This document shows, piece after piece, positions 1-64,000 of a stretch of 64,000 nt of DNA. A model generated the notes under the pieces. That model made no database searches. It was not told where the DNA came from and saw nothing but the letters and a program-made list of their open reading frames with translations. Location of the stretch: positions 2,571,501-2,635,500 of the forward strand of contig JARUPZ010000006.1 in assembly GCA_031213475.1 (NCBI GenBank), read 5' to 3'. Position numbers and translations under genes: made by a program. The first letter of the stretch is position 1. Each line of letters begins with the position of its first letter. This DNA comes from Nereocystis luetkeana (lineage: Eukaryota; Sar; Phaeophyceae; Laminariales; Laminariaceae).

Positions 1-859
1 CTGCGGTGGCGGACAGGCGATGTTTGTACGAGATGATTCAAGCGTATTTCCCCAAACTGTGTCCGCCACGAATGTCCCAAGCAATAATAGCTACTCCAAT
101 GCCATAAAGTAGGCATCATGCTGATCCCCATGAACAGCAGAAGTGTTTGTGATACACAGTCCCTTCGTTAAGGGCTAGCGGCGAAACTGTGTCCCGAGTA
201 ACCGCAGACCACATGAAAGGACAAGCGCAGGCATGGATTTCCGTGATGAACGGAAACCAGGTTTCTCTGTATTGTTCTGAACCAGCCGGCTCAACTGTAT
301 CTGCTCCATGTCATTTCCATAGTGCATTTCGCGACAAAAATGAAAAAAAGACTGGGTACGGTCAACCTCAAGTGTATTGCGACGCTAAGAATCGATCCTA
401 CACCGAAGCTGAGACAGACGAAGGAGCCGGTTCTCCTGCAGATACTCCATGGCATATAGTCAGCACGTTTCGCATGAAAAATACGAAGATTGACTACAGT
501 ACGTCAGGCCGACTGCACGTGGACTATCGCGATAACAAACGTTCCTAATCTGAAACTTAAATCATATACTAAGTATCGAATTACTAGTAAACGGCAATTA
601 CGTACGCAAAACACGTTTCGGATATTGTTTTCCGCACTAAATACCAGCGCGATTCCAGTACAATTTGTGCAATGCATCTAATACAGATCTATTGCTGCAG
701 TATGGAACTCGGATGTATGAAAAAAACACACCTTGGACAACGTGACACTAAACGTTCTATGTTAATGTTACGCGCCAGCAAAAACAAACACGTAACATTT
801 CGGTATTGCGTTAATTACTTTCTGCATTTTCTGACCACATAGGGTTAGTGCGTTGTGAT

Positions 860-1190
860 ATTTGCGGGCGATATCCTAGTGTTATGTTCGAGTGTTGCCT
901 TGATCCCGTACTGACCGCAGTTGGTGTTACGATGTTAGGGTAGGCATCGCATAGCGAGTAACACGATGTTAGCGTGTTAGCGAATTTCCTTGTCGCTATC
1001 GTAACGCACGTTGAAGGGATAACGTAGACGGCCAATTAAACGTTAACATTATGCCATCGCGATAGCGATATCAGCCCGTAGCGAGTAACGTTATGTTAGT
1101 GTGTTAGCGGGATTGTTACTTGCTACCGTAATACCCTGTAGACGGATAACGTACACGGTTAAATAAACACGTACCCAACATCACCAGTGT
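860..1190 (+). repeat. Degenerate GTTAGCG-type satellite
   Basis: Repeated phrases such as GCGAGTAAC, ATGTTAGTGTGTTAGCG, GGATAACGTACACGG and AACGTTAACATTATGCC recur at roughly 170-bp spacing, which marks a decayed tandem array. The same array in copy B spans about 28960-29550 and has about 1.5 more units. No coding signal was seen. Confidence 0.6.
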
Positions 1191-2120
1191 CTCAACCCCC
1201 CCCAGAGAGCATTGGAACGGATCGAATGGAATATTATTTGCCGCATGAATTGGTGTTGATTGGTTGTGGGAAACGAATAGATTCCGTGCAGCCCGAGAAA
1301 AACAGTATATATATATATATCTAAGAAGAGGAAGAAGAAGTGTTGCACCCACTTTTCTTGTTTGGAAGGACCGAACACCCCTATCGAACGGGAACAAATA
1401 ACAGATTGTTTGATGTAGATGGACACTACCGAAGATGGATGCGGACACCAAATCTTCTTTGTCATGTGCAAAGGATACCGTTCGTCCCGATTCGGCTGGC
1501 GAGGCCTGGGATTCTGCATGAATGACCACGAAGAGCCTCGTTCCGTTCCGCTCGTTCCATGCTCTTTAGTGGGAGTTGAGTTAAGACATACCCTGACACA
1601 AGTAAGCAGATAACGTACACCCCCACTTTAACATCAACAATATGTTACCGCCCTATTAGCTCGTATGTGCGAGTATGCCGACTGCGTTTTAGATAGATAA
1701 CGTAGGTTACGGTACAGATGGATAATATACTGTGATGTAGATGGATAACGGGAGGTGTGAAAAAACACGGGACAGTTGACGCCAGCCATCTTATAAACAA
1801 AATGCTGAAATAACGCGAACGACGGGAGCCATCCTCCAATAAAATCGCTGTATTATCGGGAATCACGTCGCACACAAACAAGGTGAAGAAAGACACAGCT
1901 CGCTGCTCGCACACCCACAGTCACGCGACGATTGACCTTCGATCTCGACATGTAATCCACCCATGGTCAACGAGCTTCGTGCCGGGCAAGGCTAACGAGT
2001 GAGAATTATGGCCTCGGAGGTATCATTGGTATCCGTGGTATAGGGGGCGAGAGGTTGGCCGCGGCGTCCTACGCTCTTCGTCAAAACTTTCAAAAAGTTC
2101 TGTTTTATGCCAACGGAGAG

Positions 2121-2543
2121 GAATCGAGAGTTTTTGTCGTCTGAATTCCACACACCAGCTGCCAAATCGGTTTTGAGCAGACGCCTGGCCCACCCACGCC
2201 ACATATCACCGGCCGAAGTGTGAGAACTGTGACACTAGTGTGAATCGGAGCCTCTAATGAGCGCGCTTCATTCAGAGTTCGTGGCGTAATCGTTGGGTGT
2301 GTCGATCAATAATGGCAAACCTGAAAAATGGTCGATATCTTGGCATCGGAGAGGGGTCGAGATTTTTTGTCGTCTGTCTTATACAGACCAGCGCCAAATG
2401 ATTTTTTATCAGACGCCTGGTCAGCCCACGCCACATATCGCCGACCGAAGTGTGAGCACTGTGACACTAGGGTGGATCGGAGACCTTAACGTGCGCATAA
2501 CGTTCAGATTTCAGGACGGTGTCGTTGGTTTTTGTCGATCGAT
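2121..2543 (+). repeat. Diverged tandem pair of about 230 bp
   Basis: Two successive blocks (about 2121-2312 and 2354-2543) share TTTTTGTCGTCTG, CAGACGCCTGG, CCCACGCCACATATC, GAAGTGTGAG and CTGTGACACTAG in the same order. The same pair is present in copy B near 30493-30915. No gene is supported here. Confidence 0.65.
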
Positions 2544-3959
2544 GTCTGTCAAGGACTCCCAAAGAAGTTGGTTGATATAATATGTCAATGGGAATGACTC
2601 TAGTGCCTTCCAGAACAACAGGGGTTTTATATACATTACACGGCGCGCAATTCAAGCCTGCGTGAGCTGTCCTGTGACGTTAAAAAATTGCCATGGATAA
2701 CGTACTGGTGCGGTTCCCAGAAAATCATGAGGCGTTTTTTTGCGGGGATCCCTCATCAACATCCCCTGTTTAGGGGGTTGAAAATATGGAGGCGTTTTTC
2801 GGGAATGCCATGCTATCCTCCGCTCCGGGAATATTTTTTAAGGTATCCCCTACTGGAATGTCGGCTAAATTGGATAACACGGCTACGTTACGTTACTGCC
2901 ACACGCCGCTTTTTGAAGGGATCACGTATGGGCCGGCTAAAACTGCAACGTATCCAACGTACGTTAAGAGTTACGTTTTCCGAGCCTAAGGCAATTGGAT
3001 GGGGGGTCCAAATGAGGTGGTGTTAGTAGTGCTGGCGAGTATGGTAACCTTTTTTTAGGGTGTTATGTGTAACACTCCTCCTCCTAAGGGTAACAAGATG
3101 GTGGTGTGTTATGTCTTACTCAGCGTAGACAGTAACATTATGTTATCGTGTTTGTAAAGACGCGAATATCGATCTGGGCAAAAATATCGATCTCGTGAGT
3201 TTCCAGGTGACACTGTGTTGCCGCGTTACCGTGATCGCTCCTCCAGTGCTAAGACTATGTAACTGCGTTTGAACGTACCCGTGTTAGGCGTAGATAAGTT
3301 TTACCCGAGGCGTGAAGAAACCGCAACAGGCATTGGTACGAGTAACACCTACAGGTGTAACATACGAATCCTTTTGTTTTGTTTGCCGTATACGGACAAC
3401 ACTCCACACATACATCGGACGGGCCATGCTCTTTCTATTTTTTGTACCTACTGTAGCTCGTACAGACCAGTGTGTTATGTCATGTGTAGGCGTGTAAGTC
3501 ATGTATATTCTCCATACTATCCCGCGGAAAAGTGTACAGATCAAACAGATCCACAAGGATAGACCTGCGCGGATTGTATCAGATCAGAGTACAACATGCT
3601 AACAAACCCCGGCAGACGGTGCACTTTTAATAACATACCCACCCTCTTAGATTGCTACCACCGCGGAAAGCCATCCAGATCATTCAGATCGTTCAGACGA
3701 GCCCGGTATGATCCTGCACATGCCTCGTTTGATCCAGATCCGATACATAAGATATGTGTGTTGCGAACAGATACTATTATATTGTCCGTCGAATACTTAC
3801 GACGGTCCACACATTATTGGAGAGATCCCGATCCATACATAAACAAATTAGTTCCTACAGTTTTCGTGTCTTACTCATACGAGCTATCTTCACTGTGTGC
3901 ACATATTGTGCACGTAAACCAGGAATCTGTCTGCCCCGAAACGTTCAGATCATGAAGAG

Positions 3960-5660
3960 AGGATAGATAATCTGTCCGATACAGCATGTGAACGTTCCAC
4001 ACCTCGGACACGTCAGATCCCCTCTAGATTATTAAATGTATAAAAATAGGTACGATTGATAAGCACGATCTTCTGCGGGATCTACATCATTGTTGCTTTG
4101 TTGGGATCAATATTTCACTGATGGGATTTGTATGATCAATATCTTACACTACCAGGGTACACATTACACACGTTTTTCCTAGCATGATCCGCATACGTTG
4201 GATGTCGTTCACTTTGTGGGATCTGTATGACCTGCATAATCTGTTATTTGCTCGCGGGTGATTGTACACCAGTCAGTGCCTGTTAAACATGCCTACTACA
4301 GCAACTCACCCGCATTGTATACACATCGGAACCGTTCGGTACAGGCTGGGAGCTACGTTAGGGACATGGCAGCTCACCGAGCAAGGTGGTTGCAGCCACC
4401 CATTTTGCTCCCCTTCACAAGTAGACTACATACCATGTCACCTCGAGCGTCAAGCATCGCGGGTGTCGAGGGCAGCAGCAGCAGCAGCAGCTCTTCTAGT
4501 GGCTCTGCGGTTGCAGATGACCTCGGGTGGGGCCAAACCAGCATATATATATATATCCTGTAGAGCAGTCTAGGCTGGTCTACTGTGGTCGCGTGGGATA
4601 TATATGCCGACAATGCTGTTGGCAGAGTCTAGGTGGGTGTCGTACTTTCGCTTTACCTTTAAGATTGCCACTCAAGTGATGGCACCACTCTCGCGAAGTG
4701 GGAATTATACGTGTTGGGTGGAAACGACAATGACCTCTACAAAGCGCAGATTTCTGTTTGGCTTTGGTTGTGTTGGAGTTTCCAAGAAGGATATTCTCCT
4801 GAGTTTCATCTTTTAGCAACACTTTGCCGCCATTCATCTTACTACCTACCGGTACGAGGCAAGAGCATATTACGTACTCGACATACCTACGGACGGGGTG
4901 AGTGCATTATAACGGAGGGCTTTGAAACGCACAACTCCATTTTTCAGTGTGTAAGCTGTAAGATACTGGTACTTGTTTTTGCACACACGATTGATCGGGT
5001 CAAACATGCACGATCTATATAGCTCTTGTCTTGCACTCACTAGGTGAGATCTGCGTGATCTAGTTCATAATCACACGTTTTTGTTTTGTTTTCTAGGGGG
5101 CGTGATCCGTATGGTGATCCGTATGGTTCCCTGGAGCTGAATCAGGTTTGTTCCAAGGGAACTATACGATATACACTTGATATTACGCACACGTTACCCT
5201 GGGTGGGTTGTGGCTGACCTGCATGATCTGCCCATATTTGCCGAGTGAGTGTGATTTGTATGATCTGTGTGATCTAGACAATGCCTACCTGGTAACTAAT
5301 GTACGGTCTAAATATTATATACACTTTTTGTCTTTGGTGGGATATGTGTTACCTGCATGATCCGCAATATTTTTCGCCATGTATGTGTGGGGCTTCTATG
5401 ATCTGCGTAATCTAGACAACATCCAGATGGCACCGATGCAAACGCCTGAATACCTTGATAATCATACACATCATACTCACACTAAAATGGACCGGTATGT
5501 AAGAAGAGCTAGGTCATTCAGATCCCACTACTGTACAGTGGGTCTCCCATGTATGTGCGGAAAAGCTGATCATACAGATATCTGATTGCGGGTAAGAGTT
5601 GCCACTACTCTAGATTGTACATATCCCACACAGCGACCATGATCTAGACCCCGCAGGTCA
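3960..5660 (+). repeat. Region of degenerate GATCTG(C/T)(A/G)TGATCTAGA motifs
   Basis: Words such as GATCTGCGTGATCTAG, GATCCGTATGGTGATC, GACCTGCATGATCTG and GATCTGTGTGATCTAGAC recur irregularly about every 20-120 bp, in copy B as well (about 32330-34330). They look like a decayed short-unit satellite built on a half-palindromic GATC core. Between them lie ordinary-looking AT-rich bases. Confidence 0.5.
4258..4563 (+). other. Open frame with an (AGC)n run, kept in both repeat copies
   Basis: A 101-codon open frame with a serine run coded by AGC repeats. In copy B (32641-32952) the frame is kept: the indels are AGC and AGT triplets, one substitution is silent and one changes V to I. A GTGGGG donor-like site follows the DDLG codons. 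This could be an exon fragment. However, triplet slippage also occurs in nearby non-coding DNA, so coding status is open and no family is recognised. Confidence 0.25.
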
Positions 5661-7099
5661 CATTTGAACAGGGGTGTATCTACCCATCCATCCAGAAGGG
5701 CCTACCTATGCAGCGCAGGTCTGATCTGTGTGACTTGTGGAATATTTAAATCTCAAGCCAACCTGAAGTTGAAATACAGCAGTCAGCTAAGCTCACTCAC
5801 GTGTCGTTCGCCTGGTCGCCTGATGTACCAGACGTTGATGTGGTGAGTACCGTCCCGAGGAGGAAGAGCAGTACCGAGGCAGACGCCGACTTTGGTGCTT
5901 TCATAAACCTCATGACACCTTCGTTCCAGAAAAACACACAACAAAAAATGGCATGTTAGATAACAGATTCTGGTATATTTATGGGAAGACTATTAATAAT
6001 ATGATGCAGATGATCCGAACAGCGGGACAGTATAAATATACGCATGGCCGAGAGTACGAGAGCGTGAGTCGGCAAAATTCAATGCAAATCGAGCAGCGCA
6101 GTGGTGGAGTTCGAGCGCTGAATTGAGCCCACTGCCCAATCCAAACGAAAGCACGCAGACAAGAAACGATACCTACTACCTATGACCTGTGACTACAGCA
6201 GTGCGGCTTGTACAGGACGCCGCTGAGGGTGCTGAAAGCAGATCGTCCCACGTTTTTCACGAGCTGCGAGCTGACAGCGCTGGAAAGTTAGCGTTGGTTT
6301 ACAAACAATCGTGCTTAAGAAAAAAAAAAAACTAAACTGCTCGTGTGGCCGGCGAAAGAGAGATAAAACCAATCGAATTAAGTGTATTTGACCCTCCTTA
6401 GGTAGGTATACGGACACCCATATATATTCTGTATTAATTGCATGAAGAGAGAAATTGCTACCATCCAGTAGGCGAAACGTGCCTCAATCCTATTTTTTTG
6501 TTCCTGTCCACGGCCAAGCGCGGGATAATTTATGTGCCAAACTACTACTACTGCTGTATAACTATCCGGCGCGGGGAGAGCGGCAACGTCGGACATCAGA
6601 CAGGGGTGGGAACGATACTGAGGGTCTGACTGAGATGGGAGGCGACACCATGACGAGACGACCAGCACATAGAACAGGCTGACAAAAAATTCGGGAAAGA
6701 CACCCATAAATAATATTGCGGTGTGTGTTCTGTGATACTGATACCAGGTACCAGGTGAAATAAATACACGGCAGCTACAGCCGCAGCAATCCGGAACAAC
6801 TTGCCGCGCTGTTCTAGGTACGCCTCTACAATAATACTGACGTGGGTTCGTCTATACAGCACGTGCTCAAGAACACGCTGCGAGACGGGACAACCGCGAA
6901 CGAACAAGAACGAGCTAGAGGAGTGTACACATCGCTCTTGGGACGGCGGGACGTTTGGCGGCAAATCTCATTTCGTGTATTGCTGATATTCTCACTTGTT
7001 TGAAGTCTGTCCGAAGTCGCAGCGTGTCGTCGAGGAAGACGGGGGGCGTAAAGCGCGGGCTGGTGCCAAGATCTTGAGGCTGGTCGCACAGTCAAAGGG

Positions 7100-7453
7100 T
7101 CACAGATCCAACGGAGTCACTTGTTGGGAAATAGAGGGCAGATGATGGGCTTGAACTTTCTCGTGAACACCGAATCGAACGAAAACGGGTTTTTGTTGTG
7201 AGTGCGGTTGTGGTTGTGAGGTTGTGAGGAAGGTGGGAGGTGCCTCGGGTTTGCTGAACCAGCGCGCCGGGACTGTCACCTTCTCGCTTACAGCCGGGAC
7301 TGTCACCCTTTCGCTACATAAGAACTTGCCGAGGCTCTTCCTGCTTTGAGGATCTGCCGAGTACTTGGCGGATTGACGAGGATGCTCCGCCTGTTTTTGA
7401 AAGCTTGCATTCAAGATTCGGCGTTTTTTTGTAAGGGGGACCCGGCTCGGCAA
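7100..7453 (-). CDS. Candidate minus-strand coding segment with VSEKVTVPA repeats (copy A)
   Basis: A 117-codon open frame on the minus strand, rich in basic and polar residues, with two tandem copies of a 9-residue unit reading like VSEKVTVPA. Copy B (35769-36158) has three units and also a 9-base insertion, so both length changes keep the frame. That is the reason to suspect coding. Against it, the substitutions are not clearly biased to silent sites, there is no known domain and no confirmed start. It could be one exon of a larger gene. Confidence 0.3.
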   Translation of the reverse strand: MPSRVPLTKKRRILNASFQKQAEHPRQSAKYSADPQSRKSLGKFLCSERVTVPAVSEKVTVPARWFSKPEAPPTFLTTSQPQPHSQQKPVFVRFGVHEKVQAHHLPSISQQVTPLDL

Positions 7454-7736
7454 TAATAATCAAAGTTACGCCGCACATCCAACCTCGCTCGCTCGCCGGC
7501 CCGCCCACCAGAAGCACGAGAAACCGATATTGATCTGCCTTTCCAACTGGCACTACGCTCTCGCTCTCAAGAAAGTGAACCCTCTCAGGCTTCATCGTCC
7601 TCTACGCCAAGAACCTGCCTGTGTTGTCTTCGTCCACGTTCGAGCAAGAGGGGCCTGCTGTAAACACTTACTTTGCGGTGAGATTAAAATATCATCCAGT
7701 ATTTATTTACTGCTGTACGATATAAGTAGAATATAG

Positions 7737-7750
7737 ACCAGGTACCTGGT
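7737..7750. repeat. Palindrome ACCAGGTACCTGGT
   Basis: A perfect 14-bp palindrome followed by further GGTACC-type half sites. The same palindrome, or its 16-bp form TACCAGGTACCTGGTA, recurs at 36434-36449 and 50581-50596. Shorter forms are near 6744, 37600, 38030 and 60460. Role unknown. Confidence 0.7.
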
Positions 7751-7971
7751 ACCAGGTACCCGGTACCATGTACTCAGTTAATACCACTCCGTCTGGACAT
7801 GTAAGGACAGTTTCGACAGGCATATTTACACTCAACGTCCTTACAATAATAGCGCCGTGTTACGATTATCAGCGAGTGCCTCGAGCTCTCGAGCTGTAGG
7901 CGTAAAACACTTTCTTTACCTGAAGTAGTAGTATTCTTCTGAAGCCACGCGACCGACGATGTGCAGCAACG

Positions 7972-10900
7972 AGCGGAAACTGTCCTCGCGTGTGTGTCCG
8001 TGGTGTGTCGCGTGGTTGTGTCATCTTCCTGAGTCTCGTGTTGCCTCTCGACTCCAGATTGTCGTTGCTTCCACAAATGCTTGATGTGAAGTGCTGTGCC
8101 GCTCTTATCGCGATGATTCTGTAGTTTCACTGATAAACACCCACAACAGCAGCACAGTACAGCAGTACCTCGCTTGCTCGGCCGCGCCGCCGATGAAGAT
8201 ATTGCCAGGCACCAGACAGATCGGATCACCGTACAGTCCATCCATGTCGGTTTCAAGTATCTGCATCATCTGTGTCATCTGTACCATCTAGACAGGTTTC
8301 CACGGGGCTCATCTACAGCCTAAAACATATGTTTACACGTCGCAGTAGTGACCTTCAGGGTGTACTCTAAACATTGATATTGAATAGTCAGGTTATCATG
8401 CGTGCGGGCCCGGCTTTGTAAGCATATCGTACAGTAGCAGTACGCTGATCTGGTACGATCTGTGTGATGGATACATGTTTCCACGTGATGATGTGCGAGA
8501 CATACCCAGTATCTGCGGAATACATGCCATCGGAATACATGTCATACGTCCCAACGAAGTGATTTGTTTTATCTAATGGTCGATGAGAAAATGAGCGGGA
8601 TAATAAAAATCGATTCGGCACGTTTTGCGAGTAGCTTAGTGTCCTTCCTTGCAACTTTCATACACCCGTCCGCGAGACCGCCTAGTACAGAAGTTTTTCG
8701 CTGTATCCCCACTCCCCACATCCCGATATTTTGCAGATATATATGCCAGAGCAGATATGTTCATGAGCTGTAAGGCCAACCCAATGTTGCCGGGTTCACC
8801 GTAGGGCGGTATGATTCAAATGTATGTACAAGTATTACTAAAGTAGCTACCTGGTAGTAGTTCCTCGGTTGGATCTTTGCTATACCTTACAGTCCTTATT
8901 GTTCTGTCAACATATACCCAGCGCAATATTTTATTATGTCAGCGATGTGAAAGTAATGTGCTGTAGATGATACACCCCATTTAGTAGATCGTGATCTGGC
9001 CTGCATGTATGCGTAGTTTGATTTTCTCTCTTCTTTCAAACATTATTGGAAGAGGAGCGCCTGGAAAGGAGCATTATGAGGATGCGACGTGTTATCTTCT
9101 CGGCGGCTACCGGTGTTCTTCTCTTCGGTGTGGGGCCTACCACATCGACTCCTGCCGCTTCGTGGGAAAAAGCAAACCACACGTGAGTAAGCTGCCCGAG
9201 TTCGTCAATTTCACGTTTCTTTGAAAAACGAAAGACTTGTTCAAGTGTGCACGTAGTACCTGGGATGACAAACACTGTGAATCGTTTGGCATGTTGTGCA
9301 CTGACTAAGTCTGTAACAATGCCAATAGCTGATAACGTGCTAGAAACGTAGATTCCATACATTGGACACATAGCCGATCCCCACCTTGTGATCTACTGTA
9401 TAGGTCTTTAGAGGGGGGTAAATGCCTGATCTCTACGCACTGTATGACCTTCCGTATTGGTGGGTGGGAGCCGCACAGTCTACAGGATCTAGGCGTCTTT
9501 TCCCTGGGCTGGATATATACTAAAATATCAAGATCTCACACAACATGACATAATGTCAGGTGACGATTAATTAGTGTTAACAAATGGTCTGCAGTAGTAA
9601 AGCACATTGTGACCAATCCGGCGCAAGTAAACCCAATGTAACAATATCGTCAGGCGGCATCACCCCGTTATCGTCACTCTGCTACCGTCACCACCACCCA
9701 GCCACCGTTACCATCGTTATGTCACCGTGACCCAGTCAACATCACTCCGCTACATTCCCTTCATCATTGTCACCAGTTCGGCACCACGTAACCCTGTTGC
9801 CGCCATGCTGTCACGGCATCAGCGTCATCGTGCCGCACAGTATCGATTGACCGTAGCGAACCACGGAACGGAACTAACTGGCCGAATCTGGATCCGAGTC
9901 CAAACCAGTAGCTCTGTGTTTTCACGAAAGATACGCCCCGCCTGAACCACCTTGCGCAGCCATTAACGACGAAATGCTAACTCTCGCACGGATGATACTG
10001 ACAGGCTTGAAAATCATGACATCGAGGAATAGGCTTCGCCCTTTATCTACTGTAGTTCTTGCAATATCGGCATGCCTGGTCTAAAGGAGGACTGGGGTTT
10101 CGCACTGTCCCTGCAGTACTCTGGCCCCGATCATTCCACACGCTGCCGAAATGTGCAGCTTAGAACTCGCTACTGTGCAGCGGTAATACCCACGCGGATA
10201 GATCAGACTGCCCCTTCTTGATCAACAGTATATATCTTTCGAGGAAGACAGCTCCCTGCTCTATGCCATCATTGCACGATATAGCGCGCGAGCACCGGGG
10301 TATGTCTGCACAAGCTGGCGCCTACACACGGGAGGAGTCGTACGGTCTGCACGATCTAGACTTTGATTGGGAGAGGGGGGGGGGGTGTACGATTAAGATC
10401 AACATCCCGCACACCATTTGGCCAATTTGAGAGCCCTACGATACAACCCTCACGTACATGTTTGTCAAGGCGACAGGCGTGTGATACCACTCCTGCGTAC
10501 ATACCGGTACCTGCCTGGCGGTTTGGTCTAATACGACAGCATCTGGACATTAAGTTGTGCATGGGTAATCTGCTGCAGACACATCGGAAGTAGATATCCG
10601 CTTTACGGACTCTTTCTATTGTACTAACCTGCTTGTCCATGATAGCACTCACGACGCGTTGAAACCAGCCCAAGAGCTTGTATCACACGCACAGCTCAAC
10701 CATGGTCCTTACACCACACCTTGATGCATCGCAAGGTAGCACGAGCACGCGCTCGTTTAACATTACATGACGTCGGGAGGGAAATGCTCCAATATCTGGT
10801 AGAACTGCAGCCAGCCGCGTATCGTTCTACGCCGCATCCAGACCGTGGATTAAACTGTGGACCCGAGAGTTTTCTTCTAATGTTACGAGTGCGCATGAGT

Positions 10901-12784
10901 TGATGGGAAGTATATTGTGCATTGTGCAGGCACGAGATGGACATTCATAACGTTTACAGTTCTGGTTTTGTTTTAGCTGGCTTAGTTTGCCCTGTGACAA
11001 TAGAAATCCCACTGTGCTGCTACACAGCATACCACTGTAGTAGTCGCTACTGGTGAAGAGCCTAAATTCGTTGGATGGACACGACAACGTCCCGCAGAAC
11101 CTGCTGGGTTTCTACGGTTGTGTATCGTCTATCCTACTATCAATACCTGACTCACACGCCTTCTGCTTTGTGGAGGCTGTGCGAACAACATGCACATTCC
11201 ATTTGTCCATCATCGTACACTTTCTGACGACTTGGCACATGTATCGGCACTGGCCTTTTGAAGACCCCCTGCAAGCACCTCCTGACACGCGTATTGTGGA
11301 TTGTATATGATATCGTTTGTCCGAGTCGAGGGAGAGACAGACACTTCTCGCCACGAACAGATGCATGGATAGCAGCCTCCTGCGAGTTCTTCTCAGTATC
11401 CCACCGCCATTTGTTTCCCTGGCTCTCTTTCTCCCTGTTCCCAAGGTTCCTAACTAACAGCACCAACCGTAGAGGTGTCTCTGCAAGGTATGCTGTTGTT
11501 CCATTCCACTCCCCCAGATCGTAATGTCCAACTGCAAAAAAACGGAACCATGGAGCATACGTAACCCCGGCTATCTGGAAGTGTTCCCCCTCAAACGAAA
11601 AGAGGGTAGAAGGGATGGAAAGGAATTCGCGCTCACAAACGTCGATTGGTTGAGTAACCCTTGGTAGGGCTGATCTCGAATGCTGTGTATCCATGCGTAC
11701 GGTGATGAACGATGAACACGATGACACTAACAAATCTGGGACGATGCGCCCTTTCATGTACACGCCCCCCAATACATCCCGCCAGTCACTACACTATCAG
11801 TCGCCGCGCTTGTCACTAACCAATCTCGCTCGTCGTCCATTGCACACCTCGTTGTTACGTCAAACGTTCTTCGTCATGCATATCTTCGCCGTTCTTCATC
11901 TGAATCCTTGACAAGAATGCCCAGGCAAAGAGGGTTTATGGCAGGAACACAAACGAAATTTTCGCCTCAGTCGACAACACGTGGGCAAGAACAACTCCGA
12001 CCCTGTCTTCTACTACTACTTTTTCCGAGTATCACCAATTCGTGCTTGTCGGCATTCAAGGAGGGACCGCCAATGATCACGGGAAACGTCAGCGATGCAC
12101 CGACCTGAAACACGTCTGGAACCTACCGCTCATACAGGTCAAGATATCAACTAACGCCGCCATGTAATTCTAAAGATATAGTATAGGTGTCGAAAGGAAC
12201 TCGCTCAGAAATATGTTTGAAACTGTCGTCAGAATGTGTGCGTTGGTGGAAGGTTCCACGAAAGTGATCAGAATTTCATCGTAGAGTTCGGCGATCGTGC
12301 ATAATATTGAAAACCAAGTGAAAAACACCCTCAGTCAGCCAGCCTGCCAGAGACAAAGGAACCCCTGTGATTGCGGTCGGTCCCCTGCCGATCCAAAACT
12401 TGCATTCGCTGGAAATAATGTTTCGTCTTGGAAGTTGAGGATATCGCGTCGCTGTGGGTTCTGGTTGGCTGGAATCATTAAAAAAATAGTCGTATTGCAA
12501 TTGGAGAAACAGAGCGTGGTGGGGGATTTGACCTTGAACATCGTTAAAAACAAATAGATCGCTTGAGTTTTGCCCGTTGATCAGGGTTATTTCTGTTTCC
12601 TTGTGATAATGGTTTCCCGGGTGTGGATCGTATGAGATTCTTGAAGATGACCTGGTCATAATATTTGTGAATTTGGTTCGCCGATTGGCCCTGAGCGTTT
12701 TCATTTCTGTTTTCCTAACGTATCGCGTGGATTACAAATGATACTTTAGTGATATATTAGTCGGTTACTGACCTGTTCACGGCG
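7972..12784. other. Low-copy DNA without a supported gene
   Basis: Unique-looking sequence between direct repeat A and gene A+. It has poly-G/C runs (for example near 10374) and many short open frames. The longest is 206 codons on the minus strand at 11152-11772, a length expected by chance in a window this size. One exon-like block is listed separately at 8169-8287. Confidence 0.4.
8169..8287 (-). other. Possible first exon, unknown gene
   Basis: Reading from an ATG at 8287, about 39 codons give a protein-like segment ending ...GGAAEQA, followed by a GTACTG donor-like site at 8168. It lies just outside direct repeat A. There is no partner exon and no family match, so this is only a hint. 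Confidence 0.2.
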
Positions 12785-15700
12785 ATGCCGCCCCAGGTGT
12801 TACCGGGGTTCTCGCTCGACGTCGACGTCGAACAAGACCATAGCGAAAGAGGGCGGTGGACAAGATTTGCGTGGGAGCCACCTATACCACCGGACCAGTT
12901 CATGATACGATTCCTGAATGTACTCCTCTACGTGTTCTACATCATCCGCTCGAACCACTTTCATGCCTTCCTGTTCGGGAGGAGACATCGCCTCCGCCGC
13001 TACTACATCAACCCCAACAGCACGAGAGGTCGCCGTTATCGCAGGATTTCGCGGGCAAAGGCCGACATGTCCCGGAGTCTGCGCAGCTTCTGGGCGCAGG
13101 TTCAGGCTGTTCCATCGTCCCCTGCAGCGAAGAGAAAGGCGCTCAGGGCGACCGACAGACTCATTCCTGCGAGGTCTAGTCTACCGGCGGCTGCTCCTAC
13201 AGCCCGGCTACCCCTCGTGTCGCCACCTGTGCTGTCGACCCCGCTGGAGGTAGAGGGTCTGGCGGCTGCGTCGCCTTCCCTGAGCCTTGTTTGCCAGGTC
13301 GTTGCTACCGTCTCACCGTGGCCCCTTCACCACTCGACGACATCGCTATGGATGCCCGATGCGGCAGTGACTGGCTCACTGTGTGTCGACAAGACGTGGT
13401 TGAGTGTGCCGCCACAAACCGTCGCCGTGACAGAACTGTGCCAGTCCGGCCGTGTCGTGACTGCGGGTGGGTGGATTTGTGCCGTCCAGCCTGGCGTGGA
13501 CGGACTGTGGATTGTGGGAAGAGGAACCAATATTCACTCCCGACCTGGTTATATCAAGGTGAATCGACCCCCGTTTGATCCGCGTGGAAGCATGCATGTG
13601 TGCAAAGGGAACACCCAGCCGTCGCCACGGTCTCAGCGTGCGCGGTAACGCCCTCAAGCCACGAGAGGATGTCACCAGCGGCCCCCGGCAGTGTCCCTAC
13701 GGGCATAGTACGTGCATAGCCTGCTGCTGTAGGCATTGGTGAAACGGAAAATGACTACGCCAAACGATATCAACGTCGCGAAATATAATTCTCGGGCTGT
13801 CACGATGTGTGTGTCGAGCGAATATACTGTCCTAACTCCCGAAACATTTACAACTAGTGTTCCTGAGGTGCTGCACTGCCCTTCAACGACGAATGTGTAT
13901 CATACAGTGCAATCGACTGAGGTTGGTGAATAGCAGATGATCATACCGGCGGCCGAGTCGATCAGCGTCATGTATACTCCAACAAACACCCTGTAGCACC
14001 CCACGCACACCCCGTCCCGGCTCCACTTTCTTATCGGTTAGTGAGAGCCACTCCGGCGATGCTAACCTTCCTTTGGCGATGATGGGCTTGCATATATCGA
14101 TGTGTATGTTATGAAAACCGGAGCCCATCCGCTCTGGCACCAACGCTTGAACGTATTGGTCAATTGCTCGCTCCCTCCTCCAAGTGACCCCTCGCCTGTT
14201 CGACGACGATGCCGTGCACCAGGAATCCGACGCTATGCTCACGGACTCACTGAATGCCCGGGATTCGCCGGGATTGGCACAATGCCTCACAGTGATGGAC
14301 TGGACCCAGTCGGGTGGCATCTCGCGAAAGGATAGCTACTCGAGTGACGCCGTTCGAGCTTATATGGCTTGTCCGCTATTTGTCTCTTGCATGAAACGAG
14401 TGGATGCAATGTGCAGTATGGTGCCGACCGTCGCGCTAAACCCCGACAGCGGCTGTCAGGTACGTCGGCTTGTGTTCGACTCACGCGATATGTGGACACA
14501 TATACGATAGGGGTTCTGCTTGCGAGTAACTTTATTGGTTAAGCCCGCTATCATGCAACGTGTGTTGTCCCTCTGCCACTCGCGGGAATAGGCTATGGCA
14601 TCAGTGTCTTGAGCACGTTGATTGTGTTATCATCGTGGTAGTGCAGAACTGACTGCAGTGATCCCGATGATGCGACCACATGGCTATATCTTCTGTATCA
14701 CTTACCCTCGAAAAAAAGTATTCATGGTGCCGGCCTCGGTACATTAACCGTGCCAGCACATGAAACATTACAAGTTGCAGGCTGCCGCACTTCCCGCCAC
14801 GAATATCGAACGACCATCGTTTGTGTTTGTGTACGCAACAATAGTCCGTCGGTTTGGCAAACACAAGGAAATCTTACTTGAATCATTCAAATCTTGGATC
14901 AGTTCCATGTTACTTGCATGATATCCCTGACAACATGTTATACCGCGCGTCGATGTCGTTGGAGCGATTCCATTGGGGTTGGCAATGCGTAGTAGCGTGG
15001 GAAACTTAAACAGATAACGCAGAGCGACTGCCGTTACTCGCCTCCCGCAATTTCAGAATGATAAAAGAAGTGTATTTGACGTGACTCTTGACCAATTACG
15101 CGAGGAGTTTCCTCCCTGTGATGTGTACCGGGCCGGCGGCCTTCCCAACCTTCCATCGGTCTTTGATTGTTGCTCTGCGACCTTTGTCGATCGTCAAGAT
15201 GCATGCGCACGACAACCACCGACTCACGAATACGCACACATTGTTTATGGCTTTTTTACTGGTTGACGCCCACGCTTCGATGAGTACCGTCGAACGGTCC
15301 TCCTTGTCCCAACGCAATATGATCTTGTCTTCTTGTGCGTTGGGCGTTTCGACCGTACCGTCCGACCCCTGGCGTATACGTATGTAGGGTGTGTGCATTC
15401 AGCAGCAGGTGATGATTTACACCGCCGACGGGATCACGACTTGCTTTGATCAGGTCGGCGGGCACGCGTCCATCTTTTGTGGCGGCCTCGTCATCGGCCA
15501 CCAGGCTTCGGCATCTTCGCTGGCATGGCCGGTTGTCCCGTCAGTTTTCCTGCGTACATCGAATCCCGCAATTGAAGAATGGGGGCTAGTCACTCAGTTT
15601 GAAAACGTCGTGGGGCCATGCCCCCCTGCGCGTGTGGCGCGAACGCTGCACGGAGGGCCCGAAGTTGTGGTGATTTCAGCACTGGATGCCTCGGCTTGGT

Positions 15701-16625
15701 CGTCCCAAGCACAAACCTTCACCCTGTTGGACGAGACCCAGTCCGACAGCAGGACCCTGGCCAGAGATGGATGGAAGGGCGCCATACAAACGGGGTTTAG
15801 TAGATGGTCTGCCGCCTGTCCCATGGAGCTGGTAGACTTGCGGTGGAGTATGGCGAAGTCCGTCACACCACGTCGTTCGTGCAATGGCAATGACCAGGTA
15901 GGTCAGCCGTTTTTAGTAGTGCGATGAATTGTGTATCGGCACGGCTGACTTGTACATTTGTAATCGCCGTCATCACGCTCAGCCGATGTCGACAAAACCA
16001 ATATTAGCAGGCAGCGAAACTCTTGGTGCAGAGCGTGTGCGAGGGCTGAACTGACAAACTTCCTCCCATCGCTGCAGCCCCGAATCACCTACAGATAGCT
16101 ACGTTTCCACGTCATGTTGAGCGTTGTTCTGCAGTGGCTCACCTCTTCAGTACAATAGGTCGACCCCCTGGACGACCGGTTGTACGTGAAACCCCAAGAG
16201 CATGCCTTGTTGTTTTTCGATTACCCAACGACCATCTTATATACCTGCACGATATATACGCGTGTAAGGCCATCACCCCACACTTGCACCGAAGGATTGT
16301 ACAGTACGTTCATATCCTGCACTCGACGGATTTGTCTTACTGCAGAATACTACAGTACTTATCTTCCCAACGGCGCTAGACCTCTGTGTTATGTTTTACT
16401 GGCTATCGTCAATGCCGCACGACTGCTTCAATAACGTTCATGCAGGGCGCACGGAATCAGGCAAGCCAGAATACGCAGGGGGGGGGCGCTGCTACGTCCG
16501 AGGAGCGCGATCGGCACCAATCAATGTCACTGGCCTACTTCATGGAGACCTACCCCGTTGTGGTTTCCGTGCTCGCTTTGTTGCTTTATGTCTCTGCGGT
16601 TCGGTTGCAGGGCCTATTTATTTAA
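12785..16625 (+). CDS. Gene A+: spliced gene of unknown function, paralogue of the gene at 22101-27150
   Basis: Proposed exons are 12785-13466, 14185-14459, 15454-15897 and 16446-16625 (about 526 aa). The start MPPQV matches MSPQV of the inverted paralogue. Shared N-terminal features are a WTRF motif (about residue 25), a hydrophobic stretch and a long Arg-rich block (about 66-93), possibly a nuclear-localisation or nucleic-acid-binding region. Exon 2 begins by completing a Val codon to give V-TPRLF, which lines up with VPPRLW of the paralogue; both then run 39 residues to a shared VMD. It ends at a GTACGT donor. Exon 3 ends at GTAGGT in phase 0. It corresponds to three paralogue exons read without introns; both share an LxDET segment. 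The last exon carries RH-x2-M-x-L-x2-F-x3-Y, also shared, then a hydrophobic tail (possible membrane segment) and TAA. No family is recognised. The exon 1 donor (GTGGGT) is the least certain junction; a frameshift near the 3' end is possible. Confidence 0.65.
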
Positions 16626-16901
16626 TCGTTGACCAACATGTGCGCGTCAAGGCTGTTGTTCATGTAGGGGTTGCATAGCGTGTACGATGCTGTAGCTTCT
16701 TTACGGCATCAACAGATCGGGGTTAGTGATGATCCTTGTAGTCTGCAGGACCGATCGTGTTTGCAGACGAGCTGCCCACCACACCACACCACACAACACC
16801 TTGGGTTATATTCTTACTACCAGTGGTACGGGATACCACAAGGGCTCTGGAGGGCGACGTTGATCCTACTGTAGGCAATCCATACGTAGAGCGCTGTTCA
16901 G

Positions 16902-17578
16902 CATCATAACGTACACTTCTCATTTCCATTAACACCGGTGGCGCATACGGTTGATATAACGGACGCGTCAGACGTGAAGGCTGGCCATAGATACTGCCAA
17001 GTGCATCTTGGACAGAGTGAGCGCTGGAAGCTGGCTAGCCATGTGTAAGAACCAAGAGATAGGGACAGGGGGGTACCCTCAAGATTTGGATGGATTTCCC
17101 CTCGTTTCGCGAAGGGCGTTAGTCCCTCAAGCGACAAGTGTAAGACATTGTGGATGCTACAACTATAGGTCGGTTCAAGTAGAACATCATTGAATGCCGA
17201 CTGGCGGAGAAACATACGTGTCATATTATTGTTAAATACATTGCCTCTCGGGGGTGTTTAACCGTGGGTGCTACTACCATCAGGTGACGGGCTTCACTAG
17301 TTGCAATATTACATTGTTACATCGCCGTTCGCGGTGCTCGTGTGACTCTGCAGGGAAATATCCCCTGCAGGATAGGTCTACCACATACGGGCGACACCCG
17401 CACTGCTTGCCTACAGTACAGTACAGTAGATATATCAGGTGTCTCCGAAGTTTCACAAGGCAGAGCCTACACCATCGTCGAACGTAGCCGCGAAAACCTA
17501 CGTCGCCACAATCAGTACATTGCCATTGGACGCTGCGCTACCCCGCATCAAGTACTGCTTCGAGATACTCTACTGTAA
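16902..17578 (+). other. Exon-like blocks on the plus arm (B+)
   Basis: Block 16902-17044 follows a TTCAG acceptor and ends at a strong GTAAGA donor. It encodes a protein-like stretch ending HLGQSERWKLASH. Block 17371-17578 follows CTGCAG, keeps the phase, and runs 69 codons to TAA. The first block resembles a minus-arm block at 18302-18148 that contains HLAPCTERFPLSSN. These may be 3' exons of gene A+ or a separate small gene. Phases at the donors differ between the two arms, so the gene model is tentative and the function unknown. Confidence 0.35.
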
Positions 17579-17673
17579 GACTGAAGAGTAGGCTCGTATA
17601 GCGGGTTCGGGCTACACTCTTGTCGGGAGGAAACTATCGCGGCTCACGCACATCTTGGTACAAGATGCCTACA

Positions 17674-20600
17674 CTATGCATGTTGGAGCTCCGACCACCA
17701 GGTTGTTTGGTAGGCACACTCTCCTGGTGCAAAGTCGCACCAATTGAACTTGGGCATGTACCGTGGACACTCCTGTAGTACTCGACCGTATCGATAGTTA
17801 CTACAAATAACAGTATCCCCTCCTGAAACGAAGCCTGAGCTTTCCAGAGATACGAAAACAACGGCGGCGGTTGAGCTGGAGATTGTGTGGAATACACCTC
17901 TTTCTGAAACCGAAAGGTTAGTCGAGGCGACAATGCCGGTTTATTACTAGACTGCCGCGGGAAGGTAAAACTGCCTTGAGGGATCGCGTCGAATGGAGAC
18001 CGGCCTTAAGGATTGATTCAATCTGGGGATGGGTTTCTACGCGAGTTGCATAGGGAACGGGGGGGGGGACGGCTACCATGGCCATGTATGAATGGTTGCG
18101 GGTCAAACACACCTCCCCTTTAGAGACGGTGTTGCAGCCCCGGACACCCCAGTTACTTGATAGAGGAAATCTTTCCGTGCAGGGAGCAAGGTGATCGGAG
18201 ACTCGTTCTGGATATTTGTTTCGGAGCTCCGGTTTGATGCGGAGGTTTGATACCAGATAGGCATTTTTCCTTACAGGGGAAGTCGAACGGGGTCTTTGAC
18301 GCCTGCGGGAAATATCCAACTCTAATCAACAGCATTTTGTCCCCACGCGTGTGGCTGCGGTTCTGACGGAGTAGGGAGTAGGGAGTAGGGATGAGTTTCC
18401 ATGTTTGCTGGCTGTTTAGGGTGGTGCACATCGTAGTCATGAACGTCTGCGATTTATCATGGGTTGGGGTCGGGAACGTTCGCTTAAACCGTGCGGTTTT
18501 GCATTCCTACGTGCCTTCATCTAGACTTGGTGCGTGTATGCTATACAGTCCTGATGCGAATAATCGGGTGCTGTTTGTTTTATGGTGCTTGTGATCGTTA
18601 TTCCCGTTGTTCCTATACAGCGTGTCGGGGGTGTAGTTGTGCATGCTTCGCTAACATTTGCTTCGCTGTTATCGGAGCAGCCCGCCCAAGGAACGCCGCA
18701 ACTTCTATATCAACTTCGTGGCGACTTGATGCATTTGTTCGTTTAAATCGCGCTGGGAAAATGAAACGAAGACCGCCTGCGCACCTGTCAATTATATAAA
18801 CACAGTGGCCCCTTGATCGCGATTGACAACACTTACATGATCATGCCGAGGTATCGTAATTCCTGTAAGGTATCTTGATGTCTACAACAGTATCAGTAGT
18901 GTTACCATTTTGCTCGCGATTTTGACGATACATTCATGTGATGAGTGAAGCATTCGAGGCATGCCGTTGCTGCAAAGCGTGCGCAACCGTAGCGCTATGA
19001 TAAGTCTCCTGCCCCCCCTCGTGTTTTATTCTGGGATGAATATTGTGATATAAGCCCGGCGGTTCTGCTGGAGATGTTGAACGGCGTTTGCCTGTTCTCA
19101 TTCGGGTCTGGGATGCGCCTGCTTTCGCCAAACACGCCATATAGTCGGGAACTTTACGGTGGGTTCCGGTAGTCGAGACATGGATCGTTAACTTCGCAGC
19201 ACTAGTTTAAAGGTTTAAAGATTAGAGGGAGATACGTTCTTTAGCGCGATATGAGTAGAACGCATTGCTTTTAGGCTTGAATCGGGAACAACCTCTTCTG
19301 TGTTCATAAAAGTTGGCGTCGATTTCTCTGATCTTGTCCACGACTCAATGTCAGCACTCCTGTGTTACATTTTTGATTTAGCCTGAAATGGTGAACGATT
19401 TAGCATGAGATGCCGAACGAGGGAGAAAGTTACGTCGTAGGTGATGATGCACTGCTGTCTAATTTGTGTTATCGTGCCAATGGTATACTGGAGGAAACCA
19501 ATTAAATCCGTATTGCGAAACAAATTTCCCGCTGAAAGAAACAATCTCCGATCCGAGTCGTTTCTCGAAAAGCCACAAAATACACATCGTCCCACCTATA
19601 TAAAGCGGTTGTGAAGTGGCAATACAGAAAGCATTCCCTCTACTTCGCTGGTCGACGGCCACGACCAAACACGATCCATCCAAAGGACAAACCAAACATA
19701 GTGACTGAACAAGTTGGAGTGCAATAAGATTACAGCTATGTCCGTGGAAAAATACGACCCGTTCGATTATTCAAATTTAAGGCACATTCCTTGCTTTTTC
19801 GGACTGCAAGTGGCATACATTAATACTATAGAAACTAAGGCGAAACTACCTAAATTTGTTTTGTACCTGGGATATTCTCATGGTGAGCAATATATCCCAT
19901 TGACACTACCCCCACAATCCTCCAGCCGGGGCCAGGAGTACTACACACCATTATGACCGAAAATGTAATCCCCATTTAGGGATTGCTGTCCATCAACACC
20001 AGACGGGTACAATTTTCCCGGCCAAATTTATACGCGACTGCTGCATGCACGTATGCCATGAAGCTGGAAAACAGAAGTGGCCCAAACGTTTTTTTCGCCG
20101 TGTTGTTGCTGCTACTGTTGTTGTGGTGTACATGAAAAACAAAGCACCAGCCAACAGATGCGGAGAGATGACTGCACTGCATGGAACGAAATATTTGCGG
20201 GCTAGACACTGCATTTGCGGACATGATACATGTTGCATGAAGTACACCACCTACCATAGTACTGCAGGGTCCTTATTTATAGACCGGTTCTATGTTGTAA
20301 TACTGAAAACCAAAGCTATTCAATCGGTTTATGCGTCCCATCTTAGGTATATTTATGAATATGCTCATTAGTTAGTTGCTCCAGTGAATCGGATATATCA
20401 AAATATACGCCGGGTGCCAGGAAAGAGTTAATGGATTGCTGCGCGGAAGGCTCTTGCATTCGGAAGGCCACACTATTACGCCCAATCGATTTGTTTGCAC
20501 CCCTGTCAGATTGCTGGAACATGTGCGAGGTGATAATGCATAAATGTTTTGAAACGTCATTTGCATCCCCCCCCTCTGTAAAAACATTTCGCGTAGATCA

Positions 20601-21145
20601 GTCGGAAGGACCACACGATGCATCACGCTTCACGCTCGTCGGGGAAACTTTCTCAGAACGCTACGATTCAAGCACACGATACAAACGACTGGCAATCATA
20701 CGTCGCTGGGCATACCGCGCAGAACCCATCTCATAAAAAGACCACCGAAGATACGCCTAAGGCTCATTCCCCTCTCACGCGCCTACATACCATTTTCCTA
20801 TCACGAAGCAAAACCTATATTCCGAACGTACGTGTGTTACAGGATTGGCCGGCGCTATCCGATCCTCAGCATCCACCATCAAAACAATATCCACATATTT
20901 TTAGCACTTAGCAAACTCGAGCAGTCCCACTGACAGAAACGCTGTTGTCCTGCGGAAAAATGCTAGAGTAGAACTACATCTCTCTGGACCGACACGTAAG
21001 GATCGGAATGCATCAAAGTACAGAACGATCAGGTAATTTCCGTTCATAGGGTGGCATTCACTTCGGCACAAACCAAACGCTAATGTACAGTGCACCCCCC
21101 TTGACGTGGCGTACGATATTACTGTGTACCCCCCCCCCCCCCCGC
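17674..21145 (-). other. Exon-like blocks on the minus arm (B-)
   Basis: Four blocks join in consistent phase. They are 21145-20996 (acceptor ATTATAG, donor GTGTCG, starts with poly-Gly from a G run), 18752-18656 (acceptor TTTCCCAG), 18302-18148 (acceptor CCGCAG) and 17903-17674 (acceptor GGTTTCAG, ends TAG). The translations look like protein, for example NGNYLIVLYFDAF and HLAPCTERFPLSSN. The third block resembles the plus-arm block at 16902-17044. They could be downstream exons of gene A- (if the TGA at 22101 is not used) or a neighbouring gene. No family is recognised. Between the blocks (for example 18760-20990) I see no supported gene. Confidence 0.35.
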
Positions 21146-22100
21146 CTATAATAGAACGAAAGCACAGGTGAACGTACAAGTTCGAAACCATGTTGACGCA
21201 CCACTTATATATATATATATAACGCACATCGATCTTGTGAAGGAACCATGTTAAACTGAGGCATGGAGTATTCCACTACACCGGTGACCCAGTAGCGGGA
21301 TATACGTCATCATCGACCCGACCCCACTCGTGCCAACACCGATCGCTAGACTACACACGAGGCATCGGAGACCCTATGATTTGACCCTCGGTGGGGGGGG
21401 GAGAGCGGAGGGTGTGGATCCGGTCAAACCTTTGGTGAAGGGGTGTGTGGTTCACCTCTCAGGAGAAAAGGAGGGGAGGGGGGGGTCAAGGGAATCCGGG
21501 GAGTTTCAACACCCGTATAGGGCGGACACTTCTCTTCAACCATAACCTCTTTGCTACACTGTGAGTATGATCCTTACAGGACAGGGTCGTTCTCGAGGTA
21601 GGTGCCCTTGAACCCTCCAATGGATACAACTTCACGCTGAACTTCATGTCTAGAGTCGTGAATAAGAACACCTGTTACATATACCACATACCTCAGGACA
21701 CGAAAGGTAAAATGAAAATATGGGCCGACAATCCTGTGCACACGTTAACCGCAGAGAGCTCAACGCTACCTACGATCCACGACAGCGTATACAAGTTCTC
21801 AGGGCTACGTCGTGGAAAGGAATCGAACGACATGCGTTCTTACAGTACCCGTTAAGAAGCAGGAACATAGCCGCGAGGCATAGATACAAGCTACGCATGA
21901 GATGAAGAAACGCAACGAAATGAAATCCATGGTTTCATCAAAATCACACCACCCCAAGTATTACAATTGGTGGCACAACATAAACCAGCCAGTCTTCAGG
22001 TGTGCGATTGTACGTTTAGGGCGGAAACCCGAACACACACACTCAGATTGCATCGTTACTGCTACCGTTTACCGCCTGATCACAGGACTTTTAATGACGG

Positions 22101-25100
22101 TCAGAAGCACCGCACTGTGCCGAACACTGCAGCTGTGTAGCCAGTAACAAAGGAGCCCAGGTCCATGGGCGCGTGTCTCGCCAGGTCGTCGAAGCTCCTC
22201 GTCGTCTGGCCAGCGGAGAAAAGCCTTTCCCGTATGCAGATATCCTATAAATGCACCAGATATACGTCAAGTTGAGATTCCATGGAGAGAGGGCAGCAAG
22301 CGAGACATCGAGGAGAAGGCAGAGAGGCGTTGAAAGGGGGTATTTATGGCAACTGCACGTATTTTCGATTGGCGCATACAAACATTGTCCGATTGCAGAG
22401 ATAATGATATCGATACTACAGTCATCATATGTGTACGAATATACCAGGTGCAATATACAGACCAGACCCGAAACAGTGGAGGCACCTGCTTAAAATACCG
22501 ATACGTTCATCCACACTCATTCAAGCCCATAGTTAATTCATCTCACTTTTTCGAATGACTCAAGGAACAACCTGCAGCAATATCGAAGTAGTAGTGCCTC
22601 TATTCTAGGTAGTCTATTCCCTCAATTTCTTCTCTGCTGCACTAAAATTGACTTTGTTTTTAGCTTTAAGGTAAATAACAAAATCAACTGCAATAATAGT
22701 GATGACGTAGTTAGAGGCTTCGAGTGGAGGGACGTGCAGATAGATGATGGTGACCGCGACGTTTACTCGCGTTGCTATTTAAAATACGCCCCCGTGTCTC
22801 ACCGAGGTGGCGTCCATGTTTCTCTTGCATTCAGTTTCGGCGACGGCCAGCAAGCTGTGCATCACCCAGAGCGACACCGCGGGGCCGTTGTTGCCCGCCT
22901 CCAGCGTCTTCTCGATCAGGGAGTGCACCACCTCATTGGGCAGCCCCTGGCACGTGCAAAGACAGCCGACAGCGCTGGCAACAAACACGGCGGGAGCGCG
23001 ACACAGCACAGGAGGTTGGGTTGGTTCGTGAAGCGTCGTCTCGAGAGAATTCATTCGGAAGCCAGGGAGGGGACATGGAATTTGAATGTTTGTACTACGG
23101 AACATGACCCATACTATTACGTATTTAAACATGGTTGAAAAGCCCTAAACATTTCGGATGTTGTTTCAACCATTTTGCGGATGAGAACTAGTTAAACTCG
23201 AAACGTTGGTTTATCAATGGTAGGAGAAATGGCTGAATCACGACATTGGTTGACAGACCCCCTGTCTTACACGTGATGGAGTCAACACAATAGCGCGCTT
23301 GCGATACACGATGATGGTGAGTAACGGTTATCACTTTGCAAAACAAAACAGATGTAGGGTTTTGGAATATTCTGCTGTGCCTATTAAGCATGTTGATAGC
23401 GGACGAGCGTAGCCCATCAAGGAGGTCGAGCATATCTAGTTGTTTTAACACGTTCACAGAAAACGTCTTCTCTGACAGGCAAACTGAAACATAACTCGAA
23501 GGTATTGAATGTTATCGACAAAACAATCCATCCTGGTAAACCCCTTCGTTGACATGACACCTAAATAAGAACCGAAATCGGAATATACAATCGGAATGCA
23601 ATGCGACCACTCCGCTCACCTCACGAATATCTCAGCATATAGAGCGTCCATGGTTTCATCTTCTAACCAGATGTGCGCTGTCGGAGACTGCCTTCGCAAC
23701 ACCTCCCATGAGTGCCTCATACCCTGGGAAATTCAACGACAAAAGAAATGTGCGTATTGCGTCGATCAAGAGCTGTGAGCTGTACGCTACTCTTTGCGGG
23801 CCAGAAGAGAGGTTGCTTCACTACAAGCTGATAATGACATGTTACCGCCTACGTAGTTTGAAACACGTGGGGCTACATCGCACCCCAATCGATGCAGGTC
23901 CGCACGAGAAACACAGATGGGTACTAAGGGAAAGGTACATCGCCAAGTATCGCAGCGAGGCGGGTTTGGGACCATACCATCACCAGAGCCTTCCGTTTTA
24001 TCAATAATGTCTTGCCGTGTATTTGTGGATACAGGCCAGGTATGGTGAGGGGACCCGTGTGCAAGCTAATAACACAGCAACAGGAAAGGTGGGGACACCA
24101 TGAACGCGCTACAGTACCGAGAAAATTCACAAGGGATGAGGGGGGGGGGGGGGGGGCATGCTCTAGTGCTTGTTTGATTTTTCTTACCTTCTCGAGCAGA
24201 ACTGGCTGTCCGTCGATCGTAGATCTCTGAAACCAGGCTGCGGGAGACGCCCACTGCACGAACACTTTTAGCGCTGCTTTCTTGTCTCCTCGTACTCCAC
24301 GGTAGATTGCCCGTGCGGCGTGGTAAAAGCCCTGGAAATGCGTGACGAGAGGAGGTGAAGTCATTGGTTTGTACGTACCCTGATTTGCGGTTTACGGCGA
24401 AATATAGGGTGTGTGCTTTGTGCCTCGTTTCTGCTTCAGTGCATTACGCATAAGTGCACTGCAAACACAAACATTTGCTTTTTCACTGTACTTCAGCTGA
24501 AATAATACAAACGGTAAGAAAACCGCGCAAAGTATATGGGATATGAGACTATGTAATCAACGTAAGGACTGGTATCGGTGGCTTGGAAGCCAATCATCTA
24601 CCACGACGTATGCCCTCAGGAACCCAACGTCTCGCCAGACAATATGATTTAATTAAAAGAAGAGTGAGTGCGGCAACAATCTGATGAACAGTCGCTCCGG
24701 TGGAGCCTCGGTACAAAACGAAAAATACTGCGTAGGACAGATAACCAATTCAACCAAAACAATGGTTGTGCAGCCACCAAATGATAATCGAGTCAGCCAC
24801 AATTTCGTTATCGGAGGGAAAATGTCAAGCCCCCGATTTGCATACAGCACATGGCATAGATATGGAAGGGCCTCACCTGTGCATAGCCGGTACACGGGTA
24901 AAGCTCCACCGCCTCCGTTAATATCCACCGCAGAGCTGCCCGCTCTGAAGGACACGCCTCAACCGAAAATCGGTCCACGTCAGCCTTGATGACGTACCCC
25001 CACCCTCGCTTGGGCCTCGCCATGCTGTCGGACTCGTCCATGTCCATCACTGCGAACGTCTTCGCGACCCTCGCCCAATCAAGGTCATGCAACGTATCCA

Positions 25101-27150
25101 CTGCATCCGACGGAACAATAGCTCTCCCCTCCTCAGACTCCCAGAGACGCGGCGGCACCGCAAGCGCAGGGGGGAACCATGGTCCCGCCGGAAGTCTGCC
25201 CAAATGAATGCCGACACCGAGGGTAAATGCCTGAGGGAAGGTAACCAGGGAAGGCCACAGGGCCGATGAAGCTTGAAAAAGAACAGGCTCCATCGGCGAT
25301 CCAGGTTTCCAGCGAAACGGCGGAAATAAATGGGCAGGGATGATCACTGGTGCCGCGCGTATTCGGATCTGGAGAAACACGGGTCCGAGCGCAGCTGCAA
25401 GAGAAAATGCGCTTGTGACAGGCCACGAGCCCTCCGGGGCCTGGTATGGAACTACTTCCATGGCCGCTCCAGGCTCCCAGAGAAACGGCGCAGGGACGAT
25501 CACTGGTGCCGCAGGAGGATGCCCCAGCGGAACTACGACTCCGAGCCTAGCTGCCGGATGAAAGGAGTCCAGGGAGAGCCATGACGCGGTGGCGGTGGAT
25601 TGACCAGGAACTAGTTCCATCGCTTCGCCGTGTTCCCAGCGAACTGGCGCAACCTGAAGCGCAGGGGCGATCAACAGTGCAGCAGGAAGGTGCTCCAACG
25701 GCAGCACGGCTCCGAGCGCAGCTCCCATAGGAAAGAGGTTCGGGGCAGGCCACAGTGTCATCGAAGCTCTGTGAATAGCTAAATCCATGGTCAACCCAGG
25801 CTCCGAACGAAGTGGCGCAAGAGGAAGGGCAGGAGCGATCGATGGTTCCAGCGGGCGTTGTTCAAGCGGAATATCCGCTCCAAACGCAGCTCCTTGAGAT
25901 GAGGAGTCCAGAGTAGGCAACAGGGCCGCCGGTGTTTGGCAAACAATTATGCCCATCGTCGCCCCATTATCCCCGAGATGAGGCGCAAGCGCAAGTGCAG
26001 AGGCGACCAACGGTTCTGCAGGAAGGTTCCCCAGTGAAATGTCAAGTCCAAGAGCAGGCGCCGGAGATAAGCGGTCCCGGGTAGGCCACGGGGTCACCGG
26101 GATTTGGTAGCAAACTATTTCCATCACCGGGCCAGGCTCCCAGGTAACAGGCGCAACCGGACGCGCAGGGGTGATCAACGGTGCCACCTTAATTTGCTCC
26201 AGGGGACCCATGGCTCCGAGTGCAGCTGCAAGAGAAACGGAGTCCAGGGCAGGGCACGGGGCCGCCGGGGCTCGGTAGGGAACTAGTTCCATAGCCGCTC
26301 CAGGTTCCCAGCGAAGTGGCGCAGCCGGAAGAAGGAAAGGGTCGATGAACAGTGCCACAGAAACGTGCTCCAGCGGAATGGCAGCTCCGAGCACAGCCGC
26401 CGTAGGGAAGGAGTCGAGAGCAGGCCATGGGGTCGCCGGGGCGTGGTAAGGGACGATGTCCATCGCCGCTCCAGGTTCCCAGAGAAACGGCGCATCCGGG
26501 GGCGCAGAGGCCATCAACGGGGGCTGAGGAAGGTGCACCGGCGGAAGGGTGGCCGTGGGTGCTGCTGCCGGGGGCAAGTGTCCTAGAGTAGTCCATGGTT
26601 CCGGAGGCGTTTCCAAGGGTGTCAGGACGCTTACGGAGGCAGCAGGAGCCAAGTTGACACCTAAATTGGCCATCGGGGGCCAGCGCGCCACAGACACCGC
26701 AGGAGCAGCAATGATTGCGACCTCCGTCGGGTTCAGATTCAGTGGTGCTGTATCCCCAACTGCGCCCTTTTCCCGCTCATCTCCGCACAATGTCCAAGCA
26801 AAGCACATAACCTGTGTCCAGGCGTCCCACAACATCTGGTCAAGGTCGGCATTTACTCGCGAGATGCGGCGGAGACGGCGATTTCTCTTGCTGTTCAAGT
26901 TTATACGGCGGTAGCGGCGGCGGCGGCGGCGGTTTCCTCCTCGCTTCCTTCCGTAGAGCAAAGCGTGTATGTGGTCCGCGTTGATGACGTGGGCAGCGTA
27001 CAGGAGAGCGATGAAGAATCGGTCCACGAACTGCTCCAGGGGGGCGGGAGTCTTCCGGTCGAATCTCGTCCATCGAAACTCTTCGTCTTGATCGTCATCT
27101 GGAGTTTGTTGGAAATCGCCCGCAAGATATGTCGACACCTGGGGTGACAT
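22101..27150 (-). CDS. Gene A-: five-exon gene with a 56-residue repeat array, unknown function
   Basis: Exons on the minus strand are 27150-24877, 24331-24188, 23723-23625, 22946-22803 and 22244-22101 (about 934 aa). All junctions are phase 0 with GT...AG ends: donors GTGAGG, GTAAGA, GTGAGG and GTGAGA; acceptors TTTCCAG, TTTCCCAG, GTGCCAG and TTTATAG. The ATG at 27150 is the first after an in-frame TGA and matches the start of A+. Residues about 27-30 are WTRF. A hydrophobic stretch (RFFIALLYAAHVI) is followed by a dense Arg block (about 68-97). Residues about 222-668 are eight 56-aa units starting WEPGAAM-like, rich in Ala/Pro/Leu. The C-terminal exons include YAQ|GFYHAARAIYRG, LEDETMDALYAEIF and RHAPMDLGSF, matching A+. 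Exon sizes 144/99/144/144 are regular. No known domain is recognised; a structural or nucleic-acid-associated role would be a guess. It lies in inverted orientation to A+. Confidence 0.75.
25143..26487 (-). repeat. 168-bp tandem array inside gene A- exon 1
   Basis: Eight in-frame units of about 168 bp (56 codons), each beginning near WEPG and containing PxPLE- and PALPLAPLR-like segments. Units differ by many substitutions, but the frame has no stops, which implies selection for an open repeat. The paralogue A+ has at most one decayed unit (LWMPDAAV). Confidence 0.85.
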
Positions 27151-28099
27151 TAGCGGTAGTTGTCAATAGCCGGTGTTAACAGTAGTTCTATGTGTCTTAA
27201 AGTTAAGGCTGGGACCCTTGCGGTTTGTCTTACTTCGACAGTGTACGTCTTCCTATACTGGGGTGCTAACCTTCGGAGCCAGTGACAACGAACCAAGAAT
27301 ACGCCAGGAACGGGATTCGCGGGGTTCGCTTTCTTTCCCCCGCTCCAACATACCTTTCTCATTCTTCGTGAAATGATCTACTCTAACGCGATGATTGCAA
27401 CTTCGGCACACTATTTTCGTCGGTAGCTGTTAGCATTGTGACTTGCTCTGCAGAAGTTGTATGTCCTTCCTTTGTTGGTTGTTCGGACCTACCTGGTACA
27501 GTAGAACGGGACTAGCGATTTTCGCTTCATCTCTCACCGCGCCTACACGTTTTTGTCGCTCTTCGAACAACCATCAACTGAGAGGTGGTGTGTTCAACGT
27601 TGACGACCATACGGGATATAAATTGTAGCTATTTGACTGTGACTTGCTCTATTCTAGTTGTATATCGTTATTCATCTGCTTTCGTTTTGGTACGGGGCGC
27701 CCGGCGCTCCCAGAGTATGCTTCAGCGGCCTCAAATTAGGGCTGCCCATACCTCTCCAGCAGTTGTGACAGGAGTGGCAATGCCAGTGTAGGCACCGCTT
27801 GACGCTCTTCCTAGGCCGTTGCCGGCCATGAGTTGCGGCAGGACGGCGAATCTATCGTACATGCCCAGGGATGCCTCGATACTGTTTTCTTGAACGTCGG
27901 CGAGGACGGAGACAGCAGACACGCCTGCGGTCGGAATAGATCTGGTAGCAGCGGTCCAAAACCCAGTCCTCACGTTGCACGTCTTGGCGCCGCCGGCATC
28001 ATAAGGGTAGTTGACCTCGTTTTGCTCGTTTCGTTTGAATCTCCTTGTCAGCGATCGGCAAGCAACACGGTAGAAATAAGGTCTTATCGCCCAGACATT
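27151..28099. other. Short intergenic stretch before direct repeat B
   Basis: Contains one exon-like block on the minus strand (listed at 27752-27924). Otherwise I see no gene. The boundary with the direct repeat is at 28100, but it could lie further left if the repeat begins before the window. Confidence 0.4.
27752..27924 (-). other. Possible exon of an unknown minus-strand gene
   Basis: A GC-rich open segment of 57 codons between a CCGCAG acceptor and a GAG|GTATGG donor. It reads like ordinary protein (for example GMYDRFAVLPQLMAGNGLG). The frame stays open upstream into the direct repeat. It is upstream of gene A- in the same orientation but separated from it by stops, so it is not part of that reading frame. 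Function unknown. Confidence 0.35.
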
Positions 28100-28959
28100 C
28101 TGCGGTGGCGGACAGGCGATGTTTGTACGAGATGTTTCAAGCGTATTTCCCCAAACTGTGTCCGCCACGAATGTCCCAAGCAATAATAGCTACTCCAATG
28201 CCATAAAGTAGGCATCATGCTGATCCCCATGAACAGCAGAAGTGTTTGTGATACGCAGTCCCTTCGTTAAGGGCTAGCGGCGAAACTGTGTCCCGAGTAA
28301 CCGCAGACCACATGAAAGGACAAGCGCAGGCATGGATTTCCGTGATGAAAGGAAACCAGTTTTCTCTGTATTGTTCTGAACCAGCCGGCTCAACTGTATC
28401 TGCTCCATGTCATTTCCATAGTGCATTTCGCGACAAAAATGAAAAAAAGACTGGGTACGGTCAACCTCAAGTGTATTGCGACGCTAAGAATCGATCCTAC
28501 AACGAAGCTGAGACAGACGAAGGAGCCGGTTCTCCTGCAGATACTCCATGGCATATAGTCAGCACGTTTCGCATGAAAAATACGAAGATGGACTACAGTA
28601 CGTCAGGCCGACTGCACGTGGACTATCGCGATAACAAACGTTCCTAATCTGAAACTTAGATCATATACTAAGTATCGAATTACTAGTAAACGGCAATTAC
28701 GTACGCAAAACACGTTTCGGATATTGTTTTCCGCACTAAATACCAGCGCGATTCCAGTACAGTTTGTGCAATGCATCTATTACAGATCTATTGCTGCAGT
28801 ATGGAACTCGAATGTATGAAAAAAAACACACCTTGGACAACGTGACACTAAACGTTCTATGTTAATGTTACGCGCCAGCAAAAACAAACACGTAACATTT
28901 CGTTAATGCGTTAATTACTTTCTGCATTTTCTGACCACATAGGGTTAGTGCGTTGTGAT

Positions 28960-29550
28960 ATTTGCGGGCGATATCCTAGTGTTATGTTCGAGTGTTGCCT
29001 TGATCCCGTACTGGCCGCAGTGGGTGTTACGATGTTAGGGTAGGCATCACATAGCGAGTAACACGATGTTAGCGTGTTAGCGAATTTCCTTGTCGCTATC
29101 GTAACGCACGTTGAAGGGATAACGTAGACGGCCAATTAAACGTTAACATTATGCCATCGCGATAGCGATATCAGCCCGTAGCGAGTAACGTTATGTTAGT
29201 GTGTTAGCGGGATTGTTACTTGCTACCGTAATACCCTGTAGACGGATAACGTACACGGCCAAATAAACACGTACCCAACATCACCATGATAGGGTATTAG
29301 ATAGTGAAATACCTTGTGGCTATCGTAGCAAACGTTAGAGATATGATGTAGATGGTCAATACAACGTTAACATTGTGCTACCGTATCATTAGCAGGAGCG
29401 GTCCGTATCGAGCAACGTTATTTGAGGGTGTTAACGGAAGGCTTGCTCCCAATAACACACATCAAACGAATTACGTATACGAGGTATGATCAAATACACA
29501 TTAGCATCATATTAATGTTTAGGCCTTGTATGCAATGTATGTAGTGAGGG
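28960..29550 (+). repeat. Degenerate GTTAGCG-type satellite, longer copy
   Basis: Counterpart of the array at 860-1190, longer by about 265 bp (29287-29551). The extra block again contains the CAACGTTAACATT and GAGCAACGTTATT phrases, so it is additional repeat units rather than foreign DNA. Confidence 0.6.
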
Positions 29551-32500
29551 TGTGTCTCAACCCCCCCCAGAGAGCATTGGAACGGATCGAATGGAATATT
29601 ATTTGCCGCATGAATTGGTGTTGATCGGTTGTGGGAAACGAATAGATTCCGTGCAGCCCGAGAAAAACAGTATATATATATCTAAGAAGAGGAAGAAAAA
29701 GTGTTGCACCCACTTTTCTTGTTTGGAAGGACCGAACGGCCCTATCGAACGGGAACAAATAACAGATTATTTGATGTAGATGGACACTACCGAAGATGGA
29801 TGCGGACACCAAACCTTCTTTGTTATGTGCAAAGGATACCGTTCGTCCCGATTCGGCTGGCGAGGCCCGGGATTCTGCATGAATGACCACGAAGAGCCTC
29901 GTTCCGTTCCGCTCGTTCCATGCTCTTTAGTGGGAGTTGAGTTAAGACATACCCTGACACAAGTAAGCAGATAACGTACACCCCCACTTTAACATCAACA
30001 ATATGTTACCGCCCTATTAGCTCGTATGTGCGAGTATGCCGACTACGTTTTAGATAGATAACGTAGGTTACGGTACAGATGGATAATGTACTGTGATGTA
30101 GATGGATAACGGGAGGTGTGAAAAAACACGGGACAGTTGACGCCAGCCATCTTATAAACAAAATGGATGAAATAACGCGAACGACGGGAGCCATCCTCCA
30201 ATAAAATCGCTGTATTATCGGGAATCACGTCGCACACAAACAAGGTGAAGAAAGACACAGCTCGCTGCTCGCACACCCACAGTCACGCGACGATTGACCT
30301 TCGATCTCGACATGTAATCCACCCATGGTCAACGAGCTTCGTACCGGGCAAGGCTAATGAGTGCGAACTATGGCCTCGGAGGTATCATTGGTATCCGTGG
30401 TCTAGGGGGCGAGAGGTTGGCCGCGGCGCCCCACGCTGTTCGTCAAAACTTTCAAAAAGTTCTGTTTTATGCCAACGGAGAGGAATCGAGAGTTTTTGTC
30501 GTCTGAATTCCACACACCAGCTGCCAAATCTGTTTTAAGCAGACGCCTGGCCCACCCACGCCACATATCACCGCCCGAAGTGTGATAACTGTGACACTAG
30601 TTGTGTGAGTCGGAGCCTCTAATGAGCGCGCTTCATTCAGAGTTCGTGGCGTAATCGTTGGGTGTATCGATCAATGGCAAACCTGAAAAATGGTCGATAT
30701 CTTGGCATCGGAGAGGGGTCGAGATTTTTTTGTCGTCTGTCTTATACAGACCAGCGCCAAATGTTATTTTATCAGACGCCTGGTCAGCCCACGCCACATA
30801 CATATCGCCGACCGAAGTGTGAGCACTGTGACACTAGGGTGGATCGGAGACCTTAACGAGCGCATTACGTTCAGATTTCAGGACGGTGTCGTTGGTTTTT
30901 GTCGATCGATGTCTGTCAAGGACTCCCATAAAAGTTGGTTTATATAATGTGTCAATGGGAATGACTCTAGTGCCTTCCAGAACAACAGGGGTTTTATATA
31001 CATTACACGGCGCGCAATTCAAGCCTGTGTGAGCTGTCCTGTGACGTTAAAAAATTGCCATGGATAACGTACTGGTGCGGTTCCCAGAAAATCATGAGGC
31101 GTTTTTTTGCGGGGATCCCTCATCAACATCCCCTGTTTAGGGGGTTGAAAATGTGGAGGCGTTTTTCGAGAATGCCATGCTGTCTTCCGCTCCGGTAATA
31201 TTTTTTAAGGTATCCCCTACTGGAATGTCGGCTAAATTGGTAACACGGCTACGTTACGTTACTGCCACACGCCGCTTTTTGAAGGGATCACGTATGGGCC
31301 GGCTAAAACTGCAACGTATCTAATGTACGTTAAGAGTTACGTTATCCGAGCCTAAGGCAATTGGATGGGGGGTCCGAATGAGGTGGTGTTAGTAGTGCTG
31401 GCGAGTATGGTAACCTTTTTTTAGGGTGTTATGTGTAACACTCCTCCTCCTAAGGGTAACAAGATGGTGGTGTGTTATGTCTTACGCAGCGTAGACAGTA
31501 ACATTATGTTATCGTGTTTGTAAAGACGCGAATATCGATCTGGGCAAGTTTAGCGTGTAAACGCTCGTGAGTTTCCAGGTGACACTGTGTTGCCGCGTTA
31601 CCGTGATCGCTCCTCCAGTGCTAAGACTATGTAACTGCGTTTGAACGTACCCGTGTTAGGCGTAGATAAGTTTTACCCGAGGCGTGAAGAAACCGCAACA
31701 GGTATTGGTACGAGTAACACCTACAGGTGTAACATACGAATCCTTTTTGTTTTGTTTGCCGTATACGGACAACACTCCACACATACATCGGACGGGCCAT
31801 GCTCTTTCTATTTTTTTGTACCTACTGTAGCTCGTACAGACCAGTGTGTTATGTCATGTGTAGGCGTGTAAGTCATGTATATTCTCCATACTATCCCGCG
31901 GAAAAGTGTACAGATCAAACAGATCCACAAGGATAGACCTGCGCGGATTGTATCAGATAAGAGTACAACATGCTAACAAACCCCGGCAGACGGAGCACTT
32001 TTAATAACATACCCACCCTCTTAGATTGCTACCACCGCGGGAACCCATCCAGATCATTCAGATCGTTCAGACGAGCCCGGTATAATCCTGCACATGCCTC
32101 GTTTGATCCAGATCCGATACATAAGATTTGTGTGTTGCGAACAGATACTATTATATTGTCCGTCGAATACTTACGACGGTCCACACATTATTGGAGAGAT
32201 CCCGATCCATACATAAACAAATTAGTTCCTACAGTTTTCGTGTCTTACTCATACCAGCTATCTTCACTGTGTGCACATATTGTGCACGTAAACCAGGAAT
32301 CTGTCTGCCCCGAAACGTTCAGATCATGAAGAGAGGATCGATAATCTGTCCGATACAGCATGTGAACGTTCCACACCTCGGACACGTCAGATCCCCTCTA
32401 GATTATTAAATGTATAAAAATAGGTACGATTGATAAGCACGATCTTCTGCGGGATCTAGATCATTGTTGCTTTGTTGGGATCAATATTTCACTGATGATG

Positions 32501-35500
32501 GGATTAAAATTTGTATGATCAATATCTTACACTACCAGGGTACACATTACACACGTTTTTCCTAGCATGATCCGCATACGTTGGATGTCGTTCACTTTGT
32601 GGGATCTGTATGACCTGCATCATCTGTTAATTGCTCGCGGGTGATTGTACACCAGTCAGTGCCTGTTAAACATGCCTACTACAGCAACTCACCCGCATTG
32701 TATACACATCGGAACCGTTCGGTACAGGCTGGGAGCTACGTTAGGGACATGGCAGCTCACCGAGCAAGGTGGTTGCAGCCACCCATTCTGCTCCCCTTCA
32801 CAAGTAGACTACATACCATGTCACCTCGAGCGTCAAGCATCGCGGGTATCGAGGGCAGCAGCAGCAGCAGCAGCAGCTCTTCTAGTAGTGGCTCTGCGGT
32901 TGCAGATGACCTCGGGTGGGGCCAAACCAGCATATATATATATATCCTGTAGTAGAGCAGTCTAGGCTGGTCTACTGTGGTCGCGTAGGATATGCCGACA
33001 ATGCTGTTGGCAGAGTCTAGGTGGGTGTTGTACTTTCGCTTTACCTTTAAGATTGCCACTCAAGTAGTGGCACCACTCTCGCGAAGTGGGATTTATACGT
33101 GTTGGGTGGAAACGACAATAATGACCTCTACAAAGTGCTGATTTATGTTGGGCTTTGGTTCTGTTGGAGTTTCCAAGAAGGATATTCTCCTGAGTTTTAT
33201 CTTTTAGCAACACGTTGCCGCCATTCATCGTACAACCTACCGGTACGAGGCAAGAGCATATTACGTACTCGACATATCTACGGACGGGGTGAGTGCATTA
33301 CGGAGGGCTTTGAAACGCACAACTCTAATTTTCAGTGTGTAAGCTGTAAGATCGTACTGGTACTTGTGTTTGCACACACGATTGCTCGGGTCAAACCTGC
33401 ACGATCTATATAGCTCTTGCACTCACAAGGTGAGATCTGCGTGATCTAGTTCATCATCATACGTTTTTGTTTTGTTTTCCAGTGTGCGTGATCCGTATGG
33501 TGATCTGTATGGTTCCCAGGAGCTGAATCAGGTTTGCTCCAAGGGAACTATACGATATACACTTGATCTTACGCACGCGTTAACCTGGGTGGGTTGTGGC
33601 TGACCTGCATGATCTGCCCATATTTGCCGAGTGTGATTCGTATGATCTGTGTGATCTAGACAATGCCTACCTGGTGAGTACTGTACGGTCTAAATCTTAT
33701 ATACACTTTTTGTCTTTGGTGGGATCTGTGTTACCTGCATGATCCGCATTTTTTTTCGCCATGTATGTGGGGCTTGTATGATCTGCGTAATCTAGACAAC
33801 ATTCACCTGAGGATATCTGTACAATCTAGAAGTTATACCCAACATTTCCAAATCGGCCAAGGTCTAGATCACTAAAATATATTTCGGTTAATATCGGTAT
33901 GTTATGCGTAAGATCTAGTGTCCACAGATATCTACGGGTAAGTATGCAGCAGATCGGCAGGTCACACAGATCCCGTCCGGCAAAATATGCGAATATCACG
34001 CAGATCATGCAGAATCTGATCCCACCGGGGCAAACGTGTGGGTCAGATCTAGATCAAACAATTCCTATCAGGTACACATTGCCTACTGCAGATCGCGTAG
34101 ATCATCCAGATGGCACCGATGCAAGCGTCTGAATATCTTGATAATCATACACATCATACTCACACAAAAATGGACCGGTATGTAAGAGCTGGGTCATTCA
34201 GATCCCACCACTATACAATGGGTCTCCCATGTGCGGAAAATCTGATCATACAGATATCTGATCCCAGATTGCGGGTAAGAGTTGCCACTCCTACTCTAGA
34301 TTGGACATATCCCACACAGCGACCATGATCTAGACCCCGCAGGTCACATTTGGACAGGGGTGTATCTATCCATCCATAAGGGTCTACCTCATGCAGCGCA
34401 GGTCTGATCTGTCTGACTTGTGGAATGTTCAAATCTCAAGCCAACCTGAAGTTGAAATACAGCAGTCAGTTAAGCTCACTCACGTGTCGTTCGCCTGGTC
34501 GCCTGATATACCAGACGTTGGTGTGGTGAGTACCGTCCCGAGGAGGAAGAGCAGTACCGAGGCAGACGACGACTTTGGTGCTTTCATAAACCTCATGACA
34601 CCTTCGTTCCAGAAAACACAACAGAACACGGCACGTTTGATACCAGATTCTGGTATATATATGGGAAGACTAATAATAATATGATGCAGATGATCCGAAC
34701 AGCGGGACAGTATAAATATACGCATGGCCGAGAGTACGAGAGCGTGAGTCGGCAAAATTCAATGCAAATCGAGCAGCGCAGTGGTGGAGTTCGTGCGCTG
34801 AATTGAGCCCACTGCCCAATCCAAACGAAAGCACGCAGACAAGAAACGGTACCTACTACTACCTATGACCTGTGACTACAGCAGTGCGGCTTGTACAGGA
34901 CGCCGCTAAGGGTGCTGAAAGCAGATCGTCCCACGTTTTTCACGGGCTGCGAGCTGACAGCGCTGGAAAGTTAGCGTTAGTTTACAAACAATCGTACAAA
35001 AGAAAAAAAAACTAAACTGCTCGTGTGGCCGACGAAAAAAAGATAAAATCAATCGTATTAAATATATTTGACCATCCTTGTATATATATACGGACACCCA
35101 TATTTGGTATTAATTGCATGGAGAGAGAAATTGCTACCATCCAGTATGCGACACGTTCCTCAATATTTTTATTGGTTCCTGCCCACGGCCAAGCGCGGGA
35201 TAATTTCTGCGCCAAAATACTGCTGCCGCTGTATAACTATCCGGCGCGGGGAGAGCGGCAACCTCGGACATCAGACAGGGGTGGGAACGATACCGAGGGT
35301 CTACCTAAGATGGGAGACGACATCATGACAAGACAACTAGCACACATAACAGGCTGACAAATTTGGGAAAGACACCCATAAATAATATCGCGCTGTGTGT
35401 TGTGTGATACTGATACCAGGTACCAGTTGAAAGCAAAACACGGCAGCTACATCCGCAGCAATCCCGAACAACTTGCCGCGCTGTTCTAGGCACGCCTCTA

Positions 35501-35768
35501 CAATACTCACGTGGGTTCGTCTATACAGCACGTGCTCGGAAACACGCTGCGAGACGGCACAACCGCGAACGAACAAGAACGAGCTAGAGGAGTGTACACA
35601 TCGCTCTTGGGACGGCGGGGCGTTTGGCGGGAAATCTCATTCCGTGTATTGCTGATGTTCTTACCTGTTCGAAGTCTGTCCGAAGTCGCAGCGTGTCGCC
35701 GAAGAAGATGGGGGGCGTAAAGCGCGGGCTGGTGCCGAGATCGTGAGGCCGGTCGCACAGTCAAAGGG

Positions 35769-36158
35769 TCACAGATCCACCGGAGTCACTCGTTGGGAAG
35801 TACAGGGCAGATGATGGGTTTGAACTTTCTCGTGAACACCGAATCGAACGAAAACGGGTTTTTGTTGTGAGTGCGGTTGTGGTTGTGAGGTTGTGAGGAA
35901 GGTGGGAGATGCCTCGGGTTTGCTGAACCAGCGCGCCGGGACTGTCACCTTCTCGCTTACAGCCGGGACTGTGACCTTCTCGCTTACAGCCGGGACTGTG
36001 ACCTTTTCGCTACATAAGAACTTGCCGAGGCTCTTCCTGCTTTGAGGATCTGCCGTTGAAGCCGAGTACTTGGCGGATTGACGAGGATGCTCCGCCTGAT
36101 TTTGGAAGCTTGCATTCAAGATTCGGCTGTTTTTTGTAAGGAGGACCCGGCTCGGCAA
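35769..36158 (-). CDS. Candidate minus-strand coding segment with VSEKVTVPA repeats (copy B)
   Basis: The 129-codon counterpart of the open frame at 7100-7453, with one more 27-bp unit and a 9-bp insertion, both in frame. The flanking DNA is equally conserved between the two copies, so conservation alone does not prove coding. Function unknown. Confidence 0.3.
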   Translation of the reverse strand: MPSRVLLTKNSRILNASFQNQAEHPRQSAKYSASTADPQSRKSLGKFLCSEKVTVPAVSEKVTVPAVSEKVTVPARWFSKPEASPTFLTTSQPQPHSQQKPVFVRFGVHEKVQTHHLPCTSQRVTPVDL

Positions 36159-37189
36159 AAACCAAACTTACGCCGCACATCTATCCTCGCTCGCTCGCCG
36201 GCCCGCCCACCAGGAGCACGAGAAACCGATAGTGATCTGTCTTTCCAACTGGCACTACGCTCTCGCTCTCAAGAAAGTGAACCCTCTCAGGCTTCATCGT
36301 CCTCTACGCCAAGAACCTGCCTGTGTTGTCTTCGTCCACGTTCGAGCAAGAGGGGCCTGCTGTAAACACATTGCGGTGAGATCAAAATATCATCCAGTAT
36401 TTATTTACTGCTGTACGATATAAGCATAATATATACCAGGTACCTGGTACTCGGTTAATACCACTCCGTCTGGGCATGTAAGGATGGTTTGGGCAAGCAT
36501 ATATCCACTAGAACGTCCTCACATTATGAAATAAATTCCGGACATAGCGCAGTGTCGCAATTATCAGCGAGTGCATCGAGCTCTCGAGCTGTAGGCGGAA
36601 AACACTTTTACCTGAAGTAGTAGTATTAAAGCCACGCGCCCGACGATGTGCAGCTGTTACAGAAACGTGCAGTACGTGTATCGAACCCGCATGTCCAGCA
36701 GTGTTGCTTGCATGTACATCACACTTGATGGGACCCCGTTGGCCCAGTGACAAGATAATATACACTAAAACGCCGTTGTTCGTATTATGTCCAGAGGGGC
36801 AGTCCGTGCCATACACCGGAACTGCCAATAAGGCACGTTCACGCTCTCGCTGAGTTCATGCAGAGACTGACCGTTGTACCAAGCAGCCTGTTATCCTTGC
36901 TGGTGAACCATCGTCTAGTAGTGTTGTTGTTCTGCCCGGTACGCTTCTTGCGTAGTATAGCACCGAGGATACCATAACGAACTACCTGAACTACAGGTGT
37001 TGTGCGCCCGACAGGCCCCCATCACTAAACTCCGTCTCTATGGGCAGGCGTTATTATCCCGATTCAATTCACATTGCCCCCTTTGATTGTTACGCCGTGT
37101 CCTTCTCTGGGAACCCCTCGGATCCTTGCAACACCGTCATAGGCCTAATATTCTACGACGGGCGAAGCCAGCCGTAAGTCGGACTGGGA

Positions 37190-37410
37190 AATCGAGCGTA
37201 GCGAGGTATGTATTAAGACGGCCGCAGGTCGAAATGTTTTTGACTAAGACGTGCGAATTTCAATCGTGCGTCTTAGCGCATCTTGGACTCGTCTTAGTGT
37301 GTCTTAACGTGTTTTAGACTCGTCTTAGCGCGCCTTAGACACGTCTTGGCACGTCTTAGATTCGTCTTGGCACGTCTTAGGTTCGTCTAGGCACGTCTGA
37401 GATCTTGGCA
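37190..37410 (+). repeat. Degenerate CGTCTTAG satellite
   Basis: Irregular units of about 20 bp built on CGTCTTAGA / CACGTCTTGG. The reverse-complement form (CTAAGACG...) occurs at 51009-51160, beyond the gypsy element. The two arrays thus face each other about 14 kb apart. Confidence 0.7.
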
Positions 37411-38155
37411 GTAAGTACTAAAGCCAGAAATTTGTCGAAAACTAACAGTTAACTACTTCAACGAGGCACGGGTACAGCAATACAGCAACCACAAAACAAC
37501 GTAGAGCGGCATGATTACGGCAATAATATAAATATCATCAAGCTACCGGTACCTGATAAAAGCGATTATTACGTGGAATGATAGACGAACAGTATTATTA
37601 GGTACCTGGTACTCCTACGGAGTAGTTCCTTGTTTGTTGGCATTTGACGTCACGTACAGCAGTACATAATTGATACCTACGACGGCATAACAGTTACAAC
37701 AGGTATAGTACCTACTACTGGTATATTTGAATATCTATACTCGTATACTAGGTATGTTTATTTGTTTGTACATTCATTCGTACATACGGGCCCATATTCG
37801 AAGTGAAAGCTCTCCGAAATCTCATTGGGAATAGAAGGCACCAGGTATCTGGTTTTATTGCGTCGTTTGTTTTCTACGAGGACGAATATCATGATGATAC
37901 CGTCCGCAGCCGTGGATACCAACAAACTCAGATACCCTGGTATAATTTTTCACTATATATAGTGTTAATAGTAGTATTATTAATATTAATAGCAACCTAC
38001 GAAGCCACCAACGGAAAACAGAAAGTCTTACCTGGTACCATGAGATAACTGCAGTATTTGTACTAAAAGATGTCGTTCAAAGAACAACACGCTGCTACTG
38101 GTGGTAGTGATGCATCCGCGGTGTAAGCACACCAGCGGAGTTTGCGCAAAACCAC

Positions 38156-38164
38156 TATTAATAT

Positions 38165-38214
<50 letters not shown>

Positions 38215-38225
38215 TAATAATAATG
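38156..38225 (+). repeat. (AAT)n microsatellite
   Basis: About 20 nearly uninterrupted AAT/ATA triplets with two GAT interruptions near the right end. Confidence 0.95.
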
Positions 38226-38398
38226 ATAGTAACTGCCCTGCCCACGGAACACAGAAAGAGAGCAGTTGTTGCCCGACGATGTTGGGCGTCCCAAATAAGG
38301 CATTATGTCATATATATTTTTTTTAGTTTGCCTTCTGAATATGTGCAGGGCGTTATTCATTCAAAATGAAAAGGCTGACATAATTCATCGAATGCTAC

Positions 38399-38690
38399 TG
38401 TTAAGATCATGGACAGCGAGACACTTTGTATCCCTGGGCAGGTCTGCCTATTAAGCCGGTACTCTATTAAGCCGGTACTCATTGGTACTCACGTTAAAGC
38501 TCGCTTAGAGATAGAAGAGCCACTTCATTCCTTTCGTGCACGACAGAGACTGGGACCACGCTCGTGCCTCTCTGGCAAACCCCTGGTTTTCCACCTAATA
38601 TACGCCTTCCAAGTACTACATATACGTTCCCAGTGCCAGAACCCAGGTAAGTACCGGGCTTTCAACCTCATACAAAGCAGTATCATAACA
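38399..38690 (-). repeat. 3' LTR of the gypsy element
   Basis: 292 bp, TG...CA ends on the plus-strand reading, aligned over its whole length to 50138-50419. It differs by substitutions and by a duplicated CTATTAAGCCGGTACT-like segment near 38453. The visible divergence says the insertion is not recent. Confidence 0.9.
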
Positions 38691-39294
38691 CTAGTCCACT
38701 CTGATGAGCCGTATATGCAGAATTGTGGGAAATTCATGGTAACCCCGATTCCACAACTAGAACATGAGTCGAAGATGTGCCTCCTCAAAACCCACTCCCA
38801 CACCTCTGAACAAAAAGGCAACGAAGCCGGCAAAGTACGTAAACAAATATGAAAGGAAGCGTAGCCTCTAGGGGCAGGATAAAATCGTTAACGAAACACC
38901 ATCGCCATGTCACCCGCGACGGGGGGGGGCGAGGAAGATGCAGGGAAAGTGAAAACGGAACATAAAATAAAGACGAGAAGAAAAATATCACGGAAGATAT
39001 CAAGAGACATCGAAAACTGAGCCTACTACTCGGGAAACGTGTCCTGTGCCACAGTGAGTGGCACGATTACCCAAACCAGCCCCGACACAGAGCAGGGGGG
39101 TAGGAAGGACAGAATACGCGAAAAACATCCCTAACGAAGCCCAAGAAAAACACTAAAACAAACAACCCAGGAACACACCTGCCAAAAAACGAAATCGACC
39201 CGAAAAGTCGGGGAACGTCAACAACGAGAAACACCACCGCCCTAATCCGGAAAAACGTCAAGAAACAAATTCGAGCGCAGCCAAGAAGCGAAAA
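38691..39294. other. Non-coding 3' region of the gypsy element
   Basis: Between the pol stop and the 3' LTR. The plus strand is purine-rich (for example around 38930-39000). No convincing polypurine tract directly abuts the LTR at 38691, and no gene is seen. Confidence 0.5.
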
Positions 39295-40860
39295 TTAGCT
39301 ATCCACGGCGGCGCCTCGAGATTCGTCTACGTTACGCTGGACCCCCCGTGCAAATGCGCTAGCCAAGTGAAGTTGCAGACACCAAGAGCCTCGTACAGCT
39401 CTCGTCGAGGTCGTACAGCGCGCCGGAGAAAGAGGAAGCCTGATCGGTCCCGGGTCGTCCAAAACTCGAACCAAATATACTCCATCCGTGGGCGTTGTCG
39501 CGCTGATTTTTCCGAGACACCACAGTCCGTCGTCGCCCTTGTACCAAAAATGGGCCGCGTTGAGAAGCACGGTGTTGCAGTGTCGGCGAAGCCAGTCGAC
39601 GTGCGAGACGCAGCCATAGCCGGGTGCCAGAAACCGCTCGCCCTTACTTCGAGAGAGCTCCCGTTTTGCCGCGCCAACTCTCATTCGGCGGTACAGGCGG
39701 TTGGTTTGACGATGCTGGTTTGGGGTGCCGGCCCAGTAGCGCAACAACGCGGGGCGAGAAAGCTGAAGGTCCATTTTCCGTTCCCAGGATGGACGGGAGA
39801 GTCCAGTCCAGTGCGTCTCGTACATCACTGCGATGACGCCACCTCGACCTCGAACCGATTGGTGTCCGGTAATCTTTTCCACTTCGAGTCGGTGAAGAGG
39901 TGTTGAGACGTCGTCCGGGGTGGGTTTGTACACACATTTGAGATTTCTTGGAGAAGTTCTTGAGCACGTACTGCGTCAACCCCGCTGGCAAATATTTCGG
40001 TATGTCGCCATGGTCGTGGGGGTTGGCAGAGGGCTTGCAGCGTTGAACTGAAACGCGCCGACGAGCATCCGCGCCGAGCATATCGGACGGGAGATCCAAA
40101 TACAGGAGCTTTGCCCCAAGAGGAGATCCGTCCGGGGTGTCCACTGCGGAGCAGGGACCAAATGCGAGAACGTTGTAGGGGCCTGTCCAGTTGAGTGAGA
40201 GTTTGGCCTTGAGGACTTTGCTGTCCGTGTCGGGTTTTTCCCCCTGTCGGATGGTGGCCGCCGTATTCTACACCCACGCCCAGCCGCCTACGTCAAATCT
40301 GGGGAACGGACGCAGAGCGTCGGCGAGGACGGAGCTGCGGCGGTTCACGCCGGCAACAGTGAGGGCGTGGTGTCCGCGAACGATACCGTACGCGCGCTGC
40401 TGGCGGTCCGCCGCCAAGTCGCGATAGGCGAGGGTGTCGCCGGCCAAGCTTTGGTGGCCGGCGATTCCAGCACGCTCTAAAATCGTGAGGGGGAGGCGTG
40501 GCAGCCGAGGGCGAACTGAAATTCGGCAGCTGCGCCGAGGGCGTCCAGGTCATTCGTGAGGGCGGGCGGTGCGTCAGTTGGCAGCGGAAGCGTTAAAAGA
40601 GGGGTTCCCACGTGTTCGGCGCGGTCGCGTTCGGACGGGATGGGTACCGTCGGGACCAACGAATCGGCAGGATCCCGGGCCAACACGACTGGTGCGGTCG
40701 GTCGCGGACGTGGGGCTCGCGGCGGGGTGATAGCGCGCCGGGTTGATATTCTATGGGGCCTGCCGGGCCCGAAGCCATTATCAACAGCAGGCGGCGCGGA
40801 GCCAGCGGTGGCGGTTGTTCGTCGGCGCGTTCGAGTGGAGATGCCTCCGGAAGACTGTAA
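39295..40860 (-). pseudogene. Integrase C-terminal region plus extension
   Basis: After a Pro-rich linker come FQFALGCHASP, a frame change near 40490, then ILERAGIAGHQSLAGDTLAY, FPRFDVGGWAWV followed by TAG, AKLSLNWTGPYNVLAFGPCS, KLLYLDLPSDM and RRVSVQRCKPSANPHDHGD. The NWTGPY segment is the SH3-like C-terminal domain of gypsy integrase. A further frame change near 39910 leads to an extension (LEVEKITGHQSVRGRGGVIA, then AHFWYKGDDGLWCLGKI and VLDDPGPIRLP) ending in TAA at 39297-39295. That extension looks like a small beta-barrel (chromo/Tudor-like) module. The HHCC finger and the DDE catalytic core are absent. Confidence 0.8.
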
Positions 40861-40919
40861 GATGGGCGGAGGCGCCGGGGTTCCAGGCGGCGATGGGGTA
40901 GACGCGGCCGGATCAGGGG

Positions 40920-41430
40920 TTACAGTGGAATCTTCTCCCTGTGAAAAGCTCGTCGGGGGAGAGGCGCGCTGGGCGACAATCGTCGCTGCAGCGGGGCGTC
41001 GGCATTGCCCTGGCCGGGAGGGGCAGACGCGGCCAGATCAGTGATCACAGCAGAATCCTCTCCCAGTAAAAATTCTCGTCGGGGGAGGAGCGCGGTTGGC
41101 GACAATCGTCGATGCAGTGGGGGCTTAAGCATAGCCCTCACCGGGAGGGGCAGACGCGGCCGGAGCAATGCTCACGGCGGAATCTTCTCCCTGTAAAGTG
41201 CTCGTCGGGGGAGGAGCGTTCTGGGCGACAATCGTCGCTACAGCGGGGGCTTCTGCATTGCCCTGGCCTGAAGGGTCAGACGCGGCCGGAGCAGTGCTTA
41301 CAGCGGAATCTTCTCCCTGAAAAAAATGCTCGTCGGGAGACGAGCGCGCTGGGCGACAATCGTCGCTGGAGCGGTTGCTTCTGCAGAGCCCTGGTCACCC
41401 CCGGGGGGTACGAAAAAAATCGAAGCGAAA
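40920..41430 (-). repeat. 126-bp tandem units where the integrase core should be
   Basis: Four units start near 40922, 41048, 41174 and 41301. Each contains GCGGAATCTTCTCCC, CTCGTCGGGGGAG, GGGCGACAATCGTCG and GGGGCAGACGCGGCC. The 42-codon period keeps a linker-like frame (Ser/Ala/Pro rich). It lies between the RNase H tether and the integrase C-terminal part. Confidence 0.85.
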
Positions 41431-41729
41431 GCGGCGTTGGCGGCGGGTGACAAAACCCTCCAGCCAGGACGGCGATCGACGGTGGGAACGGAAGCAGAGA
41501 CACGAGCGACGAATCTCCCCGAAAGAGCGGAGAGGTCGTCAATCCTCATACGTGGCCCGTGTGTGCGAAACTCGCGATATTCCGAAGAGGTGAAAAGTAG
41601 CCCAACCAAGGCGGCACTTTCGGTGCGGGGCCCCAGCCCACCCAAACCGACACCGGGGGTCGGGGAAGAGCGAGTGCGAAGCCCGCGGGGCTGGATGAGG
41701 AAGATACCCCCGTCCTCGACGGGGTGAGG

Positions 41730-42190
41730 CTGCTAGACCCACTGCGGTCGTGTTCTATGGCGGGCTCTGGCAAGCGAGAGAGAAAATCAGCATTGCCGTT
41801 GGCGCTGCCCTGGCGGTACTCGAGGGTGTAGTCGAACGCTGTGAGGAACTCGAGTCACCGCTGAACTCGCGCAGTGTGATCCCCTACTTTGCCGATGCTC
41901 TCAAGTGCCTTGTGGTCGGAAAAAATGCGAAACTTTGTCTCCCATAGGTAGCCGCGGAGTCGCTTGATAGCCCAGACAATGCTGCCAGCTTCCAGGTCTA
42001 ACGGAGTCCGGTGCCTCTCGGAATCCAGAGTAGCGTGGCTGATACAAGCAATGGGCCGTACCGAGCCGTCAAGTTGTTCTTGTTCAAGCACGGCACCAAA
42101 ACCGTCGAGGCAGGCGTCAGAGTACACGCGAAAGGAGCGGGAGCCGTCGGCTACAGCGTCCCAGTCCGGGAAGACCAAAAATGATGGAGC
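41730..42190 (-). pseudogene. RNase H domain and tether of gypsy Pol
   Basis: The minus-strand frame reads FLVFPDWDAVADGSR, FRVYSDACLDGFGAVLEQ, LDLEAGSIVWAIKRLRGYLW and KFRIFSDHKALESIGKVG. These hold the three acidic residues (SDA, LEA, SDH) typical of Ty3/gypsy RNase H. A TGA at 41857-41855 replaces the usual Trp. Translation past it gives the standard tether, ending DFLSRLPEP. No reverse transcriptase palm motif (xxDD) is found anywhere in the element. Confidence 0.85.
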
Positions 42191-42740
42191 AACGAGGTGG
42201 TAGAGAGCGGTAAGAACAGCTATTAAAACGCATCCAGCTGGCACTTTCCGGGAGTACTGTATGCAGCATGACCGAGGGGGGAGCCAGGCAGGCGCAAACT
42301 GCGAGGGAACACGTAGGCTCATTTTCTTGAAACAAATGAACGCTCCAGGTGCACTCTCGTCGATGTCTTCAGAGGGGTTGATTCGCCCAACCCCCCCCAG
42401 GAACAAGGGGCACATTTCGGCTCGCACCCGATGGATGCCGCACCAACCTCGAGCATGCGATTCAAGACATCGGCTTAAATGAAGGTCTGCGGGGAGCCAG
42501 TGTCAAGAAGCGCCGCGCAACCAAAAGGTGCAAGAACGCCAGCTCGTCAGCTCCGCTGTGAATTGCGATTTTCGTTGTAAAAGAGACGTCATCGAGGGTA
42601 ATGGTGTCCTCAACGAGGCAGGGGCCGTGCTCTGGCAGCGCGAGGGAGGGGTCGACACCAGGTGCGACAGCCAAACCCTCGGGGTTGTGATCAGCCCGCG
42701 CGTCAGAAAAATAGGTCGAAAACTCCAAGGGAGGACCTAG
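42190..42740 (-). pseudogene. Retropepsin-like aspartic protease, frameshifted
   Basis: A minus-strand frame contains TITLDDVSFTTKIAIHSGA (about 42600), then a frame change near 42520. The active-site segment LLDTGSPQTFI has its D-T-G at 42504-42496 and is followed by a stop, then NRMLEVGAAS in the same frame. Past another frame change the flap-side sequence (NEPTCSLAV) continues to about 42190. There it joins the RT/RNase H linker directly, which marks the deletion that removed the reverse transcriptase. The enzyme would cut the Gag-Pol polyprotein. Confidence 0.8.
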
Positions 42741-42859
42741 GCAAGCGCGGGCCACGGCCAAAGGGCGAGGCGGCGCTGGAGAAATCTCATGAATTATGTC
42801 AGTCGTGGTCGGAGTGCGAAAATATGAAAGGAGGCGGGGGGTGCCAACCCGGCCTCACT

Positions 42860-43345
42860 TGAGCGGAGGGTGTCGCGAACGGCGGAAAAAGCTTTCCTGA
42901 GCAAGTTTTCGCCACGCCACCGAGAGGGGTCTGGAGCCTCGGGGTTGTCCGCCCGGAGTCCGATGCCCCACACGGGGTCAAAAGCGCTGGCAAGCCAAAA
43001 TTTTGTTGCCAGTCCTCAATAATGGCTGCTTCATGACCGGGTTTTGCGTGAATTTGGCAAAGGAACCAGCAAGGACGGCGTCTTCCCGAACGCGGTCCCA
43101 GGTAGAGCAGTCGTAGTTATGCACGCGTCGATTGAGGCGTCTCTGCTCGCGAGGGTCTTGCGAGGCCATAATCCGCTCCGCTCTATCGTGATCCAGAAAA
43201 AGGCGAGCCTTTTCAGCCATCATATACTGCTCAGCGCAGGAATATGTCAATCCGTCAATGACAAAAACCGAGGGGGACCACTGCGAAATCTAGGAGGGGG
43301 GGTGCCAGAAAAGTACCACCCGCTCCGTTGAACACTCGAGAGTAG
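42860..43345 (-). pseudogene. NADAR-family domain inside the gypsy polyprotein, broken
   Basis: The frame reads ...RVVLFWHPPS, a TAG at 43292-43290, then ISQWSPSVFVIDGLTYS, AEQYMMAEKARLF, ASQDPREQRRL, AKFTQNPVMKQPLL. After a one-base frame change near 42990 comes FDPVWGIGLRADNPEAPDPS and WRGENLLRKAFSAVRDTL. These are in order the conserved segments of the NADAR (YbiA/DUF1768) fold. Some members of that family remove ADP-ribose from guanine or process riboflavin/NAD-type metabolites. It sits between the Gag knuckle and the protease. One stop and one frameshift make this copy non-functional as read. The assignment rests on motif recognition from memory. Confidence 0.8.
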
Positions 43346-44763
43346 GGTCAAAGACCGAAGATGTCGAGTCGTCGGTGGCCGCCGTTGCGGTGTGTGTTTG
43401 GGGGAGTGTTCTTCTCGGAGAACACTGAGCACCTGGTGCACGAGGCGAGTCCGGTTCCACGTATACTGACTCAGTGTCACCATTGCCCGTATTCAAAAAA
43501 TCGCCAGAAGGTTCTCTTACTGCGCCCGATGATCTCTGTCCTGGACCAAAGGGGGCAGGGGGCTCTGAGCCCGTTCTGCTTGACGAGAGCTGCGATTCTT
43601 CCGAATTTAACTGGTATGCAGTCCGGTTGATCTGACCGGAGGCTGTGGAGTCACCACTGGCTCGACGGGTAGTACCAGGTTTTTCCTGATCCTCTGGAGC
43701 CGAAGGAACGCGGCGCACGTGGAGTGGCGTGCGCGAAGGCGAAAGATGGCCTGCAGACCCTGTAGACGACTTCAAGAACGGGGCTCCGGTGGGGGGAAAC
43801 AAAGGGTCCACTTGAGAGGGCTTCCGTCCTGTAGACCTGGTGGGGAAGGGGGGCGAGGTAGCTAATCCTGTCGACTCTTCCTTAATAGGAAAAAGGATTG
43901 AACGGCCACGCTTTTTACGAGGAAACGCCTACTTGAGCTTCAACCGAGATCTCGGGGTTTCCGTGTTTGCCTTCCCGCACCTCAAACGGACCGTCACCGC
44001 ATGGCCGGGAGGTGAAAGCGGGGCACACCCTCGCTGAAAAAAACGACGCAACGGCGAGACACGCGTGATGCCGCGCGGTTCGTGGTTCGGGAGAGGGGAG
44101 TTTATCTCGCCTGCTCTCGTGCCCAGGGCAAGGGGAGCGGCGTTCGAGCCGCGGGCTCCCGACGTTGATATAGACACCCGGGGACTCCCCGGTAGAACCG
44201 GTGGAGCTGAGTCGCTGCATCGGTCGGACGTACGGAGCAACGCGCGGGAAGGGGGCGGCGCAGGGCGACGCTGAGTGCTGAGCGAGCTTGGGACGCGTGT
44301 GTCTTGTGAAAAAAATGTATTTGCTCCCGGCAATGCTGGCGGCGGGCGGGCGGGAGGCGCCGAACCGTTGCCGACCTGTCAGTTGACGGCGGGGAACGTG
44401 CCTGGGTGTCGTACGTTGGTGTTACCGTCCGAATTATGCGAGGCACCATAGTGAACCCCCGACGCGGGAGCCGCGGTGGAAGAGGCAGAGGTGGTCGAAC
44501 CACCACCGTGGTAGCCGGAGTTAGACTGTTGGTGCCCTCGTTCAACGTGTGTGTTGTAGCCGTCACCTTAACTTGGCCCTGCCCGTGATGCTGCTTACGC
44601 GAATGGCCTGAACGTCGCCTGGTTTTCTTGTGGTTGTTCTTGTTCGGCCGTGCGTTAATTTCGCGGCGGTGTGTGTTTGCCAACGACGGAACGCCGCTCC
44701 GTCGTCGCCAAGAGGTCCGAGGTCGGGGTTGAGAATACCGCTGAGGTTTTGAAAAGGATGCCT

Positions 44764-44805
44764 ACACTGTCTGAGGGAGTGTGAGTCTTCGTCGCAGTTC
44801 GAACA
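44764..44805 (-). other. CCHC zinc knuckle of Gag
   Basis: The minus strand encodes CSNCDEDSHSLRQC, an exact C-x2-C-x4-H-x4-C knuckle of the kind that binds RNA in retroelement nucleocapsids. It lies after the capsid-like region and before the NADAR domain, as expected for the end of gag. Confidence 0.9.
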
Positions 44806-45075
44806 GCGGCCTCGGTTTTCGCTGAGGGCGGCCGCGCGGGCGACCGATGAAAGTAGACCGCTCCAGAGAGGGGGGTCATCGGTCTGGATGGGCTTGCAAA
44901 CCGCGTGAACTTCAGCATAATAGTGTTCGTCTAGGGCCAGAAGTTGGAAGCGGTGTCAAGACACGGGTCGAGGCAGTCAGGGATGGATGTGTGGACGCTC
45001 ATCACAAGCGGATTATTGCGCGACCCCGTCTGCCAAACAGGCGACTGGGGAAGCGTCCGGCCCTGGCCGCGACCA

Positions 45076-47926
45076 TTACCGGCGGGCCGGGGCCCCGACG
45101 GGGCGGACGACCGCACACTTGTCCAAGAAGCAGACAAATATTTCTTTTTTGCCGTTGATGGCAGGTGTCTTATTATTCGCGAGAGTCTCAAAAGTCAGCC
45201 ACATGGCGTCCAAAGTACCAAACGGTCTCGACACCGTAGCCAAAACTCCCAGGTACAGCGTGGTCATCAAGCTGGGGAACTGCTCGTTAACTGCCATCCG
45301 AACAACCTCCTAAACAACCTCCACCCCCGGAGCCAAAACACGCTCAGTCCTCGTCGCTGCCGACACCACTCCACGAAAAGCACGGCTAAAATTGCAAAAG
45401 GGGGTCCCGTTAGGTACGTTCACATTATGGAACTTGGTGTAGCTGGCCCCCGTGTCGGTGTGATCGAAGTGGTTGCTCAACAGCCTCAGGAGGAGGGTCA
45501 ACGCTTCCGGTCCCGTCGATCCAGTTGCGAGGGGGCGCGACACCTGCCCAAAGATATCATCCATCAAGGTAGCGAGGGGGACGGTCGTGGGCCTGTCAGG
45601 TTCGATGGCGCGCGCGAAGGATTTCTTGAGGGGGGTACCCCCAACCGGGGATTCAATCGGTAGAACTGAGGCCTTCGTGGCTGCCATCCTTGGACATCAT
45701 GAGAATATCAGACGTTGAGGCCTTAACCGAGCGAGTTACTTGCTGCGCGGCGTCAGAAGGGTTGATCGAGGGGGGAAAAAGTAAAATAGAAATTCGTGAA
45801 ATATTCTTCAGTCCCAGGTGTTTGTACGCCCGTTGGACGTCTGCGGTGTGCTTTTTCACGGCGGCGGCGGCGGCAGAGTCGATCGCCGCCTGCGAGCGTG
45901 GGCAAGGTTAGACGACACGGGCATGGCGCGGTCCTCGGACATGATCAGGCGACCAAGACTCGCGGCGAAGGGAGTGACTTCCGCCAACAAGGGAACCACT
46001 TGCCTCTTGGAGCCGGTGGTGACTTCGGGAACGGGGCTTTCGCCGTTGCCGTCCGTGGAGGACCTCGAAAAGTTGGTCTGAGACGCGTTTCCCCGCGGGC
46101 GGTCGCCCCAATTTCGCCCGTCCCTCGAACTGTCCTTCCCCTGGCCCCGGTTCCGCCGCCAACCAGCCCCGTTTCACCGAAACGTGCTCGTGCCATGGTC
46201 TGAACCCTGTCCGCGGCGGGCCTTGCCGTCTTGGCCTGTCGAGGCTGCCCCCGTGCTTGGACGCCGGCGGTCCCGGGAGTTATCGCGGCGGTAGGGGTGG
46301 TCACGGGCCCCCGAGCGGTCGGGGATTCCCCGGTGTTGATGCCCCGGGGGTCGGTGAGTCCTGTCGTCCGAGAGGAGGTTGGAGGGGGCGTGGGCCTGAC
46401 CCGAGCCCTGTCCGACGTCCGGGACCCGTTGTCCCTGGGCGCCGAGGTCGGCCCGGCGCTTGCAATGGCGCCCATACTCCTTCGGGGTCGGCCAAAAACC
46501 GCTGGCGGAGCACAACTCGTGCGCCTGCCGCAGGCTTTTCACGAGGGCCATGGTGTGCTCCCGGCGTTGCTGGGCCTTCCAGCTGCCCCCCGCCATGACA
46601 AGCCAAGCGTCGCGAACGAAGAGGTCGTCCTCGGGCATGTCCAGTAGGAGCTCGCGAGCGGCAGAGACAACCTTCGAAGCCGTTTCCGAGGGGAAGCATG
46701 AATTTGGGGCGGCGGCCATGCAGGCGACACTCCCCTGGAAGAAATCCAGATCCCCGGTACGCTTGATCCGGGCGTCGACCGCGATGGCGCTAGGAGGGAG
46801 CGTGGCGGAGGAGTCAAAACTGGGGGCTGGAGTGGCGGTTGTCGCGGCCTTAGCGAGGGGAAGGCGCTCCTCTGAGTTTCTTGTCCCGGCAACACTACGG
46901 GGTTCGTGCTGCTGTCCGCCCGCACCACCCGCAGATTCTCCCTGGCGCGGGATAGAGTCTCCTGGGCACAGGAGACAGGGCGCGCGGCGTCCTACGAGTC
47001 CACGGCGGCCTCCTTCGAAGCGTTGTTTGCGGCCTCCGAAGCAGTGGTAGCGTTGGCGGCGGTGCAAGCGGCCGCTGATGCCACATTCTCGGCCACCGTG
47101 AGCGCCTGCGCCCGGCGGTGGGCCTTTTTCCGTCGAGGTCGCTCCGAGGGTCTCGGCGGCAGTCAAGGCCCGTTCGGCCGTCGCGACATAGGGGTGATCG
47201 TCGGCTGCAAGAGGCCATGATTCCCCGCTGAGGCCCGGCACGTCTAACCATCGCCGGACCAGGGCCGCCTGGGCCTCGACCGAAAGGGAGGTCCAGGCCT
47301 CTGGTACTCGGGAGGAGCGGGGCTTGATCCCCGTCCAGCGATGTCTCCCTAGCGGCGCCTGGCATCGTCGCCCGCAACCCGTCCTTGAAACTGCGGGCCT
47401 CGTAGTCCACAGCGTCGTCCAAATCCGTCCGGCCCGGACGCTGGGGTGTCCGCTCTCCCGACGAGGGAGAGGAGCCGTAAGTCCTCAGGCCGCTGGCAGG
47501 CCTGGCGGGGCTGGGGGACTCCTCCTTCGTCTTTGGTGTCCGTGGCATGCTGAGTCGGGGACGGGCGAAAAACATCGGGGCAGGGGAGGGCATCGGGGCA
47601 GGGGAGGACACCGGAGGCGGGGGGGGCAGCATTCGGCGGAACTCAGGGTCGTGTAACGAAGGAGCTGCGGTGGCAGTATCCACGGCTCGTGCTTCAGCAA
47701 CTTGTCTAGCGGTGATGAGGGCATGGCGAGCCATTCGGCGAGCACGACGAGCGCTTGGGGAGCCAGCCTCGATCCGAGAAGGTGGCGCGAAAGATATCCG
47801 GTCGTCAAGGGGTGTACGTGTACTAACATCCAGTGTGTTTGGTGCAGGTACGTCGCCGGTACTGGGGGGGCAATAATAAGCATCGTCCCTTCCAACAGGA
47901 GTTTTTATTTTATTTTTTCTCAGCAC
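45076..47926 (-). pseudogene. gag: gag region, broken
   Basis: Successive minus-strand frames give one Gag-like protein with interruptions. There is a Pro/Ser-rich N-terminal part (from about 47920), an Ala-rich segment near 47090-46970 that contains an in-frame TAG, and a region with SFDSSATLPPSAIAVDARI and PEDDLFVRDAWLVM (about 46850-46600). A capsid-like part follows near 45690-45080 (for example FSRAFRGVVSAATRTE). Frame changes fall near 47320, 47100, 46850 and 46400. No ATG is certain for the start. In gypsy elements this protein forms the particle that packages the RNA. Confidence 0.75.
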
Positions 47927-47929
47927 ATT

Positions 47930-49130
47930 TTCCAGCAGAATCGTCGCGGATCGCTACAGCAGCGGGTGTGGTAGGCGATATACTGAATTCCACGATGCCG
48001 TCTTGTGGGCGGGGGGCAGGAAAACTTTCTCGAGCGGCCGTGTCGCTCCCTCTAGCAGCAGTCTCAAAACTTGCAGGTTCCAGCAGAATCGGCGTGGATG
48101 GCTACGGCAGAGGAAAAGGCAGGTGCACTACTGAAATGCAGTGTATCGTTTTGTGGGCGAGGCGTGGGAAAATTTTCTCGTGCGGCCATATCTCGCCCTC
48201 TAACAGCAGCATCAAAACTCGCAGCCGTACTGGAAGTTTCAGCAGAAACGGCGCGGGTGGGCACAGCAGCGGACAACGCAGGCGCAATACCGAAAACCAG
48301 TGTGCCGTCTTGTGGGCGAGGCGTGGGAAAAAATCACGAGCGACCATATCGCTCCCTCTAACAGCAGCATCAAAACTCGCAGCCGTACTGGATTGTTCAG
48401 CAGAAACGGCTCGGGCGGGTACAGCAACGGGCAACGCAGGTGCGATACCGAAATCCAGTTTGCCGTCATGTGAGCGAGGCATGGAAATATTCACGAGCGC
48501 CCGTATCGCTCCTTCTGACAGCAGCACAACAACTCCAATCAGTACTGGAGTTGCCACGATCTCTGTTTGTTGCTACAGCAGCGGGGGAAGTAGGCTCAAT
48601 ACTGAAATCCTGTGTGCCGTTTTGTGGGCGAGTCGTGGGAAAAAAATCACGAGCGACCATGTCGCTCCCTCTAACAGCAGCATCAAAACTCGCAGCCGTA
48701 CTGGATTGTTCAGCAGAAACGGCTCGGGCGGGTACAGCAACGGGCAACGCAGGTGCGATACCGAAATCCAGTTTGCCGTCATGTGAGCGAGGCATGGAAA
48801 TATTCACGAGCGCCCGTATCGCTCCTTCTGACAGCAGCACAACAACTCCAATCAGTACTGGAGTTGCCACGATCTCTGTTTGTTGCTACAGCAGCGGGGG
48901 AAGTAGGCTCAATACTGAAATCCTGTGTGCCGTTTTGTGGGCGAGGCACGGGAAAAAATTCACGAGCGGCCGCACCTCCCCCTCTAACAGCAGTATTAAA
49001 ACGCGCCGCAGTACGGAATTTCCACGCGGAATCGTCGTTTGCAGCTACAGCAGTTAGGAAAGCGGGCTCAATATTGAAATCCAGTGTGTCATCGTGTGGT
49101 TCAGGCGCGGAAAAAATCGCATCGTGTCGC
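47930..49130. repeat. About 157-bp tandem units in the gypsy 5' leader
   Basis: Phrases such as CAGCAGAAACGGC, CGCTCCCTCTAACAGCAG and TTTTGTGGGCGAG recur about every 157 bp (near 48074, 48238, 48398, 48711). A two-unit block of about 313 bp is duplicated almost perfectly (about 48313-48630 and 48625-48943). Long open frames here on both strands come from repeat structure. It lies between the 5' LTR and gag. Confidence 0.85.
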
Positions 49131-49299
49131 TCGCGTTGCGGGAAAAGATTCACGAGAGGCAGCATCGCTCCCGGCTGTCCTACGCGTACGTGCGAGGTCG
49201 GGCAGCAGTGGAAAAACAGTCTCAATCACTCTCTCATCTGGCCCAGGAGCAGGTAGATCAGAGGGCGAAGGGCGCAGGTGGGTGGCGTGGAAAACGCTA

Positions 49300-49590
49300 C
49301 GTGCAGGCTTGCCCGGCGCTCTCCGGCCCAGTGCAGAAGCAGCTGGCTCAACGCTCTCAGCGGAGCCAGGTTGCTTCGACGGCAGTAAAACGCTACGTCC
49401 AGGTTTGTCCGGCGCTCTCCGGCCCAGAGCAGAAGCAGCTGGCTCCACGCTCTCAGCGGAGCCAGGTGGTTTGGACGGCAGTAAAAAGCTACGTCGAGGT
49501 TTGTCCGGTGCTCTCCGGCCCAGAGCAGAAGCAGCTGGCTCGACGCCCTCTCAGCGGAGCCAGGTAGCTTGGACGGCAGCAGGCACGAGT
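49300..49590. repeat. 96-bp tandem units in the gypsy 5' leader
   Basis: Three units of about 96 bp containing GTCCGGCGCTCTCCGGCCCAG and GCAGCTGGCTC, then a fourth partial unit near 49660. The period is a multiple of three, so frames on both strands stay open. No domain is recognised. Confidence 0.85.
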
Positions 49591-50117
49591 GGGGAGTCAA
49601 AACCGCAAAACCCAAGGCCTGGCTGGTTACACGCGCCACGCGCTCGGAAGAGTCCGACGCTCTCTGGCCCAGAGTGGAAGAAGCTGGCTCAACGCTCTCC
49701 GCGAAGCCAGGTGGCTTGGACGACAGCTTGTCCCGGCGAGCGAGAAGGCTCGGAAAAGGTCTTGAACTAGGTCCGTCTGCCGGAAGCTGCTCGAGATTCG
49801 CCAAGGGGCCCCAGCCCTGGGTCTTCGGACGCGCGAGTTGGACAAGGCGCGCGATCCACGTCATCACGGGGCTCCTGCCGAGACACACGCTCCGCTTGGT
49901 GGTCTGTTGTACAAGGCGCTCGGTCTCCATCGACAGGTCTTGGGCGGTGGGGCACTGGGCGGCTCTGGGTCTCAGTGTCTCGTCCACCCCGAGGGGAATC
50001 AGACCCTCCTCGTGAGTCTCCATCGTGCAGTGGAGCAAACTGACTCTAAAAAAAAAAACGAAACGAAAGCAAAAACAGAGTGAAGAAAAGAATTGTACCG
50101 GCGAAAAGGCAAAAAAT

Positions 50118-50135
50118 CCTAAGCCGAAGACGCCA
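50118..50135 (-). other. Putative primer-binding site
   Basis: On the minus strand, two bases after the LTR end comes TGGCGTCTTCGGCTTAGG. The TGG matches the complement of a tRNA CCA end at the usual place. The following bases would pair with a tRNA acceptor stem ending ...GAAGACG-CCA. Which tRNA this is cannot be told from the window. Confidence 0.55.
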
Positions 50136-50137
50136 CT

Positions 50138-50419
50138 TGTTAAGATCATGGACAACGGGACACTTTGTATCCCTGGGCAGGTCTGCCAATTAAGCCGGTA
50201 CTCATTGGTACTCACGTTGATGTTCGCTTAGAGATAGAAGAGCCACTTCATTCCTTTTGTGCACGACAGAGACTTGGACCACGCTCGTGCCTCTCTGGGA
50301 AACCCCTGGTTTTCCTCCTAAGATACGCCTTCGAAGTACTACAAATACGTTCCCAGTACTGCCAGAACCCAGGTAGTAATTACCGGGCTTTCAACCTCAT
50401 ACAAAGCAGTATCATAACA
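50138..50419 (-). repeat. 5' LTR of the gypsy element
   Basis: 282 bp, partner of 38399-38690. The element is read leftward from here. It would supply the promoter for the minus-strand transcript; no promoter motif can be assigned with confidence. Confidence 0.9.
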
Positions 50420-50796
50420 ATACAACTAACTTCATCAAACCAATTCTCCTTCCCTGCGCCTCTAGTATTATACCGATGTACCACGGTATATAGTAATGAA
50501 AAAGTAGCAAAAAAACAGAGAAAACGAACAGCAGGAGAGTAGGAGTAGTCGCCCTAATGTATGCAATTGTGTTTTTGCAATACCAGGTACCTGGTATATA
50601 TTACGACGTTAACCACCTACACAACTTGAAACAGAACATAGGTATAGGATACTATCTAGGTGGCAGTAATCCTCAGATAGTTCGTATGTCGAAATAAATT
50701 GGAGTGGACCTTACCCCAACCCACCAACAACCCAACTTCCAAGTGGGGAGAGAGAATACAGATCATAATTTGGTTTTCATATATAAAACAATAATA

Positions 50797-51012
50797 ATGC
50801 CGTCCTCGAAAATACGAAGCACAGGGTTCGATGTCCCCGGTGCCAGGAAAAAGCGCATGGAGGCCCGAAAAAAGAAGGTTCGAAAGAAGCAAGCTGAAGC
50901 AGTCGATTCATCTGCCGTCCTCGCTGTGTTTCCACCTACTTCCACAGCTCGCTGTGGTCGTGTCGTGTCGACCCCCTATAAGACGCCTCGACCGGCGCCT
51001 GGGGCACTCTAA
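50797..51012 (+). CDS. Small, very basic open frame, doubtful gene
   Basis: 71 codons from ATG with a Lys/Arg-rich middle (KKRMEARKKKVRKKQAEA), ending at the edge of the CTAAGACG array. It could be the N-terminal exon of a host or element gene, or chance. There is no splice evidence and no family match. Confidence 0.2.
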   Translation: MPSSKIRSTGFDVPGARKKRMEARKKKVRKKQAEAVDSSAVLAVFPPTSTARCGRVVSTPYKTPRPAPGAL

Positions 51013-51160
51013 GACGAATCTAAGACAGACGTGCTAAGACGAATCTAAGACGTGCCAAGACGAATGTAAGACGTGCCAAGACGCGATATAGCGAGTAAGA
51101 CGGGCCTCTCTCTGAGAAAAGGATTAAGACTCATTTTAAGACACGTCTTAGAAGATTGGG
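51009..51160 (-). repeat. CGTCTTAG satellite, reverse orientation
   Basis: Units such as CTAAGACGAATCTAAGAC and GTGCCAAGACGAATG, the reverse complement of the array at 37190-37410. Confidence 0.75.
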
Positions 51161-51169
51161 CATACAACG

Positions 51170-51375
51170 CCAGCACCTTTTGTGCAAAAAAATGAACAAT
51201 GTGCAGAGCAATTTCATATATTACAAGATTTAAAATATAAATTGACCTCCGTTTCAATTTTATAATTTCGTACTGGAAATAGAGGAAATTTTATATTTCC
51301 CGTCTTCGGGCACACGAAATGATGAAAATACGAGAATACGTCATCTGTCATCGGCTGTGAATTCAACTGGTTATT
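51170..51375 (+). repeat. Dispersed AT-rich repeat, copy 1
   Basis: Shares CAACGCCAGCACCTTTTGT, GTGCAGAGCAATTTCATAT, GAAAATACGAGAATACGTC and the following bases with 60150-60290. Copy 1 is longer by an internal AT-rich block. Confidence 0.7.
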
Positions 51376-51529
51376 AATTGGATGCCTGGTAGTTGATTCC
51401 GTACGCAGACGTAGGCTCTTGTATACGGGGTTTGTGACACACATGGGAGAGAAGCGTCTGCCGAAGGGGATGATGTTTGGGGGGATGGTTGGGGGTAAGG
51501 GTTACTCCGGAGGACAGGAGTGGGACTGA

Positions 51530-52050
51530 ATGAGGTGCCTCGAGGAGGACCTCAAGGAGTTCGGCATCAAGCTCGGAGGGTGGCGCGAGGCAGCACAGAA
51601 AGCCGGCAGATGGTTCCGACGGGTCTCGAAGGCGGAGGCCTTCATGCGGAAATGGCATACAGATGAGAAGGAGGCATCGGCAGAACGGCATAGAATAGCT
51701 GCAACCACGACCACAGCGGTTGACGCCAACACGACTGCGCAGAATGGCAGGGAAGAGGGGGGGGGCGAAAGGGGGACGAGGGGGAATGGGGGGGGGGGGG
51801 GGTGGCGGTCTGCCCAACAGACTGAAGCCTGGTTATGGCCATCTTCGTCATGATGCACTCCCTTCTTTGGGACCCAAGTAACTAGCATGGTGCCACCTGG
51901 GCAACTTTGCGTGTCTGTATGCTCCAGTGCCGTAGCGGGAAGGGGGGAGAAGAGCCTGCTATGTGACCCCGGATTTGAGATACGAGTTTGAAGGAGAGAG
52001 AGAAGAAGATGTGCGAAGATAATGAATGGGATGAGCAAAAAAAACAAAAA
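51530..52050 (+). mobile_element. 5'-truncated LINE (3' end only)
   Basis: The first part encodes a protein tail (EDLKEFGIKLGGWREAAQKA, WFRRVSKAEAFMRKWHTDE) that matches the C-terminus of the intact LINE at 55461-59192 (AAKKAGKWYRGILEAAERFM, VRWHEAEAE). A G-rich stretch, a 3' UTR and then the tail CCGTAGCGGGAAGGGG...GAATGGGATG follow, with an A-rich end near 52050. Truncation at the 5' side is normal for target-primed reverse transcription. It belongs to a relative of the intact LINE, not an identical copy. Confidence 0.85.
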
Positions 52051-52179
52051 AAAGTGCCTGCCTTTCGTATTTCTTTCCCCCCCCGCCCGTGATTATCGCT
52101 TTTTCGTCCCTTTTTTTTTTCATTTTTCCTGAATTCCCGTTTGTACCTCTTTGTGTCTTTGTTAGCATGGTCCGTTTTG

Positions 52180-52405
52180 CCTTTTTTTGCGGTTTGCTAT
52201 CTGCTTCTGTTTTTGTTTTGTTTTGTTTTGTTTTTCCTTTGCTTCATCTTCTTTTTTGTATAGGCTATTTACATCAGCAGTACTACTCTGTTTTGCCTTT
52301 TTTGCGTTTTGCTATCTGCTTCAGTTTTTGTTTTGTTTCGTTTCGTTTTTCCTTCGCTTCATCTTCTTCTTTATATAGGCTATTTACAGCAGCAGTACTA
52401 CTCTG
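52180..52405 (+). repeat. Tandem pair of about 112 bp
   Basis: Two units share GTTTTGCTATCTGCTTC, CTTCATCTTCTT, TATAGGCTATTTACA and AGCAGTACTACTCTGTT. The plus strand is strongly T-rich. Non-coding. Confidence 0.85.
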
Positions 52406-52410
52406 TTCTA

Positions 52411-52555
52411 CCGTAGCGGGAAGGGGATAGAAGAGCCTGCTATGTGACCCCGGATCTGAGTTACGAGTTGGAAGGAGAGAGAGAAGAAGATGTGCGAAGA
52501 TAATGAATGGGATGGAAAAAAAAAAAAATAAAAAAAAAAAAATAAAAAAAAATAC
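52411..52555 (+). mobile_element. Truncated SINE/LINE tail
   Basis: Same tail sequence as 51928-52040 (CCGTAGCGGGAAGGGG... GTGCGAAGATAATGAATGGG), followed by an A-rich end with interspersed T. It has no tRNA-like head, so it is a severely truncated LINE or SINE copy. Confidence 0.85.
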
Positions 52556-52654
52556 GTACGTATTTCATTTACAGCAGTAGTACCTGGGAGTTAGACATTA
52601 TAGGAATTACTACCTAATTTTATTACCTGTACAACGCGATCATATTTTATTTAT

Positions 52655-53005
52655 TTCGTGATTCGTGGTTGGAATGGATGGGAACAGACGACCACGAATG
52701 AATTGTATCTCGCAGGGGAAGAGGCACGTTATGTCCGCCGGAGGCTATAATTCCGCGGAAGAGACTTTATCGGCGGGACGGTACGGTAATTGGTCGGTGT
52801 CACGGCGGGACGGGACGGTGGTTGTTCGATGTCACGGCGGGACATAAAGGTGATTTTCAACGGGAGAGATTTTATTGGCGGGACGGGACGGTATGTGACG
52901 ACGGCCAGGGGATATGTCGGCGGGACCATTTTTGACGGTGGACTTGCCGTCCCGTCCCGCCGTTACCGCCGTTACCGTCCCGCCGAAATACCGTGATAAG
53001 CCTTG
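52655..53005 (+). repeat. GGCGGGACGGGACGG element, copy 1
   Basis: Shares a unique left part (GGAATGGATGGGAACAGACG, ACGAATG, CGCAGGGGAAGAGG) and a right end (CCGCCGAAATACCGTGATAAG) with 61390-61722. In between are several GGCGGGACGGGACGG units and, near the right end, the reverse complement CCGTCCCGTCCCGCC, so the element can fold back on itself. Confidence 0.85.
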
Positions 53006-53704
53006 TTTTGACGCACAGAGTAATAATACTCTAAGTTTTTTATGATGACTGTTGGTTGCACAGAGAGGAAACAAACAAATCAGCAGCACCAGTACTGAGT
53101 AGCAGCACACTCCACAGCACGCACGCTGAATTCGTTTCCAGCAGCTGGAGCCCCGGAGAATCACTTGGGGCACAACGAAATTCGGTACGGCCGCTACCTC
53201 GCACTTCTTGAGTGCCATTTGAATACCCGTCACGACTACGAGCACCATCATATACCGCCAGGTGTGTACCTCGAGATGTTCGCATTGATTTTCACGAGAG
53301 GTGTGGCACCTGCTGAAGCAATGGTTCAGGTTAAGAGCCGTGGACGATGCGCTGCAATCTCCACTGCTGTGCTCGTGCTAGTGTTGCCGGTCACAGAGCA
53401 CGCGATGCCGCCACGCTTACGGTAGCTTCGCTGCACTAGGCCTTGGGCTTCGTGTGTACGACTCAAAAAGCTAGATACCCCTCCACGCTTTTAGGCACAG
53501 ACTTGCAAACTAGCCCAACGTACGTGTACTGTTGTCCCTACAGCAGTGACAAAGCCGGAGCAGACAACGCATAGAAAACTCCAGGTCCAAGACACAAGAT
53601 GGATACGATAGGGATGTTTGCCAGGCAGACGTCACGTAGTGAGTCCCTGATGGTATTTTCTCCGTGCGACCCTGTCGTCGAAAAGATAACGTCACCGCGA
53701 GCTA
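53006..53704. other. Repeat-region spacer, no supported gene
   Basis: An 86-codon open frame at 53165-53425 lacks an ATG start and a family match. I see no RNA gene or element boundary here. Confidence 0.4.
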
Positions 53705-54065
53705 TGTGTGTGTTCTTCAAATTAAACCGTTCTTTCTACCGGTCGACATCCAGCACAACCAGTGTCCGTGCGTATTCTTCAATCCTAGAAGAGATACAAG
53801 TTCCGTCGTCACACAGCTACGCCACAGATATACCACGTTGCCACGTATGCAGTGAGCACATCAGTGGCCAATGCAATGCCATGCCATTATACTAGGTACG
53901 ACATGCACGACGTACACATTCTATGAAATCGAGCAACGAAAGGAAACAATTCAAAGAGAAGACAAAAATAAAGAAGAAAACTCGAAAGACAAAATGAAAA
54001 AAAGGTACAAAAAACTAGAAAAAAATCGGTCGTGCCCCCCCCCCCGCAGGCGAGGCGGCCAACAC
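53705..54065 (-). repeat. 360-bp dispersed family R1, reverse copy
   Basis: Reverse complement of 59716-60085. Shared blocks include AAACCGTTCTTTCTACC, GTCGACATCCAGCACAACCA, ATACAAGTTC and CAACGTTGCC-like bases, ending in a C/G run beside GCAGGCGAGG(C/T)GGCC. Partial plus-strand copies are at 62798-62912 and 63495-63585. Confidence 0.85.
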
Positions 54066-54149
54066 ATTAAAAAGAACGACCTGGAAAGTAAATAAAATAA
54101 CACAACCACCGCTGCTCGTAAACAGAGACAAATAATCAAGGAAAAAATC

Positions 54150-54500
54150 AAAGCTTATCACAGTGACTGAGAATCGTGGCGGGACGGGACGGGACAGATT
54201 TTTCTTGTTTGGCGGGGGGAAAAAGGACAGCGGGACGGGACGAGACGGTTAAATGAAGACATAAAAAGTTGGCGGGACGGGATGGGACAGCGGGTCCACA
54301 GTTTCTCGACCGGACGGGACGGTAAAATTCAACGGGACGGATTATCACGACGGGACAGGACGGTAAATATTATTTCCCCTTGGCGGGACGGGACCGTAAA
54401 TATTTTTTCCCGCGGCGGGACGGGACGGTAATTTTATTTTTCTTTGACGGGGCGGGACGGTACATATTGTATCCTCGGCTGAACGGGACGGTATATATAG
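54150..54500 (-). repeat. GGCGGGACGGGACGG element, copy 3 (reverse)
   Basis: Begins AAAGCTTATCACAGTGA, the reverse complement of the other copies' right end, then about ten GGGACGGGACGGTAAAT-type units separated by AT-rich spacers. Open frames here (repeating VPSRPA on the minus strand) are products of the repeat. Confidence 0.75.
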
Positions 54501-55460
54501 CAGGTCGGCGCGGTTGTACGTGAAGACTTTCCCGCGCTGCTGGTTGCGCGGAGGGAGCCGGCCCGACGCAGACGTTTTTCTCCTTGACCCGCGGCCCACA
54601 AGCTCTGCGAAGTGGTACCACTACACGCGCGACGTTTTTTTTCTGATTTCTTCCCATCCCAGCCCCAAGTACTCTTGTTGCGGTGCCAGCTCATGGTGGC
54701 CGTTTTGATGATTAGTATTTATTGCACTTGCGCTGTGTTACTGGAGGTTGTGGAGGTAAGTGGAGGTAGGCGGTCGTGGAGGCGGCGGCGGCGGCGGAGG
54801 TGTGTCGCTCGCTGCTGGTCGATCGACCCCGCCCGTGAGATAGGCATCCATGGCGTCCGTACCGGTCATACCAAAGATGCTAGGAGGCAGCATTTTTAGC
54901 CGTTGACAGACAGCGAAACTTTCCCTTGTGCTACATGACAAGCTTTGACTGACACCAAACTACTAGTTTTAGTGTGGAACATTCGGTCCCACATCGTTGA
55001 CAGCGCACGTTTTGCGTCTCGCCTGATGAAATGTCACCTGACATATTTTCGTGCCACCCTGTCCGCAGTGGTGGAGTGCGTATGCTTCTTTTTTGTTTTT
55101 GCCTTTGTTAGACTTGAGGTATTTCTTCCACTCCAGAGTTATTGGAGTCTGTCCTGCGACCACGGACAGCATTGTATTGTGAGTTAATGTGAGAACCACA
55201 ACACCAACAACAAACAACACTGGTGGTGTGGGCGAGAGCTGAGTGGTCTCTGTGTTTATGGGTGTGTGGTGGCGAGCTTGCGGCTGCTACTGCCTGCTTC
55301 GGCCTGCCCCGTCCTTGGGGTGGGCCGAGGAAGTCTGCCAGGACCTGCAGCGGTCTAGCGACAGTCACACGAACATCGAGCTTCGGACTACGTAGGTAGG
55401 GAACCTTGCGCGGTCCGGCTGGTGGCCTGCTCGCTTTAAGGACCGCGGGGGGTGGTGGTG
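54501..55460. other. Upstream region of the LINE
   Basis: Contains a (GGC)n-like run (54780-54800) and many short open frames. The LINE 5' UTR probably starts somewhere in the GC-rich part after about 55240, but no boundary can be drawn without another copy. No first ORF for an RNA-binding protein is visible. Confidence 0.4.
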
Positions 55461-58400
55461 ATGTTTTTTCTTCTTAACCCCGACGCCGAGGAGTTCATCC
55501 CTCAGGCGGGACGGGTACATCACCACAGCAGAGAGCGCTACGTGGGCAGCCGGTGGAGTGGAGAGGCTGGCCACAGCGTGGGTATGCATGCACGACAGGA
55601 AGGATGGGATTGTCGGCGTGGGTTGGGACGGCTGCACCCAGCCAACGGGAACCAAGGCGCGTACCGGGCTACGAAACGGAGAGCCACTTTCGCCATAGCG
55701 AAAAAAAAGAAACAAAAAAAGAAAAAAAGAAGGCGGGGACGAGCCTCACGTCGGCTGGCAAAGAAAGCAGCACGCGAGGCTCGTAAGAGACAGAAGGAGG
55801 CACTTGTGACGGTAGCGACCTACAATGTGCGCACCCTGGCTGTAAAGGGGAAGAACGGGTACGGACATGACGAGCGGGTACTGGCGAAGGGACGGCAACT
55901 CGGCTGTGACTTCATTGGCCTGCAAGAAACTCGGAGGTCCGGCAGCACGACGTTCCGTGCGGCAGGGTATCGTGTTTTCTGTTCAGGACAGGAAACAACA
56001 GCCACCAGGCAAGGGCTGTACGGAGTAGGCCTAGCTGTCAAGGAATCGTTGTGCAGTAAGTCTGTGTATACTCATCAGTTCGTTGACGAGCGGCTAATGT
56101 CTATGCGCTTTGAGCTGGCTGGCAAATGCGAGGCAGTCAATTTCGTCGTTGCGTATGCTCCAACTGATTGTACCAAGGACGCCGAACTGAAAGGTATCTT
56201 CTGGCAGAAGCTGGAGTACTTGGTGAAAAAAATCCCGACGAAAGAGTGTCTGTTTGTACTGATGGATGCCAACGCGCGAACTGGACAGAGGAAGGAAGGG
56301 TGCGGTGATGATGAAAGCAGAGTGCTGGGAGCGTATGGACGTGATGTTCGTAACGATAATGGCAGACGGCTCCTGTCGTTCGCCACCAATTGCAAGTTGG
56401 CTCTCACCAACACGTTTTTCAGCACGCGCAAGGGTGGGATATCGCATACTTACAACGGCACCGGCCCGAATGACCGTAAGCGGATTGACTACATCCTAAC
56501 CCGTCAAGTCCATCGACCTAGAGTACAAGATGCGAAAGTCGTCCCACAGCCTCCTGCCCCAGCTAAGGCTGACTCAGACCACAACATCTTGTATATTAAA
56601 GTCCGACTCGGTGGTCGTTTTGCGCCCAACAGACAAATACGTAGACCGACGAAACGCCGAGAGTTCGACAGGCAGCTTTTTATGTCCGATGGAAATTGTC
56701 GTGAACGAGTAGTCTCCAGGATCATCTCCACTCTCAACCAGCCTATCCAGCCCCGTAATACGTCTGGTATGGTTGAGATTTTCACTGCGGCTGTTATTGA
56801 TGCGGTCGAAAAAGAGGTACCACCCCCTGCACGTCGCCACCGCAGACATGGATGGTGTGAGTCTGCCGAAACCTTGGCCGCATTCATGCCAGCATGGACA
56901 GCGAGGGAGGATGCACGACAATTCTTGCGTGCCCACCCCCGGGACAGAACCGCGTGGAAGACCCTGAGATCTGCGTGTGCGAACCTGCAGAAGGTGATTG
57001 CCGCAGGACTGCATGCGTACTTCGAAGCGTACCTTGCCGAAACCGAACGACTCCTAGCGAACAACGACCAAAGAGGCTTTTACAAGCACCTTAAGAGTAC
57101 GGTAGGATTGGAAGGGACTAAAGCGAGGAGCGAACAGTTCATTAGGGACGAGGATGGCACGATCCTACGGGATAAGGTGCGAATTCGTGAACGATGGGCG
57201 GGGTTTTATCACAAACTCTTGAACACGAAGTCGCTGAAACTCGATCCCACGATCATCGACCTCTTGCCACCGCGACCGCCTAAACTGTCGCTTGAAGATG
57301 AACCATCCATAGACGAGATGACCGAAGCACTGAAGGGGATGTCGAATTGGAAAGCTGTCGGGCCAGATGGTCTCCCGGTCGAACTCCTAAAAATCGACCA
57401 CCCGGCATTCGCCCAGCGCTTTCACAACATCCTTGTCAATGTTTGGTTAACAGGAGAAGTCCCTCAGCAATGGAAAGATGCGATCATCAAGGTCCTTCAC
57501 AAAAAGAAGGATCGAACTGACTGCAACAACTATAGAGGGATCTCGCTTGTTGCCCACGCAGGCAAAGTGTTGTTGAAAATCGTCGCGTCCCGCCTCAGCA
57601 ACTACTGCGAGACCGAGGAACTACTCCCCGAGGAACAGTGCGGCTTCCGCCCCGCACGATCAACGATTGATATGTTGTTCGTCGTGCGCCGGCTGCAAGA
57701 GCTCGGACGACAGAGGAAAATCCCCTTATACGTGTGCTTCATCGATCTGCAGAAAGCGTACGACTCTGTCGACCGAGAGCTGTTATGGAAGGTACTCACA
57801 CGCTTTGGCGTACCAACCAAGATGCTGAGAATTATCCGTAATTTCCACGATGGCATGCGGGCTCGCGTGCGTACTGATGACGGCGAGCTCTCGGAATGGT
57901 TTGATGTCACGCAGGGGCTGCGGCAAGGCTGTGTACTGTCACCGTTACTGTTCAACGTGTTCTTCGCTGCTGCGTTACACGTCGTACTAGTACGCTTCAG
58001 CCAAGACGAAGCCATTGTAAGGGATTTGGTCCAACTCTTGGAAGCTGGAGTAGTTCGAACAGGGAAGGAGGAGCCATTGGCGTGCGTGCGAAGGTCTGTA
58101 TGGGGCATGTTGTACGCCGACGATGCAGGAATTGTCTCGAAGTCGGCTGAAGGGCTCGCAAAAATGATGACAGTCATCGTGACTGTCTTCGAAGCAGCAG
58201 GCCTCACGGTGTCGGAAAAGAAGACTGAGACAATGGTCCTACAAACACCAGACCGGACAACCCTCGCACCACCGCTCGTCATCGAAGCGGCAGGTCAGAG
58301 GTATAAGCAGACGACCCAGTTCTTATACCTAGGCGGCGTTATCCACGAAAACGCTGACCTCTCGCTCGAAATCGACCGACGGATCCGCCTCATGCGAGCA

Positions 58401-59192
58401 TGCTTCAAACGGTTCGGCCCGGAGTTGTATGATAGGACGACCGCCCCCCTTAGCCTTAAAGTCCGAATGCTGAAGGCCGAGGTGATTGAGACCCTGCTGT
58501 ACGGGTGTGTGACGTGGACCCTCAGAGCGGAACACTTTGCCAAGCTTCGAACGGCTCACCACCAAGTCCTGTTGCGAGTCATTGGCTTCCAGCGCCGACT
58601 TCGTACTGACCATGCCACCCTCTCGTACGCGAAGGCCCTCAAGATGACACGTTGCGAGAGCATCGAAACGACCATTCGCAAACGGCGGCTCTTCTTTGCG
58701 GGGGGCGTGGCACGGCAAAGCAAGGAGCGATTACCCAATCGGGTAATGCTCGGGACGATAGCTGGTGGGGAGAACCCGAGACCAGGCGGACAGTGTAAGA
58801 CTTGGCATAGATGCATAGTCGAAGACCTTAGGGAGTTCCGAGCCACCGAAGGGTCAACGGAAGTTGCCCCCTTGGTGTTTGGAGTTGAGACCGCGTTGTG
58901 GTCCACAGCAGCCAAAAAGGCGGGGAAGTGGTACCGGGGGATCCTTGAAGCAGCCGAACGGTTCATGGTGAGGTGGCACGAGGCTGAGGCTGAGATGAGT
59001 AGACAGCGCCGCGCATCCGCCGTGGATGGTGCCCAAAGGAACGGGGGGGGAGGGGGCAACAGGAGAAGTGGCATAAAGCCCGACCGAGTGAATGCGGAGA
59101 GGGGGGGGAACAGGAGGGGTAGAAGGGAAACGGCGGTAGACGAAAGTAGGAAGGAGATGGCAGACAGGGTAGCAAGGCACCAAGTCGACTAG
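55461..59192 (+). CDS. LINE endonuclease-reverse transcriptase, intact reading frame
   Basis: 1243 codons from the first ATG (55461) with no interruption. A Lys/Arg-rich stretch (about residues 75-115) precedes an AP-endonuclease-like domain: ATYNVRTLAV (about 119), GLQETRRSG (about 153), DANARTG, ending at SDHNILYIKVRL (about 371). The reverse transcriptase follows: WKAVGPDGLPVELL (about 630), NNYRGISLV (about 690), EEQCGFRPARSTIDM (about 723), FIDLQKAYDSVDRELLW (about 760), GLRQGCVLSPLLFNVFF (about 819) and the catalytic YADDAG (about 884). The C-terminal part ends in a basic tail. The enzyme would nick genomic DNA and copy its own RNA at the nick. The motif style is close to RTE/CFDP2-like LINEs. 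The intact frame and motifs suggest a young copy. Confidence 0.95.
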   Translation: MFFLLNPDAEEFIPQAGRVHHHSRERYVGSRWSGEAGHSVGMHARQEGWDCRRGLGRLHPANGNQGAYRATKRRATFAIAKKKKQKKKKRRRGRASRRLAKKAAREARKRQKEALVTVATYNVRTLAVKGKNGYGHDERVLAKGRQLGCDFIGLQETRRSGSTTFRAAGYRVFCSGQETTATRQGLYGVGLAVKESLCSKSVYTHQFVDERLMSMRFELAGKCEAVNFVVAYAPTDCTKDAELKGIFWQKLEYLVKKIPTKECLFVLMDANARTGQRKEGCGDDESRVLGAYGRDVRNDNGRRLLSFATNCKLALTNTFFSTRKGGISHTYNGTGPNDRKRIDYILTRQVHRPRVQDAKVVPQPPAPAKADSDHNILYIKVRLGGRFAPNRQIRRPTKRREFDRQLFMSDGNCRERVVSRIISTLNQPIQPRNTSGMVEIFTAAVIDAVEKEVPPPARRHRRHGWCESAETLAAFMPAWTAREDARQFLRAHPRDRTAWKTLRSACANLQKVIAAGLHAYFEAYLAETERLLANNDQRGFYKHLKSTVGLEGTKARSEQFIRDEDGTILRDKVRIRERWAGFYHKLLNTKSLKLDPTIIDLLPPRPPKLSLEDEPSIDEMTEALKGMSNWKAVGPDGLPVELLKIDHPAFAQRFHNILVNVWLTGEVPQQWKDAIIKVLHKKKDRTDCNNYRGISLVAHAGKVLLKIVASRLSNYCETEELLPEEQCGFRPARSTIDMLFVVRRLQELGRQRKIPLYVCFIDLQKAYDSVDRELLWKVLTRFGVPTKMLRIIRNFHDGMRARVRTDDGELSEWFDVTQGLRQGCVLSPLLFNVFFAAALHVVLVRFSQDEAIVRDLVQLLEAGVVRTGKEEPLACVRRSVWGMLYADDAGIVSKSAEGLAKMMTVIVTVFEAAGLTVSEKKTETMVLQTPDRTTLAPPLVIEAAGQRYKQTTQFLYLGGVIHENADLSLEIDRRIRLMRACFKRFGPELYDRTTAPLSLKVRMLKAEVIETLLYGCVTWTLRAEHFAKLRTAHHQVLLRVIGFQRRLRTDHATLSYAKALKMTRCESIETTIRKRRLFFAGGVARQSKERLPNRVMLGTIAGGENPRPGGQCKTWHRCIVEDLREFRATEGSTEVAPLVFGVETALWSTAAKKAGKWYRGILEAAERFMVRWHEAEAEMSRQRRASAVDGAQRNGGGGGNRRSGIKPDRVNAERGGNRRGRRETAVDESRKEMADRVARHQVD

Positions 59193-59300
59193 GAAGTAGA
59201 ATATGACCATACTACTAGTGCTACCAACTGGTGCAGCTGGCTCGAACGTGGTCTTCCCTTGTCTTCTCTTTTAGTTTTTTTTTTTTTTTTTTTTTTTTTT
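59193..59300 (+). other. 3' UTR of the LINE with a T run
   Basis: Bases after the stop align with remnants at 59465-59575 and 62213-62320 (GTAGCAAGG, TATGACCATACTACT-like words). The segment closes with about 25 T (59276-59300), unusual because a sense-strand LINE end is normally A-rich. Confidence 0.6.
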
Positions 59301-59379
59301 ATTTCTCTCTTGCGCTGACTCTCCGTGATTTTCATTTCATTTTTTCTCTTCCTCTTCCTTTTCTGATTGATAAGCCGTA

Positions 59380-59580
59380 CTCAAGGAGCCGTGTGGCGTG
59401 GTTGGAACACGAACCTGCTCTGCTCGGCTCGTATTGTCTGACGCCAAGGGGCTGGGCATAGTTGACGAACGCAGGGCGGAGACGGCAGTCTGGGTAGCAA
59501 GGTACCAGGCGGATTAGCAGGGAGAACCTGGCTATACTACTCGTACCACAAGCTGCTGCCGCCACCTAGAAGGTGCTTTG
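59380..59580 (+). mobile_element. LINE 3'-end remnant
   Basis: GACGGCAG, GGTAGCAAGGTACCAGGCGG and TATACTACTCGTACCACAAG align with the 3' end of the intact LINE and with 62130-62330. It is a short, 5'-truncated copy with no coding capacity. Confidence 0.6.
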
Positions 59581-59715
59581 GGCTTTGGTCTGCCTGTTAT
59601 TTCCCCTTTGTTATTTTTCCTTATTACTTTCTCCTTGGTTCTTTGTCTTACTCTGTTCACAAGCAGTGGTGTCTTTTGTTATTTCTTCTTTTTTCCAGCT
59701 CGTTCTTTTTCAAGT

Positions 59716-60085
59716 GTAGGCCACCTCGCCTGCGGGGGGGGGGGCACGACAGATTGTTTCTCTTAGATTTTGCTTTCATTTTTCTTCTTTTTCTTTTTCG
59801 ACTTGTCTACCTTGTTTTGTTTTCTCTTTGATTGTTTCTTTTCGTTTCACTATTTCATAGATTGCGTATGTCGTGCCTGTCGTATCTAGTATGATGACAT
59901 GGCTTTGCATTGCCCACTGCAGTTCACACTGCACACGTGGCAACGTAGTATCTCTGTGGCGTAGCTTTGTGACCACAGAACTTGTATCTCTTCTAGGATG
60001 GAAGAATCGGCACGGACACTGGTTGTGCTGGATGTCGACGGGTAGAAAGAACGGTTTAATGTGAAGAACACACACACACACACAC
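59716..60085 (+). repeat. 360-bp dispersed family R1, forward copy
   Basis: Partner of 53705-54065 in inverted orientation. It starts in a long G run (59736-59745) and ends with an (AC)n microsatellite (60069-60083). With the reverse copy it brackets the intact LINE. Confidence 0.85.
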
Positions 60086-60149
60086 TGCTGTGGCACGCAG
60101 TACTTACTTTCATTTCAGCATAAAAAAATTAAGTCTTGCCTAGACAGCT

Positions 60150-60290
60150 GCTCATCATCAACGCCAGCACCTTTTGTCTTAAAAAAAGAACTAAATGTGG
60201 TGCAGAGCAATTTCATATTTTCCAAGATTAAAATTATGAAAATACGAAAATACGTCGTCATCAGTCGTGAGCTACCAGGTATGAGTTTGA
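60150..60290 (+). repeat. Dispersed AT-rich repeat, copy 2
   Basis: Shorter partner of 51170-51375 in the same orientation. Confidence 0.7.
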
Positions 60291-61389
60291 CCCGTATTAT
60301 TGTTGATGCGCTCCATTTTGGAAGCTGCCTAATACGCCTCTACACCTATTTACTCTTAATACTACTGCTGTTCTATACGTATTTCGTTTATAGTGGAAGG
60401 GGGTTGTGCATAATAATGATAACAAGTATTAATACTAAGAGTACCTGTTAATTAACTGGTACCAGTATGTAGGAAATTATACCAAACTTTAGGCTGGGTC
60501 TTACACATTTTTTTTGAGTGATTGTATAAGGCAGGAAGTCGGATTTTCCTACGGCAAAAAGCCACACCAGGTCGGTGCGCCGTGTGCCGTCTTATCGTGG
60601 TTTTGGTTTTATTTCATGTGGGAGAACTAAAAAAAAACAGGACACAACCGACACTTTGAACTCCACGTGGACCACGACACGAACGAGAGTCGCTCAGGCT
60701 GGGTTGGGCGAGCAACCTTTACCACCAGCTCCTTGAAGGAAGCAGCGGAGTGTGAAACCCCCTGGGGAGGTGCGTGAAGGGTTTGCTAGTCGCTGGACCA
60801 GCAAGAAGCTCTCGCCTTCGCGGAGCATGAGCTGCTTGCGGCGGTCGTAGTCAGAAAAATACTGTTAGATTGATTTGATACTGCTGCTGTAGTCTCGTCC
60901 TATTCGTTTCCAAAGTTGTTTTGCCTAGAGCAGCTGCAGTTGGGCGGCCGCAAGGGACGCGATGGTGACCAAGGTACTGATGCCCTCCCTCTCCGTGGTG
61001 GGCGATGCACAAGTGTTGGAGCCCAGCTGTGTACAAGCGTAACCAAGCACGTAGCGTCGTGACCCGTCATGAACCCAGTCTATAACCTACACAAAATTGT
61101 ATAATGCCACCGAGGTCTAGTGCAAAGCCACATTTTATCACTTTCAGAGTTGATCAGAAAAGGTTGCCAAAAAAAATCATTTCATGAATTTCAGGAGTGA
61201 TAAAATCTCGGAGGAACATTTTTTCCACCAAACAGGCCACATAAGACGTGATTGTGATAAAATCTGATCAGATATGGGACCAGATACCCCGAAGCCTCCG
61301 TAAACAGTCATATAGTCACCTCAAAATTTTTCGCATAAGATCCGGCCTAAGATCCGGCCTCAGTACAACTCGATTATATCTTGTTGGTT
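60291..61389. other. Spacer, nothing assigned
   Basis: AT-rich at 60300-60560, GC-richer at 60560-60850. No gene or RNA is recognised; it may contain further unrecognised repeat fragments. Confidence 0.4.
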
Positions 61390-61722
61390 TGATGATTCGT
61401 GGTGGGAATGGATGGGAACAGACGACCACGAATGCATATATGTCGCAGGGGAAGAGGTACCTTGTGTCCGCCGAAGGCCATTATTTCGCGGGAGAGACTT
61501 TATCGGTGGGACGGGACGGTAATTGTTCCGTGTCACGGCGGGACGGGACGGCAATTGTTCGGTGTCACGGCGGGGCGGGACGGTAATTGTTCGATGTCAC
61601 GGCGGGACGGGACAGTAATTTTCCACGGGAGAGATTTCATCGGCGGGACGGGACGGGACGTCGGGACGATTTTGACGGTGGTTTTACCGTCCCGTCCCGC
61701 CGAAATACCGTGATAAGCCTTG
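61390..61722 (+). repeat. GGCGGGACGGGACGG element, copy 2
   Basis: Same order of blocks as 52655-53005: left unique part, four to five GGCGGGACGGGACGGTAA units, then CCGTCCCGTCCCGCCGAAAT and the CCGTGATAAGCCTTG end. Confidence 0.85.
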
Positions 61723-61889
61723 GAAAAACTAACAAAGGGAAAATAACTGGCAGGCCTGGGACCACCGGCCAGGAGAAATAAGTCCAACACAAATCCGTCA
61801 TGTGTCGAACTCTCGCCCTATTGAAGGCTGAAATTATCGAAAAGACTAACCCCCCCACACGTTTCTGTTTTCGGTACTGCTGTTGCGAG

Positions 61890-62040
61890 TGGTCCATGCC
61901 GAACCCTAAGCGCGATTCAAATGAAGGCGCGTATCAGGGGGGGAGGGGTACAACATATTTGACCAGGGCTTGTCCACAAAATCGCTGAGGGCAAACATCT
62001 CAAGCAAGTTGATGAGCTAGGAAGTAAAATAGTACACAAT
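61890..62040 (+). mobile_element. SINE fragment related to the copy at 63588-63920
   Basis: Shares GCGCGAT, GAAGGCGCGTATCAGGGGGGG, GGGGTA, CTTGTCCA..., GAGGG(C/T)AAAC and GGAAGT(A/G)A in order with 63770-63900. The tRNA-like head is not seen. Confidence 0.55.
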
Positions 62041-62099
62041 AGTACCAGTAGAACGATGGAATGCCCCGTGATTATACTGGATCTCATTTCCTTGGTTTC

Positions 62100-62400
62100 T
62101 GGTTGTTTCTTCGATCAATCAGCCTTATGTCAGGAGGTGTGTCGCGTGAGTGGAGGACGAGCTTGCTTTGCTGATTTCGTCTCCTCTGACGCCGAGGGGC
62201 GAGCCATAGTTGGCGGACGCAGGACTAAGACGACAGACATAGTAGCGAGGATTCCGGGCCGACCAGTAGGGAGAACATGGATATGCAAATCGTACCACAA
62301 ACTGCTGCGGCTACTTGGGACGGTACAATCGTTGTCCTTCGTTCGCCTGTTATTTTCTTTCGGTTGTTTGTCGTACTCTGTTCAGAAGTAGTGCTTGCAA
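62100..62400 (+). mobile_element. LINE 3'-end remnant
   Basis: Alignable through TCTGACGCCGAGGGG, CATAGTTGGCGGACGCAGG, CAGTAGGGAGAAC and TCGTACCACAAACTGCTG with 59420-59580. It ends where SINE 1 begins. Confidence 0.6.
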
Positions 62401-62425
62401 CGTAGAGGGGGGACCAGAGCCGGTC

Positions 62426-62743
62426 GCCCCGGTGGTTCAAGTGGTTAACCTCGAATTCTACTTGTTTGAGTCCTGGGTTCGAGCCCTAGGAGGGTCGGAC
62501 TTTGACTTTATTTGCAAAAATAAAAAAAGGGATTCAATTGTTGAGAGCGCCTTGCAGCGTGGGTAGGCACAATTCGATGCGAGTCGACGAGGGAAGAAAA
62601 GGCTGAAATCTTCTCGCGATAAAAAATGAAGGCACGTACCGTAGCGGGAAGGGGGGAGAAGAGCCTGCTATGTGACCCCGGATCTGAGTTACGAGTTGGA
62701 AGGAGAGAGAGAAGAAAATGTGCGAAGATAATGAATGGGATGG

Positions 62744-62781
<38 letters not shown>
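62426..62781 (+). mobile_element. tRNA-derived SINE 1
   Basis: The head GCCCCGGTGGTTCAAGTGG... has a box A-like TGGTTCAAGTGG (62433-62444) and a perfect box B-like GGTTCGAGCCC (62476-62486), the internal promoter of RNA polymerase III. A central body (GCGCCTTGCAGCG, TTCGATG, TCGACGAG, TCTCGCGATAAAAAATG) follows, then the tail CCGTAGCGGGAAGGGG... and about 38 A. The tail equals the 3' end of the truncated LINE at 51530-52050, so that LINE family probably mobilised it. Confidence 0.9.
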
Positions 62782-62784
<3 letters not shown>

Positions 62785-62797
62785 TCTCACTAGCGTA

Positions 62798-62912
62798 ACT
62801 TTGTGACCACGTAACTTGGATCTCTGTTCTTGGATTGAACAATCGCCACGGACACTGGTTGTTCTGGATGTCGACAGGTACAAAGAACGGTTTAATGTGA
62901 TGAACACAAACA
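62798..62912 (+). repeat. Partial copy of family R1
   Basis: TTTGTGACCACGTAACTTGGATCTC, GACACTGGTTGTTCTGGATGTC and AAAGAACGGTTTAATGTGA-like blocks match 59960-60065. Confidence 0.85.
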
Positions 62913-63146
62913 CCCAAAGTGGTGTTTTTTGTTCAGCTCGTATCGTTGTTTTCGAGTTTCTGCCAAAATAGTTCCTGCGGTTACGCACGACAGTTTAATC
63001 TTTTATTTACCTCGTTCTCCTCCGACTGGTTTCTTTTTCTTCCTTTGTTTTTGTTTGTCTTTGTTTTCTTTTGTTTTCTTTTCTTCATAAAATGTTTATG
63101 TCGTGCCTGTCATACCCAGTATGTCAACCTATATTAATAGTGCATC

Positions 63147-63491
63147 TTTTTTTCTTCTTCTTTTTTTCTCATCCCATTCATTATCTTCGCACATCTTCTT
63201 CTCTCTCTCTCCTTCCAACTCGTGACTCAGATCCGGGGTCACATAGCAGGCTCTTCTCCCCCCTTCCCGCTACGGTACGTGCCTTCATTCTTATCGCGAG
63301 AACATTTCAGCATTTTCTTCCCTCGTCGACTCAATCGAATTGTGCCTACCCACGCTGCAAGGCGCTCTCAACAATTGTTTTTTTTTTTTTTTTTTTTTTT
63401 TGCAAATAAAGTCAAAGTCCGACCCACCTGGGGCTCGAACCCAGGACTCAAACACGTAGAATTCGAGGTTAACCACTTGAACCACCGGGGC
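63147..63491 (-). mobile_element. tRNA-derived SINE 2, opposite orientation
   Basis: Reverse-strand copy of the 62426-62781 element. The box B complement GGGCTCGAACC is at 63431-63441 and the tail complement ends in T/C-rich sequence at 63147. It has an extra internal A run (T run on the plus strand, 63379-63401) between the tRNA-like head and the body. The two SINEs point at each other with about 360 bp between. Confidence 0.9.
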
Positions 63492-63494
63492 GAT

Positions 63495-63585
63495 CTGTGG
63501 CGTAGTTTTGTGACCGCATAACTTGTATCTCCTCGTTATCAATACTGGAATTAATAATTGTAGAATCGGCACGGGCACTGGCTAC
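63495..63585 (+). repeat. Partial copy of family R1
   Basis: GTGGCGTAGTTTTGTGACC, ATAACTTGTATCTCCTC and AGAATCGGCACGGGCACTGG match 59955-60020, with a small insertion. Confidence 0.8.
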
Positions 63586-63587
63586 CG

Positions 63588-63920
63588 GCGTCCCCGGTGG
63601 CTTGGTAGGTTGTCCGCGTTCGGCGTGCCTGTCAAGATCAATTTTGTGGATTCAAGTCTCACCGAGTGCATGGGTTTTTGCTTGCATTATAAAAAATGAT
63701 TAGAGTGGAAAGCGCGAGAGCGTGAATTAGCTACATTCGATGAAAATCGACGAGCAGTGGGAATGCTGAACCCTATGCGCGATAAAAAAAGGCACGTGCC
63801 GGGGGGGAAGAAGGGTATACACCTGCAACCACGGCTTATCCAGAAGGTCGTCGAGGGTAAACCCTCCTACGAGTTAGGCTGGGAAGTGAGAGCGATGATT
63901 TAAAAAAAAAGAAACGAAAA
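63588..63920 (+). mobile_element. tRNA-derived SINE of a second type
   Basis: The head GTCCCCGGTGGCTTGGTAGG has a box A-like TGGCTTGGTAGG and a box B-like GGATTCAAGTC (near 63649). The body has ATTCGATGAAAATCGACGAG, GCTGAACCCTATGCGCGAT and AAAAAGGCACGTGCCG, the same central blocks as SINE 1. Its tail differs (GGCTTATCCAGAAGGTCGTCGAG-like) and ends in a short A run near 63911. Confidence 0.75.
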
Positions 63921-64000
63921 ATGGTGGATGGCGACGAGTAAAAGTAACGAACAAATGTTAAATGTGAAGAGCACACACACACATACGGCAGGCCCGACAT

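Follow-up and report, generated by a model that had tools for sequence, protein, structure and literature searches.

A+ and A- belong to a single brown-algal orphan family, each representing its own subfamily. Together they form a convergent pair, which is the repeat unit of a tandem array of which the window (the whole 64,000-nucleotide stretch of Nereocystis luetkeana DNA analysed here) is the right end. A+ extends from 9076 to 16625 on the plus strand in 6 exons and A- from 34596 to 22101 on the minus strand in 7 exons. The first-pass annotation had described an inverted pair; the converging orientation was confirmed, but the tandem array had been overlooked, and the pair is one unit of that array. 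The evidence presented below supports both A+ and A- as real multi-exon spliced genes.

Exon structure and relatives in Undaria

The exons of A+ in the window are as follows.

9076..9182, plus strand: exon 1, signal-peptide-like (MRMRRVIFSAATGVLLFGVGPTTSTPAASWEKANH); donor gtgagt, phase 2
11945..12137, plus strand: exon 2, the reading required in the window copy by frame logic across 20 copies
12797..13466, plus strand: exon 3, WTRF, hydrophobic and Arg-rich N-domain
14185..14459, plus strand: exon 4, C-module, weak copy
15409..15897, plus strand: exon 5, includes the clear C-module copy
16446..16625, plus strand: exon 6, hydrophobic C-terminus and stop

Those of A- were compared with P0001, one of the two Undaria pinnatifida proteins described below.

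34484..34596, minus strand: exon 1, signal-peptide-like (MRFMKAPKSSSASVLLFLLGTVLTTPTSGISGDQAND); donor gtgagt, phase 2
27752..28043, minus strand: exon 2, 5' limit uncertain with several in-phase acceptors; similar to Undaria (0/1000 shuffles)
24877..27138, minus strand: exon 3, N-domain, eight 56-aa repeats (25162-26499) and C-module; matches P0001
24188..24331, minus strand: exon 4, 62% identity over 55 aa with P0001
23620..23723, minus strand: exon 5, 59% identity over 37 aa with P0001
22803..22974, minus strand: exon 6, 79% identity over 57 aa with P0001
22101..22244, minus strand: exon 7, stop; 71% identity over 45 aa with P0001

A protein search with A- as query found two Undaria gene models (E=9e-138 and 5e-93), and the same two were recovered with a differently built query. 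These proteins, P0001 and P0002, are Undpi1 10004 and 10003 (HiC_scaffold_28 g12458 and g12457), and the consecutive gene numbers indicate that the two genes probably adjoin one another. The corresponding search with A+ gave no relative at E<=10, but P0001 and P0002 match A+ directly (E to 3e-23), which shows that true relatives can escape the word filter used. In the searches made, the family has been seen only in Nereocystis and Undaria, with the reservation that the filter could miss other algae.

The Undaria proteins share the N-domain, the C-domain and the extra N-terminus with the A genes, but differ in the middle, where they have a different sequence, again rich in Pro, Ala and Leu, that includes a single strongly hydrophobic stretch. 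A profile of the 56-aa repeat detected one weak stretch in each (score 9-10; best shuffle 4.8). The hydrophobic stretch of P0001 (residues 361-379) and the hydrophobic C-terminus of A+ are both absent from A-, and topology may therefore differ among family members.

Homology of A+ and A-

Sequence comparison of the long exons of A+ and A- gave E=2e-22, and that of the C-terminal module E=3e-9; the N-domain alignment scored 209, the best of 1000 shuffles reaching 57. Alignment and shuffle tests upheld the earlier observation that WTRF, a hydrophobic plus Arg-rich block and RHxxMxLxxFxxxY are common to both genes. The N-domain pattern WxRF..QF..LLY..HxxAxLxGR, together with an Arg-rich stretch, is present in A-, A+, P0001 and P0002, over which 33 columns are invariant, column 1 (M1) being an artefact of GTG read as Met. 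The net charge of the Arg-rich stretch is +16 in 40 residues in A- and +14 in Undaria.

The same annotation had placed the starts of both genes at M(P/S)PQV, a position that is ruled out. Both genes read ccccag followed by GTG, about 150 more Undaria residues precede this point and exons were found upstream, which identifies M(P/S)PQ as the tail of an intron. A+ exon 1 resembles both residues 1-37 of P0001 and A- exon 1 (0/1000 shuffles each). Exon 2 of A+ is weakly similar to Undaria (1/1000 shuffles) and at chance against A- exon 2 (950/1000). All 19 of the 19 other fetched copies have an extra base in the exon 2 stretch, and acceptor 11931 fits them; a start at 11945 in all copies is ruled out, since the frame of those 19 requires 11931.

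At the C-terminal end, A- matches the Undaria family through a domain spanning exons 3-7, and the matches of A+ are limited to the exon 5 module and the last exon, the latter giving 0/1000 shuffles against Undaria and 5/1000 against A-. Comparisons of the first part of A+ exon 5 with A- exon 4 (229/1000) and of the exon 5 module with A- exon 6 (440/1000) were at chance. LxDET, previously listed as shared, had to be abandoned as a common motif: in the alignment LLDET, from A+, falls opposite the A- sequence VMDMDES, which is not a true correspondence, and the A+ exon 5 module is at chance against A- exon 5 (813/1000 shuffles). The proposed succession of VxPRL(F/W) and VMD survived in part, as A+ exon 4 matches the A- module (0/1000 shuffles), but the match is weak, and against Undaria it falls to 94/1000. 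The stronger A+ partner of the A- C-module is exon 5 (score 103), not exon 4. Given this weak exon 4 match and the stronger exon 5 match, A+ may contain two copies of the C-module.

Searches for known families

Pfam at curated cut-offs, applied to the A+ pieces, the A- pieces and P0001, returned no family (best match E=5.3), and searches of NCBIfam, PHROGs and PDB sequences gave nothing credible, so that, as far as these libraries extend, the genes were rightly described as having no recognised family. Matches of the C-domain to dihydrofolate reductase (E 0.1 and worse) and a complex I subunit match within the Pro/Ala-rich part (E 0.0056) were judged to be due to chance. P0002 passes two pentapeptide-repeat families only in a GSVRF low-complexity run that is absent from P0001, and this membership was rejected as an artefact. 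Structure prediction, suggested earlier as a check, yielded poor models (mean pLDDT 39 and 58) and no usable fold. Rfam at gathering thresholds found nothing in the window, and a literature search found no title on these genes, which does not prove that none exists. The window contains, in its right part, a LINE and an LTR-element RNaseH piece; when the 18 other window ORFs were compared with Pfam, matches occurred only in these two.

The Arg-rich stretch and the hydrophobic N-termini could also be read as belonging to nucleic-acid-binding or plastid proteins, in which the Arg-rich stretch would act on nucleic acid and the N-terminus would be an organelle signal. A Trp after the cleavage site can act in heterokont plastid targeting, and the Undaria protein has a Trp after a possible SVA cleavage site. 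However, A- has no aromatic residue at the corresponding place, as judged by eye, and the Pfam searches detected no known RNA- or DNA-binding domain; we regard this explanation as rather improbable. Far less probable still is an origin of A+ and A- as genes of a transposon or integrated virus, despite the LINE and RNaseH piece nearby and the phaeovirus insertions that brown algae carry. The genes have multiple introns, a mobile-element or viral domain was not found, P0001 had no relative in the viral and prokaryote contigs scanned, the relatives found are Undaria gene models only, and all 22 A+ places lie on one contig.

The tandem array

Contig C6 carries A+ DNA at 22 places, with identities of 89-100%, in a 0.9-Mb interval (2.05-2.94 Mb). 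Eighteen of the 22 are arranged head to tail, 28-42 kb apart, and four lie beyond, in both orientations. A- was found at the expected place in 17/17 further units read for it. Main-array copies agree at 95-97% over 1 kb of A+ and at 94-97% over 8 kb. Within the window, the array is represented by a direct repeat and part of the next unit.

1..7967, plus strand: left copy of the direct repeat, pieces 89-98% identical to 28100-36654; one array period
28100..36654, plus strand: right copy of the same direct repeat; right end of the main array
5801..5913, minus strand: exon 1 of the next A- copy, signal-peptide-like; 3/113 bases differ from 34484-34596

The remaining exons of this next A- copy lie to the left of the window (the A- exons of that unit were read in L045).

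The repeat unit within A- exon 3 is 168 nt (56 aa) and in frame, and superunits of 1002 nt vary in number among copies. Exon 3 measured 2262 nt in four copies, 3267 in one and 4266 in one, with no stop in these six fully read copies; in two further, partly read copies it exceeds 2262 nt.

Coding integrity and constraint

The A+ copies read represent 20 of the 22 places (2859244 and 2897956 were left out); 10/20 are fully intact and 6/20 broken. In a frame test, A+ was open in 12/16 copies as compared with 1.9 expected without selection, a comparison that overstates independence because the copies share ancestry. The test omitted L019 and L020, in which the stretch read ends in or before exon 1. 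It also left out two copies that the model scores as broken: L013, whose exon 1 and splice sites are disrupted, and L028, which has diverged; with these two restored, the frame was open in 12/18. Indel patterns numbered 3 in 1928 bp of exons and 33 in 5622 bp of introns for A+, and 0 in 818 bp and 13 in 2212 bp, respectively, for A-. The Undaria protein, itself a gene prediction, aligns across all four A- joints from exon 3 to exon 7 with no gap. This continuity, the mostly open A+ frames and the rarity of exon indels argue that these are real spliced genes, and the earlier view of them as spliced, diverged paralogues is borne out.

Amino-acid constraint on A+ and A- is nonetheless weak. The crude N/S ratio was 0.72 for A+, 0.79 for A- and 0.94 between A+ copies L014 and L028, and divergence in exons was just slightly below that in introns. 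Of the A- copies, 14 were read to the end of exon 7; one of these carries a stop, and in four the last acceptor is shifted by one base. Together with the broken A+ copies, these features could mean that the genes are passengers in a segment of about 28 kb that was amplified selfishly or accidentally and is now decaying slowly. We consider this unlikely in view of the open frames, with the same reservation about shared ancestry, the fewer indels in exons and the superunit changes, which are in frame in the copies read.

The mild constraint would also suit variable recognition or defence proteins, the array being a generator of diversity toward gametes, epiphytes or parasites in which unequal exchange alters the repeat number and gene conversion reshuffles domains. 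The tandem arrangement, the variation in repeat number, the possible second C-module copy in A+ and the narrow range in the search made are consistent with such a role. However, the main-array copies are highly alike, nonsynonymous change shows no overall excess and a receptor or lectin domain of known type is absent, and we give this proposal a similarly low probability.

Discussion

The explanation that we favor, tentatively and at somewhat below even chances, is that the A+/A- family encodes a repeat protein that carries an Arg-rich domain and is secreted, probably to the matrix or the cell surface. The surest step would be a cleaved signal peptide that routes the products into the secretory pathway; exon 1 resembles a signal peptide in both genes and in the A- copy next to them, as judged by eye and by similarity to the Undaria N-terminus. 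Less certain is that the Arg-rich loop, which is flanked by two helices predicted with low confidence, would bind the anionic polysaccharides of the brown-algal wall (alginate, sulphated fucans), a guess from its charge. Third in certainty, the Pro/Ala/Leu-rich repeats might serve as an extendable spacer presenting the C-terminal domain outside the cell. Proteins of the cell surface or exterior often carry repeat blocks that vary strongly in length. The least certain step is that amplification of the array would raise dosage and that unequal exchange in the repeats would generate length variants; amplification for dosage or diversity is our best reading of the array.

Several known systems resemble parts of this secreted repeat-protein family. 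Yeast megasatellite cell-wall proteins carry large in-frame tandem repeats, variable in number, between N- and C-terminal domains. A- has the same layout behind a signal-peptide-like start, and its 168-nt units and 1002-nt superunits constitute a large in-frame intragenic repeat of variable number; however, no Pfam adhesin domain was found in the A genes, and the likeness drawn here is one of gene layout. Arabinogalactan proteins are recognised by a Pro+Ala+Ser+Thr content of at least half. Like these and other hydroxyproline-rich proteins, A- has an Ala/Pro-rich region behind a signal-peptide-like start, but at about 45% P+A+S+T, with 13% Leu, its repeat region falls below that level. The vHPO and mannuronan C5-epimerase clusters of Saccharina are described as recent tandem amplifications of kelp gene families (PMC4421812). 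The A array is likewise a recent tandem amplification in a kelp; unlike those clusters of known enzymes, it is built from convergent pairs of a family without a recognised domain.

A bolder and, in our judgment, improbable extension is that the array, which spans nearly a megabase, is a hypervariable secreted system. Gene conversion among its members, together with superunits added in frame, would supply an extracellular repertoire, outside every known family, for recognition of gametes or microbes or for adhesion.

A+ and A- represent an orphan brown-algal family that is coding, is shared with the kelp Undaria, has been amplified to at least 22 places and carries a length-variable repeat block. 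Little is known of the wall, surface or recognition proteins of this multicellular lineage, for which the family offers a concrete candidate that can be tested, and the long gene array is a natural system for the study of concerted evolution.

Gene models of A+ and A-

Every intron in the models of A+ and A-, the two convergent spliced paralogues, is GT-AG. The A+ model comprises six exons encoding 637 aa:

9076-9182, plus strand, exon 1, well supported
11945-12137, plus strand, exon 2, mainly frame logic across copies
12797-13466, plus strand, exon 3
14185-14459, plus strand, exon 4, putative weak second C-module (a module of the C-terminal part)
15409-15897, plus strand, exon 5, C-module matching A-
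16446-16625, plus strand, exon 6

The A- model comprises seven minus-strand exons encoding 1076 aa:

34596-34484, minus strand, exon 1, well supported
28043-27752, minus strand, exon 2, 0/1000 shuffles against Undaria, 5' limit uncertain
27138-24877, minus strand, exon 3, eight 56-aa units
24331-24188, minus strand, exon 4
23723-23620, minus strand, exon 5
22974-22803, minus strand, exon 6
22244-22101, minus strand, exon 7

Sequence comparison supports exon 1 of both genes well (0/1000 shuffles in each of three pairs among A+, A- and Undaria). Exon 2 of A+ is a weak call resting mainly on frame logic across copies; its match to Undaria is weak (1/1000 shuffles at or above) and that to A- exon 2 is at chance (950/1000). 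Joints 1 and 2 have phases 2 and 0 in A+ as in A-, but the exon 2 acceptors were picked to fit, so that independent evidence of phase is limited to the exon 1 donors. P0001, an Undaria pinnatifida protein that is itself a prediction, runs unbroken across A- exons 3 to 7, a stretch with four joints. The shared start proposed in the first-pass annotation proved to be the tail of intron 2 (ccccag followed by GTG in both genes), and exons resembling the Undaria N-terminus were found upstream of it in A+ and A-.

Paralogy and relatives

The proposed paralogy was borne out: the N-domain (WTRF, hydrophobic and Arg-rich block) scored 209 against 57 for the best shuffle, and the A+ exon 5 module scored 103 against A- (best shuffle 46). 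The last exons scored 32 between A+ and A- (5/1000 shuffles at or above) and 43 between A+ and Undaria (0/1000). LxDET, also put forward as a common motif, fails to pair (813/1000 shuffles). In A+ exon 4 the C-module seems to recur in weak form: that exon matches the A- C-module (0/1000) and A+ exon 5 (1/1000), but against Undaria the figure was 94/1000.

A word-filtered protein search returned two gene models labelled Undpi1 as relatives of A- and no others, a taxonomic range to be read with the fact that the same kind of search missed Undaria for A+ despite a direct Undaria-A+ match. Undpi1 is the code for Undaria pinnatifida, according to PMC11913701 and PMC11316218. A- and P0001 share 69% identity in the best stretch, which covers 27% of the query, a level that points to another brown alga, probably a kelp, as the source of the window. 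A second Undaria protein, P0002, has a low-complexity GSVRF run at residues 20-230, absent from P0001, that draws pentapeptide-repeat and Hailong HalA matches and was probably taken into the gene model as a stretch of simple repeat. The family was placed by none of the domain libraries (Pfam, NCBIfam, PHROGs), PDB sequences or viral and prokaryote contig scans, and within these searches the description "no recognised family" holds. Structure prediction, suggested as a check, was run and gave two models, both poor; their only features, of low confidence, are two helices flanking an Arg-rich loop and a largely helical C-terminus.

A tandem array on the contig

Positions 1-7967 repeat 28100-36654 in pieces 89-98% identical, and exon 1 of A- occurs a second time at 5801-5913, with differences at 3 of 113 bases, because the window belongs to a larger array on its contig, C6, of which it is positions 2571501-2635500. 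A single search of the 465-Mb assembly (1987 contigs) with 1 kb of A+ DNA found at least 22 A+ places, all on C6. Eighteen lie head to tail from 2,049,498 to 2,584,500 (the window copy), spaced 28.3-41.6 kb apart (median 31.1 kb), and A- was found downstream at the expected place in all 17 other units (L029-L045). Four further A+ places, two per orientation, occupy C6:2859244-2941952 (2.86-2.94 Mb). This group is rearranged, with two A+ places 7.6 kb apart, and includes L028, the most diverged A+ copy, which is broken. Positions 21871-24892 have a 90% copy at 2.85 Mb.

A variable repeat in A- exon 3

The repeat region of A- exon 3 is rich in Pro (17.6%), Ala (17.4%) and Leu (13.0%). The exon is 2262 nt in the window, L029, L032 and L033, 3267 nt in L030 and 4266 nt in L035 joined with L048, all without stops; in L031 the open stretch spans at least 1372 codons and in L034 at least 993, the N-domain not being reached in either, even with the L047 extension of L034. 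Tandem Repeats Finder detected a 1002-nt unit (93-98% matches) in L030, L031, L034 and L035, equal to 334 aa, the length of roughly six 56-aa repeats. A profile of the 56-aa repeat found nothing above shuffled controls in A+, and one weak stretch per Undaria protein (score 9-10 against 4.8 for the best control).

Intactness and constraint

Frames were checked in 20 fetched A+ copies, placing the acceptor of exon 2 at 11931 (11945 for the window copy). The window copy has one base fewer at 11931-11945 than the 19 other fetched copies; a different acceptor would preserve its reading frame. Ten of the 20 kept every splice site and an unbroken frame (L009, L010, L011, L014, L015, L018, L022, L024, L025, L026), two kept an open frame, with a donor altered (L012, L027), and six were broken under the model (L013, L016, L017, L021, L023, L028); L019 and L020 were not judged, the fetched stretch stopping in or before exon 1. 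A neutral simulation using the per-copy number of differences and the intron indel rate expected 1.9 open frames in 16, against 12 observed (12 of 18 with L013 and L028 put back), an excess that carries no formal probability since the copies share ancestry. Indel patterns numbered 3 in 1928 bp of exons and 33 in 5622 bp of introns across 16 A+ copies, and 0 in 818 bp and 13 in 2212 bp, respectively, across 18 A- copies. The 3' part of A- was open over the covered length in 17 of 18 copies, four of which end before exon 7; among the 14 read through exon 7, nine were intact there, one had a stop (L038) and four had the acceptor moved by one base.

The excess of open frames and the scarcity of exon indels speak against one main rival reading, that A+ and A- are decaying passenger genes; the broken copies speak for it. 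Crude N/S ratios were 0.72 for A+ and 0.79 for A- (0.94 for L014 versus L028), and exon divergence between copies was only slightly below intron divergence; both observations speak against strong constraint.

Other elements in the window

62424-62781, plus strand, ~340-bp element, copy 1, 92% identical to copy 2
63493-63147, minus strand, ~340-bp element, copy 2, 92% identical to copy 1
55440-59192, plus strand, LINE-type element, unbroken 1250-codon frame, endonuclease (PF03372) and reverse transcriptase (PF00078)
41855-42502, minus strand, RNase H-like domain from an LTR-type retroelement, GC-rich block at 40-50 kb
40895-41394, tandem repeat, 126 bp, 4 copies, GC-rich block at 40-50 kb
48077-49116, tandem repeat, about 158/313 bp, 6 and 2.4 copies, GC-rich block at 40-50 kb

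The ~340-bp element has a tRNA-Val-like head and an A-rich tail, with GGTTCGAGCCC in both copies, and ARAGORN called tRNA-Val in one of the two; it looks like a tRNA-derived SINE, not a tRNA gene.

Possible function

The signal-peptide-like first exon, the basic domain, the long length-variable repeat, the C-terminal domain and the tandem amplification seen here make up the anatomy of secreted or surface repeat proteins, and anionic polysaccharides are abundant in brown algal walls. By analogy, the A+ and A- products, with a signal-peptide-like first exon, might be secreted or surface repeat proteins whose basic domain could anchor in the wall, because such walls are rich in anionic polysaccharides. 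We hold this reading tentatively, at somewhat below even chances; recognition proteins are the other main rival. Among kelp genes, those for vHPO and C5-epimerase are likewise known to be tandemly amplified (PMC4421812).
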